A DNA stretch of 64,000 nucleotides from Craterostigma plantagineum (Eukaryota; Streptophyta; Magnoliopsida; Lamiales; Linderniaceae): NCBI GenBank assembly GCA_027422505.1, contig JAPQWV010000001.1, positions 7,502,001-7,566,000 on the forward strand, read 5' to 3'. Position numbers and translations under genes: made by a program. The first letter of the stretch is position 1, and each line of letters opens with the position of its first letter. Below are positions 1-64,000 of this stretch, piece by piece. The notes below the pieces were generated by a model, which had not been told where the DNA came from, ran no database searches, and saw only the letters and a list, made by a program, of their open reading frames with translations.

Positions 1-521
1 CTTGTGTTGACCGAAACTATTTTCGGTCGGGCCGAAATTTTCGCTCGAATCCGACCGTTTTTCGAGAATTCACGTCTATAAAAACGAAATTTACGAGAAT
101 TTGCTTACCATCCGTGCCAATAGACGCTTTCTTTTGACTTTTCCTTTTCCCAAATAGACGATTCATTGCGATTTGAACGTTTTTTTTTGTTTTGTTTGAG
201 TCTGATTTGAATGTTTAATTGCTATATGAAAATTGTTGTCTGGAAAAGGACTTTAAATAAAAAATTTAATTCAAAAGGGCAATTTTGTCTTTTTTCAGCC
301 CTTTAGGGGGCGGTGACTAGGAAAAAGGGGGCGGTGAATAGCAATTAAAAACTACTATTATAATAAAGAACTTGGGAAAGTAAGTGAGTTAATGACATGT
401 TAGAATTTTATATTTAAACATACATTGGGATTTCTATTTCATTCATTTTAAAATATTTGGAAACAAAAAACATTAAACATTTTTATCAGGAAGTAATCTC
501 CATATAATGTCGTCCTGATCC
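1..521. other. Intergenic, no gene seen
   Basis: No coding region is supported here. The only structure I see is a short direct repeat of a G-rich block (GGGGGCGGTGA followed by CTA or ATA) at about 307-345, beside a T-rich stretch. The segment ends at the outer edge of the copia LTR that begins at 522. Confidence 0.5.
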
Positions 522-785
522 TGTTATGATATTTTGATCCCGATAATATATTTGCCCGATAAATGACGAAATAAATAAAAGAGATAAAAAAATAAATTGG
601 GACAGTGAACACGAGATTTACATGGTTCGGTCAGAATGACCTACGTCCATGGGCCGAAGGGTAGAACTTCTTTATTATGTGGAGATATTGCAGACATGTA
701 TCCCTCGTAAAGAGGATATGTCGAAAAACAGCTGCAATGACTGTGAGAATAAAATGAGCGGACTGATAGAAGATTTATTTGTTGT
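522..785 (-). repeat. 3' LTR fragment of copia-1
   Basis: Matches 4121-4385 closely over about 260 bp; the match stops at about 785, where RT sequence begins. The truncation is on the internal side. Confidence 0.75.
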
Positions 786-798
786 GGTGGTGTGTTCT

Positions 799-3700
799 CT
801 ACTGCCTCGTATTATGCCTATGAATTATCAGGACGTGTACATATGCTTCTTCCCGTGTACATACAGCACTCGAGTAAGGAACTCGTCCCATGTATGCTTC
901 TTCCTCGTCTGATGATGGTGACTGAGCAGCGGTTAGCCTGAAATGGCTAGCAAGAGGAGTGATGACTGGTTTGGCATCGGTCATGCCAAATCTCTCCAAA
1001 ACATTCTTGAGGTAACTTTTCTGGTTCAGGTATAACTTACCAGCTCTCACATCTAATCTCCATGAGTCTTCTTAGTTGCTCTCAAATCTTTCATCTCAAA
1101 TTCACCATTTAATAAGGCCTTCAACTGGTGAATTTCTGCAAGATTCTTAGCAGCAATGAGCATGTCATCAACATATAACAATAGATAAATGAACGAAATA
1201 ACTTTCGGAAGTAAACACAACTATCATACTTGCTCCTGGAGAAACCATGACTCACATGAAAAAATCAAACCGTTTATACCACTGTCTTGGAGACTGCTTT
1301 AATCCGTATAAGAATTTCTTCAGTAAACAAACTTGGTCTTCTTTTCCTTCAACTATGAAGCCTTCAAGTTGCTTCATATAAATCTATTCATCTAAATCGT
1401 CATGTAGGAATGCCGTCTTGACGTCAAGCTGTTCTAACTCCAAATCATACATGGCAACGAATACAAGTAACACGAATAGAGCTATGTCTAACGACATGTG
1501 ACAATACATCATTAAAATCAACACCTTGTACCTGTCTATAGCCTTTTGCGACTAATCGTGCCTTATACCTTGCATCTTAGAACCAAATAAAGCTTCTTTC
1601 TTCTTGAAGGCCGACTTACATCCGATTATTTTCTTTTTCTTCGGTGGCCGCATAAGAATCCAAGTACCATTCTTATGCAGAGACTTCATTTCTTCATTCA
1701 TCGCCTAATAGCCACTTATCAGAATTTACGTCGTTTATTGCCTTCGAATAGGTAAAAGGTTCGCCGCCTCCACCTGTTTCTTGTGCCACTGATAAAGCAT
1801 ACCAAACTAAATTCACGTACCGCTATGGTAGTCGAATCTCCCGTCTCTCCCTATCTCTGGCTATAGAATATTCCTGCTCGATGATTTCATCTTCAACAGG
1901 ATCTGAAAACTCATGTTCTTGCTCATCTTCTTGATCTGTTGAACTCGTAGAAGGATCATTTGAAAAATCTTTGTTGATCTCGAGCTCCACGTCCCTGTGT
2001 GCACTATCCTTCTTTTAATTATTAGAAGAATTAGTAGACCTTTTTGAAGGATGTAACATAGTAGACTCGTCAAATGTAACATCTCTGCTAATTATAAATT
2101 TGGGTGACTTGGGATCAGGATTATATAGTCTATATCCTTTCACTCCTGAAGCGTAGCCGAGAAAAATATTCTTAGCTCTAGGCTCTAACTTTCCCTCGTA
2201 TTGTTTAGTTGGAGTAATCAGCTGAAGTACATGACCATACTTCCTCAGGAGTCTTGAAATTGATCGGTGAACACGGTGAACGTTTGACAATATAACACGG
2301 CGGTAGCTTCAGCCCAAAAATCATTTGTTAAACCAGCGTTGGAGATCATACATTGATGTCTCTCTAAAAGTGTTCGGTTCATGCGCTCGGCAACATCATT
2401 TTGTTGAGGCATCATTCGAACAGTGTGATGTCGAGCAATTCCCGCAAAATTCGTTGAACTTGCTTCCACAGAATTCTGAGCCGTTATATGTCCGCAACCG
2501 CTTGATTTATCTTCCTGTCTATTTTTCAATCAAACTTTTCATTTTTTAAATGTTAGGAAAACATCACTTTTCTGCTTAAGAAAATAGACCCAGACTTTCC
2601 TCGAAAAATCATCAATGAAAGTCAACATATATCTTTCACCATCTTTGGACGTAACACGAGAAGGACCCCATACATCAGAATGAATATAGTTCAAAGTATC
2701 TTTCGTCCTGTAACAGCTGGCGAATTGAAGCTGACTCGTTTCTGCTTCCCAAAAATATATTGTTCGCAAAAGTCCACCTTACCGGTACTTTGACCGCAAA
2801 GTAGGGCTCGCTTGCTTAAAATCGTCAAGCCTTTTTCTCCCATGTGTCCAAGTCGCATATGCCATAATCTCGTGGTATCAACCCCGGGGATGTCGAAATT
2901 GCAGCGGAACCTATAACAGTAGTTCCCTGCAAAATATATAAATTTACAGACCTGCAAGCTTTCTTCGCGACAAGGGCATCTCTGGCAATTTTCAAAACTC
3001 CACCACCTGAGAACCTGCACCATTGATATTCAAGTGTGCCTAAAGAGATAAGATTTATCTTCATATCTGGAACATGTCTGACTTGTGAGCGTTCGCGAAC
3101 ATCTTGATCAGAACTATACCTTCACCAACAACTTTACACGGAGCATCATTTCCAATTAAGACGCATCCACCATAAAAAATTTTCATATGTGGAAAAACAG
3201 TGCCGACTCTGACTTATTTGGTAAGAACAACCCGAATCTAAGATCCACTCATTATCGGACCTAACAATATTTGCAGTTTCTACAAATATAGTCTCATCGC
3301 TCTCATCAGCAGCTACTAGCTTCGGATGGTTTATTAAATTGCTGACTATTTTTCTCCTTATTTTTTAATTTATAACAATCAGCTTTGATGTGACCCTTTT
3401 TCTTGCAAAAATTGCAGATTTTATTTCTGTACAGGGATCTCGACCTTTCTCTGTTACTTTCAGCGTCTCTGCGTTCTGGTCTTCCCCGTGCAAACGAGCC
3501 TTCTGCCTGGCAACCACTTGTTTCACCCGTAATATCTTCGATTGTAATGCAGATTTGACACTAGCATATGATATCGTCTCTTTCCCATAAATAATAGTGT
3601 CACGAAAACGTTTTTAAAGATGAGGGAAGGGAATACAACAATATTATGGTCTGATCTTCGTCCATCACTTTAACTTCTACGTTCGCCAAATTTATAATGA

Positions 3701-4082
3701 TAGAATCGAATTTATCGAGATGCGAGAGTATAGAAGTACCTTCCGACATTTTCATTCTGTATAGTTTCTGCTTTAAATAAAGCCGATTCTCCTTAGTCTT
3801 CTTCATGTAGATAGCTTTTTAATAATCCCACATACCCATGGCCGTCGTCTCCGTGACAACTTCTTGTAAAACCTCGTAAGAGAGATTTAATATAATAGCC
3901 GATCTGGCTTTCTTGTCCAATTCATTAAATTTATCGTCTTTCATTTTGGTTGGTTTCTTCTTTGCGCCTTCAAGCGCCACCTCACATCCGTATTGAATGA
4001 GTATGGCCTCCATATTGAGTCTCCACGTTGCAAAGTTGACGTTTCTGTCAAACTTTTCAATTGAAATTTTTGTTATCGTCAT
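799..4082 (-). pseudogene. copia-1 gag-pol polyprotein, degenerate
   Basis: The likely original start is the ATG at 4082 (MTITKISIEKFD...), just inside the primer-binding site. In order on the minus strand I see: a Gag UBN2-like region (about 3600-4082); a CCHC zinc knuckle with all four ligands at about 3374-3425; an aspartic protease motif DSG near 3235-3262; a GAG-pre-integrase segment with LWHMRLGH (about 2825-2900); the integrase core, including HSDVWGP and later PQQNDVAERMNRTLLE; an integrase C-terminal region (RAKNIFLGYASG...); and RT with the catalytic YVDD encoded at 1164-1175. Many frameshifts split the frame and RNase H is absent. This would have been the polyprotein for copia replication; it cannot now be made as one protein. 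Confidence 0.85.
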
Positions 4083-4104
4083 GGTGGCTAAAAAGAAACG
4101 GGTT

Positions 4105-4117
4105 GGCTCTAATACCA
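4105..4117 (-). other. copia-1 primer-binding site (tRNA-iMet type)
   Basis: On the minus strand reads TGGTATTAGAGCC, three bases inside the 5' LTR. It would pair with the 3' end of initiator tRNA-Met to prime minus-strand synthesis. One base differs from the usual TGGTATCAGAGCC. Confidence 0.8.
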
Positions 4118-4120
4118 ATT

Positions 4121-4385
4121 TGTTAGGATATTTTGATCCGCGATAATATATTTGCTTGAGAAATGACGATAATAAATAAAAGAGACGAAAACTAAATTTC
4201 AACAGTGAACACGAAATTTACGTGGTTCAGTGACCCATGTCCACGGATCGAAGGGTAGAACTTCTTTATTATGTGGAGATATTACAGTCATGTATACCTA
4301 GTAAAGAGGATATGTCGAAAAACAGCTATAACGACTGTGAGAATAAAATGAGCGGACTGATAGAAGCTTTATTTGTATGCCTAGT
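4121..4385 (-). repeat. 5' LTR of copia-1
   Basis: Begins TGTTAGGATATTTTGATCC beside the primer-binding site and matches the copy at 522. The outer end is uncertain, because similarity to the other LTR is lost at about 4380 and no clear CA end plus TSD could be set. Confidence 0.65.
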
Positions 4386-5127
4386 TATTGGCGATTTATC
4401 CATCACTCTTCCATGTGAAAAGAAGAAAAAAATAAAGCAGCACAACCATTTGAATATTCAACTCCGTAGCCGAAATTATAACCTGTTTTTTCATAGCATT
4501 ATTTTTCACGTGGCCTTCATCCTTCATTTGTTGAATGGTCAAAGACCATTTATTGCGTACAAAGGTCACTTCAACAGATCTCAATCATTAACTAAGTTCA
4601 ATTTGAATCGATAATATACTTCACTATCAGCGACACTAATCCTCGTCGTTTATATGTCTCATCTCAAATCCACACACGCAACAATAGTCAAAGAGTTTGG
4701 CTAGACCCAGTTTTCGAAATTCGAATTTCTTCTAAATCATCCACATGAGAAATGAATGGTTTTTTATTCACTTTCATCCAACTTCGAGGATAAGTTTTTT
4801 TTTCCAAACGAAGGTTGGCTATCTCATTCATCACAAATACTTACACCGGCTAAAAAGCCACAAGGGTTCCTCGGGTAACATTGACTTAACCAGTAGGAAC
4901 AAAGGCTCATCATAAGAGCAAACACAAACCAAAAAGCACACAAAAAGATCGAACCAAGACCAAGAATCCAATTCATAAACTATTCAAACATACCCCAACA
5001 AAGAGTCGAGGATAAGTTAAATGTTTGTTATTTGTTCAATTAGGACCGGCTTTTGGGTAAGACAAACTAAAGCAAGGGCTTTAGACTCTCGATCTTTTTA
5101 GGGCCACGTGACCTTAATTTAATAATA
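4386..5127. other. Intergenic, no gene seen
   Basis: No recognised gene. The first 230 bp may be the remaining outer part of the copia-1 5' LTR. The stretch at about 4800-4990 has a T run followed by low-complexity A-rich sequence and could be a retroposon 3' end on the minus strand, but nothing diagnostic is visible. Confidence 0.4.
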
Positions 5128-5132
5128 TAGTT

Positions 5133-5495
5133 TGCTATTTTTCTAGCTCAAAAAGATCGATGATTAATTGTGTGGAGAGCAAATAATTTTCTGATAACTT
5201 TCACACACTCTCAATTGTTTTTTTTTTGTATTACATGTGCACAAACTCACGCACTCACTGTTTTTTTTTTTTTTTTGAGTTACTCACACTTTTTCTCAAA
5301 CACACAAGCACTTACATATATAGTACATATAAGAAATATTATCCGTAGCATGCGTGATATTTCATATCTTAGACTTTGGTTTTTTCTAAAGATTTGAGTG
5401 AAGGTCTTGTGGGCAAGTTGTCTGATTTGTCCGTTTCTTTTTTTTTTTTGTTCTCCTATTGTATTTTTTTTACAAGCTATTGAGCTTAGTCAACA
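5133..5495 (-). repeat. 3' LTR of copia-2
   Basis: 363 bp, same length as the partner at 8204-8566. It starts TGCTATTTTTCTAGCTC where the partner has TGTTGTTCTTCTAGCTC, and ends ...TTGAGCTTAGTCAACA. T-rich runs in its middle vary between the copies. Confidence 0.9.
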
Positions 5496-8187
5496 AATTC
5501 CTCCCTGAAGCTCAATGTCTTCCCGTCTTTCATCCAATCTTGCAACGGGAGCAAAAACTTCGTCATAATCTATTCCCGCCTGTTGTCGATAGCCTTTCGC
5601 CAACAATCTCGCCTTGTAACGTTCAATTTTTCTCTGAGCATTCATCTTCTTTTTATAAACCCATTTGACTCTAATGGGTTTATGCCCGTTTGGCAACTCC
5701 ACAAGTTTCCATATGTCGTTCTTTTCGATCACCTTTATTTCCCCGTCCATTGCCGTTCTCCATCTCTTGTCTCTTACGGCTTCTTCGAAGCTAATTTATT
5801 CTGAATCAGCCAACAAGCAGACTAGGTGAACTACCTCGGTTGTCTCGTGTAGGTCCTACATGCTTCGCATCTTCGGTTGTCTTGGTTCGTCCTCCTCGTG
5901 AATTTCTTGAGATGGAACCGGGGCCGATAAAGGTGCACCGCTCGGTGGTTCTCCCTCCGTTGTATTTCTTCATCGTTGCAGTTCCACGAATTTTCTTCAT
6001 CTACTCGAACATCTCGAATCACTATCACCTTTTTATTTTCTGGATCATACAGTCGATACGCCTTTGACTTCTCATCGTACCCAATAAACACGAGCTTTTT
6101 GCTTTTGTCGTCGAGCTTGGTTATTCTCTGGTCGGGCACATGTGCATACGCCACACTTTCAAATATTTTGAAGTGCATTTTTCGGCCAGTCCATGCTTCC
6201 TGTGGTGTTCGATTCTCGAGGTTGTGATGTGGACATCAGTTCTGAATATATATAGCACATCGTACCGCTTCGGCCCAGAATTCATTTGGCATGTCCTTGC
6301 TTTTTAACATTGATCGAACCACGTCGAGAATGCTTCGTTTCTTCCTTTCAGCTATACCGTTCTGTTGTGGTGAATAAGGTGCGATGAGGAACCTCCCGAC
6401 GCTCTGCTTTTCGCAAAAGTTATAAAAGCGCCTGAAATATATTCTCCACCTCTGTCTGAGCGGAGGGCCTTGATGTTTGAACCCGTCGCTTTCTCGACCA
6501 CAGTTTTGATTTTTTTAAATGTCTCGAGCGCTTCTGATTTTTTCCTTTAGAAAATACACCCACGTCTTTCTTGAGTATTCATCAATGAAAGTGATAAAGT
6601 ATCTCCTTCCACCGAATGATTATGGTGTGATCGGCCCACATATGTCTGTATGTATGAGCTTGAGCGGTTTGCGCGCTCGATATTCTGCCTGCTTCTGAAT
6701 TGTCATCCTCGTATGTTTCCCGATTACGCAGCTTTCGCAAAGCTTCTTTCTGCCTTCTATCACCGGCATTCTGTGGACCATGCCTCTTTTGGAGAGCTCC
6801 TTTAGGCCATCGTAGTGCAAATGACCAAACCACATAGGACACAAATGGTCTTTGAATCGTCTTCAGGTTGAGTCTGAATATTCGGTTCCTTTCCATTTCA
6901 ACCCGCGCAATCAGTCAGCCATCTTTGTTCCGTAGTTGTAACGACTGATTCTTCATGAACATTGAGCATCCATTTTCAAGCAACTGCCCCATATTTAGGA
7001 TGTTCGTCTTTAGATCAGGTACGAAGTAAACGTCATCGACCAATCCTTGCTTGCCTTCTTTTTGTCAGAAACATATTTTCCCTCGGCCTTTGACAGCTAT
7101 CTTCGATGCGTCACCGAATGAAACGTGCCCGTCCTCGATCTTTTTTAGTTCGGTAAAGAGGTGTCTGTGCCCGCTCATATGATTGCTCGCACCAGTGTCA
7201 AGATACCAAACCATGTCGCTTTCCGGACTTGTATCCTCAAGCGCCATTAAGAGAACGTCTTCGTCTTTTGGCTCTTCTTGTGTGATTAGATTCTCATTTT
7301 CGTCTACCTTCTTTTCGGACCAAAAATCTTTTGCGAAATGTCCAAACTTCCCGCAATTGTAGCATTCAACGCTCGGTTGATTCGAGCGACCACCTCGTCC
7401 TTGAGCTCGACCTCGTCCTCTTCAATTTCGATTGCTCGTTTGTCGTTGTTCCAGAATCCTCGTCCTCGGCCTGGATTTTGGCCGAAACCTCGTCCTCGTC
7501 CTCGGCCGTGATGCGTATATAGCGCATTGTCATATTTAAGTGATAATTTCGTCTGTAGAGCCTCGTCCAGCGATTCCTGCTTCTTGTTTTTCTTCCGTTG
7601 CTCGTAAGCTTCGAGCGAACTGGAGAGTTCGTAGACCGTCATTTCTTCGTGATTTTTGGATTCTTCAATTGCACATACCACGTTCTCGTACTCGTCCGTC
7701 AGGGAGCGGAGAATTTTCTCGATGACCCAGGCTTCCATTTGGGCCTCACCGTTACTCTTCAACTGATTCGAGATGGTTTGTATTCTCGTTATATAATCGG
7801 ACACGCCTTCGCCGTTCTTCATTCTCATCATTTCGAATTCGCCACGAAGCGTTTGCATCTGTACTTGTTTTACTCGATCGATGCCTTTGTACGCTATCTC
7901 CAGTTTTTCCCATGCTTCCTTCGATTTCTTTACGTCCTTGATTTTTCGAAGTCGGCATTGTCTAGGCCGTTGTATATGATGGTGAGCGCAGCGTCATTTA
8001 ATTTTCAAGAATCGTCCAATGCCTTCAGCTGGACCGCCGTGTACTCGTCCGTTTTTTCGGGTTCGGTCTACCCGTCTTTAACGATATTCCATATGCCTTG
8101 CGAGCCGAGCAGTGCTTTCATCCGAATACTCCAATTATCATAATTGGACTTTGTGAGGCGTGGAACGGACATGCTACCGAACGACAT
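5496..8187 (-). pseudogene. copia-2 gag-pol, internally deleted
   Basis: I take the start as the ATG at 8187 (MSFGSMSVPRLTK..., with SNYDNWSIRMKALLGSQ just after), typical of copia Gag. Then come the Gag core (about 7304-7858); an RG-rich stretch; a zinc knuckle reading CYNCGKFGHFAKDF, in which the last Cys ligand is Phe (codon at 7323-7325); protease WYLDTGASNHM near 7190-7215; the integrase zinc-binding region with HHCC ligands and HTDICGP (6620-6844); the integrase C-terminal part (VAYAHVPDQR..., 5831-6178); and an RT start (RLLAKGYRQQAGIDYDEVFA). RT ends after about 60 residues and joins the polypurine tract. Several frameshifts separate the pieces. Confidence 0.85.
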
Positions 8188-8200
8188 GGCTCTGACACCA
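8188..8200 (-). other. copia-2 primer-binding site
   Basis: Minus-strand TGGTGTCAGAGCC, complementary to the 3' end of initiator tRNA-Met, three bases inside the LTR. The Gag ATG follows directly, so the untranslated leader is very short. Confidence 0.85.
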
Positions 8201-8203
8201 ATT

Positions 8204-8566
8204 TGTTGTTCTTCTAGCTCAAGAAGATCGATGAAAAATTGTGTGGAGAGCAAATAATTTTTTGATAACTTTCACACACTCTCAATTGTTCTTTTCTTTG
8301 TATTACATGCGCACACACTCACACACTCACTTTTTTTTTTGGTTTCTCACACTTTTTCTCAAACACCCGAGCACTTACATATATAGTACATATAAGAAAT
8401 CTTATCCGTAGCATGCATGATATTTCATATCTTAGACTTTGATTTTTTTCTAAAGATTTGAGTGCTAAGGTCTTGTGGGCTGTTGTCTGATTTGTGTGTC
8501 TGTTTCTTTTTTTTTTGTTCTCCTATTGTTTTTTTTTTTACTTTAAGCTATTGAGCTTAGTCAACA
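8204..8566 (-). repeat. 5' LTR of copia-2
   Basis: 363 bp with TGTTG...CAACA ends, flanked outside by the TSD copy TAGTT at 8567-8571. Confidence 0.92.
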
Positions 8567-8571
8567 TAGTT

Positions 8572-10252
8572 ATGTAAAAAATAATTTGAGATTTTTTTTG
8601 CGTAACCCGATAAACATTGGACTTGGACCAAGTAACCCCAAGACTGACGTGATAGCCTGCAAATCATGCCAACCAAGTTAACTACACTAGGATCTGTTCA
8701 TGCGTGACAGGCTCAACTTGAAGTATCTGATCGTCGGGAAGAGTCGAACACCCCTCCAAAGACTTTGAGACCCAATAATAGAATACATACTTATTTAATT
8801 AAATTAGCCTTTTCTCACGTTTGTCCTTTTATCTTATAACTTTTCATCTCACTCGTTTTAATGGTTTATTTTTGTTATGTCTTTTAATCAATTGCATCCC
8901 CCCTTGTCATTTGGTTATAAACGAATTTACCCGAAAAAGAGTTAAAGTATAATTTTTTGTAAAACATTTTTTCTCCGTGTTTTAAAAAATTTCCATTTAA
9001 ACAAAAATAAAATTCGATTTTAAATTTAACTTCACCATCTATAAACTTCAATATTGTAATTATTGATATCAGAGGGATGATTACGTTGGATTGGCAAGTA
9101 AAAAAAAATTTGTTACTATCTTTTTTTTTTAAAAAAAAAATCCCCCGTTTTAGCACTTGCTTTAGGCCCATATTATGATGAGCCGGCCCTATGTTCAATT
9201 TTGATATTTGATTACAACTTGTTCGGTTTCGAAATACAAAGCTCATCTCGTTCCATAAAAATAAAAAAATAAATAGTTAAATAATATAAGCAATAACAAC
9301 AATAATAATAATAATTAGTCTTCAGACAATATCAGCAGATTTTGTTTTGTATTTGGACACAAATCGATCAAAGCTCCTTTGCTGTTTTTATATCTCTGTT
9401 GGTCCTATGGAAACTACGAAATAAATTGGAGGGAGAGACATGTGGAAGCGAGCTTTATATTCGTAGCCTCATCAAAAGCTTATGATATAGGCATAATTTT
9501 TTTCTATTTAATTTTAGTAATTTCTTTATGAGTTGAATATTTTGTTTTTGTTTTTTTTTTAAAATTTATTGTAAATGATTGGGTGTCCATATTTTTCTTA
9601 CCGACAGATTATATATCTATGAATACATATATAATAACAAATATTTTTAAATTTTATTTTGTTATTAAAAATTCGATTTTCGAACGGTTAATTGAACCGA
9701 ACAGAAATAAGTCCGATACAAACCAAAATCCAACCACAAAATTCGTCTTGTTTCTATACACTTTTTATCATTTGAATACCCCTAATCTATAATATTGAAT
9801 TTGACACGCGAATAAGTCTAGATTTTGGCTTTGAGCTTGTTCTATCGGTTTCGGAGCAAAGAATAGATCTATATGAACCGATTTGTTACTTGCGAAAACG
9901 ATTTCTATAAAATGAAATGTATAAAGTTCACTAATACGACAAAGTAGTGGAAAACTTTAAACTAATTAAATGTTGATTATATGTTTAATTTATTTTTCAT
10001 TTATGCGGATTAGTATCTATTTTATTTTATCTTTAATTTGGTTACAAAACTTTATAAGAGTAAAATAAATGAAAAAAAAAATGCATATTGTTTTGTTTTA
10101 TAACTTTATGCATATAACAAAAATTAAATCAAATAAATAATTGGACTCCTATTTTTGTAATAAAATACAGGTCAAGAGCCTACTTATGTAATTAACTCAT
10201 CGAACACCGCTCAAAAAATTATCCGACAACTCCAACTGTACCAGGTTGTCTT
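8572..10252. other. AT-rich intergenic DNA, no gene seen
   Basis: Only short AT-rich open frames with no recognisable domain. Low-complexity A and T runs occur at about 9115-9145 and an AAT run near 9297-9316. Confidence 0.6.
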
Positions 10253-10255
10253 TAA

Positions 10256-10617
10256 GGACTCGTTTGATATGTGTATATAGGTGGTTATGGGATGTGTATG
10301 AATAAGTTACCCCGTGTTTGTTATCTGTGTATAGTCATACATGCCTTGTATGACTATACACACTTATTACAAGGACATCGGTTATAGGGCTTGTATATGC
10401 ATATCCATCTCTAAGTCGATTATGGGGTGTGTATCACTAATCCATACACACCTATACACAATTCAAACGCATCTATCAAACACAATTTATATCATTACAC
10501 AAATAATTAATACGCACATATCAAACATGTTAAAATACAATCAACAAAGTCCTTGTATAACCATATACAAATAACTTATACCCATGTAATCCATTAACAT
10601 GGATATCAAACGACTCC
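10256..10617. mobile_element. Tourist/PIF-Harbinger-like MITE, 362 bp
   Basis: Terminal inverted repeats begin GGACTCGTTTGATAT on the left and GGAGTCGTTTGATAT on the right. The 3-bp TSD TAA lies at 10253-10255 and 10618-10620. The interior is AT-rich with several repeats of the TATACACA type and no coding capacity. A 3-bp TWA duplication is the hallmark of PIF/Harbinger-mobilised MITEs. Confidence 0.8.
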
Positions 10618-10620
10618 TAA

Positions 10621-11963
10621 GAGCCTTTGTCCCTCCCTACCAATATTTCGCAAGATTATTTATAGGGTGATGTTGCAAATTTCCAAGATTAAAATGAATA
10701 TGTCAAACAACGAATAAAATTCATTCGTGATCGAACAGGAAAGACAATCTTCAATAGAACTGGAAAACTAAAAAAAATTCTAAATTCATTCCAAAGGAAT
10801 CCAAAAATCAATCCCAAAAATGAAGTTTTGTACTTTCTCTCTACCAAAATAAACGCATTGGTGCTTTTGACAGTATAAAATGAGTCCTTTTATTTGTTTT
10901 AGTAATTAAAGCATCTTTATAAAAATAAATAAAAAATATATAAAAAGTAATTAGAAAGTTTTATAAGTTAAAAATTATTAACAATATTTTATTTATTTAG
11001 ATGTAATACAATATTAAGATATTTTTCAAGGTATAAAAATATGTGGAAAGTATTGAAAAATTGTAAAGTTGTGTAGAAGTGAATATTGTGAAAATAGCCC
11101 TTTATACTTGAGAATAAGTTTAAAGGTTGGAGAAGAATTAATTGGTTTGAAACTCAAATCGACAAACTTAAACTCATTCTCAAACTCAAAATGCAATAAT
11201 TCTTTTCTAACCGACGAACAAATTCTAAAACACGAAAGACCATTATTGTAAATTTCTTTTCCACCCGACTTTTTGACTCGTTCAATCCACCGTACTGTTA
11301 CCGAGGATAGTATATACAGTTCACATTTATCACGTGATTAAGATTTAGTTTTAAGTTAGAGACCCTTCTTGTTTAATGTAATTAATATGTGGTTTATCCT
11401 AATTATATGATGGAAGCTAAATTAACTTCGTCTTCAAGCAAAGTAATATTTTACATGAAATCGAATACATAAAATGCATATTTATTTATTCCTCCGAAAA
11501 AAAAAAATTTGCATATTTATTCAATGTGAATCACTCACACACACATCATTACGGACAATAACAAGGATACATCAAAAGGAACAATATAGCAACTACTGAC
11601 CTCAAACACATTACAATTCAAGAAAACCAACTACCTCGTACATGCTAACTTCGTCCACCATCAATATACAAAACCCTTCTTCCAATTCCAACTTATGATC
11701 ATACATATATCATAGTTGGAAAAGAAAACTTAAAGAAAGATTGGCAAATTAGTATGAGGGAAACTATGGGGTAAATCACTTCACAGTCAGAAGGGTGAGA
11801 TAGCTTTCATGTCAAAGCCACGAAAGACAAAAAAGGTTTTGGAAAAAAACCCCTCTGAAAAAAGTGAACCCCACAGCAAATAAAATATAAATTTACTTCG
11901 TTCGAAAATGATGAATGTAGCTCGCATATCGTAGCTTCGGTAAAATGGCAAAACGAACGCTAA
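10621..11963. other. Intergenic DNA downstream of the bHLH gene
   Basis: AT-rich and without recognisable genes. The last few hundred bases are expected to hold the 3' untranslated region and polyadenylation signals of the bHLH gene, but I cannot place them exactly. Confidence 0.5.
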
Positions 11964-12085
11964 TTAATTATAAAGATTGTCAAGAGCTCCGCGCAAGCTC
12001 TTCACTAGTTGACTCATGTTCTTGTCGAAGTCTGCATCCATCTGCAGTAGATATAAGAGAAAATTAAACTATATAGCACACAAAA

Positions 12086-12154
<69 letters not shown>

Positions 12155-13131
12155 ATGCAATGGCTGAGTTATTATCTGCATGCATTTACCTTTGCAACGA
12201 CGCCTATAGTGAGATAAGAATCTCCATAGCTCATCACAGAACTGTTGACAACTGTGAGGTGGAGATTCTCAATCTGTGAGACGAGTTTCTCAAGAGCTCC
12301 TTTCTTTCTCTGGCCATGAAAGCTAATAACAACGTCGTTATTGCAAACCCTAGCCTCGATCTGTGGGAAAAGTGACTCGCTGGTAGAACCATCACTCGAT
12401 ATCTCATCTGATGACGACGAAGAGTTATTACCAACGTTATCGTATCTCTTCACAGAGATCACTTGATGAGGTTTTTCCATAGCTTTGATCTTGTTCGTTT
12501 CCTCCTCAAGGGACTTCACTTTCTCTTCGAGCTGTTTTATGTACTCCACGGCATTTGCAAGAACAGTGGCTTTGTCCATCTGAATACATATGTCACAATC
12601 ACACACAAATTTATAAAGGGCTTATATTCTCAGACCATGAGAATATAAAAGTAATGTAAAGTACATACATACACACACCTTAGAAAGTCCTGGGATTAGT
12701 CTAGACAAGGCCATCACCCACTCGCTAATTCTCTCTCTCCTTTTCCTCTCAGCTATAATATGTTCTTTTGCCTGAGGGGAAGGCCTAATTCTCTTCTTCC
12801 CAAGCGCTTGATTCTTGTTTTCGAAAGAAGTATTATCAAAAGCCAAGATTCCTGGAGAAGAAGATGACCATGAAATCTCTTCTATGGGCCTCACTAATCC
12901 CACTTGGTTCGTGGGCGCGTTGATGTTTGAAGTTATTATTAAGGTTGAAGAATCCATATTAGTGGAGTTGTTCATCCCTTTTTGCTTCAGTGGCGTACTC
13001 ATTATTATAGAAGGATCAGATTGTTCTGTCGAGAGTTTGGCTGAAGTTGTAAAGCTTGGCTCATCATCGACTGTGCTTAGCATACTAAGCCATCGCTCGA
13101 ACAATGAAAGATCATCATCCATTTCCGACAT
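11964..13131 (-). CDS. bHLH transcription factor, subfamily IVa (bHLH18/19/20/25-like)
   Basis: Three exons on the minus strand: 12679-13131, 12190-12579 and 11964-12041. All junctions are GT-AG and phase 0, giving 306 residues. The basic region at residues 118-135 has the His124-Glu128-Arg132 (H-E-R) pattern that predicts G-box/E-box binding. Helix-loop-helix 2 starts in exon 2 (MDKATVLANAVEYIKQLEEK) and runs into a coiled stretch. The C-terminal 90 residues resemble the ACT-like domain of this subfamily (VVISFHGQRKKGALEKL...). Intron 1 splits the domain after LIPGLSK, as expected for family IVa. I chose the start MSEMDDDLSLFERW; an in-frame ATG lies 35 codons upstream, but the residues between look untranslated. 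Relatives act in the nucleus in ER-body, jasmonate or metabolic control; which applies here is not visible. No damage is seen. Confidence 0.9.
12087..12150. repeat. (TA)n microsatellite in bHLH intron 2
   Basis: About 64 bp of near-pure TA within the 148-bp second intron (12042-12189), so close to half of the intron is one microsatellite. Length variation is likely and could affect splicing. Confidence 0.95.
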
Positions 13132-13295
13132 ACAAATGATCCCTACATTAGTCGGTAACGTCGCGCTAATATATTTAGTTTTATGAATTATTAGAACCAT
13201 GTAAGCTATTATGCAAGCAAAATTACCTATGCTCAAACAAGATGTTTATGAGTTGCTAGACTTCTTCAAGCTCCTAACTAAAGAGATTGATTGAA

Positions 13296-13312
13296 CTCTC
13301 TCTCTCCCTCAA

Positions 13313-13368
<56 letters not shown>
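13296..13368. repeat. (CT)n(TA)n microsatellite upstream of the bHLH gene
   Basis: Compound run of CT (about 13296-13337) then TA (about 13337-13368), 165 bp upstream of the chosen start codon. On the gene strand it reads (TA)n then (GA)n. GA/CT runs in plant 5' leaders and promoters are common binding sites for BBR/BPC proteins; the function here is not shown. Confidence 0.9.
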
Positions 13369-13370
<2 letters not shown>

Positions 13371-13570
13371 ACTTCGATAGAATTAATGGGTTTTGTTAGA
13401 AATACAAGCAACCATCTTAGGGTATACCATTATTTATAGATCCATACATCATGATTGATTGGTGCTAGGGTTTGATTTGCAAGAAACAAAAAAGGAATAA
13501 AAGGAAGTAAAAATTAAAGACATTGAATAGGATAGGTTTTAAGCACCTAAATAATTAACAAATAAAATAA

Positions 13571-13882
13571 GGGCAATTTTCGTTCAGGCCTCTGTTAGGA
13601 CCTGAATAATTCAGGCCCTGTCAGGAAAAAAATTTGTTTTAAGGCCCGATTTGTTCAGTAACATTTCATTGTTCTGCAGTAACACTTCATTGTTTTGGAG
13701 TAACACTCTATGTTCTGAAATAACACAAAACGATCATCCAATAACAGTTCATATACACTTTATAACACTTGTGTAATTTAGGTCCTTATCTCTAAAAATC
13801 GGGTCCTTTAAACTAAAATTTTTTCTGGCAGGGCCTAAACCCTATTTTAAAATCTTTTTGGGGCCTGATTTGTAATATACCC
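13571..13882. mobile_element. Family A MITE, copy 1 (about 310 bp)
   Basis: Ends are inverted: left GGGCAATTTTCGTTCAGGCC, right (reverse complement) GGGTATATTACAAATCAGGCC. The 9-bp flanks AATAAAATA (13562-13570) and TATAAAATA (13883-13891) match 8/9, but AT richness weakens this. Inside are short repeats of the type TAACACTTCATTGTTCTG. It belongs with the copies at 14848, 15421 and the split copy at 21000/33324. Confidence 0.7.
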
Positions 13883-13891
13883 TATAAAATA

Positions 13892-14838
13892 TATCCTTAC
13901 ACGCAGGGCTGTCTTTCCAGGTAAGTGGGAGTCTCAAGGCTCTTAGCTGTATATGAATTTGATAAATCCCAAGTGGGGAAGCAAAAAAAAAGGAGCAACA
14001 ATTATTACCAACATGTACGGGTCAACGACCCTATGTGGACCGTCTACCCTCAGCATTTGTTTTTTTCTTTCTTAAATACCATCTTCATTTTCATATGCGG
14101 GGGCGGGGAGCCTAAGATATGCAAATCTTTTTTTTTTCTCGGAGAGGGATATGCAAATCTTAATTATGTATATTTTATAACACAAAACACGTTTACATTT
14201 ATTACTTCGATCATCGCCATCAATAAAAAAATTTAATATAAAAATATGTAGCTTACAGTACAGCTAATCGGATCTAGTAAATTAGTCAACTTTTGAACAC
14301 AAGTTAGATTGGATTAACCAAATTAATTAACCAAATATCATTTTTACCAAAAAAAAAATTAACCAAATATCATTAAACCTTGTATCCTAATATCCTTAAA
14401 CCTAACCCTTATTGCATGAGCAGTATCAAAATTTTCTTCCCTACATATACTCAAATGTGAGTCGGGGGTTTTGGAAGCCAGTTCCGACCGTTAAACATTG
14501 AACTACGTGAAATTCGGTTCCAGTTTGGTTAATTAAATATATTAAACATTGTATTAATTTCAATACATTCTATTATTTCTAAAAGATGTGTTCACTAAAT
14601 TATTAAGCCTAGTTGGATCAATAATTTTCAGATGATTAGAAAACTCAATTTCAAAAGTTTGATGATACGAGTGGGAAAGGATCAATGACCAAGCTTTGAT
14701 AATTGCAGACAACCTTTGTTTATAATGATGTCATTATTTATAATATATAAAGCTTAGTTAATTTTTGTATGAGTCAAACTTAGTTTAATCTACGCTGTCG
14801 ATGACTTACGTGAGTGAGCTATCACTCCCTATTTGCTT
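13892..14838. other. Intergenic, no gene seen
   Basis: No recognisable gene or repeat pair. Open frames are short and AT-rich. Confidence 0.5.
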
Positions 14839-14847
14839 TTCTTAAAA

Positions 14848-15292
14848 GGGGCAATTTTAAGTCAGACCCGAACATAAGTTTCATTTAGGTTTCAGGCCCC
14901 TGTCAGAAAATTTTTAGTTTTAAGGACTCGATTTCTGCAGTACCACCCATTGTTCTGCAGTACCACTTCATTGTTCTGCACCACCACTTCATTGTTCTTC
15001 AGTACCTTTTCATTGTTCTGCAGTACCACTTCATTGTTCTGCAGTGCCACTTCATTTTTTTGCATTAATAATTAAGTGGTACTGCAGAACAATGAAGTGG
15101 TACTGAAGAACAATAAAGCGGTACTGCATAACAATGAAGTGGTATTGAAGAACAATAAAGCGGTACTGCATAACAATGAAGTGGTATTGCAAAACAATGA
15201 AGTGGTACTGCGGGTCCTTAAACTAAAAATTTTCTGACAGGGGCCTGAATCCGATTTTAAAACTGAAATGGGGCCTGAATCATAATTAACAC
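14848..15292. mobile_element. Family A MITE, copy 2, large foldback
   Basis: The left part carries repeats of CAGTACCACTTCATTGTTCTG and the right part carries the same units inverted (GTGGTACTGCAGAACAATGA), so the whole element can fold into a long imperfect hairpin centred near 15065. Ends: left GGGGCAATTTTAAGTCAG, right inverted GTGTTAATTATGATTCAG. Possible 9-bp flanks TTCTTAAAA and TTACTAAAA match 7/9. Confidence 0.7.
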
Positions 15293-15420
15293 TTACTAAA
15301 ATTCTGGAAATTCAAGTCACAAGAACAATCAATACTCCCGTAACACATTGTCAGGATAGTGCATATTTCGAGGCTAAATCAAATCAATAAAGCGGACTGC
15401 AGGTCATCAGATTAATTAAA

Positions 15421-16369
15421 GGGGCAATCACGTTTCAGGCCCCATTATTGTTTTAAAACTGATTTCAGGCCCTGTCAGTATAAGAATAAGTTTAAATGAC
15501 CTAGTTTCTGTAAAAGTTAGAGTAAATGACCCGAAAATATGATTTGACGAAAATACCCTTATTACTTTCTCATGTGGTATTTATTTCAAAAGATTCGAAA
15601 CCAAAAAGGCGTAAAGTGGTGTAATTACCATAAGAAGCGTTAACCAAACTGGTACGAGATTTATTCTCATTTGGAATTAATTTTAGAAGATGCGGTAAAG
15701 GCGTAAAGTGGTATAATTACCATAAGAAGTGTTAACCAAACTGGTACGAGATTTATTCTCATTTAGTATTAATTTTAAAAGATGTGGTACTAGAAAAGAG
15801 TAAAGTGGTATAATTACCATATGAATCGTTAACCAGTACGAAATATTACTTATTCTCATGTGGTATTTATTTCAAAAGATTCGATATCAAAAGGCGTAAA
15901 GTGGTATAATTACCATAAGAAGCGTTAACAAACTGGTACGAGTCTCATTTGGTATTAATTTTAAAAGATGTGGTACTAGAAAGGAGTAAAGTGGTATAAT
16001 TACCATATGAATCGTTAACCAGTACGAGATACTATTTATTCTCATGTGGTATTTATTTCAAAAGATTCGGTACCAAAAAGGCGTAAAGTGGTATAATTAC
16101 CATAAGAAGTGTTAACCAAACTAGTACGAGATATATTACTTATTCTTATTTGGTATTAATTTTAGAAGATTCCGTACGAAAAGATTTGATACAAAACTAT
16201 GACAAATGCTTGTAATATTTGCATATTGAAAAGGTCAAATATGTCTTTTAGCAATATTTGGGGCCTGAACTCAAATGGAAACTTAACTTGGTTTTTCTCT
16301 TTAATTCAAAGATTAATGGGCCTAAATTCTAGTCAAAATTGCTAATGGGGCCACAAAAATAATAAGGCC
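15421..16369. mobile_element. Family A MITE, copy 3, with tandem repeats
   Basis: A perfect 9-bp TSD TTAATTAAA lies at 15412-15420 and 16370-16378. Ends: left GGGGCAATCACGTTTCAGGC, right inverted GGCCTTATTATTTTTGTGGC, both followed by CCCATTA. The interior has about six copies of a unit containing AAAGTGGTATAATTACCATA and GTTAACCA...GGTACGAGAT (for example near 15610, 15705, 15808, 15897, 15990 and 16085). It has no coding capacity. The 9-bp TSD suggests mobilisation by a Mutator-type transposase. Confidence 0.82.
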
Positions 16370-16378
16370 TTAATTAAA

Positions 16379-17404
16379 GGCAAACTTAGTGTACTATTAC
16401 ATCCATTCCAGACATGATTTGACAGCAACAATTAAATACAAGATACGATGTGATAGTCCATCTATAGAGATTATTTAAGGTTCTTTTCAATAGTTTATTA
16501 TCAACGGGGAACATGTAGTTTGCATCATACGCCGTGAATAATGGAAAACAATAAAATAAAGACAATGACTGTGACACCCCCATTTCATCATAAATAGATC
16601 GATCATACGATTGGTTGGTTGTTAGAAATATCCAACTTTCAACTGATAATGATGTTGAAAAATCTAAAGAGTTTCTAGTAAAAGGTAATGAAACATTAGG
16701 AAGTGAATTTTGTTTAATCTGTAATTGTTAGACTTCGTATAAAATTATGTAAACTCCAAAAGTTTCAACCAAGCTGGAAGCATCAAACACGAACTAAAAT
16801 GTTTCGTATTACAAGAAATAACAATGTTTTGTGGTTACGCATTTAATAACTCTTAGATCCATCAGATTTACAAATCAATAGGTCTCGTGTTTCACTTTCA
16901 ATAATCAAATCAATAAAATATAAATAAGTTAGTGGGCTTTTGACTGCAGTATTCTTTTTCTTTTTCGAAACATAGCTTGTATAAATCAATAAAGATGCTG
17001 CTTTGACTGTAGTATCGATAATTGGGTTTTCATATTTGTCTTGGCGAGCTTTTAATAACATTTAAATATGCTTCCATATTTAGGCTGGCGTTGCTTACAC
17101 TTCATCTGCTCTGTGTGGAGATTTTGAGAGAGGTATTTAAATGGGTCTTCTTCCTCGTAAATGTTTATCATTAGTCTTTGATTACAGTTGTTGCGACGAC
17201 ACATTACTTCATTTTCAGAATCGAATAATATAGGTCCCGTGCGTGAGTTACGGGTCATGCAGCAACCTAAATTCCTGCAAAAGATAAAAGATCAAATTAA
17301 GTGAATCAAGTAGTAGAATTAAAATAACAAAAGAAACAAAGGAAAACAACTAAAAGGTCTACTAAATCTTAGAATAACTCCCAAAACTGATATATATTCG
17401 TCCA
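16379..17404. other. Intergenic, no gene seen
   Basis: AT-rich sequence without recognised domains. It should contain what is left of the internal region of the gypsy element whose primer site is at 17405, but I see no gag frame. Confidence 0.45.
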
Positions 17405-17420
17405 CGACAACGGCGCCAAA
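17405..17420 (-). other. Gypsy primer-binding site (tRNA-Asp type)
   Basis: Minus-strand TTTGGCGCCGTTGTCG, the primer site used by Athila/Tat-type plant gypsy elements and complementary to the 3' end of tRNA-Asp. It lies four bases inside the LTR that starts at 17425, so this is the 5' LTR side of a minus-strand element whose coding part is missing. Confidence 0.75.
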
Positions 17421-18223
17421 TTCTTGATAAGCTCGAATACTAACAAATGTATTAGGTCGTGCAAGTAGTAAAACAGATGAAATTCGAGTATCGATCCACG
17501 AAGACAACTCGATTAATTCTAAGATATATTCCTAATCTAATATAGACTAAGATGATTTTTCTATTTTGAGATTGAGATAAAAATGCATATATAAGTAAAC
17601 ACAAATAGAATAAATGAGGTAAAGATCAATTGATAACGAGTGACCAAGGCACATGCTCGACACGGAACAATCATACGACTTCCTGCATTCACTTCTATCT
17701 AATCGAAATGAACAGGTCAAGGTAGAATTTTCTAAAATACGTTCCACTCGTTTGTCCTGCAATAACAACTCTACGTGAATAAAGAACTAATCAACGATGT
17801 CTATATGCATGTAGTTCCTACACATGCATTTGATATTTTATGAAATTCTCCGAGTTTAGGCGCTTTCGGCACCTAAGGTCTCCGAAACCAGACATACAAA
17901 ATCGAATTCCATCTTTGATCATTTTTGCGTAATGGTATTCAATGTTTCGTTTTAATTAGTCTAGTCATTTATTGCATCTCATAAACCAATCAAGAATCAT
18001 ATGTATGGAGGCTAATTACATCATTACACTCACGCACATGAAGCACAAATAAACAATACATAACTTGACTCAAATGATTAAATACAATATGAAAAGTACT
18101 AATTCGTAATCATAATCCGGCCAAACACAGCCATTGTTACAAAAGGAATTAAGCTAACATAGTTATAAATGAAAACAACGGTGGATCTAAAGGAAACATA
18201 TTTGAAAACATCGAGGAAAGTTA

Positions 18224-18369
18224 GGCTCCGTTTGGTTTACGGATTTTGACGTGGAAAAGAAAAGTAAAAGTGGAATGGTACACATGAAGCTTAATGTACA
18301 ATGATTCAATGCGTATGACTACACTATTATTTTCTTTTTCGAATCGAATTCCGCGGACCAAACGCACCC
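18224..18369. mobile_element. Short Tourist-like MITE, 146 bp
   Basis: TSD TTA at 18221-18223 and 18370-18372. Ends: left GGCTCCGTTTGGTTTACGGA, right inverted GGGTGCGTTTGGTCCGCGGA. It is related in length and sequence to the copy at 49757-49903. Confidence 0.8.
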
Positions 18370-18583
18370 TTAATATATTCGTTTCTCATGATGCTCGATT
18401 CATCACGCATAGCCCCGACGTCTGCTGTCGTTTGAATGATGGATAAACACCTCGGAGACCTTTGAAATAGTCTTCTTAGCTTTAGCTATTCTTCTTGGCC
18501 GTCAAAAGTCTCCTTTTAGTATTCTTTCGTCCCTATTTATACAAGGATTCGAAAGATATCAAATCCTCCTATTACCTCAGAGT

Positions 18584-19012
18584 GGGTTTGGATTCGCGTA
18601 TTTGAACGAAATCGCTTGATTTTAAATCATGAATTTCAAAATCGTATTCAAATTCAAATTCACTGTTTGGCAAATGTTTGGATTTCGAAATTTAGATTTC
18701 AAAACAGAGCTCGACTCGACCTCGTGAAGCTCGTCGAACTCGATTTTTAACTTTTTCTAAAATAATTTAAAAAAGTACAAAGTAAAAAAAAATCATGAAT
18801 AATATAAAAAAAAACAAGCTCGTGAGCCGACTTGCGAGCTTTTGAGCGCCCACGAGTGAGCTCGAGCTCGATCCGGCTCATTCGCGAACCCGTGACGAGC
18901 TCGACTTCGACAAGAGTTCGTCGAGCTCGAGCCGGCTCATTAGCAAATCCATAACGAGCTCGAGTCGGCTCATCGAGCCTGCGAATCGGCTCGACTCATC
19001 GTCCACCTCCTA

Positions 19013-19048
<36 letters not shown>

Positions 19049-19335
19049 GTTGTTGTTGTTATTGTTGTTATTATTATTCTTATTATATTTTTCATTATTA
19101 TTATTTATTATTATTATTATACTATTATTGTTATACTATTAGTTACGTGCTCAGCTTTGGATTTCGAAAACGGACAATTTGACACGGAATTTCAAATCCG
19201 ACGAATTATAAGAGTTTGGATTTCCCCTTGGATTTGGACGAAATCGAAACCCAAATCGGTGCGATTGACAAACGGAAGATTTGGGCGAAATCCGGATTTC
19301 AAATCGAAATCCGAAATCCAAACGGGGCATCAAAC
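18584..19335. repeat. Foldback-like region with GAGCTCG-rich core
   Basis: TTTGGATT(T)CG motifs near 18588 and 18678 face inverted matches near 19300-19325, suggesting a terminal-inverted-repeat element. Between them lie a GAGCTCG/CGGCTCAT-rich block (18700-19000) and an ATT microsatellite. No TSD is clear, and two nested elements are possible. Confidence 0.45.
19014..19140. repeat. (ATT)n microsatellite
   Basis: About 125 bp of imperfect ATT repeats with a short GTT section in the middle. Confidence 0.9.
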
Positions 19336-20340
19336 AATTTGGCCAAAAGTTAAAGAGAAATGGTGCCAAAAATAGAAGATATGTTGTACCCACGGCCTCT
19401 TGCAAGGGCGCCCACGACCGTGGGACTTACGGGATTTGAAATTTTTGCCTTGCGAAGCTCCCCACGGCCACGTGCATGGGCTTCCACGGCCACCTTATAC
19501 GGCCTCTTGCTTGCGTTCACGGCCGTGGTGTTTCTGGATTTGGGCGGAATCGCCTTTTTTGCTAGTATCGGTGTTTGACGGTGGCTAAATTCTGACATTA
19601 AATCTACACAAACTCTTTTCAGCGTGAAGTCGAGGCACGTATTGTATATGTTGTCCGTAAGACGATATCGCCCTATTATTATATGCTCACTCGGGTTCTG
19701 GCGATCGCTCCCAATATAACACAACTTCTAAAACTTTGGAATCGTAACACTAGGACCTGACGAAGTTATTCGGCGAACTACTTGAAACTCGAGAGCTTTC
19801 TTGCGCTATGAACTTAGGGTGCAATTTAACATTCTATGTGACTTGATTCAATCGTATTTTTCTATGTTGTGTGGAACCAATTTATAGATGTCCAAGGGTT
19901 ATGAAGTTCAAACGATGCTTTTTAGAGGTCTCTTGATATAAAGATGCATCCCATGATTAAAAAACCACATTTTCATATATGCCTTTTGGACTTAATAGTT
20001 GCACCCTTTTCCTATATACCGTTTCATTTAATTCATTCACCTTCTCAAACAAATGTACCTTCATAGAAGCTCATAAGCCATTCTACACATGCACCTACGC
20101 CGATGGCCGCCTCATCAAAGTTTATCTTGGTAAAGTTTGTTGGGGTTTATTGCCACTCTCGGCCTGCGTGGTGTCAACGAGTGCCTTTAATGCTTTGGAA
20201 GCGGCTGCTTTGCGGGTGATATATTTCGGTTCATTATCCGAGAGTTATCAGAATCGCAAATTGCCCACGTCGTGTTGAGTGTCGTAGCAAACTCATCCGG
20301 ACAGAGCAGCTCATGGAAGTGCAACGCGGTGACTCTCGTC

Positions 20341-20962
20341 CAGTGTTTTAAAACGCGTTGCGCAATGCGTCTTCCGTTATTGCGTAGCGTACATAGCGTA
20401 GCAAATTGCATAAGAATTTGGAGCAAGGCATATTTTCCTCTATAAACGTTATCCTTTAATATTAATTTGTTTATTATAGTTAGTTCAATTGAAAAAATAA
20501 AATAATGTAGTATTTGAAGTATACAAAATAATAATAATATTCTTAGTAGACTATCTTTCAATAAAAATAATTATTTTATGAAAATATAATTGATATTTAT
20601 AAAAAATTGATATGGAGACAATGCAATTTTTATATGTTAGGGGTTATAATTGTAATTCATTCATTTTTTCCAGTTCTATTTCATTTATTCCTTGAGATAA
20701 CATGAAAATATGAAATGGATATTATTTTGATCACAAAAAAATAACGAACAAATTATATATATTTATTTATTTTATCATTTAAATTACATAAAATAACGAT
20801 AATTGTATGATTTGGTAAAATATAATTAAAAGCTAATTAAAATAATAATAAATAAAAAAATAAAATTAAGAGGAACACTATTTGAGGTACGTATTGAAGC
20901 GTTCTATGGAAAAAAAAGTATAGCCCCAGGTGGCGCGCTTTCATTCGTTTTTTAAAACATTG
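20341..20962. mobile_element. hAT-like MITE, 622 bp
   Basis: Perfect 8-bp TSD CTCTCGTC at 20333-20340 and 20963-20970. Ends: left CAGTGTTTTAAAACGCG, right inverted CAATGTTTTAAAAAACG. The interior is AT-rich without a transposase. An 8-bp duplication and a CA-start end are typical of hAT elements. Confidence 0.85.
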
Positions 20963-20999
20963 CTCTCGTCAGATCATATGATCCTTGTTATTATTTTAT

Positions 21000-21631
21000 G
21001 GGCTAATTGGAATTCAGGCCCTCTTAACAAGTTTGAGTAGGATTCAGGCCCTCTTTATATTTTAAATAGGGAGAAGGACGCAAATGAATGTTAGGGATAA
21101 GAACCCATTTAGATTGAAAAGACTCTTTTACCCTTACTTTTTCCGGAAATTACATCAGACTTTTTAGACCTACATATTCACGTGTTATAAAGTGGTATAT
21201 AAATCTTATTTAGTGGTATTTAGTAAGACTGAAGTGGTATTATTAAATGATCTGAAATTTTATGGTATAAACCAATTAAAAAACGAACTGAGACTAAAAA
21301 TCGATTTTCAGTACCACAAACCCTAAAATTAGCTTTCCCCCTTCATCGAGAAAACCCGAAGAATTTTCTACCGATTTGAACCCTTAATCGACGAAACCCG
21401 ACCGATTTCGGCACTTCATCGACGAATCTTGCGATGACTCCGAAGAAGAATCCCGTCGATCGCCAAGAAAGTGGGCGGAAGAAGGAGAAGAAAGTTGCTG
21501 GGAAGAACCTCGTCGATCGCCAAATTCTGCTTGTGTTTTGACTGTGTTTAGCACTCTTGGTGTTTTGAATGATGGCTCTGCTTCTGTTTTTTACTGTATT
21601 TTGCGTTTTGAACTAGTTCTATTTTTATAGT
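21000..21631. mobile_element. Family A element, copy 4, left fragment
   Basis: Starts GGGCTAATTGGAATTCAGGC with a second ATTCAGGCCCTC motif 25 bp on, then AGTGGTAT-type units near 21190-21270. It is cut at 21631 by the solo LTR. Its other half is at 33324-36552. Left 9-bp flank TTATTTTAT (20991-20999) matches 8/9 with the reverse complement of the flank before 33324 (TTACTTTAT). See the inversion finding. Confidence 0.75.
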
Positions 21632-23178
21632 TGATAAACGTATATAGTACGTTTATCATAGTATTTAATTGGCTCATAATAGAGTTTTCGTAGTCATTTT
21701 ATGCACTTATTAACCCTATTTCTACTTGTTTTGGTATTATAAGGCTTTAGGACGAGTTTCGGGCGAAAAGGAGCGAAAACGAGGCAAAACGGCGCGAAAA
21801 CGATGAAAACTGGTGAAGGTCACGGCCGTGACACCTAGTGCACCTGGCCGTGACACATGGCAGAGAGTTAGACTGAAGACGGTCACGGCCGTGACACTTC
21901 TTGCACCAGGCCGTGACCCATAGCAGCAGCAACATTAGAAAATTAATATCTCTCAATCTAGACCTCGGATTGAGAATCCCTTTTGTGAGAATGAAGATTG
22001 GCAAGTCTTCTATCCACGGTTAAAATTTCAGGTCAATCGGACATCGTTTACCCCTTCATCCGAGAGAAATACGAAACTGCCGCAAAGCTGTTGAGAGGGT
22101 CACGGCCGTGACGCTACTGCACCAGGCCGTGACGAGCGGCAGTGAGCTCAATTTTTGCCCAGAGAGTGTCACGGCCGTGACCTATCTTGTCCCAGGCCGT
22201 GACAGTGTCGAATTTCACTATAAAAAGCCTAAATTCGACCCAGAAAGGGGAGAACTTACCAGAGATCAATTCCCAACCATCCAGAGACGAAATTAGGGCG
22301 AAAAGAATAGGAAATCCCGTCCCGGAGCGCAAGAGACGGATCAACGAAGAATTCACGCCGAATTAACGAAGAACGAAGATCTTTCCACGAGATCACCTCA
22401 GATTCATCAGTAGGAAAGATCATGAGTTCTTCATCCTTATCTTTTAATTCTTTAGTTGTTTCTCCTTCAATTATGCGTAGCTAAATCCCCGTTGTGTTCG
22501 GGATTAGATGAACGCTAGGATAATTCGTAGTTAAGACATATATTATCGTGACTTTGTGTTTTTGACTATTTATAGTTCTATGAATAAGTTTCGTTGCTTT
22601 AATATGTCTATGTGTTAAAGTGATTGTGTGGAAAAACGTTTAGGGCGACAGCTAAACAACGTTTAGGCCGTTCATAGAAGATAGGATTCGAGTATAGGGC
22701 GAAAGCAAATACTCGATCCTCGCCGTTAGTAATTATTGAATTTTAGATCCCCGCGAGCGTTTAGGGCGACAGCAAATTCGCGAGCGGATAGGAAATTACT
22801 GCGATTTAGTCTTAAGCACTTAGGAGCAATTTTACTGTCTTAGCCGATAATACCTAGCGGGACTCGAATCCCGAGCACGTCTTTATCATCTGAAAACTTT
22901 CGCATCAGTTAGTCGCGTTCTTTGAATTTCTGGTTGATTTAGGAAGATCTGTTAGGTTAAGTCATCAAACAATTTACGCACTTTATTTAGGCTAAATATC
23001 GAGTCGATTAGGTTATTACTAGTACTTGATTTATTCCTTGTGTTCGATACTCGTTTAATCACTTTACTGCACTACAAACGATAGGTTCACTGCCTATCGC
23101 ACGTTGGTGATAGTAATTAGGTTTACGTTTTATTTTATCACTTGTCGCACTTTCCATTCACACACCACGTGTCGATCA
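21632..23178 (+). mobile_element. Solo LTR of the gag-pro gypsy family, opposite orientation
   Basis: 1547 bp, near-identical to the reverse complement of the LTRs at 36553-38103 and 42686-44231. It starts TGATAAACGTATATAGTACG and ends GTGTGTCGATCA-like (...CACGTGTCGATCA). There is no internal sequence on either side. Flanks are ATAGT (21627-21631) and CCTAC (23179-23183), which do not match. They are explained by inversion: ATAGT is the reverse complement of the flank of the LTR at 36553. Transcription orientation follows its family, opposite to the element at 36553-44231. Confidence 0.9.
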
Positions 23179-23197
23179 CCTACGAACTGTAATGCAG

Positions 23198-23355
23198 GTT
23201 TGCTGTCCGCAGTAGAACAGCTCGACGCTTATAGGTCTCCAAACGGCGTGCATCGTTATTGTTTGCGTCACGTCGTCTCAAATTTTAACAAAGAGTTCAA
23301 AGACAGTGACCTAAAGAAATTGTGCCACAGAGCAGGGATGGCGCATACGGTTTAA
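23198..23355 (+). pseudogene. MULE transposase, downstream exon (truncated)
   Basis: Begins after a good acceptor (AATGCAG, 23191-23197) and encodes GLLSAVEQLDAYRSPNGVHR then YCLRHVVSNFN, the conserved block after the second catalytic Asp of MULE transposases, up to CHRAGMAHT. A stop follows at once (23353-23355). The third catalytic residue region and the SWIM zinc finger are missing. The upstream exons are at 44301-45834 on the other strand, 21 kb away. The spliced join across an 83-bp intron gives SDRHPG at the junction, as in intact MULEs. Confidence 0.85.
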
Positions 23356-23458
23356 AAACAGATCGCAAACAAAACATCAAGAAACACACATAAACGTCTA
23401 CAGCTGTCCCAATTAGATAAAAAAATACAGAAAATAAAAACTAAGGTATATAATGCCC

Positions 23459-25639
23459 TCATGTGCCACATCTACGTGGTCGTCTATTCCTGTGCAGATG
23501 GCCACGGTCAACAGGAGCTTCGGGCTGCTCTGGGCGACGACGTCGCTGCTGGGGTCGCGGCGGTGTCTCCTGCACAAATGGCTGATACGGAGGCGTGGCC
23601 TCGTCGTCGTCATCATCATCATCCGCAGCGCCGTAGCCGAGATCAAACCCCGGCGGTGTAAAGTAAGTACCATCCCCGTACTGTGACGTAGGACCACGTG
23701 AAGACGACGGGCCAGGGTCATGCGTCCGACCACGCGAAGACGACGGGACACTCATGTGGGAGGAGGGGACATCAGCGTACGACATATGTCTTCGCTGTCA
23801 TCTGTCAAGGAAAAGACCCTGCATCTGATGTATGAGGTCCAATCCTCCATCCATATCTCCTCCTGTAAGTATCACCTCAGCCCTATCGACGTGCTGTGCC
23901 TAATAGGTAACAATTAACGTCTTAAATGACACGTCCAAAATAAAATAAAAACCTAAAGAATGACAGGTAACTAACCATAACGTCGATAAATGCACTATCT
24001 CCCATCTGGAATCCTCGGTTCATGTGGATCGTCGATGGAGAGATGTAACGACGGGTGATCCTCCAGTACCATGAATAGTAATCTGGAGTGCACTGTGCAC
24101 CACCAACTATCTCCATCGCACCGACTATCCTCTCGTAGCGAGAGACCCACAAGGCTTCGTACTGCTCGTGGAAGGCCCTCCAATCCCTTCCCGCGACGTT
24201 ACGTGTACTGTGCCGATGAAGATCAACGTCGAGCTGTCTCGGACGTTGCGGGACGGACTGAACCATCCCGAACTGTCGTAGCACGCGATCGGGATAGTGC
24301 CACTCAACGATGTTACAGAAGATGAGTGGACACGACGATCGAACGCATGCTGGTCGAGAGTCCGCTCTCAACGCCATAATCTCTGGTGCCTGATCGTCGT
24401 AGGGTGCCCAGACGAACTGCTCCATCGACATGCTATCGATCGACTCACGAATCGCACGCAAGTTCGAGTGCGTCGATGTCGTATGATCGAAAAGCGCATT
24501 CCACCTGAAATAAAATTAATATAAATATATTATTAAAAATATATTAAAATACAAACAAATATTCTAAAATATAAATATTTTTAGGAAAAAAAATTAAATA
24601 TTATAAGAAAAAAATAGATTACATTTTTTAAGAAAAATATATTAAATATACTACCTTGCAGCATGTGCCGGCATGGGCAACTGAATTCCATCTTCCTCGA
24701 TGGGCATCATCCGCACTCGAGGACGGATAATAACGGGCTGAACAGGTAATATACGTATCCATGCCCATACCTACACAAAATTTAAATTAATATGTATACC
24801 TCAAGCAAATTCAAGTACACAAAAGAACAAACCTGTAAATTCAAGTACACAAAAGAACAAACCTGTAGCAACCGCAAAGCTCCACCGATGTTCATCTTCT
24901 GACGCTGGCACGAAGTACAAAGCTCTCTGTACAAGAAGGCCAGCACGGCACTGCCCCAACTGTAAGTGTGCACGGCGTCTATGTCTTCGAGCAGCGGGAG
25001 TAAAGTCATGGACGTTGTGCTGCCGCTGGAGTCGGGGAACAAAACCGATCCCATAAGCAAAAGCGCATATGCACGTGCCCGCTGATCGACCTCATAATCT
25101 GAGCTGTGATCATCGATCTCGTTGGCTTCTAGCCAGTCTGCAAATTTCCTCAGCGACACCTTCGTCCCGGTGTACGCCCCCACAGCAGGTCTGTAACCAG
25201 TCAGCTCCTCCAAGTAATCGAGCCACTGATCCTGCGTCCTGTGCTGGATAACACCACTGACCGAGTGACCATCAACGGGGAGTCCCCACAGCACACCGAC
25301 GTCCTCAAGAGTGACGGTGGCCTCACCCACAGGCAAGTGGAACGTATGCGTCTCCTTCCTCCACCTCTCTACGAGGGCCGTGATCAAGTGTGGATCTAAC
25401 TTCTGAGATCCACAACTATACACGCCGTAGAAGGACATAGTATCCAGCCTCTCCAGAACACGACCGTGCAACTGCACCGGTCGTGAAAGCTTACCCCAGA
25501 CGACACTCTCCAAACCCCTAACGGTCAAAGGTGTGTCGAGGGCACCATCAGCGTTGGATAGTACATCGTTACAACGATGACTATCCTGGAATATCAAAAG
25601 TGATCTATCGATCGGACCGTAATATTCGTTCGTATCCAT
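23459..25639 (-). pseudogene. Plant mobile domain (PMD, MAIN-like) gene carried by the MULE
   Basis: Four exons with GT-AG borders: 24863-25639, 24655-24770, 23976-24504 and 23459-23899, about 620 codons. Exon 1 encodes the first PMD half (TFHLPVGEATVTLEDVGVLW, then GLPVDG...), with WLDYLEELTGY and RARAYALLLMGSVLFPD. Exon 2 starts VWAWIRI; exon 3 continues WNALFDHTT...QFVWAPYDD...NIVEWHYPDRVLRQFG. Exon 4 is Pro/Ser/Arg-rich with an acidic Asp run. An in-frame TGA at 23798-23800 in exon 4 would remove the last 110 residues, outside the PMD core, so the core might still be made. PMD proteins (MAIN, MAIL1) act in gene and transposon silencing; PMD genes are also known as MULE cargo. The gene is convergent with the transposase exon, 103 bp apart. 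Confidence 0.8.
24808..24867 (-). repeat. 30-bp tandem duplication that copies a splice donor
   Basis: The unit AAATTCAAGTACACAAAAGAA plus CAAACCTGT occurs twice in a row at the end of PMD exon 1. On the minus strand each copy offers an ACAG/GTTTGTTC-type donor, so intron 1 has two nearly equal donors 30 bp apart. Use of the inner one would add ten codons. Confidence 0.8.
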
Positions 25640-26276
25640 CCTAAATTAGCGTTTCAAAGTCAATATCGCAACAAAAAACAACAAACAAACACATAAATTG
25701 ACTCATGTACTAACAAACGAATCAAATAACCTAGAAACCCTAATTTCAAAATTAGGTTTCGAAATTAGGGGAAATTTCTAAATCGAATCAATTATGTAAA
25801 ATTAGTGTGTTATATCAATCTATTAAACAACCCACAACATGTAAAGCACATATTATACTAAAAACACAAACTTAAACGCAAGAATTCGACGAAATTTAAC
25901 GAAACATCAAAATCAAGATTTAAACAAATTAGGAGTTTCATACCCAAAAAAAGCTTAATCGACGAAGCCGAGGAAGAATGGATCTATCACGTGGTGTTGG
26001 CCGCCGTCGTTCGCCGCTGTAAATCGCCGGAATCGGTGGGGAGGAGAAGAGGAGAAATGGGGAAGAAGAAGAAAAGGTCGCGGCTTTATTAAGCACGTCG
26101 TCGCGGCCATTAATCTCGACGTCGCGCCTAATAAGCACGACGGCCTGTTTACTGGGCCAACGGTCGGCCCAGGCAATTTTAATTTAAAAGTCAGGCCCAA
26201 CTTTCAAATATCGGGCCCGATCTGGCCCGATTTTCAAATATCGGGCCCGATCAGGCCCGCGCGAAGCCCATCGTCT

Positions 26277-26414
26277 TTGCCACGTCATCGTTGCGGGCAA
26301 TGGATGCGGCATCGCATCTAATAACCACGTTTCGCACGATTTTGTTAATTTATGCCGAGATAGCCCTATTTTAGCTAAATTGGGTTAAAACACCCCTATT
26401 TTAATTAAAAAGCC
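26277..26414. repeat. MULE terminal inverted repeat (side 1)
   Basis: About 140 bp similar to 46076-46216, with shared blocks such as TAGCCCTATTTT and AATTAAAAAGCC. Inside it lie CGTCGCG-rich subterminal sequences on both sides. Confidence 0.85.
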
Positions 26415-26658
26415 TGAATTATTACTCTAAAACAATAAAGAATGTTATAGGTACAGTATAAAATTAAAGTTATGTAATTTTTGTTTATATAAATTAATTA
26501 TGATAGTAATAGATGAGAATATTATTTTATGTCGAAAATAGAGTTAACGAATTAGAGTAAAAATCAGAGTAAATAAAAGAATTAATGAGACAGTTTGAAT
26601 GCAATGTAGCGATTTGATTTTTATATAAACTTAACTGTATTTTGTGTAGTGCGTGGGA

Positions 26659-27029
26659 GAGGTTTGCTATGGTGCCCACCTACCGTGAGCACCATAGCTG
26701 CTTTCGCAATTACAACTTTTTTAATCCCACTCCGGCGATGCCATCACCTCCGCCGCGCCTCTTAGCCTCCTCATAACTTCCATTGTCCATCTTCCACGCA
26801 CTCATTTATCAGAAATTCATATTATACTGCAATTTTCTCGTACATAGCTGAGCTGATGAATTTCTGATAAATGAGTGCGTGGAAGATGGACAATGGAAGT
26901 TATGAGGAAGCTAAGAGGGGCGGCGGAGGTGATGGCATCGCCAGAGTGGGAGAAAAAAAGTTGTAATGCGAAATCAGTTATGGTGCTCACGGTGGTTGCT
27001 CACGGTAGGTGGGCACCATAGCAAACCTT
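26659..27029. mobile_element. Foldback MITE with long hairpin, 371 bp
   Basis: Arms of about 160 bp are nearly perfect inverted copies around a loop near 26835-26860. Ends: GAGGTTTGCTATGGTGCCCA and inverted AAGGTTTGCTATGGTGCCCA. A 10-bp direct duplication GTGCGTGGGA lies at 26649-26658 and 27030-27039. The length of the duplication points to Mutator-type mobilisation. It has no coding capacity; a transcript would be a long double-stranded RNA. Confidence 0.88.
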
Positions 27030-27148
27030 GTGCGTGGGATATGGAAGTTTTAATATATTACGTTCACAAAGTTTGACCTGTAGTTTACGCGAGGCCACAA
27101 CATCTGCATCACGCCGAGAAAATAAATCTATATCCCTAAATAGATTAA

Positions 27149-27391
27149 GGCTACGTTTGGTTATAATATTAGGCTAAAGCTCAGGATAAGAAATTATAAA
27201 TTATTTATATAAGGGCCCAAGATAAATTATCTAAGACCCATCCCCCAATTTATTTATATCGGGCCTTTAGTCTGACACGTGGGCTTTTGAATTATATCGG
27301 GCTGAACAATAACTAACCAAACATTAAATAACACCATCTTATTTATACTAATTGGGCTTAGCTGGGCTTATCACGGAAACCAAACACAGCC
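27149..27391. mobile_element. Tourist-like MITE, 243 bp
   Basis: TSD TAA at 27146-27148 and 27392-27394. Ends: GGCTACGTTTGGTTATA and inverted GGCTGTGTTTGGTTTCC. The interior is rich in GGGCTTA/GGGCCTT motifs. Confidence 0.8.
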
Positions 27392-27834
27392 TAATAATCT
27401 AATAACAATGTCTCTAATCCAGAGAAGCTGGTCGGTTCACAAAGTCACAAAGTAAGGAGATTTTTCCCATTGATAAATGAAATCCGTATATGATATATGT
27501 GTGTTGTGTTTATTTAAATAATAATAAAAAAGCCACCTTGCTAGAAATGTGAACCAAAGTTTGACCAAGTTTTAGTATCCCGAAGTCTTGACTCGTAGTT
27601 TTCCCATCACCAGTTTAAAGCTCAAGTTCATTTAGTTGCTCCTCTATAAACATATTGCACTTTAGACCTGGCTAATGGGCCGGTTCCGGGCCGGTTCTAC
27701 CGGTTCCGGTTCCACCGTTTCCGAGATGGTAGTCCAGAACCGCGAAAGGGAACCCCGGGCCTGTAATAACTAGAACCGGCCCATTTATTTATTTTTTTAC
27801 TTTGAGAAAATTCTTTAAAAAATATCCGAAAATT

Positions 27835-30730
27835 TTATTCCAAAAAAAAACAAAAAAAAGATAAGAAAATTACAAAAAAAGAAAAAATATTCGAAATAAA
27901 AAAACATAAAAAATACCATTTATTCGACTCACTATTAACTAAAACTATGTTCGAAGCCTCTTCGTCTTCGTCCAAACTGGAAGAACGGAACTCGTCGATG
28001 GCGTTCTCCCGTCGGTTCTTCGATTCGGCCAAATACCAATCCTTCAATAAGGTTAGCATTGCGAGGAAAGCCGGGCTAAGGCTCGCGCGTCTTTCGCCAA
28101 TAATTCGCCCGGATGTAGAGAAGGCGGACTCGGAGGCGACACTGGACGCTTGCCCGGCTAAAACGTCTCGAGCGACGGCGGATAGGGTTGGATAAAGAGT
28201 CGCGTTCGACTTCCACCAGGCCAAAACGTCGAAGTCTTCAGGAGTCTGGAAGTTATGGCTCAGGTAGAGTTGGATCTCATTTGTGTTCGACCCCGACGCA
28301 CACGTTTTAGTTTTCGTCTTTTGAGCCTTCAATCTTCGTAGTAGTCCCATTGCGCCGCCAAGTCCTTCCGACGATCAGGCTTTGCTCGCTGGTATGGGCT
28401 GCTCAACACTGTGTCCCTGCTCAGCTGCATAAACAGAAAACAGTTCTTGGAGAGAATCGTGAATTGACGCCTTTTGGTCGTCCACTTTCTTTCTAAGAAA
28501 TTTTTCGTAATAATCGAAAAAAATACCGAACGTGTCCACACCGCAACTAGGGTCGAGTAAAGCAGACAAACCGTGGACTATTGGGATGTTTTCCCAATAC
28601 TTCTTGAACTTCTTCTCCATGTTTGGATGAAATTCCCCAAGTATTGATTACTTCGGAGTTCAACGAACTTGTAACACATGGCGAAGAGGTTCGGGATGAA
28701 CAATGGGGACGTCGGGTAGTGAACTCCGAAAAATTTCTCCATTGCCTCGCTGAACACTTCAAGTATCCACACGACCAAACCTGCAATATCCCAATCAGTT
28801 TGTCGTAATTCTTACCTGGAGTTGCTGCCGACTGCGAATTCGTTCCAAAAAGGCGTCAACAAGTCCTTGTAGCGCATGAAGGTGCTAAGGAGGTGGTACA
28901 ACGAGTTCCACCTAGCCAGTACTGACAAAGGAAACTTCTTGTATGTGAGGCCGGCGGCAACGACGGTTTGCTTCCACGACGTACCGTAGCAGCGTTCCCG
29001 AAGTAACTTACCTATCACCTTAAATTTTTCTACAATATCTCCCAAGATTTCATCGAAGGCGCATTGCACACACAAGTTAATTATGTGGCAAGCGCACCTA
29101 GCATGTAGTAATCGGCCGTCTAAGGGTAACCTAAGATGTCTACGAAGGATCTATATCGCTAAAGTGTTCGCGCTAGAGTTATCTAAGGTGATAGACATAA
29201 TTTTATTTTGAATACCATATTTGTTAACGACGTTCATGACATAGTTTGATATCGTAGTGGTGCTATGTTGCAAAACTAGGGGATCTAGGGAAAGAATACG
29301 TTTTTGCATAGTCCATGTTTCATCTATCCAATGGGCGGGGACGACTAAATAAGATTGCGACGTTACATTTGTCCAAATATCGGTAGTCAAACTAATCATG
29401 CATGATATGTTGCCTAAATGACTACTTAAGCTAGACTGATACTCCTTAAAACATTCTAAGACTTTCCTAAGGGTTTTACGGGTCACGTTATGGAATCCGG
29501 GTTGTATCGTACTCGTGAATTTGATAAACCCTTCACTTTCCGCAATGCAAAAGGGTTCTTCACACATTAGTACGAATTTAACTAAGGTTTTCTTAGAAAT
29601 TTCCCTAGTAATAACAAAATTCTTACCCGTACTAACGTTTATTTGATGTTGTCTAGGTTCGGTTCCTATTGGTTTTAGATCATCCTCGAAATTATGCGTC
29701 CTCTGAAGGTGTTTTTTAATCGACCCCGTCCCACCTTGATTCGGGCCGGACTTAAATTTTTGTACAATATCTCCCAAAATTTCGTCAAAAGCGCATTGCA
29801 TACACAAGTTAATTATATGGCAAGTGCACCTAGCATGTAGTAATCGGCCGTCTAAGGGTAACCTAAGATGTCTACGAAGGATCCCTATCGCTACGTTGTT
29901 CGCGCTAGCATTATCTAAGGTGATAGACATAATTTAATCTTGAATACTATATTTGTTAACGACATTCAATACATAGTTCGATATCGTAGTGGCGCTATGT
30001 TGCGAATCTAGGGGATCTATGGAAAGAATACGTTTTTGCATAGTCCATGTTTCATCTATCCAATGGGCGGTGACGACTAAATAAGATTGCGACGTAATGT
30101 TAGTCCAAATATCGGTAGTCAAACTAATCCTACACGAAATGTTAGCTAAATGACTAATTAAGCTAGACCGATATTCCTTAAAAGTTTCTAAAACATATTT
30201 CCTAAGGGTTTTACGGGTCACGTTACGGAATCCGAGTTGTATCGTACTCGTAAAATCGATAAATCCTTCACACATTACTACGAATTTAACTAAGGCTTTC
30301 TTAGAAATTTCCCTAGTAATAACAAAATTCCTACCCGTACTTACGTTTATTTGTTGTTGTCGGGGTTCCCCGAAATTATGCGCCCTCTGAAGGCGTTTTT
30401 TCATCGAGCCCGTCCCATCTTGATTCGGTCCGGTCTTAATTGTGTAGGGATGGCGGCAAATTTTGCAATAAGCGGTACCTACAGCGGGATTATTTTTATC
30501 CATTTCTAAATAAAAAAAATCCATACCTTAGACCGCCGACCACGCGGTTGTTGCTTCCTTCTTGTAGTCGCCGTAGAAGCTTGGCTCGGTCCCTCGTCGG
30601 TCGCCGCCGTCGGTTCCGGTGCATAGGTCTCCTCGTCGGTGTCGGCATTCTCCCTAAACATATCGGCGTGACCTAAAATCATAAAAGCATCTTCGTCGCT
30701 TGGTATTGGATTTCTCGATGACGGCGCCAT
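27835..30730 (-). pseudogene. hAT (Ac-like) transposase with internal duplication
   Basis: Start ATG at 30730 (MAPSSRNPIPSDEDAF). A one-base G deletion near 30525 breaks SKVW-DFFYLEMDK at the head of the BED zinc finger. The finger in the first copy has CKIC but a His-to-Arg change (KKRLQRAH). The catalytic start TTDIWT and the LDNASANN block follow. At about 29756 the protein restarts at the BED finger: roughly 0.7 kb encoding half the finger through LDNSSAN is duplicated in tandem. In-frame stops include TAA near 29931 (AAA in the second copy) and TAG near 29150. The C-terminal part is a clear hAT dimerisation domain (ASSVASESAFSTSGRIIGER). It cannot be functional without repair. Confidence 0.88.
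29018..30433 (-). repeat. Tandem duplication inside the hAT transposase
   Basis: Two diverged copies of about 0.7 kb, joined near 29756 where both sides share CTTAAA(A)TT. The start region of copy 2 runs directly from the C-terminal block ...DEILGDIVQKFK back to the BED-finger sequence GPNQGGTGS. A further related stretch of about 130 bp sits at 29018-29160. Confidence 0.8.
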
Positions 30731-31174
30731 TAGTATTTTTATAATATAAAAAATAATAAATATAATTGTTTGTAATAATAAGTGAGTGTGTGTAATAGTG
30801 TAAATAAAATAATTATTATTACTAATAATATTAAATATTAATATGAGGATGATTTTTAGAGAGTTTTTTGAGAGAGAGAGAGAGGGAGTGATTTGGATGT
30901 AATTGTGAGTTAAAATGGTTAAAATGAGGTGGTATTTATAGATTTTTCGTTTGGGGGTAAAATGGTAATTTTTAGGGTTTATAGAATTTGAAAAGAACAA
31001 TGAAGAGGCGTTTGGCCCAACGGCTAGCCGATGGGCTGGTTCCGGTTCCGGTTCTGGACCGGTTTCATGGGCCGACTTTGGGCCGGTTCCGGGTTGGCCC
31101 GGCCCAAAATCCAGGTCTACTGCAGTTTTTTAATCTGAAAAACTCATCTTCAAAGACATAATGTAATAATTCTT

Positions 31175-31598
31175 GGGGTCTTTGCACATAAATACCCCTC
31201 TGTAAAAAAAACTTGTATTTAGTACTCTGTAAGCATTTTCTTATATATAGGTATCTAACAGAATAATTTTTTTGCAGATAGGTACCCGATCTGCCGCAGG
31301 TACGCCATACAACACATTTGGGTACCCTATATCAACGTATTGTGGTACGTAATACGTTTAGAAAATGGTACGCCGTATTAGCACATTTAGGTACGCCCTG
31401 TTTACACATTAGGTACACCGTACAAACACATTTAGGTACCCTATATCAACGCGTTATGGTACGCAATACACACAGGAAGGTACGGCATGACTGAAGAGAC
31501 TGGTACAGATTAAATCGGGTACCTATCTGTAAAAATTTGTGACATAGGTACTGATCTGTAAGTTTTTATTCAAATAGGTATTTATGTGTAGATACCCG
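31175..31598. mobile_element. Family B MITE, copy 1, 424 bp
   Basis: Perfect 9-bp TSD ATAATTCTT at 31166-31174 and 31599-31607. Ends contain CACATAAATACC in inverted orientation. The interior is built from GGTAC-containing units such as GGTACGCCATACAACACATT and GGTACCCTATATCAACG. No coding capacity. The 9-bp TSD suggests a Mutator-type source. Confidence 0.85.
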
Positions 31599-31607
31599 AT
31601 AATTCTT

Positions 31608-32423
31608 TTTCACTAGTTAAAACTCATTTTCAAACTCAAAAAAATATTTTTACTATACTTTTTCTTTCACACAAACTTTTATAAATTCTATACTATTTTT
31701 ATATTTTACAACTTTACATATTAGGCAACGATATTATTTTAAATTCAATCGAAAAAATATTTAATAAATTTATGATCTGTAGGTTTTTTATTTTTCGTTG
31801 TTTTTTATGTAACTTTATTTTGATACTTGTATTTTAGCTTAATACGTTTTCAACGGCATAGTTTTTATAGTTATATTAATGTTCCTAGTATTTTTTGCTC
31901 ACTTTATACATGTGCTTACCATCTCAATTTTTATAATCTCAATTTTAATTTTTATTGTTTGAAGAATGTAAAATAAACAATATTTAAGATATAAACGATT
32001 AATCAAGTATAAATTCTAATTTTTACATACCCATCGAGATGACCACGGTCATTGACCAATAGACATGGCAAAAAATATATATTTATTATGATAAAAGCAG
32101 TTCTCACAACATGTCTGATTTTTTTAAAATTACCATGCACATGGTTTTCTAATATTTACTTTTTATTATTTAATAATTATATATGTATATAAAATCTGAT
32201 TGGTTAATTGGCAGATTAATTTATAGTTTTTATTCGTCTTCTAGTTTATAAAAGAGTATAGATAATTCAACGGTATATAAATTTAATAATAATAAAAACA
32301 ATATAATAATAATAGTAATAATAATAACTAATATTTTTCCGCATACTCTATGTGTGTGCTTAAAATATAATTATTATTTTACTTTCAAATTTGATATTTA
32401 GAATTTTTAATGTTTAATAGATT
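31608..32423. other. AT-rich intergenic DNA, no gene seen
   Basis: Very AT-rich with no recognisable gene. It separates the two family B MITEs. Confidence 0.55.
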
Positions 32424-32432
32424 TTAAATATA

Positions 32433-32857
32433 GGGGTCTTTACACATAAATACCCATTTGGAAAAAAACTTGTAATTTAGTACCATATCAGATTTTTTTA
32501 TATGTAGGTACGTAGTAGAATAAATTTTTTACAGATAGGTACCTGATCCGCCGCAGGTACGCCATACAACACATTTAGGTACCCTATATCAACGTATTAT
32601 GGTACGTCATACGTTGAGAAAATGGTACGCCGTATTAGCACATTTAAGTACGCCATCCATAAAACATAAGGTACGTCGTATAAGCACATTTAGGTACCCT
32701 ATATCAACGTGTTATGGTACGCCATACACAAAGAAAGGTACGGCGTGACTGAAGAAACTGGTAAATATTAAATCGGGTACCTATCTGTAAATATTTCTGG
32801 CATGGGTACCTATCTGTAAACATTTTATTCAAGTAGGTAGTTTTGTGTAGATGCCAC
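32433..32857. mobile_element. Family B MITE, copy 2, 425 bp
   Basis: Perfect 9-bp TSD TTAAATATA at 32424-32432 and 32858-32866, different from that of copy 1, so it is an independent insertion. It matches copy 1 along its whole length in the same orientation. Confidence 0.85.
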
Positions 32858-32866
32858 TTAAATATA

Positions 32867-33323
32867 ATGTGCAGGGATATAAGTTCAACAAATAAATCAT
32901 TTATAACTAATATGATAATCATTTAATTAATTAAATTCTAATAGATGGGTTAAATTGCAAATAAAATGACCAATTGTGGAAGCTTATAGCCACCCTTCAC
33001 CCATAATATAATTTGATAATATCTTTTGACTATAATACTAAACAAATTTATACAAAGAAATATAACACAAGTAGGAATATAAAACAATTATGGTAAGAAA
33101 AATATAATTTAAGTAAACATTTTGAGACCCCAATTACTGTTTAGGCAGAGAGAAAAGCACCACGCATATTTCGCGTTTCATTTGCATATGGTTGGAGACA
33201 AATTTGGGTATAAAATTGAAATTTTGGTACCGATTCGGAGATCAACACACTTTTGCTATTAACTAAGAGACCCCAATTACTGTTTAGGCAGAGAATCCCA
33301 TTAGGTACGGAATAATAAAGTAA
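32867..33323. other. Intergenic with a 28-bp direct repeat
   Basis: No gene. The 28-bp sequence GAGACCCCAATTACTGTTTA plus GGCAGAGA occurs at 33124-33151 and 33267-33294, in direct orientation 143 bp apart, bracketing a 115-bp segment of unknown nature. Confidence 0.6.
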
Positions 33324-36300
33324 GGGACGTTTCTATTTCAGGCCCTATAATAAGTTCCCATTTGAGTTCAGGCCCTCTTCATTTTAAATATAGTTTTAAG
33401 GACCAATTCTATATAAAATTCAAAGTAAAGGACATAAACAATGATTTGACGAAAATGCCCCTTGTAGGTGTTATATAAAGTGGTATAAATCGCTATTATT
33501 ATGTTACCCGATGCTATTCAAATGGTATCAATCGAAAAAACTATTTCAACGATCGATTTTCCTAATTTTTCGAGTGTACTGGGCACAAAATCAATTTTGA
33601 TGTGTACTCGACGATCTCAATGATAACGTCGTCAGATTTAATAGTTGTGAGGAATAATTTCTAGAAATTCATTTACGCAAATAAGATAAATCGAGCATGT
33701 TTTTTGTCGAAATTAAAGCTAATATGCATAAATTCGAGACCCATAGCTTGGAAATTACGTCGTGCCTTAGTGGTGACTCAATCGTTCGTCCCTCAAGATT
33801 AACAAACTGAAAGTAAAAATCGCCAAAAAATAGTTAAAATGAGTGTTCGTTATGTGGTATCAGAAAGGCATAACAGGTGTAATTTCCATAAGATTCGGTA
33901 CAATAGAGAAGTAAAGTGGTATAGTTACGATAAGAAGCATTACTCGAACTGGTACGGGATATTACTTATTCTAATTTGGTATTACTTTTATATGATGAGG
34001 TACTAAGACAGCTTAAAGTGGTATAACTACCATAAGAAGTGGTTTCCAGATGTTATGCAAATGGTATCAATGGAAAAAACTATTTCAACGATCGATTTGC
34101 CGTAAGTTTTTTTGCATACTGGGCACAAAATCAATTTTGATGTGTACTCGACGATCTCAATGATATTTATGTCGTCAGATTTAAGATCTGTGAGGAATAA
34201 TTTCTAGAAATTCATTTACCCAAATAAGATAAATCGAGCATGTTTTTTGTCGAAATTAAAGCTACTAATATGCATAAATTCGAGAGATCTATAGCTGGGA
34301 AATTACGTCGTGCCTTAGTGGTGACTCAATCGTTCGTCCCTCAAGATTAACAAACTGAAAGTAAGAATTGCCAGAAAATAGTTAAAATGAGTGTTCGTTA
34401 TGTGGTATCAGAAAGGCATAACTGGTATAATTTCCATAAGATTCGGTACAATAGAGACGCAAAGTGGTATAGTTACGATAAGAAGCACTCGAACTGGTAC
34501 GGGATATTACTTATTCTAATTTGGTATACTTTTATATGATGAGGTACTAAGGCAGCTTAAAGTGGTATAACTACCATAAGAAATTGTTTCCAGATGTTAT
34601 GCAAATGGTATCAATGGAAAAACTATTTCAACGATCGATTTGCCGTAAATTTTTTCCATACTGGGCACAAAATCAATTTTGATGTGTACTCGACGATCTC
34701 AATGATATTTACGTCGTCAGATTTTAGATCTATGAGGAATAATTTCTAGAAATTCATTTACGCAAATAAGATAAATCGAGCATGTTTTTTATGGAAATTA
34801 AAGCTAATATGCATAAATTGGAGAGACCCATAGCTTGGAAATTATGCCGCGCCTTAGTGGTGACTCAATCGTTTGTCCCTCAAGATTAAGTAACTGAAAG
34901 TGAAATCGCCAGAAAATGAGTGTTCATTATGTGGTATCAGAAAGGCGTAAGTGGTATAATTTCCACAAGATTCGGTACAATAGAGGCGTAAAGTGGTATA
35001 GTTACTATAAGAATAAGCATTGGCGTAAGTGGTACTGAATAAGCAAGTCACTTTATTTTGGGCGGAAAAGCTGAATCTCAGTATTATTTTGGGTGGGATC
35101 TTATGTAGTATATATTCATGTAATGATGTGGTACCAGAAACACTTTATATGTTACAGATGACGGTTTACGCGCTAGGGTTTCTAGTTTTATGTTTTAGAG
35201 TATCGGGGCTTTGGGTAAACGTTTTCCGGGTTACAATTAAGGGTTTACTATCGTAAGATTTGTTATATGATTGACGTATAATGTTTGTTAGGATACATTT
35301 TTGTAAGTCATAATGGTAAATATCAATGTGATGTAAATATAGTTGTCTATGATTTGCATTGGTGTACATTTTACATGATCAAAACTACCTGACTACTTGC
35401 ATCATATTTGCATTAACGTGACAAAATGAAGGAACTTGGTTGTTTAAATACATCAAATCTAATATTTCCATGATTTTCATTCTTCTACAATCGAAAAAAC
35501 CAACTTTTATTTACGAAATTATTCGAACCATTAATATGGTACAGATAATATATTATCTGGTATTACAACGAATTAATGTGGTATTATTTCGTAAAGCATT
35601 GTTACAAGGATAGTATAAATGGTTACCAAAATATTATTAAGTGGTATAATTTATATGTGATGTGTTATAATATAAAGATGGAGAGACCATATTCACTGAC
35701 GGCCCATGAAGCTTCTGGAATGTTCTTATTTTTTGTTATGAAGAATATAAATTGGTACTAAACTACGCTGAAGTGGTATAATTTACATGTGATGTGGTAT
35801 TGTATAAAGATGGAGACAGTTTGACGGCCCATGAAGCTTCTGGAATGTTCTTATTTTTTGTTGTGAATGGAGTTTAAATTGGTACGAGACTACGCTGAAG
35901 TGGTATGATTTACATGTGATGTGGTATTGTACGAAGATGGAGACAGTTTGACTACCCATGAAGCTTCTGGAATGTTCTTATTTTTTGTTGTGAATGGAGT
36001 ATAAATTGGTACGAAGCTACACTAAAGTGGTATAATTTACATGTGATGTGGTATTGTATAAAGATGGAAACGATAATAGGCCCATGAAGCTTTTGGAATG
36101 TTCCTATTTTCTTTTACGAGTGGAGTATAAATTGGTACCAGACTATACTTAAGTGGTATAATTTACATGTGATGTGGTATTTTATAAAGGTGGAAACGAT
36201 AATAGGCCCATGGAGCTTCTGGAATGTTCCTATTTTTTGTTACGAATGGAGTATAAATTGATACCAAACTATAAGTAAGTGGTATAATTTTACATATGAT

Positions 36301-36552
36301 GTGGTATTTTATAAATATGGAGACGGTAATAGGCCCATGAAGCTTCTGGGTATTTTTTGTTACGGGTGGAGTATAAATATGTACCAAACTACACTTAAGT
36401 GGTATAATTTACATGTGATGTGGTATTGTATAACGATGGAGACGGTAATAGGCCCAAGAAGCTTCTGCAATGTTCTTATTTTTTGTTACGAATGGAGTAT
36501 AAATTGTAACCAGAATATTAGCAAGTGGTATAATTTACATGTGATGTACTAT
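33324..36552. mobile_element. Family A element, copy 4, right fragment with large tandem arrays
   Basis: Begins GGGACGTTTCTATTTCAGGC, with a second GTTCAGGCCCTC motif, the same end type as at 21000 and in the same orientation. An array of roughly 545-bp units follows (about 2.6 copies, 33480-35030; for example GATCTCAATGATA near 33612, 34158 and 34697). Then come about eight units of some 122 bp (35560-36550), each with GTGGTATAATTTACATGTGA and CCCATGAAGCTTCTGGAATG. It is cut at 36552 by the LTR. Joined to 21000-21631 the element would be about 3.9 kb. Confidence 0.75.
35560..36550. repeat. 122-bp tandem array, about eight units
   Basis: Units differ by small substitutions and indels. Each contains GTGGTAT, a GGCCCATGAAGCTTCTG block and a TTCTTATTTTTTGTT run. 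The array lies within the family A element. Confidence 0.85.
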
Positions 36553-38103
36553 TGATCGACACGTGGGTGTGTGAATGGAAAGTGCGACAAGTGATAAAAT
36601 AAAACGTAAACCTAATTACTATCACCAACGTGCGATAGGCAGTGAACCTATCGTTTGTAGTGCAGTAAAGTGATTAAACGAGTATCGAACACAAGGAATA
36701 AATCAAGTACTAGTAATAACCTAATCGACTCGATATTTAGCCTAAATAAAGTGCGTAAATTGTTTGATGACTTAATCTAACAGATCTTCCTAAATCAACC
36801 AGAAATTCAAAGAACGCGACTAACTGATGCGAAAGTTTTCAGATGATAAAGACGTGCTCGGGATTCGAATCCCGCTAGGTATTATCGGCTAAGACAGTAA
36901 AATTGCTCCTAAGTGCTTAAGACTAAATCGCAGTAATTTCCTATCCGCTCGCGAATATGCTGTCGCCCTAAACGCTCGCGGGGATCTAAAATTCAATAAT
37001 TACTAACGGCGAGGATCGAGTATTTGCTTTCGCCCTATACTCGAATCCTATCTTCTATGAACGGCCTAAACGTTGTTTAGCTGTCGCCCTAAACGTTTTT
37101 CCACACAATCACTTTAACACATAGACATATTAAAGCAACGAAACTTATTCATAGAACGATAAATAGTCAAAAACACAAAGTCACGATAATATATGTCTTA
37201 ACTACGAATTATCCTAGCGTTCATCTAATCCCGAACACAACGGGGATTTAGCTAAGCATAATTGAAGGAGAAACAACTAAGGAATTAAAAGATAAGGATG
37301 AAGAACTCATGATCTTTCCTACTGATGAATCTGAGGTGATCTCGTGGAAAGATCTTCGTTCTTCGTTAATTCGGCGTGAATTCTTCGTTGATCCGTCTCT
37401 TGCGCTCCGGGACGGGATTTCCTATTCTTTTCGCCCTAATTTCGTCTCTGGATGGTTGGGAATTGATCTCTGGTAAGTTCTCCCCTTTCTGGGTCGAATT
37501 TGGGCTTTTTATAGTGAAATTCGACACTGTCACGGCCTGGGACAATATAGGTCACGGCCGTGACACTCTCTGGGCAAAAATTTGAGCTCACTGCCGCTCG
37601 TCACGGCCTGGTGCAGTAGCGTCACGGCCGTGACCCTCTCAACAGCTTTGCGGCAATTTCGTATTTCTCTCGGATGAAGGGGTAAACGATGTCCGATTGA
37701 CCTGAAATTTTAACCATAGATAGAAGACTTGCCAATCTTCATTCTGACAAAAGGGGATTCTCAATCAGATGTCTAGATTGAGAGATATGAATTTTCTAAT
37801 GTTGCTGCTGCTATGGGTCACGGCCTGGTGCAAGAAGTGTCACGGCCGTGACCGTCTTCAGTCTAACTCTCTGCCATGTGTCACGGCCAGGTGCACTAGG
37901 TGTCACGGCCGTGACCTTCACCAGTTTTCATCGTTTTCGCGCCGTTTTGCCTCGTTTTCGCTCCTTTTCGCCCGAAACTCGTCCTAAAGCCTTATAATAC
38001 CAAAACAAGTAGAAATAGGGTTAATAAGTGCATAAAATGACTACGAAAACTCTATTATGAGCCAATTAAATACTATGATAAACGTACTATAATACGTTTA
38101 TCA
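36553..38103 (-). repeat. 3' LTR of the gypsy gag-pro element
   Basis: 1551 bp. It carries four pairs of CACGGCC(T/A)GG and GTCACGGCCGTGAC boxes in its U3 part and a TATAAAA box on the minus strand near 37505. It is one of the two recombination partners of the proposed inversion. Confidence 0.92.
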
Positions 38104-39761
38104 AACCTCCCCACACTTAAGCATTTGCTTGTCCTCAAGTAAATTGAAAGTCAGAGAAGGTACAAATCAAGATAACGGCACGATTGTTCGCAATTTATCA
38201 TCAAAGCTAGAAACATGAAACGAAATCAAGCGAACAATTATGGACATCACACTAATGACTTGCACTTGTCTACCTAAACTTCCTTCGCACTGCCAATCGA
38301 GACTCATATCTCACATGGGATTCGCTCAAAATTACTCAGTGTATAGGCTAGCATATAGTGAATCGCTCAATTCGTGCACTAGTCCCGCCCCTACCATAAA
38401 CTTGCAAGCTAATCGCATCTCTACTACTTAATGTGTCAAGCATAAATCTGAGGGTCTTTTTGGGGAAACGGGTCGAATAATCATGAAGCGATAAGCATAT
38501 ATAATGAACACTTAATCTTAGAGCTAGGACACTTAAGCAAAAATTATCAAAGAACACAGCATGATCAAACAGACAATCACACGTCCCGACATAAGACTCA
38601 ACGTTCTCGCTCTGAAATCCTAGACTTTTCTGCCCGACCCTCTCGACTCAGTTCCCTTTCATTTTCCGCCTTTCACCTTAGTTACGCTCTACTTTTGTGC
38701 ACTGCCCTTATTCCCTAAAAACATCAAGCTTCGGCTTTTGTCGCAAAGAATACATCGTCACAGCGAATGCCGTGTACCTAGGGATACTTATTACCAAAAC
38801 CTATATCTTGCCAAAAGGTTTATGGGCAGGCTTATGCAAGGGATCAAGTCATTTCAGAAAACGGTCAAGTAAGGGACGAGTCATTTCACGAATAGCAGAG
38901 AAGAACATCAAATCAAACACTGGAACAGTAACTTTCAAGTTCGACTTCTGCTTTATTCTAATCAACTCAGGTTCAGATAATCTCTGGAGGCTTATTCGGG
39001 TCAGTGGCTCTTATAATTTACGAGGTAAGCAACGAATAGGCTCAGGCTCAACGTGGCTAACTAATGGGTTCGTCATGGTTAAGAAAATTTTGGCCCTGGA
39101 CTTGATTCCTATTGCCCTCATCATTTTCACACTAACACACCAAAACAGTTTCAACACGCATCAGACAGGCAAGTTCTAGAGTGATATAGACTAGGCACGT
39201 CACACAACCAAGAAAAATGAGCATAAGCTCGTCAGGCTCAAACTCTCACACGAAACAGGGTTATGTGTACGGATCTCTCAAAACAGTGCTACATCTAGTC
39301 AGGCAGACATGATTCGATCAGTCATGCATATCCTAATTGCTCACAAGAATTCATAATAGTGAAGACTAACTCGAGATAATGCGCAAAAATCGTGCCTGAA
39401 TTCAATAAATTCATGCCTTTCAACGAAATTTATAGCTCACAGACACGTCATAAAAAATTTTTACGTGCATTTTCAGCCTAAATTCCCCTCCCCACACTTA
39501 GTCCGACGTTGTCCTCAACGTAAAAACGGATAAAAGGAAGGGAAAAAGAAGGTTAAAAGAGCGAAACTCCCCTGACGAATAAGTGACGTGGCCGTGCCTG
39601 AACGCGTGAAGATCGTGGATCGTGACTCGTGATATCCTGACATAACTAAAAAGAAAATGAAACGTAAAAGGAACTAGACATAGATAATAATAATAATAGT
39701 AATAATAATAATAATAATAGATTTCATATGCATCATAGTCATAGGTAAATAAAAGAAAGTA
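38104..39761 (-). other. 3' untranslated internal region with two polypurine-like motifs
   Basis: No coding region. On the minus strand, TTGAGGACAA followed by AAGTGTGGGGAGG occurs twice: at about 39483-39522 and next to the LTR at 38104-38145. The second is the expected plus-strand primer. A similar motif in plus orientation is at 58050-58085. A run of AAT repeats lies at 39683-39720. Confidence 0.7.
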
Positions 39762-42493
39762 CTAGATAGATAAATCTGGGTTGCCTCCAAGTAGCGCTTC
39801 CTTTACCGTCTTCAGCCGGACGTGCTTTCGTTCCCTTAGGGTGGCTGAAAGTTGAGGTACAACACATCTTTTCTGCTTTATGTCTCCCTCGCCTACATCC
39901 ATACCTTGGAGGTGTCGTTTTTCGCCGGGTAGTGGTTTCAACTCTAGTGGCGGTCGCTCCTCGACTGGGCTCTTGTCCTTAACTTCTTCGATGCTCTCGT
40001 CGATGGCTATGATGGGTTCGTCGATCTCCTCCCCACACTTATCAATTGCCATAATCGTGTGCCTATCATGCTTGCTGACCTGTGATAGACCTTGCACGGA
40101 AAAGAGAAAATCGTGCTCAAATACATCTAAAAAATAGCATTTATCATCTTGCTCGTTGCTCTTTTTCATCGAGTCAGCCATATTGAACGTAACTTTTTCA
40201 CCGTCTACTGTCAAGGTTAATGTTCCATTCCTAACATCTATCATGGTCTCGCCTGTAGCTAAGAATGGTCTACCTAGAATTAATGGAACATTTTCATCCT
40301 CGTCTATGTCTAAGATCACAAAATCAGCAGGGATAACGAACTTATCGACCTTAACTAGAACATCCTCGATAACACCTAGAGGGTATTTTAACGATCTATC
40401 GGCCAGTTGAATATTCATTCTAGTGGGTCGTGGTTCACCTAATCCTAAGCGCTTAAACATGGAGTACGACATTAAATTTATATTAGCGCCTAGATCAGCT
40501 AAAGCATGCTCAACAACTAAATCACCTATACGACAAGGAATAGTAAAACTCCCTGGGTCCTTGAGCTTTTTCGGTATCTTGCTCTGGAGTATCACCGAGC
40601 ACTCTCCTCGTAGGTATACCGTGGAGACGTGTTCGAGCTTCCGTCGGTTCGTCAGCAAGTCCTTCAGGAACTTAACGAAACTGGGCATCTGCGCAATAGC
40701 TTCAACAAACGGTAAGTTAATATGTAATTCTTTGCACATACCCATGAATCTGCCAATCAGCGCCTCGTCTTTGTCCTTCTTCAACCGTGCTGGATATGGA
40801 ATCTTCGGATGGTACGGCATCACTGGTGGCCGCTCGTTCTCCCTTGCTTTTTCTATTTCGGGTGCAGCCTCCTCCTTTTTAGGTTGAACCTTCTCTTTTT
40901 CAGGTGTAACTTCCCTCAACCGAGCTGGGTACGGGATCTTTGGTTGATACGGCTTCACGAATGGTCGCGTCTTTCTCTCGTCATCCTTGACCTCCTCGAC
41001 TCTGTCGCTCTTGCTTTCCTCCACTTCTGGCTCGTCGTGGCCCTCGAAATCGACTTTCTCCTTTAAATTCTGCTTGGTGGGAGCTTCTTGTAATCCTCTC
41101 CCGCTCCTCAGGGTTACCGCATTGCAATACTCCTTGGGGTTTGTCTCGGTGTAGCTCGGGAGTGATCCTTGATTTTGCCCCGCCATTTGCTTTGCTAATT
41201 GCCCCACTTGCTGCTCCAACCTCTTGATCGAGGCGTCTGTATTCTGAGCACGGATGTCATTCGCCTCCATGTACTCCTTCATCTTTGTCATTCGGCTTTC
41301 GTGGGCTGCGGTGGTGCTGCTGAAATTCGTGAGGAGTGTCTTCATCATATCCTTCATTTCCTTTATATCATCGGATCCTCCTGCGGGCGCGTTCTGGTAC
41401 TGTCGTGGCGGCCCGTTTTGGAATCCAGACGACCTCGGCTGAAATCCCGGCGGTCCTTGCCCCTGGTTGTTCTGATTCCCGTACGCCAGATTGGGGTGCG
41501 CTCGGGCTGGTAACTTCGCTGGCCACCTTGGTAATTTTCCATATAGTCTACGTGCTCCAATGATTGCCCAAGTTGGCATTCCGATGTCTCGTGGGCTGCG
41601 CCACAGATCCCGCACAATGGCACGTATGGGGTGTGCTGCGTCGGTGCGGTGGTCGTCACGGCGTTCACGGGCTGAGTCTGCCCGAACTTCGGGAGTAGTG
41701 CGCCGATGACTGTCTGCAGCTGAGAGTTCGTCGCAGCGATCTGTTGCTGAAGCGCCTCGAATTTTGCATTCGTGGCCGTCTCCTCGCTCACTCCAAATAC
41801 TCCTGTTGTTTTCATCCTCGTATTGCCCCTCATGAAACTATTCCTCGAGTAATCCTCAATCAGGTTCCAAGCGTCGGTCGCGTTGAGCTTCACGAGTCCT
41901 CCTCCTGCAGCTCCGTCTAGCATATGGACAGTCTGGTCGTTGAGCCCCTCGTGGAACCGGTTGATCTGGGCTGCCTTCGACATCCCGTGCTGTGGGCATC
42001 GCTTCAATAGCGCCTTGTATCTATCCCAAACCTCGTAGAGGTTCTCTGAATCCTTCTGATGAAACAGAGAGATCTCCGTTTTTAGTCTGAGCACCTTCGA
42101 TAGTGGGAAATAGTGGTTGATGAAGGCGGCTCGCATCTCCTCCCAGGTGGTGATCGACCTGGGCGGCAACATATCTAACCAGTCCTTCGCCCTGAACTTG
42201 AGCGAGAACGGGAATAGCATCAGCTTGATCGCGTCGCCCGGGACCTCGTTGATTTTGATGGTGTCGGTCACCGTCAGAAACGACTTCAGATGGGAGTAAG
42301 GATCGTCATCTGGGTTGCCCTCGAATTGGGCCATCTGGAATATCATCTGAAGCCAAGAATGCTTCAGTTCGAAATTGTTGTTCTCAATCGGCGGGATGAC
42401 AATCGCCGTCTCAGTACCACCTAGTGCGACATTCTTGAGGAGATCCTGTAGTGATAGTCCCTCCTCGTGGACAGGGACTCTGTGGTCCACCAT
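39762..42493 (-). pseudogene. Gypsy gag-protease, one frameshift
   Basis: Start MVDHRVPVHEEGLSLQDLL at 42493. The Gag core has the retrotransposon-gag signature (FPFSLKFRAKDWLDMLPPRS, ...FLTVTDTIK...). A zinc knuckle reads CGICGAAHETSEC. One base is missing in the CCCC run at 41494-41497, which shifts the frame from ...YQPERTP into NLAYGNQNNQGQ. After a charged linker with two PYxPKIPYPARL repeats comes the aspartic protease (ADLGANINLMSYSMF, with ILGRPFLAT). The frame ends after LELKPLP and a short tail KTVKEALLGGNPDLSI, which in full Athila-type elements lies after integrase. RT-RNase H-integrase are therefore cleanly missing, and the protein would be about 900 residues if the frameshift were absent. 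Confidence 0.87.
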
Positions 42494-42660
42494 ACTTCTG
42501 TATCTGGACCAAAAGAAATCAACCCGTAAAAGAAATAACGAAAATAACAATGACTAGAAGCACAAATAACGCAAATAGTAATAAAGAAGAAAAAAAAAGG
42601 AAAACTTCAAATAAAAATGGCTAAATTACCGAACTACGGTGTTCCTAATATCAATCTATT

Positions 42661-42680
42661 CCCCCGGCAACGGCGCCAAA
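42661..42680 (-). other. Gypsy primer-binding site (tRNA-Asp type)
   Basis: Minus-strand TTTGGCGCCGTTGCCGGGGG, six bases inside the 5' LTR. It is typical of Athila/Tat-type plant gypsy elements. Confidence 0.85.
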
Positions 42681-42685
42681 AACTT

Positions 42686-44231
42686 TGATCGACACGTGGT
42701 GTGTGAATGGAAAGTGCGACAAGTGATAAAATAAAACGTAAACCTAATTACTATCACCAACGTGCGATAGGCAGTGAACCTATCGTTTGTAGTGCAGTAA
42801 AGTGATTAAACGAGTATCGAACACAAGGAATAAATCAAGTACTAGTAATAACCTAATCGACTCGATATTTAGCCTAAATAAAGTGCGTAAATTGTTTGAT
42901 GACTTAACCTAACAGATCTTCCTAAATCAACCAGAAATTCAAAGAACGCGACTAACTGATGCGAAAGTTTTCAGATGATAAAGACGTGCTCGGGATTCGA
43001 ATCCCGCTAGGTATTATCGGCTAAAACAGTAAAATTGCTCCTAAGTGCTTAAGACTAAATCGCAGTAATTTCCTATCCGCTCGCGAATTTGCTGTCGCCC
43101 TAAACGCTCGCGGGGATCTAAAATTCAATAATTACTAACGGCGAGGATCGAGTATTTGCTTTCGCCCTATACTCGAATCCTATCTTCTATGAACGGCCTA
43201 AACGTTGTTTAGCTGTCGCCCTAAACGTTTTTCCACACAATCACTTTAACACATAGACATATTAAAGCAACGAAACTTATTCATAGAACGATAAATAGTC
43301 AAAAACACAAAGTTACGATAATATATGTCTTAACTACGAATTATCCTAGCGTTCATCTAATCCCGAACACAACGGGGATTTAGCTACGCATAATTGAAGG
43401 AGAAACAACTAAAGAATTAAAGATAAGGATGAAGAACTCATGATCTTTCCTACTGATGAATCTGAGGTGATCTCGTGGAAAGATCTTCGTTCTTCGTTAA
43501 TTCGGCGTGAATTCTTCGTTGATCCGTCTCTTGCGCTCCGGGACGGGATTTCCTATTCTTTTCGCCCTAATTTCGTCTCTGGATGGTTGGGAATTGATCT
43601 CTGGTAAGTTCTCCCTTTCTGGGTCGAATTTGGGCTTTTTATAGTGAAATTCGACACTGTCACGGCCTGGGACAAGATAGGTCACGGCCGTGACACTCTC
43701 TGGGCAAAAATTGAGCTCACTGCCGCTCGTCACGGCCTGGTGCAGTAGCGTCACGGCCGTGACCCTCTCAACAGCTTTGCGGCAGTTTCGTATTTCTCTC
43801 GGATGAAGGGGTAAACGATGTCCGATTGACCTGAAATTTTAACCATCGATAGAAGACTTGCCAATCTTCATTCTGACAAAAGTGATTCTCAATCCGAGGT
43901 CTAGATTGAGAGATATGAATTTTCTAATGTTGCTGCTGCTATGGGTCACGGCCTGGTGCAAGAAGTGTCACGGCCGTGACCGTCTTCAGTCTAACTCTCG
44001 GCCATGTGTCACGGCCAGGTGCACTAGGTGTCACGGCCGTGACCTTCACCAGTTTTCATCGTTTTCGCGCCGTTTTGCCTCGTTTTCGCTCCTTTTCGCC
44101 CGAAACTCGTCCTAAAGCCTTATAATACCAAAACAAGTAGAAATATGGTTAATAAGTGCATAAAATGACTACGAAAACTCTATTATGAGCCAATTAAATA
44201 CTATGATAAACGTACTATAATACGTTTATCA
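42686..44231 (-). repeat. 5' LTR of the gypsy gag-pro element
   Basis: 1546 bp, with the same CACGGCCGTG box set as the other two copies. It differs from the 3' LTR by scattered single substitutions and one-base indels, so the insertion is not brand new. Confidence 0.92.
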
Positions 44232-44300
44232 GTAGGTAACATGAACTTATTTTAGTAAAAGAAAAAACCAACAACTTGATCTATTTTTAATTGAAAATAC

Positions 44301-45834
44301 CTGGATGGCGATCTGAAATTAGGCATACCCTTTGTCCCTCCAATACATGAACATTGAGCAAGTTCAAGAACCATCTCCAAGAATGTAAGCTTTCTCCCCA
44401 GCAACGATGGAAAACGCAAGTGGAAAACTTTCTGATTTGCATCGAGTGCACATGCAATCAACATTTTATGCTTGTACTTCGAATACAAGTGCGTACCGTC
44501 GACAAAGACCACTCTACGACAATGCTTGAAGCCGTCAATGCAAGGTTTGAATGCCCAAAATACATACCCGAATTTTTTTACTCCAGACGTATCTTGAAGA
44601 TGCAACCACTTCACCACCGTTCCGGGGTTGTAACGTCGCAACGCTTTCATGAATATAGGAAGCTGTTGGATTGACGTTTCCCAAGTACCATAAACAATCT
44701 CTTTTGCTCGCTTGAGTCCATGCCATGCTTGAATATACGAGATGTCGTACCCAAAAGTATCTTTTACGAGCTGCTGCACATTTTTAGGTAAATACTGAGG
44801 GTCATTCTTCATCGTTTGGATTAATATTCTGGCAATTTCAGTACGCGAAACATTGCGATGCGTGCTGGCCAACTCGTGCGTGAAGCATGTGTGGGGTCCT
44901 CCGTATCTCGTCACCTTCCAAAAAAAACTTTTTGGTTTGAAGACGGCACGCAGTGTCCAGTTACAGTCGTCGCTGTGATTGCATCTCATGCTCCATGCGG
45001 TTCTGTTACTTTCGGTCACGTGGTACTCACGTCTAACAACCCTCAAATGGTAATCGTTAACAACACATTTTAACTGTTCTTTGCTATTAAACGTCATACC
45101 TACGTAAAATGCGGGATCGTCCGTGTCGTAAAAATCACCACCAGTTTCGTCAACTTCTGGGGGAGCCATTTGATAAGAGGTATTAAACGGGACCGACTGG
45201 TATAATGCTCTATTCTCTTCTGGCTCACTTGGCGTTGGTTCATCGTCATTTTCATCATCGGCATCGGCGGGATCTGGCAATTCGTCTAGTGCCCCACCCT
45301 CGTCGTCAGCTTCGGAGTCACTGACGTCACTATCTCGGACGCCGTCATGAACGATCTCAGGTTGCGCCACCGTCGAACTAGTAGGAACCCATTGCCTACT
45401 CGAAGGTATATCTTCTTGAGGGGCAAACGAAATATTCGTCAATCCTTCTGTAACTGAAGTGATGTCAGGAAACGAATCCATCGGCGCGGGATTAGTGTAT
45501 TGAACGATCTCAGTTGTCTCGACAAAGACCTCAATGTAATCGAGCTCGTTGTCGGGATCCAAGAAGTATGCGAGGTCGGCATCACTAGACACTAGTAGGA
45601 GATTATGATACAGTCGTGAGTGTTGATAGTGTTCGTTCTTCACTCGAACGATTAAAAAAAAGCATTGTTGTCGACGGAAGTCATGTCGTACAGCATACTA
45701 AGAAATTGATCGAAATTGGTATCGCGACGAATTCGTCGATAACCAATGGGTTGAAGACTATACTGTATGGTGTTTGATTCGTGTATGATTTCACCGCCAT
45801 AATAAACAACTACTTGAATTTTTCTAGACACCAT
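44301..45834 (-). pseudogene. MULE transposase, upstream exon (decayed)
   Basis: Start MVSRKIQVVVYYGGEIIHES at 45834. One T is missing from a homopolymer near 45653-45661, shifting the frame. The MuDR N-terminal domain (FYVGMTFNSKEQLKCVVNDY, then CNWTLRAVFKP) follows, then the MULE DDE domain with the first Asp in FVDGTHLYSKYKHKMLIACA near 44490. After VFHLRF two more indels are needed to read SWRWFLNLLNVHVLEG and CLISDRHPG (second Asp) up to the donor CCATCCAG/GTATTTTC at 44301. The acidic spacer DEEDENDDEP-like region is in the N-terminal half. The remaining exon is at 23198-23355 on the plus strand. Product: a nuclear DDE transposase, now dead. Confidence 0.88.
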
Positions 45835-46075
45835 ATTGGATATGTATGAAATTTATGAAATAATAATCGACAAATCGAGGCGTTTAAATAGGGTGATTCG
45901 TCGCCGCGCGACGCATAGTGGCCCAATAACGTGAGTGGGCTTAGTGGGTTTTCAGTGGACGGTTAGTGGGTTTTAGTGGGTATGGGTCAACGTCGCGTCC
46001 ATTAGGCGCGACGTCGCGTCCATTAACAGCGACGCTGTCCCACACGGGCCACACGCGGGCCCGACCGGGCCCTTG

Positions 46076-46216
46076 CTGTGCCACGTCAGCCGTCGCGTCC
46101 AATAGGCGCGGCGTCGCGGCTATTAACAGCGTTTAACCCGATTTTAGTAATTTTTGTCAAATTAGCCCTATTTTGTCTATTTTGGGTTAAATTTACCCTA
46201 ATTTAATTAAAAAGCC
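46076..46216. repeat. MULE terminal inverted repeat (side 2)
   Basis: Matches 26277-26414; CGTCGCGTCCA(T/A)TA repeats lie just inside (about 45990-46110). Confidence 0.85.
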
Positions 46217-46225
46217 AATAATTCA

Positions 46226-46663
46226 CTTATTTACTAAACCTACTAATTGAAAAAATAATATAAACTACAATTGTATGAACATATTTAATTTTTTACGAAA
46301 TAAATTAAAATAAACCAATACAAAGAAAAACAAAACTCACATATAATGTTGGGGTAGTTATGCTTAAGTTTTATTATGTATATATATAAATTATAAAACT
46401 AAAGGTATAAGAATTAACTAAGAAAAGATAGTGGATAATTTTTTAAATTTTATTATTAATTTTGTCGTGAAATTGACAGGCCAAGGGGCAGTTTATAGCC
46501 ATCCCTAACGCTTAATAAAATAGAATGGATGCATCAAAACTCCTATGATTTGACAATTGCATAGAAACCCCTCGTAGTTTTTCTAATCATGCGCTACTTA
46601 TCATTTATACTCCCTAATTGAGGGGTAAGATGCTCGGTTTTAGACAACACATGGAAGTTTCCA
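46226..46663. other. AT-rich intergenic DNA, no gene seen
   Basis: No recognisable gene or repeat. Confidence 0.55.
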
Positions 46664-46675
46664 GCAATTAAAAAA

Positions 46676-47015
46676 GAGAAAATTATAAAAATGGGTCACT
46701 AAGTATGCCACTTTTTGATTTTGGGTTACTATGTTTGCCAGTTACAAAACTAGGTCACTAAGTACGTATATATTAACAAAATTGGGTCACTGACCTCTTT
46801 TTCGTATTATATCATACTTAGTGATCCAAATTTGTAACTATATACATACTAAGTGACCTAGTTTTGTTACTATATACATACTTAGTGATCTAGTTTTGTA
46901 CCTAGTGATCCAATTTTGTTACTATATACATACTTAGTGACATAGTTTTGTAACTGGCAAATATAGTGACCCAAAATAAAAAATGGTATACTTAGTGACC
47001 CATTTTTATAATTTT
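46676..47015. mobile_element. Family C foldback MITE, about 340 bp
   Basis: Ends AAAATTATAAAAATGGGTCA in inverted orientation. The interior is made of GGTCACTAAGTA(T/C)GTATAT-type units and their inverted copies, so the element folds. It is flanked by the 12-bp direct repeat GCAATTAAAAAA at 46664-46675 and 47016-47027, although three extra bases sit between the left repeat and the left end. Confidence 0.75.
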
Positions 47016-47149
47016 GCAATTAAAAAAATATAGGGTATCATTTTGACTTTCTTTATAACGAGACGTTGTGGAACCAACCATCTTTTTCTCGTACAAGTTC
47101 ACTAACACTAACAAATCATAGCATATAGGCATTCTAGAAGGTCATTTTT

Positions 47150-47280
47150 TTTGATTTTGGATCACTATATTTGCCAGTTACAAAAATAGGTCACTAAGTA
47201 TGTATATAGTAACAAAATTGGGTCACTAGTTACAAAACTAGATCACTAAGTATGTATATAGTAACAAAACTATCATGACC
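47150..47280. repeat. Fragment of a family C element
   Basis: Carries GATTTTGGATCACTATATTT, GCCAGTTACAAAA and GGTCACTAAGTATGTATATA units of the element at 46676 without the second end. Confidence 0.7.
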
Positions 47281-47851
47281 CAAGCCCAACCGTTTAATAA
47301 TAATATTAATCTTTACCTAATAACTACTATTTTTGTAGTTATTCAAGTTCATCTGTTTATGGTAATAAGAAATACTATATATATTTTTATTTTTATAAAA
47401 TAAGTCAGATACTAATATTTTACAGTATGAAAAGTGTAGATTAATTTAAACATGGTAGTATTGGAACGAGTGGGTCCCACAGGAAGAATTTAATGGCATT
47501 AGCACAAGGAATTACTATGAATTCAACTATTAATGAAAAAAACTTACTAAATTTATTATTGTTGAATAAAATGTAAGAAAAAATTAATAAAATAACTTAT
47601 ACAAGTTCCAAACTTATTTTCACCCAGAGTGCCAATAGTAGCACCCATTAATATATTATTTAACAGTTTTATCAAGAGGTAAAGAAATGGTACAAGACAG
47701 CCCTACTTTATACTTAATTCAGACGTCCCTATCGTGTCACGGACAAACAACAATGCCTTATATACAAGAAGTACATAAGAATTACGTCAAAGTCTAATTG
47801 CTATATCTCTATATCATATTCAAATTCTGACTCTTAGATCGAAAACGACAC
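47281..47851. other. AT-rich intergenic DNA, no gene seen
   Basis: No exon matching the N-terminal half of the oxidoreductase downstream was recognised here, so that pseudogene lacks its 5' part within the window. Confidence 0.5.
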
Positions 47852-49508
47852 AGTTTTCTTGTACCCGAGGGAGTTGACTTGGTCGCTGCTGGTGCACTCA
47901 CCGGCGTGTATGGAACTAGGGGTGTGCGTTATTCGGTACCGAAAAACCGAAAAATCGGTACAAAACCAAACCGAATCGAAAATTTCGGTTCGGTATTCGG
48001 TTATTAAAAAAAAAATTTCGGTGTTCGGTATGGATTTTCGGTAATTCGGTACCGAAATTTTAAAATTAAAATATATTATATTTTATTAATAATAAAAATA
48101 TAACTATATTTTATTAAATTATATATTAAAAAACGAATATATTTAAATTAAATATATATATTTTAATATTACTTTTTTTTATAAAACAAAAATATAATAA
48201 AAAATATATATTAATTTAAATATAATTAAAATTCTTTTTTTTTCTTATTGAAAATTCGGTTAATAACCGAAAAAAAGTTCGGTATTCGGTTTTGGAAATG
48301 GGAGACCGAAATTTCGGTTCGGTTCGGTTTGTACCGAACGAACACCCCTATATGGAACATCTCACTTTGCACTTCTTCGAAGAGCGCAATTACGTGCTGG
48401 TCAGGTATTAAGTTCTTTTTTAAGGCTTATTATGAGTTGCTCATTTAGAAGAAACGACAAAGATCTAATTTTGAGTATTATATGATAAAAGAAAAAAAGA
48501 ACACTAAAAAAACAATTGACGACGATTAGGTATTGTTGGTTCTTGGAGCGGCTGGAGGAGTGGGTTCTGCTGCGGTACAAATTGGGAAGATCTGTGGTGC
48601 TATTGTTATTGCAGTCGTAAGGTCATTACATGGTTGATCCTATGTTTATTTTTGTACTAGATTTATGGATAGTAATAACCCTTGTAGCTTTTATTGTGAA
48701 GGATGTTCTTTTTATTTTGTGGGCTGTTGTTAATTAAGTTGACAGGAGATAGAAGGTGAAGTACATACAGTCGATGGGCGTGGACCATGTGGTCAACACG
48801 AGCAAAGAGAACATTCTAGAAGGTGTTAAGAAGTTTCTAGAATTGAAAAGCCTCAAAGGAGTTGACGTACTCTACGACCCGGTCGGGGGGAAAGTAAGTG
48901 AAGAGTGCTCGACTTTACTGAATGTGGGTTCCAGCATATGCATCATAGGGTTCGCCAGTGGTCAAGAACCTTTTATCTCTGCAAAAACCGCCCTTTTTCA
49001 CGTACGCTGATACGCTTATCTACAATCGTTTTTATATTTGATTTATTTCGACGATGTTGAAGTCTTTCTTTATAACATATGTTTATGTCTTTTGATATAT
49101 ATTTAGAACTGGACGATACATGGAATAGACTTTGGAACCTGTAACACTCATTGGCCTCATGCACTCGAAGATTCGATGAAGGAGTTACTGTTTGGGCTGC
49201 TGAAGGGCTTGATCGCTATCAATATTCCAAAGACGTACAAACTCTCGCAGTCAGGAATTGAAGAAGAATGTTTATTAAAGACTGTTATTGCTTGCCGTAA
49301 AGCTGAATATATTTTCTTGTGATCGAAGGATTTGTTGTTATGAAACTTTTACCAGGCGCATCTTGCTTTTGGCGCTCTCAAGGATAGGAACGTTATGGGG
49401 AAGGTCGCCATTGTGTTTGATGATGGAGTCGATGATGGTAAAAGCCCACGACGCATATGCATATCTAAAGATGACAAACAAGATATGACGATTCATCTTC
49501 CTGTGTAA
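47852..49508 (+). pseudogene. Quinone oxidoreductase-like (zinc-type ADH family) gene fragment
   Basis: Exon-like pieces with plant splice sites: 47852-47916 plus 48359-48404 (VPEGVDLVAAGALTGVYGTS..., interrupted by a MITE); from 48530 (VLLVLGAAGGVGSAAVQIGK, the Rossmann GxxGxxG motif); about 48746-48992 (YIQSMGVDHVVNTSKEN..., GVDVLYDPVGGK); from about 49108 (NWTIHGIDFGTCNTHWPHAL); and from about 49355 (AHLAFGALKDRNVMGKVAIV). This is the C-terminal two thirds of a plant quinone oxidoreductase-like protein 2 type enzyme (NADPH-dependent reductase). The N-terminal GroES-like domain is missing. A frameshift/stop follows the first codons of the third exon (AGATAGAAG), and one donor near 49252 lacks GT. 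I call it a pseudogene. Confidence 0.82.
47917..48350. mobile_element. hAT-like MITE inside an oxidoreductase exon, 434 bp
   Basis: Perfect 8-bp TSD TATGGAAC at 47909-47916 and 48351-48358. Ends: TAGGGGTGTGCGTTATTCGG and inverted TAGGGGTGTTCGTTCGGTAC. The interior is rich in TTCGGT/ACCGAA repeats. Removing it with one TSD copy restores the reading VYGTSHFAL. Confidence 0.92.
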
Positions 49509-49756
49509 TAAAGGGTGTTCGATTAGTTTCACTGTTGTTGCCAAGTTGATGATTGGAATTCAATCGAGTTTCCTTTTTGTTTTTTTTTTTTTTTTCGTTT
49601 TCTGGTCTTGAAAATCGATGAGGTTGGTCTCGTATTTATCTTGTTGGTTTTTTTTATCGTTGTAATTCAAATCATTGGGGGACAATCCTTAGTTTGGTAT
49701 CACATAGTTTGGTATCCGAGGCTAGTTTTGGTTGGTTCTATGTTGTTTTCTATTAA

Positions 49757-49903
49757 GGATCCGTTAGGTATGGAATCCAAAGCGGAAAAGAAAAGGAAAA
49801 TGAAATGATACGCATCGGATCGTTATACATTACGCTTCACGTGTCGTACCATCATACGTTTCCTTTTCCTTTCCGCACCGAATTCCGCATACCAAACTTC
49901 CCG
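49757..49903. mobile_element. Short Tourist-like MITE, 147 bp
   Basis: TSD TAA at 49754-49756 and 49904-49906. Ends: GGATCCGTTAGGTATGGAAT and inverted CGGGAAGTTTGGTATGCGGA. It is related to the 146-bp element at 18224-18369; both have a G/A-rich left half with AAAGAAAAG. Confidence 0.8.
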
Positions 49904-50238
49904 TAAGTAATTATTAAAGCAGTAAGAAAGAAGTATTGAAAGGTTTTGTGTTGGACTTGAAGTTGCGTATCATATACTTTATTCCCAACACTTTCTTTTT
50001 CATAATCATTTTTCGCCTGTGTATTTGACTATTTTTGCTTAAATTGTAGCTTAAGGAAAAGATAGGTAACTTCCAAGTGAATCTTCCCTAAACAAAATTG
50101 TTGGATTATAATATCTAGCAATTTAATTTTGATAAACACAATACTTAGTATTGTGGTACTATCGTATTTAATTAAATGTCTAGGTGAGCTCGGTTTGAAA
50201 ATAGATATCAAATATGAGCTCAAGGCGCAAAACAGGGT

Positions 50239-51513
50239 ATGTCAACACCCGGTAAAAGCTGGTCGAAGAAGAGAAGAACGGCGACACAGAGGGCTGCGCC
50301 GGCCACGGTGGTGGCGACGCCGCCCCCTACCACTGGGCAATCGGTTGACGAATCAAACCACAGCAGCAATTGCAGTCAATTTCGTGGAAGATCACCTGGG
50401 GGCTCGAAGGTTACTGTTCCATTGGTGGAAGTCAGTGCGATGCGAAAATCGCCGCCCAAACAGAGTGTCGAAGATGTAATAGAGAAGGAATGGCCTAAAC
50501 TTTCTGGATCATCTGGCCAATCAACTGTGCAAACTACAAGCAGTAGCCCGTGGCTCAAGTTCAATGCAAACCTCTTGAAAAATCAGGATACTCGACTTGA
50601 TTTCATTGCTCCAATGAAGGAATCAGGGCAGGAAATTGGCGCAATTGAACCTGATGAGATACAAGAGGAGATAGATCACTGGAAATCCGCTGTAATGTGT
50701 TATGTGCTTGGGGCTAATCCCCCTTATGGTGTAATGGCTGGTTTTTTGAAGAGGAAATGGGAGAAGAGTGGCCTGGTGAATGTATGGCAGGTGCGTCAAG
50801 GCTTATTCCTGGCACGGTTTGACAGTGTGGAAGCTAGGGACAAGGTCCTACAAACCGAAATAATTCACTTCGATAAGAAACCAGTCATATTGGCCCCTTG
50901 GACTGAGAGTACGCAGCTGAACAAAAATGGGGTAGATAGTGTCCCTATATGGGTGCAATTGCCGCAACTTGAGTTGAAGTATTGGGGAATCAAAACACTG
51001 AGTAGACTGGCTAGCCTGATTGGGAAACCAATCATGACTGATGATGTGACCCGAAGGAAGGAGAGGATACACTACGCCCGAGTCCTAGTGGAAGTAGACC
51101 TTAATAAACCTCTCAAGGATTCTATCCAATTTCTGAGTGAGAAAGGACAACTGTTAGAGCAGAAAGTCTCCTACGAATGGAAACCTGTACTTTGCACCAA
51201 ATGTAGGATGTTTGGCCATGAGGAAAATGTGTGTAGAAAGGATGGAAAAAAAGCTTGGCAGCCTGCAAACAAGACTGTCCAAGCAGTTCCAATGGTACAG
51301 GTACCTCAGGTTCCTGCCACAGTGGTTGGGACAGGAAGGAAGACACCAGTGAATAGCAGCAAAGAGCCCGTAACTGGGGGCACTAGAATGATAACAGAGC
51401 AGAGCGATAGGGAAGCGTGGGCAGATTTGGTCCAGCAAGAGGAGAGCAGTACACAGCCGCTATCATTTACTAGCCCTTCCAAGCAGAGGGTCCATGATCT
51501 AGGTCATGGATAG
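50239..51513 (+). CDS. LINE ORF1 protein (DUF4283 and CCHC zinc knuckle)
   Basis: 424 codons, uninterrupted. The N-terminal 90 residues are basic and Ser/Pro-rich. Residues about 140-290 match the DUF4283 region common in plant LINE proteins (VMCYVLGANPPYGVMAGFLK, then VWQVRQGLFLARFDS, later VPIWVQLPQLELKYW). A single zinc knuckle CTKCRMFGHEENVC follows near residue 320. The protein is expected to bind RNA in the retrotransposition particle. If the TSD is right, the ATG and the first nine codons lie in target DNA, so the present start is borrowed from the flank. It ends overlapping ORF2 by 8 bp. Confidence 0.85.
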   Translation: MSTPGKSWSKKRRTATQRAAPATVVATPPPTTGQSVDESNHSSNCSQFRGRSPGGSKVTVPLVEVSAMRKSPPKQSVEDVIEKEWPKLSGSSGQSTVQTTSSSPWLKFNANLLKNQDTRLDFIAPMKESGQEIGAIEPDEIQEEIDHWKSAVMCYVLGANPPYGVMAGFLKRKWEKSGLVNVWQVRQGLFLARFDSVEARDKVLQTEIIHFDKKPVILAPWTESTQLNKNGVDSVPIWVQLPQLELKYWGIKTLSRLASLIGKPIMTDDVTRRKERIHYARVLVEVDLNKPLKDSIQFLSEKGQLLEQKVSYEWKPVLCTKCRMFGHEENVCRKDGKKAWQPANKTVQAVPMVQVPQVPATVVGTGRKTPVNSSKEPVTGGTRMITEQSDREAWADLVQQEESSTQPLSFTSPSKQRVHDLGHG

Positions 51514-54500
51514 TTGCGCCTCTTGGAATATTAGGGGCCTTAATGGCCCTGCTAAACAGAGAGAGGTGACTCTCTTCTGTTGTAAATATAGAATAAATTT
51601 ACTATGTCTACTAGAAACAAAGCTCAAGGCTGGAACTGTGAGGAGCATACTTGAGAAAGTCTTTGAGGGTTGGGAAGCTTGTCACAACCTAAGTGCACAC
51701 CCTAATGGAAGAATTGTAGTGATCTGGAGAGGTGGAACAGAATTGGAACTTATATCGAAATCTGACCAACATATGCATTTTAAGGTGTGGAAGAGCAACT
51801 CTCTGATAACTCACCTAACGTGTGTATATGGCCACAATGAACCTGGGGCTAGAGGTAAGTTGTGGGAGATTTTGGAGCAGATAGGAGGGAATCTGACTGA
51901 CCCATGGATGGTATGGGGTGATTTCAATAATATCAGAGGGTTTTCTGACAGATTGGGAGGTGCACCTATATCAGCTGGCGAGTTTAGGGACTTCTACAAG
52001 TGCCTTCAAGCTTGTAGACTGGAGGAAATAAAGAGATATGGCTGCCAGTACACATGGTCTAATAAACAAAGCAGGGATAGCAGAATTTGGTGCAAAATTG
52101 ACTGGGCCTTTGCCAACCCAGAATGGATGACCAAATTCTCAGATCATACCACAGTTTTCCTTCCTGAGGGGGTCTCAGACCATACTCCCATTATACTCAG
52201 GAATGTAGTAACTGGACAGTCTCAAAGAAGAGCTTTTAAGTACTTCAACATGTGGAGCATGGACCCCTCCTTCCCTAACATAGTCAGAGATAACTGGAAT
52301 TCTCAGCATACCTCGGCTATGAGGAGGGTGTGTATGAATCTGTCCAAATTACAAAGACCTCTAAAAGCTTTGAACAGAAATCGTTTTGCTGACATTGTCA
52401 AGAAGACTGAACTGGTCAGAGACAAGCTAGGGGAAATCCAAACAGCACTCCATTCTGACCCTATGAATCCTGAGCTATTAAAGAAAGAAGAAGATCTCAA
52501 GAACTGAATTTGGCTTTCTATATGAGGCTAATGACAGATTCCTGAGGCAAAAGGCCAAGATTAGGTGGTTGGATAAAGGTGATCAGAATTCTGCGTACTT
52601 CCATGCCAGAATCAAGCAGAGAGTCTATGCAAATAAAATCCTAGCCATCACTACCTCAGATGGGAGGACAATTACTGATCAAGGGGGGATTCTTCAACAT
52701 TTTGCTGAATACTTCCAAGAAGTACTAGGAAAAAAGATCAGTTGTAGACAAGAGCTGGATCACAGAGTGGCTGCCGAGGGCTATACACTATCCCTAGCAG
52801 AGCAAATCAGTCTCACCAAACCATTTGAAAAAGCTGAAGTATGGGAAGTGATGAAAACCATTCATGAAGAAGTGGCACCTGGCCCGGATGGGTTTGGCAG
52901 TGGTTTCTTCAAGCAGGCATGGAGCTTAGTGGGTGATCAGGTTACTTCGGCCATCTTGGAGTTTTTTGATACAGGAAAGATGCTGCCCAGAATCAGTAGC
53001 ACTGTCTTGTGTCTAATACCTAAGGTGGTCAATCCCAACACTGCACTAGACTTTAGACCGATAGCTTGTTGCAACACAATATACAAATGTATTGCAAAGA
53101 TGCTCTGTGCCAGAATCAAGCCCCTATTGCCTAAGCTCATCAATGCTAACCAAAATGCCTTTGTGGAAGGGAGATCAATTGTGCATAATATTCTACTTTG
53201 CCAAGATATGATCCGACTATATAATAGGCAAAATGCCTCAGCAAGGGCCCTGCTTAAAGTAGACATCAGGAAAGCTTATGATACTGTGGATTGGGAGTTC
53301 CTGAGGCAGTGGCTATGCCTTCTCAAATTTCCTATGAAATTTGTTAACTGGATTATGGAGTGTATATCTTCTGTTACATACTCTGTTTCTGTTAATGGCA
53401 TACTGACTGGGGCTATAAAAGGAGGAAGAGGGCTGCGACAGGGTGATCCAGTCTCACCTTTACTCTTTGTGATTGTGATGGAATATCTATCAAGGAAACT
53501 ACTGCTGGCCTCAACTGACTCTAGGTTCAGATACCACCCACTTTGCAAACACATTAAGATGGTGAATCTTTGCTTTGCGGACAACTTGATGATTTTTTGC
53601 AAAGGCACGGCAGGAGCTGCCTCAGTGATCAAGGAATCACTTGATCACTTTCAACTAGTCTCCGGTTTGGAAGCTAACAGCCAGAAATCGAGCTTGTATC
53701 TTGCTGGTACCTCTAGCAGTACTTCTGAACAAATTAAGCAGATTACGGGATTTCCATTGGGAAAGTATCCTATGAAGTACTTGGGAGTTCCTATATCCCC
53801 AACCAAATGGAGTAAAAGCTCATGCCAATCACTTGTGGACAAGATCACAGTAAGGATTCAAAGCTGGGCAACCAGAAATTTATCCTATGCTGGTAGATTA
53901 TGTCTCATTAACTCAGTACTACTAGCTACTCACGGTTACTGGGGCGCTATATTCATGCTTCCTAAAGCTGTATCCAAGGAAGTGGATAGGATTTGTGCTG
54001 AATTCCTATGGGGTAAAAAGTCTCAAGGCAAATGCATCCCACTTATAAGCTGGGAAAAAGTTTGCGGCCCTAAGAGCAAAGGTGGGCTAAACCTGCGTGA
54101 TTGCGTGACATGGAACCTTGCACTTGCAGGGAAACAAATCTGGGATATCACAATGGAAGCAGATTCATTATGGATAAAATGGATTAACGTGATCTACCTA
54201 AAAGGTACCAGTTTTTGGAATTTTACACCCGCTGCGGATTCAAGTTGGCATTGGAGGAAATTACACCGTCTGAAGGAAAGATTTAGATTGGGATATGTGG
54301 GTAGAAAATGGACTCTTGCTAAGGATGGCATTTACTCTGCTCAGTCTGGATTTATATGGCTCAAGGGTGCGCACCCAGACTTTCCGTATTGCCGAGCTGT
54401 TTGGAATAGACTCAGCATTCCCAAGCAGTCTTTCATATTATGGTTGATTGTACAGAAGAAAGTTCTGACTTTAGACAGACTGCAAGGGTGGGGCATACAC

Positions 54501-54993
54501 GTCGCCAATAAAAACTGCAGGCTGTGTGGGGGTTCAGAGGAAACGTTGGAGCACTTATTTCTGAGTTGTTCCTACAGCCAGGAAATTATTATGATGATTA
54601 ATTCATGGTTGAAGATTGATGATCAACTCCAAACGTTCACGGAGCTCTGTAGATGAATGGAGTGTAAAGGGAAGAGGAGGAATGCTCAAAGTGGTCTAAT
54701 TGTGGCATGCTACACCTCAGCCATATACCACATCTGGTGTGAAAGAAATAGACGTATGCATGACTTGGCGTTTAAGGATGTGCACCAGCTAGCTCTTGTC
54801 ATCAAGAAAGAAATGAAGCTGCGAATACAATGCTTTAGTAGTATGAAGAATATGGATAAATCAGTGCTGTTCCAGCTAATATGTTTTACTCCTGTGGGGT
54901 AATGTTTTGATGTAGTTTGGGATTGAGCTGTAAGACTTAACTCTCGACAGTGGTAAATGAAATATTCATTCTACCAAAAAAAAAGCTGGTCGA
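50254..54993 (+). mobile_element. L1-type LINE, 5'-truncated, with poly(A) and TSD
   Basis: ORF1 (DUF4283/zinc knuckle) and ORF2 (endonuclease-RT) on the plus strand, followed by a short 3' UTR and nine As (54976-54984). The 13-bp sequence AAAAGCTGGTCGA occurs at 50254-50266 and 54981-54993, at the two expected ends, and is taken as the TSD. The cut site implied on the bottom strand is TTTT/ACC, as preferred by L1 endonucleases. If so, the element body starts at 50267, inside ORF1. Confidence 0.85.
51506..54902 (+). pseudogene. LINE ORF2 (endonuclease and reverse transcriptase), inactivated
   Basis: Starts within the end of ORF1 (ATGGATAG overlap). The apurinic-type endonuclease domain is well kept: SWNIRGLNG, LLETKL, WGDFNNIRG, CKIDWAFAN and GVSDHTPI. 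Two small indels near 52500 and 52523 break the frame between endonuclease and RT. From 52569 the RT runs on (LDKGDQNSAYFH, APGPDGFGSGFFK, RPIACCNTIYK, LKVDIRKAYDTVDW, GLRQGDPVSPLLF). The catalytic FADD box reads FADN: codon AAC at 53583-53585 replaces the second Asp. A zf-RVT domain follows (CRLCGGSEETLEHLFLSC). A TGA at 54654-54656, probably from TGG, separates the last 81 residues. The protein cannot support its own reverse transcription. Confidence 0.9.
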
Positions 54994-55215
54994 CCGATTA
55001 GGACTGGTTCGGTTGGTCGATTGGGTACTACTGGTCAGTTGGTCGGTCTCAGGACTGATATTGGTCCAAGACTTGACCGGTTAGGACTGATATTGGCCAG
55101 TCAGGACAGCTTCGACACCTGACTGGTCGGTAGGTCAGTCAGTGATTGCTCGGTTAGTGCCTGACTGATTCTGGACTGGACTGATCAACTTGGTCAACAC
55201 TGGTCAACTACTGGA
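54985..55215. repeat. CTGGTC/GACTGG-rich degenerate minisatellite
   Basis: About 230 bp dominated by variants of CTGGTC, GGTCGG, GACTGG and GACTGAT. It begins exactly at the LINE TSD, which itself contains GCTGGTCGA. Confidence 0.75.
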
Positions 55216-55224
55216 CTGGTGTAC

Positions 55225-55890
55225 GAACACGCTCGAATACTAGCAAGTGTACTAAGTCGTGTAAGTAGTAAAACAAACGAAGTTCGAGTATTGATCCACG
55301 AAGACAGCTCGATTATTGTTTTGAAGTAAATGAGTTTTTATTGTTTTATTGGTTTGATAAAGGAGATAAAAATGCAAATAATAATTTAGACACAAATAAA
55401 AGGTGAGGAGAGAGCAATTGACGACGACGTGATCAAGACACATGCTCGGCACGAATTATTCCTTCCATCTTCATGCAATCTAATCTATCTAATCAATATG
55501 AATCATAGTCAAGGTAGACTTTCCTAACATACGTGCTACTCGTTTGTCCCGCAATAGCAACCCTACGTAAATGGAGAACCAATCAACTAAATGATGATTG
55601 TAGTTCCTATACTGCAGTCGATCTTTATGAAATTCCCCAAGTTTAGGCGTTTTCGGCGGCTAAGGTCTCGGAAACCACACGTACGAAACCGAATTTCATC
55701 TCTAGTTGGTTTTACGTAGTGGTATTCAATGTTTTGTGCTAATCGGTCTAATCACTTGTTCGTCTCATAAACCAATCAATAATCATACGCATGAAGTCCC
55801 ATCACACGCATGCACATGAAGCACAAACAAGGAATACATAACCGACTCAAAGATTAAATAAAATACGAATAGCATTAGTACGTAGTCATA
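55225..55890 (-). repeat. LTR-X fragment
   Basis: Similar to 17427-18130 along its whole length (GCTCGAATACTA(G/A)CAA, then CGAGTAT(T/C)GATCCACGAAG). It has no primer site at its low end and is cut at the high end by the next LTR-like repeat. Orientation is assigned from the copy at 17425. Confidence 0.7.
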
Positions 55891-55892
55891 AT

Positions 55893-56650
55893 TGATCGAG
55901 CGGATCGATTAATAAAATAAAACGAATATCGACAACTATTCTACGCTCAACAGGCAAGTGTACCTATCGAAAATAGCATAGAAATGTCAAATATTCGAGT
56001 ATCGAACCCAAAGGAACTATATACTTTAGAAAACCGTCGTTTAAATATTCTAGTAAATATTTTGGGTTTGATAAAAATATCAATAACGATAAACTAAATA
56101 AACGATAAACACAAAAGTATAAATTTGATAAAATAGCGATAACGGGTTGGGACGACTTTATGGAAGCGAATGTATTTGAGACTTCGAATCCCCCTAGCTC
56201 GACCAAACGAGTAACAAGTACAATAACGTTAAGCCGACTATTAGACCGTGAGGATTCCTAGAGCATGCGTACGAATTTATACGACTGACGAAACTGCGCC
56301 TTATCACATAAGAATCGTAAACAACTAACTATGAATTAGATAGCTGGGCAAGCTTCCCTAACTAGTCAACCATAGATCGCATTAACACACGATGACTCCC
56401 ACTATAGATTTGACTCTAACCCGGCGGGGTAGTTCAACCTATCTCTAGCGATGAGTTTATTCCGCTCGTTTACGAGTGGTCTAATCGTTAGCGCCTCTCT
56501 CGAGCGTAGCTTATGATTTTCCAAAAATTATTTTAATCACATAGACATAATCAAAACAATATCACAATTCGTAACCGAGTCGTAATAATAGCCAAAACAA
56601 TAATACTTTTAAACACGTACGATATCGCTAGGGTTCATCTTTATCTCAAA
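55893..56650 (-). repeat. LTR-Y, copy 1 (gypsy LTR-like)
   Basis: Starts TGATCGAGCGGATCG and resembles 59607-60315 over about 700 bp, including CAAGTGTACCTATCGAAAAT and CGGCGGGGTAGTTCAACCTA. Minus-strand TATAAATA lies downstream near 57160, so the LTR may extend to about 57400. No primer site or TSD is seen. Orientation is inferred by analogy with the TGATCGA-starting LTRs in this window. Confidence 0.6.
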
Positions 56651-57749
56651 TACTACGAGATTTGCTACTCATATGAAACATCAACACGACGAGAAGCGTA
56701 AATAACAACGAGAAAATCATAACTTCTTCCCTGAATTTCGCCTATGTGGTTGATCCTTCGTTGAGGACTTTTGTCGAGCAGGTGGTGGGCGATTAGCTTT
56801 TTCCTTTCCTCGTGCTTCTTTTCCACTGTCCGCAACTCTTGCTCTAAACCCAAACAACAGCACCTCGTCACCCTTCGCAGGCCAGCCACTGAAATCAGCT
56901 CGACAAAACACACGGCTGGCTTACTCGCTCCAATTCACGTAGAGCTGCCTTACTCGTTACTGCTCGCCGCGACCGTTCCTCTGTGATGAAATCGCAGCCC
57001 CGAGCAGCACCAAGAGCAGCAAGCTCGGTTCGTCCGCGGTCGTGTTTCAATGTTCTGCCAAATATTGCTTCGGGGGTGGCCTCGAACGTGAGCTTTGTCG
57101 GACGTGTATGCGTGTATATGCTCTCGTCCTCTCCCTTGTGCTCGTTTCCATCGCTTTATTTATAGATGATGGAGGAGACAATAATCTTGGTTTGGCTTCT
57201 CCAAGAACGGACGAAATCTTCATTTTCTTCCTTGAGCCGCGAGCTTTTTTCCATCTTTCAACGTTTTTGTGTGCGTTGTCTGCGTGCGGGTCTTCGTTTT
57301 TCCTTTGTGTGTGTGTGTTAGCATGTGTATGTATTGTGTATCTATTATATCATAGTGTAACGCTTATGATGGATTGTGTGATATTTGTTTTTTAATTTTC
57401 TGATAATGATGGAATATGTCTAACGGAATGTGTGATGATAGTTTCTGTTATGATTGCAGGGAGAGTAACAGAGAGGAAAGAGAAGATTAGGGAATTAGAG
57501 GAAGAGAGAGATAGAAGAAGACAATTAGACGAGATAATTGTGATAATTCTTTTCATGCCTCTTCATAGACCTTGTACAAGCATATTTATAGACTTAATAT
57601 AAGTGGGCCAAGCTAAATGCCCTTAATTAAAAATACTAGTGGGCTTAATTAAAAATACTAGTGGCCGGGAAGAGGGGAGGCCAAGGTGTACAACAATCGA
57701 GATGTAGAAGACTCGATCAACTGTGATCATACATCGGAATAAGAGGTTT
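56651..57749. other. Probable LTR-Y remainder and unclassified repeats, no gene
   Basis: GC-richer sequence at 56780-57100 has several open frames that overlap on both strands and no recognisable domain. At 57602-57655 the 24-bp unit CTTAATTAAAAATACTAGTG is repeated in tandem. A purine-rich block lies at 57461-57530. Confidence 0.45.
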
Positions 57750-58150
57750 GTGAGTCGAGCTAACGACTATAAAAGCAGCGCTTCTTGGGAAGCACCCCTA
57801 GGTCTATAGATGCATGCATATTATTTTATATTTATGTCCTACAAACTATATGTCTTATTTTATTTTTTGTCTAATAAAAATTCGCTCTCACAGTTCCGCC
57901 TAGTCATGTTTTCGCAGGCATACAACTAGTTTTGGGGTGGCCCGTTCGCGATGGTTGCTTATTTACTGTTGGGCAACCAGGTCTTCTATCGATCTACGTA
58001 AAATTCAGGACAGTGTCACTTCAACTCTCTCTTTGCTTTTAATTTACACATTGAGGACAATGTGCTATTTAGTTGGGGTGGGATGTGACACATGCTTTGT
58101 TCAGGCATCGATGTGTCTCGGTCTATTTAGTGGATATAACTGATGAAAGT
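57750..58150 (+). mobile_element. Post-integrase fragment of an Athila-like gypsy element
   Basis: GCGCTTCTTGGGAAGCACCC near 57778 matches the conserved sequence at the end of the gag-pro frame of the element at 39762 (there encoding EALLGGNP). About 280 bp on, ATTGAGGACAATGTGC and TTGGGGTGGG form the same polypurine-like motif as at 38104-38145, here in plus orientation. No coding domain remains. Confidence 0.6.
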
Positions 58151-59606
58151 TGCGATTTGAACGTCATCTGTGGAATCTCCTGTCTATGATGAAAATTTTT
58201 TAAAATTTTATCGTGTCGTGATATGATTCAACGAGTTGAGTGTTATAGTCTTACATTGTGCATTGATGTGATACTAACATGATTATCTAGCTACATTGAC
58301 TGCTTTAGGAGAATATTGCGTATCATGAAGCACAAACTTAGTTATATATGTGAGTTCTTGAGCCTTTCAGAGATAAATTCAAAGCAACTCATTATGCTTG
58401 GTATTTACTCTTGTGTGACACACATGGACTGAATATTTCGATGCTTTATTATGCATGTCAATGGTTATGTGGATTTTCGTACGAAAATGAGAAGGGCACT
58501 AGGATTGAGTCATCGGCCTAAATATCTCCCTACCTTACGTATTTATCACTTAGTGAGCCCATTTGAGCCTTATTTAACTTATTTATTGATTTGGAGCCCA
58601 GATATATAGCATGATTGCCTCAAATTTAGCCAATACTACCATGCGTCAACGTGTTAATTTATCGACATCGTGAAAAGTGGCTTGTTGGTTAAGAAGGAAC
58701 TAATCGTCGATGCATGTTAGTTACGAACTCGTCCTATGATAGATCTCTCGTCGAAATATTGCAGCGTACTAGGAACCTCTCCTTCGAATAAGACCTACAT
58801 TTAAAAACAAGAAAAAGGAGGTGCTTGTTCGAAAAAAAGAAGAAGAAAAAATAGGGAGCGCTAAAAAAAAAGAAGCGAAAAAAAAGCGAAAAAAAAGAGC
58901 GAAAAAAAGAGCTAAAAAATGAAAAAGGATGAATCGAGTGAAAAATAAGCAAGGCGTTAGAAGAGCGAAATCAGTGGAGAGAAGAGCGATACGATGATTG
59001 ACACGTTTGATGTCACTTTCCTATATGATGCACCTTTCAAAACCCGAGCCCCATTACAACCCTATAAGAAAGACCCTTTGATTCGTGCATGACGTTTACT
59101 ATGTGACTATGATTGATATATTTGCAAGCCTAGGTAATATCTTTCCATCGTGATTTGAGCGTTTTTATACAGATCCCTTTGAAGAAAAAAAACTTCGAGC
59201 GACTTGAGCGACCTTGTGAGAGTTGTGGATTGATGCCTAGTATGATTCTGAAAACGTCTTTTATGCCATGCTACGTATTACCTCATGCTTCGTGTTTTGA
59301 CTAGATCATTCATTAGTTGATGATTATCTCGACCTTCTATGCTTTTACGTTTTCTGAGATGAAACATGAGTATTTCATTGACTATGTTCTATGATCCTAA
59401 CTTGACTTCGTTCAAAACACCCACTTGGCGAAGTGCTCTCATTCAAACTTTAAAGATTTCGAATATACGCAAGGAGAGATAATCGCATTTAATGGCATTA
59501 AGTCGGTGGTTTCACTCCTATAAAAAATGCGGCTACGAACAAAATAAGGAAGCTTTTGACGGCTGAAAAAACAGGGATGCGAACTATTCACGGCTGCGAC
59601 GAGAAT
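58151..59606. other. Non-coding gypsy 3' region, with A/G-rich tract
   Basis: No gene. At 58800-58985 there is a run of GCGAAAAAAAAG-like units, a low-complexity tract of the kind seen downstream of the polypurine motif in some Athila-type elements. Confidence 0.5.
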
Positions 59607-60315
59607 TGATAGAAAAGGATCAACTAATAAAAATAAAATGAATATCGACGAACTATCTTACGCTCAACAGACAAGTGTACCTATCGAAAATAGTATAGAA
59701 ATGGCAAGTATTCGAGTATTAAACCCAAAGGAACTATATACTTTAGAAGTTGAAATATCCTAGTAAATGTTTTTTATTTGATAAAAAATATAAATAAAGA
59801 TAAATAAAATAAACGATAAACACAAAAATAAAAATTAATAAAAGATCGATAACAAGGTTGTGACGACTTTACGAAAGCAAAGTGTTTGAAACTTCGAATC
59901 CCCATTAGTTATCTATTAGACCGTGGAGATTCCCAAAATATGCGTACGAGTTCATACTACTGACGAAACTGCGCATAATCACACGAGACTCGTATACAAC
60001 TAATCTCCGAATTAAATAGCCGAGCAAGTTTCTCTGACTACTTAACCGAAGATTGCATTAAAAACACGGTGAATCCCGCTATTAGATTTGACTCTAATCC
60101 GGCGGGGTAGTTCAACCTATCTCTAGCGATGAATTTATTCCGCTCGATTTATGAGTGGTCTAATCGTTCGCCCTCTCACGAGCGTAGCGTACGATTTTTT
60201 GGAGATTATCTTATTCACAAACATATAATAGAATTCGCAAACGAGTCATACCAATAGCCAAAAACAACAATATGTAAACATACGAACGATCTCGGTAGGG
60301 TTCATCTAATCTCAA
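59607..60315 (-). repeat. LTR-Y, copy 2, truncated
   Basis: Starts TGATAGAAAAGGATC and matches copy 1 at 55893 to about 60315, where similarity ends. It is in the same orientation as copy 1. Confidence 0.6.
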
Positions 60316-61560
60316 ATACGGGAAATTAGAATGTAATTAATCCGATAGATGTTCGAACTAATGAAGTTAATATTCGAACGGATTTAAAGCCGATTGAGAA
60401 ACTTGGCCCAACTCAATAGAAAATAGTCCAGTAAATAATTTAGACCAAACTTAATATTCGAAGTCCAATTAAATCAATAAAGTCCAATAAATAGATTAGG
60501 CCAAGTAATACTAGAGCCCAACTAAATTAGTTAAGAGGGCCAGAGTAAAGATATATGCATATAAGAATAATAAGTTGTTGGTCCAATTTAAATAGAAATA
60601 CAATGTAATGGATATTGAAAGCAATAAGGCCCAACTAACTAAATATCTTGGCCCAACCTTGGGCCGAATGAAAAGGAAGACATTTTCCTCATTTTAAGGC
60701 AACTACACGTATGGTATGGGTTCCCTCACCCCTTGCTAGCCTCATGAACAAATAATAATTATTCAACACAAAAGGGGAAAATTAGAAAAAGAAATGAAGA
60801 AGACGTGAATGAGCAAAGAGGGGACGAAATGAAAGAAAGAAGAAGAGAAAGACCGAGGAAGAAAGGAAAGAAGGAAAAGCAAGCTCAAGGGAAGAACCGA
60901 GAGGAACAAAGAAGAAACGAAGTAGGAGATCAAGTGCAAGAATTTTGGGCAAGCTTACCACCCCCAAACCATTCGAACTTAGTTAAGGGAGTAAGGTAGG
61001 TTTTTAAAAACTCGGTCTTCGGGTGGTTCGAACCTTACTCTCCATTTTTGAGTTGGTGATTCATCTAGGTGCTTTCATGTTCGAACGAAACCCAGAATAT
61101 AGGTTTAAAATCTATATTGTTGGTGCGTTTAGATGATGTGAGGGTCTGAAAATCGTATGGAGGTTTGAAGATTTAAAGTATTAAGTTCTACGAGTGGAAG
61201 TAGGGATTTTTAGGGGTTTAATTGCTACGTTTAGAGTCCAAATTATGGTTTTAAATCTGTATAATTATGGGTTTTTGATGATACTAAGTTCTGATGTTTA
61301 GTTGAGGGCTTGAAGATTTGAAGGCGTAGGGTCTTACGTGTTTAACGAGTGGTAATTAGTAGAGTTCGAGTGAAATTTAGAACTTAAGTCCACGGGCTTG
61401 GGAGTTTCACGAGTTGGAGGATTTATCTGATCAATAGAAATTAGTTCACGAGTTTGGGGTAGTTCGTGAATTGGGGAGCGATGTCGGGTCGAAAGGTAGT
61501 TTTGCGGGTTAGAGACGTTCGCGAAGTGTGAGTTAGGGCGGGCCAAAATTCGGATTCTCG
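60316..61560. other. No gene seen; probably upstream part of a gypsy LTR
   Basis: GGCCCAA-rich sequence (60380-60665) and an AAG-rich tract (60780-60930) with a low-complexity open frame of 64 codons that I do not consider a gene. The start of the LTR that ends at 63550 probably lies in or near this stretch, but I could not find it. Confidence 0.4.
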
Positions 61561-61850
61561 CGGGCTATAGTCTTTCGCGGGCCGACTTGAAGGGTGATTC
61601 CTGTGAGAGGCGTCGCGGGCCGATTTCAGTTTCGCGGGCCGATGGACTTTCGCGGGGTGATTCCTGCGAAGGCATCGCGGGCCGACTTTAGGTTTCGCGG
61701 GCCGATTGATTTTCACGGGGTGATTCCTGTGAGAGAAATCGACCGATTCGCGGGCATATTGGGCTTCGCGCGTCCAATCGGGCGACTCGCGAACTTAAAT
61801 TGGACTTCGCGCGTTCAATCGGGCGATTCTGCGAACGCGGCGAAAGTCCC
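61560..61850. repeat. CGCGGGCCGA minisatellite
   Basis: Repeated units combining TTTCGCGGGCCGA, GGGGTGATTCCTG(T/C)GA and TTCGCG(C/G)G. GC-rich and CpG-dense, unlike the surroundings. Confidence 0.8.
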
Positions 61851-62614
61851 GTGAATTCGAGCGTTGACGACCCGCAAGTGTTTCTGGTTGACCAGCTTTT
61901 GAAAGTGGGATCGGGCGATTTAAGATTTGGGCTTTGATCGAATTTGTGTGAGTTTGACCGACGATTTACACTTTTGGGCTTTTGCCCTATTTTAGGCCCA
62001 ATCATTTTAATAAGATTATTATCGGCCCGAATCAGTTTTAAAATAAAATATTTTCGTATGTTGGCTAATATTTCCGGGTCAACCTTTATTTCGAAATTTA
62101 AAGGTTACTTTGGATTTAAAATCTTCGGCCTAGCTTGATGTTTTACGGTTAATTTGACTTAGCGGACTCTTTTCAAATGGTTACCTTTCAAATGTAGTTT
62201 CAAGCAATGATCCTTCAAAAATAGTATTAAATATATAATAATGCAATACATAGGAAATTTTATAATGTAGATACTCAAGTAATGTAGATGATATACTGAT
62301 GTGATGATTTTGTGCCTAAGGTCGAGGTTAGGAATATCGATGAGCTATTAACGGGTAATCGACGGACGACAGGTAAGTGGAAATTCAACTACAACACATA
62401 ACTTGTATGTGACATGTTTTATTTATGATGCATAATGAATGATATGCATGCACGCATGAACCATGACATGAGCATATGCACGCATGTTTCGTTTGGGGGA
62501 TTTCGAGGTGTAAGCGTGCATTATATTTATCGCCTGAAGGCGAATGATATTTGCCGATATAGGCATATGATGTCGACTCATTGTTGAGTTAATGGCTATT
62601 ACTAGTGCACCATT
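61851..62614. other. No gene seen, within probable gypsy LTR
   Basis: No coding region. AT-rich in the middle. Confidence 0.45.
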
Positions 62615-63000
62615 GGCAGGAGGAGCGACCTGGGAAGGGGCGACCAAGCTATGCTAGCGTAGGCCACCCGGTGTGTAGCACTGCCATATGTTAGAGGCAG
62701 GAGGAGCGACCTGGGAAGGGGCGACCTAGCTATGCTAGCGTAGGCCACTCGGTGTGTAGCACTGCCATACGTTAGAGGCAGGAGGAGCGACCTGGGAAGG
62801 GGCGACCTAGCTATGCTAGCGTAGGCCACCCGGTGTGTAGCACTGCCATACGTTAGAGGCAGGAGGAGCGACCTGGGAAGGGGCGACCTAGCTATGCTAG
62901 CGTAGGCCACCCGGTGTGTAGCACTGCCGGCAGGAGGAGCGACACGGAAAGGGGCGACCTAGGGGAATACTAGCGTAGGCCACCCGATGTGTAGCACTGC
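62615..63000. repeat. 81-bp tandem repeat array, five units
   Basis: Unit starts at 62615, 62696, 62777 and 62858 (exact 81-bp spacing) and 62929 (shortened by 10 bp). Each holds GGCAGGAGGAGCGACCTGGG, CTATGCTAGCGTAGGCCAC and GTGTGTAGCACTGCC. Because 81 is a multiple of 3, the minus strand has an open repeat frame of 102 codons, most likely a by-product of the period. A second short repeat with GCATCGGCGCG(A/G)AT follows at 63080-63175. Confidence 0.92.
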
Positions 63001-63552
63001 AAGATATGATCAGTTGATCTCAGTTATGGTGCATAGTAAGATTAGCTGAGGGCCCCGAGTCATGTTAGTACGAGTATTAGGTGCATCGGCGCGAATCGCC
63101 TTTGCAGAGTATTAAGTGCATCGGCGCGGATAGCCTTTGCGGAGCATTATGTGCATTGGCATGGATTGCCTTTGCGGGGGAGTGACACGTGCATCCATGC
63201 ATAATTTCTACTTACTGAGCCACGGCGGCTCATCCCTTACGTTATGTGTTGTAGGTACGATAGTGTTGGACGTTGAGAAACGTCTCGACTAAGGCAAGCT
63301 GACGGCGGTACTCCACGATCTTTTGAGGGCAAGGATGTACATGGATGCGACCTGTGGAGTGAGTGAAGCTAGGATGTTTTGATTATTGTAAATATTTTGG
63401 GACTTCGGCTTTTGTATGATCAACACGATGTAGGTTATGTTTGGTTGCATTATATTATATTTTAGGAGAAAGTATTTAAATATGGGCTTTCCGCGGCTTA
63501 CGTTGCAGAAATCCGCCATTAACCTTAGTTAGAAAGTGAGGGTCGCCACAGG

Positions 63553-63570
63553 TGGTATCAGAGCTTAGGA
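63553..63570 (+). other. Gypsy primer-binding site (tRNA-iMet type)
   Basis: TGGTATCAGAGCTTAGGA, complementary to initiator tRNA-Met, the site used by chromovirus-type plant gypsy elements. It shows the element reads rightwards, with its internal region beginning here. Confidence 0.85.
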
Positions 63571-63703
63571 TATAGATTCTGTAGACTGTCCATGTACAGC
63601 CGCTCAAAAGCATGGAGAAAGTGAGGATCAGCCTTGCCTGTAAGTATATTTGATGTGATTATGTGTTTACAATAACGTGCCTACTTGCTTGACTAATTGT
63701 AGA

Positions 63704-63898
63704 ATGACTAGCGGAAATAGAGAATTTATATGTGAGTCAAGTCGTGGGGTTGCACTTGAGTTTCGTGTGAATAAACATGACTCAGTGCTCCTACACCTTA
63801 CAGAACTGATCCAAGATCGAACGGATCAGATCAATGAACTTAAGGCTCGAATTAATGAGCTTAAGGATCTAACCTATAAGCTTGTCCAAACCTCGTAA
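63704..63898 (+). CDS. Short open frame at the start of the gypsy internal region
   Basis: 64 codons from MTSGNREFICESSRG to a TAA at 63896-63898. The second half (LIQDRTDQINELKARINELK) would form a coiled coil. It stands where gag should start, 150 bp after the primer site, but no Gag core is seen before the window ends. It may be a gag N-terminus cut by a stop, or chance. I used the ATG nearest the coiled-coil frame; one lies 27 bp upstream. Confidence 0.35.
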   Translation: MTSGNREFICESSRGVALEFRVNKHDSVLLHLTELIQDRTDQINELKARINELKDLTYKLVQTS

Positions 63899-64000
63899 AT
63901 TCCTGCACTATGAACGTGCGACTAGGGAAAAGAAAAGCGAATGAATAAGTAGAGCAAGCAGTTAACAGAAAGAGTTGACTTTTCAAGGATCCTAAATTGC

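Follow-up and report, generated by a model that had tools for sequence, protein, structure and literature searches.

The window analysed here, a 64-kb stretch of Craterostigma plantagineum DNA, contains two insertions of one LTR retroelement family whose flanks do not fit. Each insertion should stand between two copies of its own target-site duplication (TSD), and neither does. The question is what separated the copies. The first insertion is at present a solo LTR (LTR S, 21632-23178, plus strand, 1547 bp) of the form TGAT...ATCA, which starts with TGATAAACG and finishes with GATCA. Its left flank is ATAGT (21627-21631) and its right flank CCTAC (23179-23183), both read on the plus strand. The second is a full element in the opposite orientation (36553-44231) with two minus-strand LTRs, the 3' LTR nearest to S (LTR A, 36553-38103, 1551 bp) and the far 5' LTR (LTR B, 42686-44231, 1546 bp), both inverted relative to S. 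Its plus-strand flanks are ACTAT on the left (36548-36552) and GTAGG on the right (44232-44236). S gives an inverted match to 38104-36553 with 98.8 % identity over 1552 columns and to 44231-42686 with 99.0 % identity over 1548 columns. A and B are 98.7 % identical, and identity among the three LTRs ranges from 98.7 to 99.0 % along roughly 1.55 kb. LTR B begins, at its outer end (44204-44231), with a near-perfect palindrome of 28 bp in which 26 of 28 positions equal the reverse complement, and the same end of the other two LTRs is concerned too.

Among the six possible pairs of the four LTR flanks, none is identical. The same six comparisons give two reverse-complement pairs only, the left flank of the solo LTR with the left flank of the element and the right flank with the right flank. 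The TSDs ATAGT and GTAGG are exchanged exactly between the two insertions, as the preliminary description of this DNA had stated. Two random 5-mers are reverse complements of each other at a rate of 0.00137, and of 300,000 quadruples drawn at random 2 showed both matches. Features by which an inversion mediated by transposable elements is recognised include homologous copies that face opposite ways at its two breakpoints and TSDs exchanged between these copies; both are present here. One breakpoint would lie inside S, 21632-23178.

A gene that is split in two gives a further marker of the inversion, beyond the four repairs on which the preliminary description relied, and makes no use of the TSDs. 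The minus-strand ORF 45697-44252 is the beginning of a MULE transposase. The 5' piece, exon 1, covers 44301-45697 on the minus strand and has a frame change before its end, after which it reads up to ISDRHPG at 44301. A GT intron start stands there, so that the intron would begin at 44300, and the retroelement starts 69 bp past this border. The 3' piece, exon 2, is found about 21 kb away on the opposite strand (23198-23337, plus) and is cut short by an in-frame stop. An AG intron end lies 19 bp past S on the plus strand and is followed by LLSAVEQLDAYRSPNGVHRYCLRHVVSNFNKEFKD, leaving 19 bp of the putative intron, TSD included, between S and exon 2. The GT and AG borders therefore flank the insertion, one on each side, and together with the homologues they point to an intron at this place.

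Pfam gave no match to either transposase piece on its own, and the pieces were therefore compared with homologous proteins; the MULE name is based on homologues with the MULE domain PF10551. The best 120 of 191 homologues are mostly from Sesamum, with others from Primulina (well represented in this list), Henckelia and further genera; Sesamum and Primulina both belong to the Lamiales. Both pieces are matched by 70 of these 120. In 65 of the 70 the start of the second piece falls -7 to +3 residues from where the first one ends; in 43 of these the two overlap by 4. For the other five the distance is -15 to +18, and only an earlier stretch of exon 1 is matched. In the remaining 50 of the 120 the second piece is unmatched at E 0.001. 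The adjacency of the pieces in 70 homologues means that positions 44232 and 23179 once adjoined and that the retroelement had inserted into the putative transposase intron.

The ends of the same MULE also record the event. Its terminal repeats, the displaced one at 26275-26414 and the undisplaced one at 46076-46216 (both plus strand), are at present direct repeats with 75.9 % identity over 141 columns. Their alignment score is 178, whereas the highest score reached by 500 shuffles was 71, as it was for 500 random pieces. Outside the ends at 26414 and 46216 stand TGAATTATT (26415-26423) and its reverse complement AATAATTCA (46217-46225), which form an exact 9-bp TSD only when one end is flipped. 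The random rate of such a match is 1.5e-5, although the window has five occurrences of the word, counting both strands. Long terminal inverted repeats, a 9-bp TSD and a mudrA-type transposase, i.e. the marks of a MULE, are all found, with the repeat orientation and the TSD correct only once the flip is applied. The restoration of this element, which had been described earlier, is confirmed.

The MULE (23179-26414 and 44232-46216) consists of a shortened transposase plus ORFs of a plant mobile domain. The latter are two minus-strand ORFs in 23922-25645 that match the first and the last part of PF10536 (E 8.4e-50 and 8e-23), on the strand opposite to transposase exon 2. Capture of the PMD-C domain by MULEs is described for several grasses and Amborella (PMC5418596, available text), where it is fused to the transposase, whereas here the plant mobile domain is separate from it. 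Near the displaced MULE end lies a MITE-like inverted repeat (26678-26996, about 320 bp, 88 %) that is self-complementary.

The second host transposon, which we call family A, is also in two parts, 21000-21631 on the plus strand and 33324-36552 on the minus strand, the latter with tandem repeats. Its ends at 21000 and 33324 are in direct orientation at present. The TSD-like flanks are TTATTTTAT (20991-20999, plus strand) and ATAAAGTAA (33315-33323), of which 8 of 9 bases agree after the flip; a match with at most one mismatch has a random rate of 1.75e-4, and TTATTTTAT is found 20 times in the window, both strands counted. The end alignment scores 85. The best of 500 shuffles reached 58, but three of 500 pieces taken at random from the window exceeded the ends (88, 176 and 214). 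When the window was scanned at a local score of at least 62, only 15433-15530, similar to the right end, was found besides the family A ends. The plus strand contains the word TTCAGGCCCT of these ends six times and the minus strand not at all, so the present window has no inverted partner with the exact word. Because of the higher-scoring random pieces we use family A as support only, weaker than the MULE. Its earlier reported restoration keeps its 8/9 TSD, with weak evidence behind it.

The history that we propose for the locus is the following. Two copies of a Ty3/gypsy-type LTR retroelement of the same family would have inserted in opposite orientation, one into the family A transposon, duplicating ATAGT, and the other into the MULE transposase gene, duplicating GTAGG in its intron. 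One of the copies would then have been reduced to a solo LTR, in the order that we infer, and a homologous (ectopic) crossing-over of this solo LTR with one of the two LTRs of the full copy would have followed. The crossover would have inverted everything between the crossover points, exchanged the flanks, and brought the ends of each host transposon into direct orientation. An inversion by recombination of opposite LTRs, already proposed in the preliminary description, is well supported, and the split transposase adds to it. That it happened in the plant, by such a crossover between S and the full element, we regard as likely. The word proven, used earlier, is too strong, as a misjoin in the assembly would look alike and the test for chimeric LTRs described below gives a gain of 1.84 with p 0.27 from few sites. 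The count of four independent repairs was likewise overstated: the two LTR TSDs are coupled in a single pattern; the MULE and family A do need an inversion, but both only bracket its breakpoints.

The partner of S decides how large the inversion was. If the DNA from S to the near LTR A (23179-36552, 13,374 bp) is turned round, the solo LTR has ATAGT on both sides and the full element has GTAGG on both sides. Turning round 23179-42685 (19,507 bp) instead places the full element between two copies of ATAGT and the solo LTR between two copies of GTAGG. In the second version, the same mechanism with the far LTR B as partner, the ancestral full element stood at 21.6 kb while the MULE intron contained the solo LTR; the 19.5 kb inverted would include the internal region of the element. 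The segment 23179-36552 is inverted under both models. All four LTR flanks are restored equally well by either flip, the positions of the MULE, family A and the transposase fit both alike, and no marker found outside the LTRs discriminates between a near-LTR and a far-LTR exchange. By position, the transposase and family A alone place the left breakpoint within 21000-23198 and the right one within 33324-44301. The length of the inversion is thus not fixed, 13,374 and 19,507 bp both restoring the TSDs, because the element has two LTRs and either restores the same ones. The size of 13.4 kb given earlier agrees with the near-LTR flip; the 19.5-kb flip restores the LTR flanks equally well.

The LTR differences were used in a likelihood test of the partner. 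The 26 variable columns comprise 7 sites particular to S, 11 to A, 7 to B, and one three-state site, and show no clear switch. The test used the 25 two-state sites, without an outgroup, and excluded the three-state site. An exchange of S with A is expected to leave S-only sites on the left and A-only sites on the right; an exchange of S with B, B-only sites on the left and S-only sites on the right. For S and A the gain was 1.84 log units (permutation p 0.27), and for S and B, where the expected excess is absent in what is a weak test, it was 0.00 (p 1.0). Four control pairings gave gains of 0.61, 0.04, 0.61 and 1.84, the last for B with A. S and B are the closest pair of LTRs by a small margin, with 12 substitutions compared with 14 and 15 for the other two pairs, which speaks for the far LTR. 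We slightly favour the near LTR A, the LTR differences deciding nothing; within the best explanation an exchange with B is the less probable version, to be given serious weight.

The same picture would arise if the chromosome were un-inverted and the assembler had crossed over at the inverted LTRs, since the breakpoints lie inside near-identical inverted repeats of 1.55 kb. Such cases are known: when maize centromere 10 was resequenced, five elements whose TSDs had not matched and five misassembled solo LTRs were put right, according to the available text of PMC4806543. The 64 kb contain zero N, however, and the three LTRs are resolved separately, with 26 variable columns, which suggests that long reads or clones are behind the assembly. 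We consider an assembly error unlikely. The swapped-TSD pattern could itself be used to check assemblies for misjoins at inverted repeats. Double-strand breaks repaired by end joining, falling by accident inside both LTRs, are a very improbable source. Break repair is judged the likeliest cause of maize centromere rearrangements, inversions among them, in the available part of PMC4806543, but here all three LTRs are of full length (1547, 1551 and 1546 bp), while breaks inside two LTRs should leave shortened or mismatched copies. A history with no inversion at all, in which each element lost its TSD partner in an exchange of its own and the flanks match crosswise by chance, has practically negligible probability. 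Unequal recombination is indeed named as a source of solo LTRs and intact elements without TSDs (PMC7251063, available text). A chance origin of the swapped flanks was rejected at about 2e-6 to 7e-6, and separate losses were rejected as they leave unexplained the split transposase and the MULE TSD, which require the same flip.

The retroelement that we hold responsible for the ectopic crossover has the marks of a Ty3/gypsy LTR retrotransposon, i.e. paired TG..CA LTRs, a 5-bp TSD (matching only once the flip is applied), gag and protease. Its internal region (38104-42685, minus strand) codes for a gag (PF03732) and an aspartic protease (PF13650). Six more minus-strand ORFs of at least 40 aa in 38104-39762 matched no Pfam family, and about 1.6 kb, apparently non-coding, precedes the 3' LTR. 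No reverse transcriptase or integrase was matched in the eight minus-strand ORFs scanned, these six and those of gag and protease, and the full copy is probably a non-autonomous gag-protease element. The Ty3 capsid profile scored 22.9 bits, under its cut-off of 29.1 bits. The best 120 of 244 gag homologues are from Tanacetum, with 30-46 % identity. We take the primer site and the 3' end to resemble Athila; membership, judged by the reverse transcriptase, is not claimed.

The substitution distances are 0.0098 between S and A, 0.0078 between S and B, and 0.0091 between A and B, so the LTR copies are of similar age. With substitution rates of 1.3e-8 or 7e-9 changes per site and year they are about 0.3-0.7 million years old. 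The inversion should be younger than both retroelement insertions because their TSDs are swapped. The age from A and B is only approximate if A or B is chimeric, and the authors of REANNOTATE warn likewise about recombination between LTRs of different elements and age (PMC2672092, available text). It is conceivable, and in our opinion quite doubtful, that S, A and B form a live switch, in which exchange of S with A or B can reverse the segment again and again, in either of two sizes. If true, populations may carry several orders, and alternating partners would let the solo LTR and the full element swap places without transposition.

The inverted segment holds parts of transposons, a hAT dimerisation domain (27838-28374) and the plant mobile domain of the MULE, and no host gene broken by the inversion is seen among ORFs of at least 150 aa. 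Beside the hAT dimerisation ORF, 29019-30439 contains direct repeats (87 %) over two minus-strand ORFs; these may be pieces of a hAT transposase, and Pfam matched neither ORF. Elsewhere in the window a LINE-like element (50218-54656) has three successive overlapping ORFs, matching DUF4283, an endonuclease/exonuclease/phosphatase, and a reverse transcriptase with zf-RVT, in this order. A bHLH-like ORF has no homologue at E 0.001, and a tRNA scan of the window found none.

The mechanism itself is not new; the locus is a good example of an inversion made by LTRs. Such a rearrangement is ordinary, and its record appears unusually complete. A literature search covering titles and the openings of abstracts, with few subscription journals, found no plant LTR inversion described through exchanged TSDs, and we claim no priority. 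As a worked example the locus shows TSDs, nested transposons and a split gene jointly recording one LTR-made inversion. It also shows a trap: when a partner has two LTRs, swapped TSDs reveal the exchange and neither the partner nor the size.

According to the available text of a study of the transposon Galileo (PMC2775673), ectopic recombination is marked by copies in opposite orientation, by chimerism of the copies and by an exchange of their TSDs. Two of these three marks, opposite copies and exchanged TSDs, are found here. The closest likeness is to the Galileo inversion 2z3 of Drosophila buzzatii, with two opposite copies at the breakpoints and their TSDs exchanged. As described there, that inversion involves a DNA transposon and is a polymorphism, non-inverted chromosomes were sequenced and the copies were shown to be chimeric, whereas here the LTRs of a plant retroelement are involved and one sequence only is at hand. 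Elements and solo LTRs with mismatched flanks, read as recombinants, are also described in maize centromere 10 and in other plant cases (PMC4806543, PMC7251063). Unlike those cases, as far as the available text of these papers presents them, the window here contains both exchange partners, so that their flanks can be matched up, and the event has also left its record in two host transposons and a split gene.
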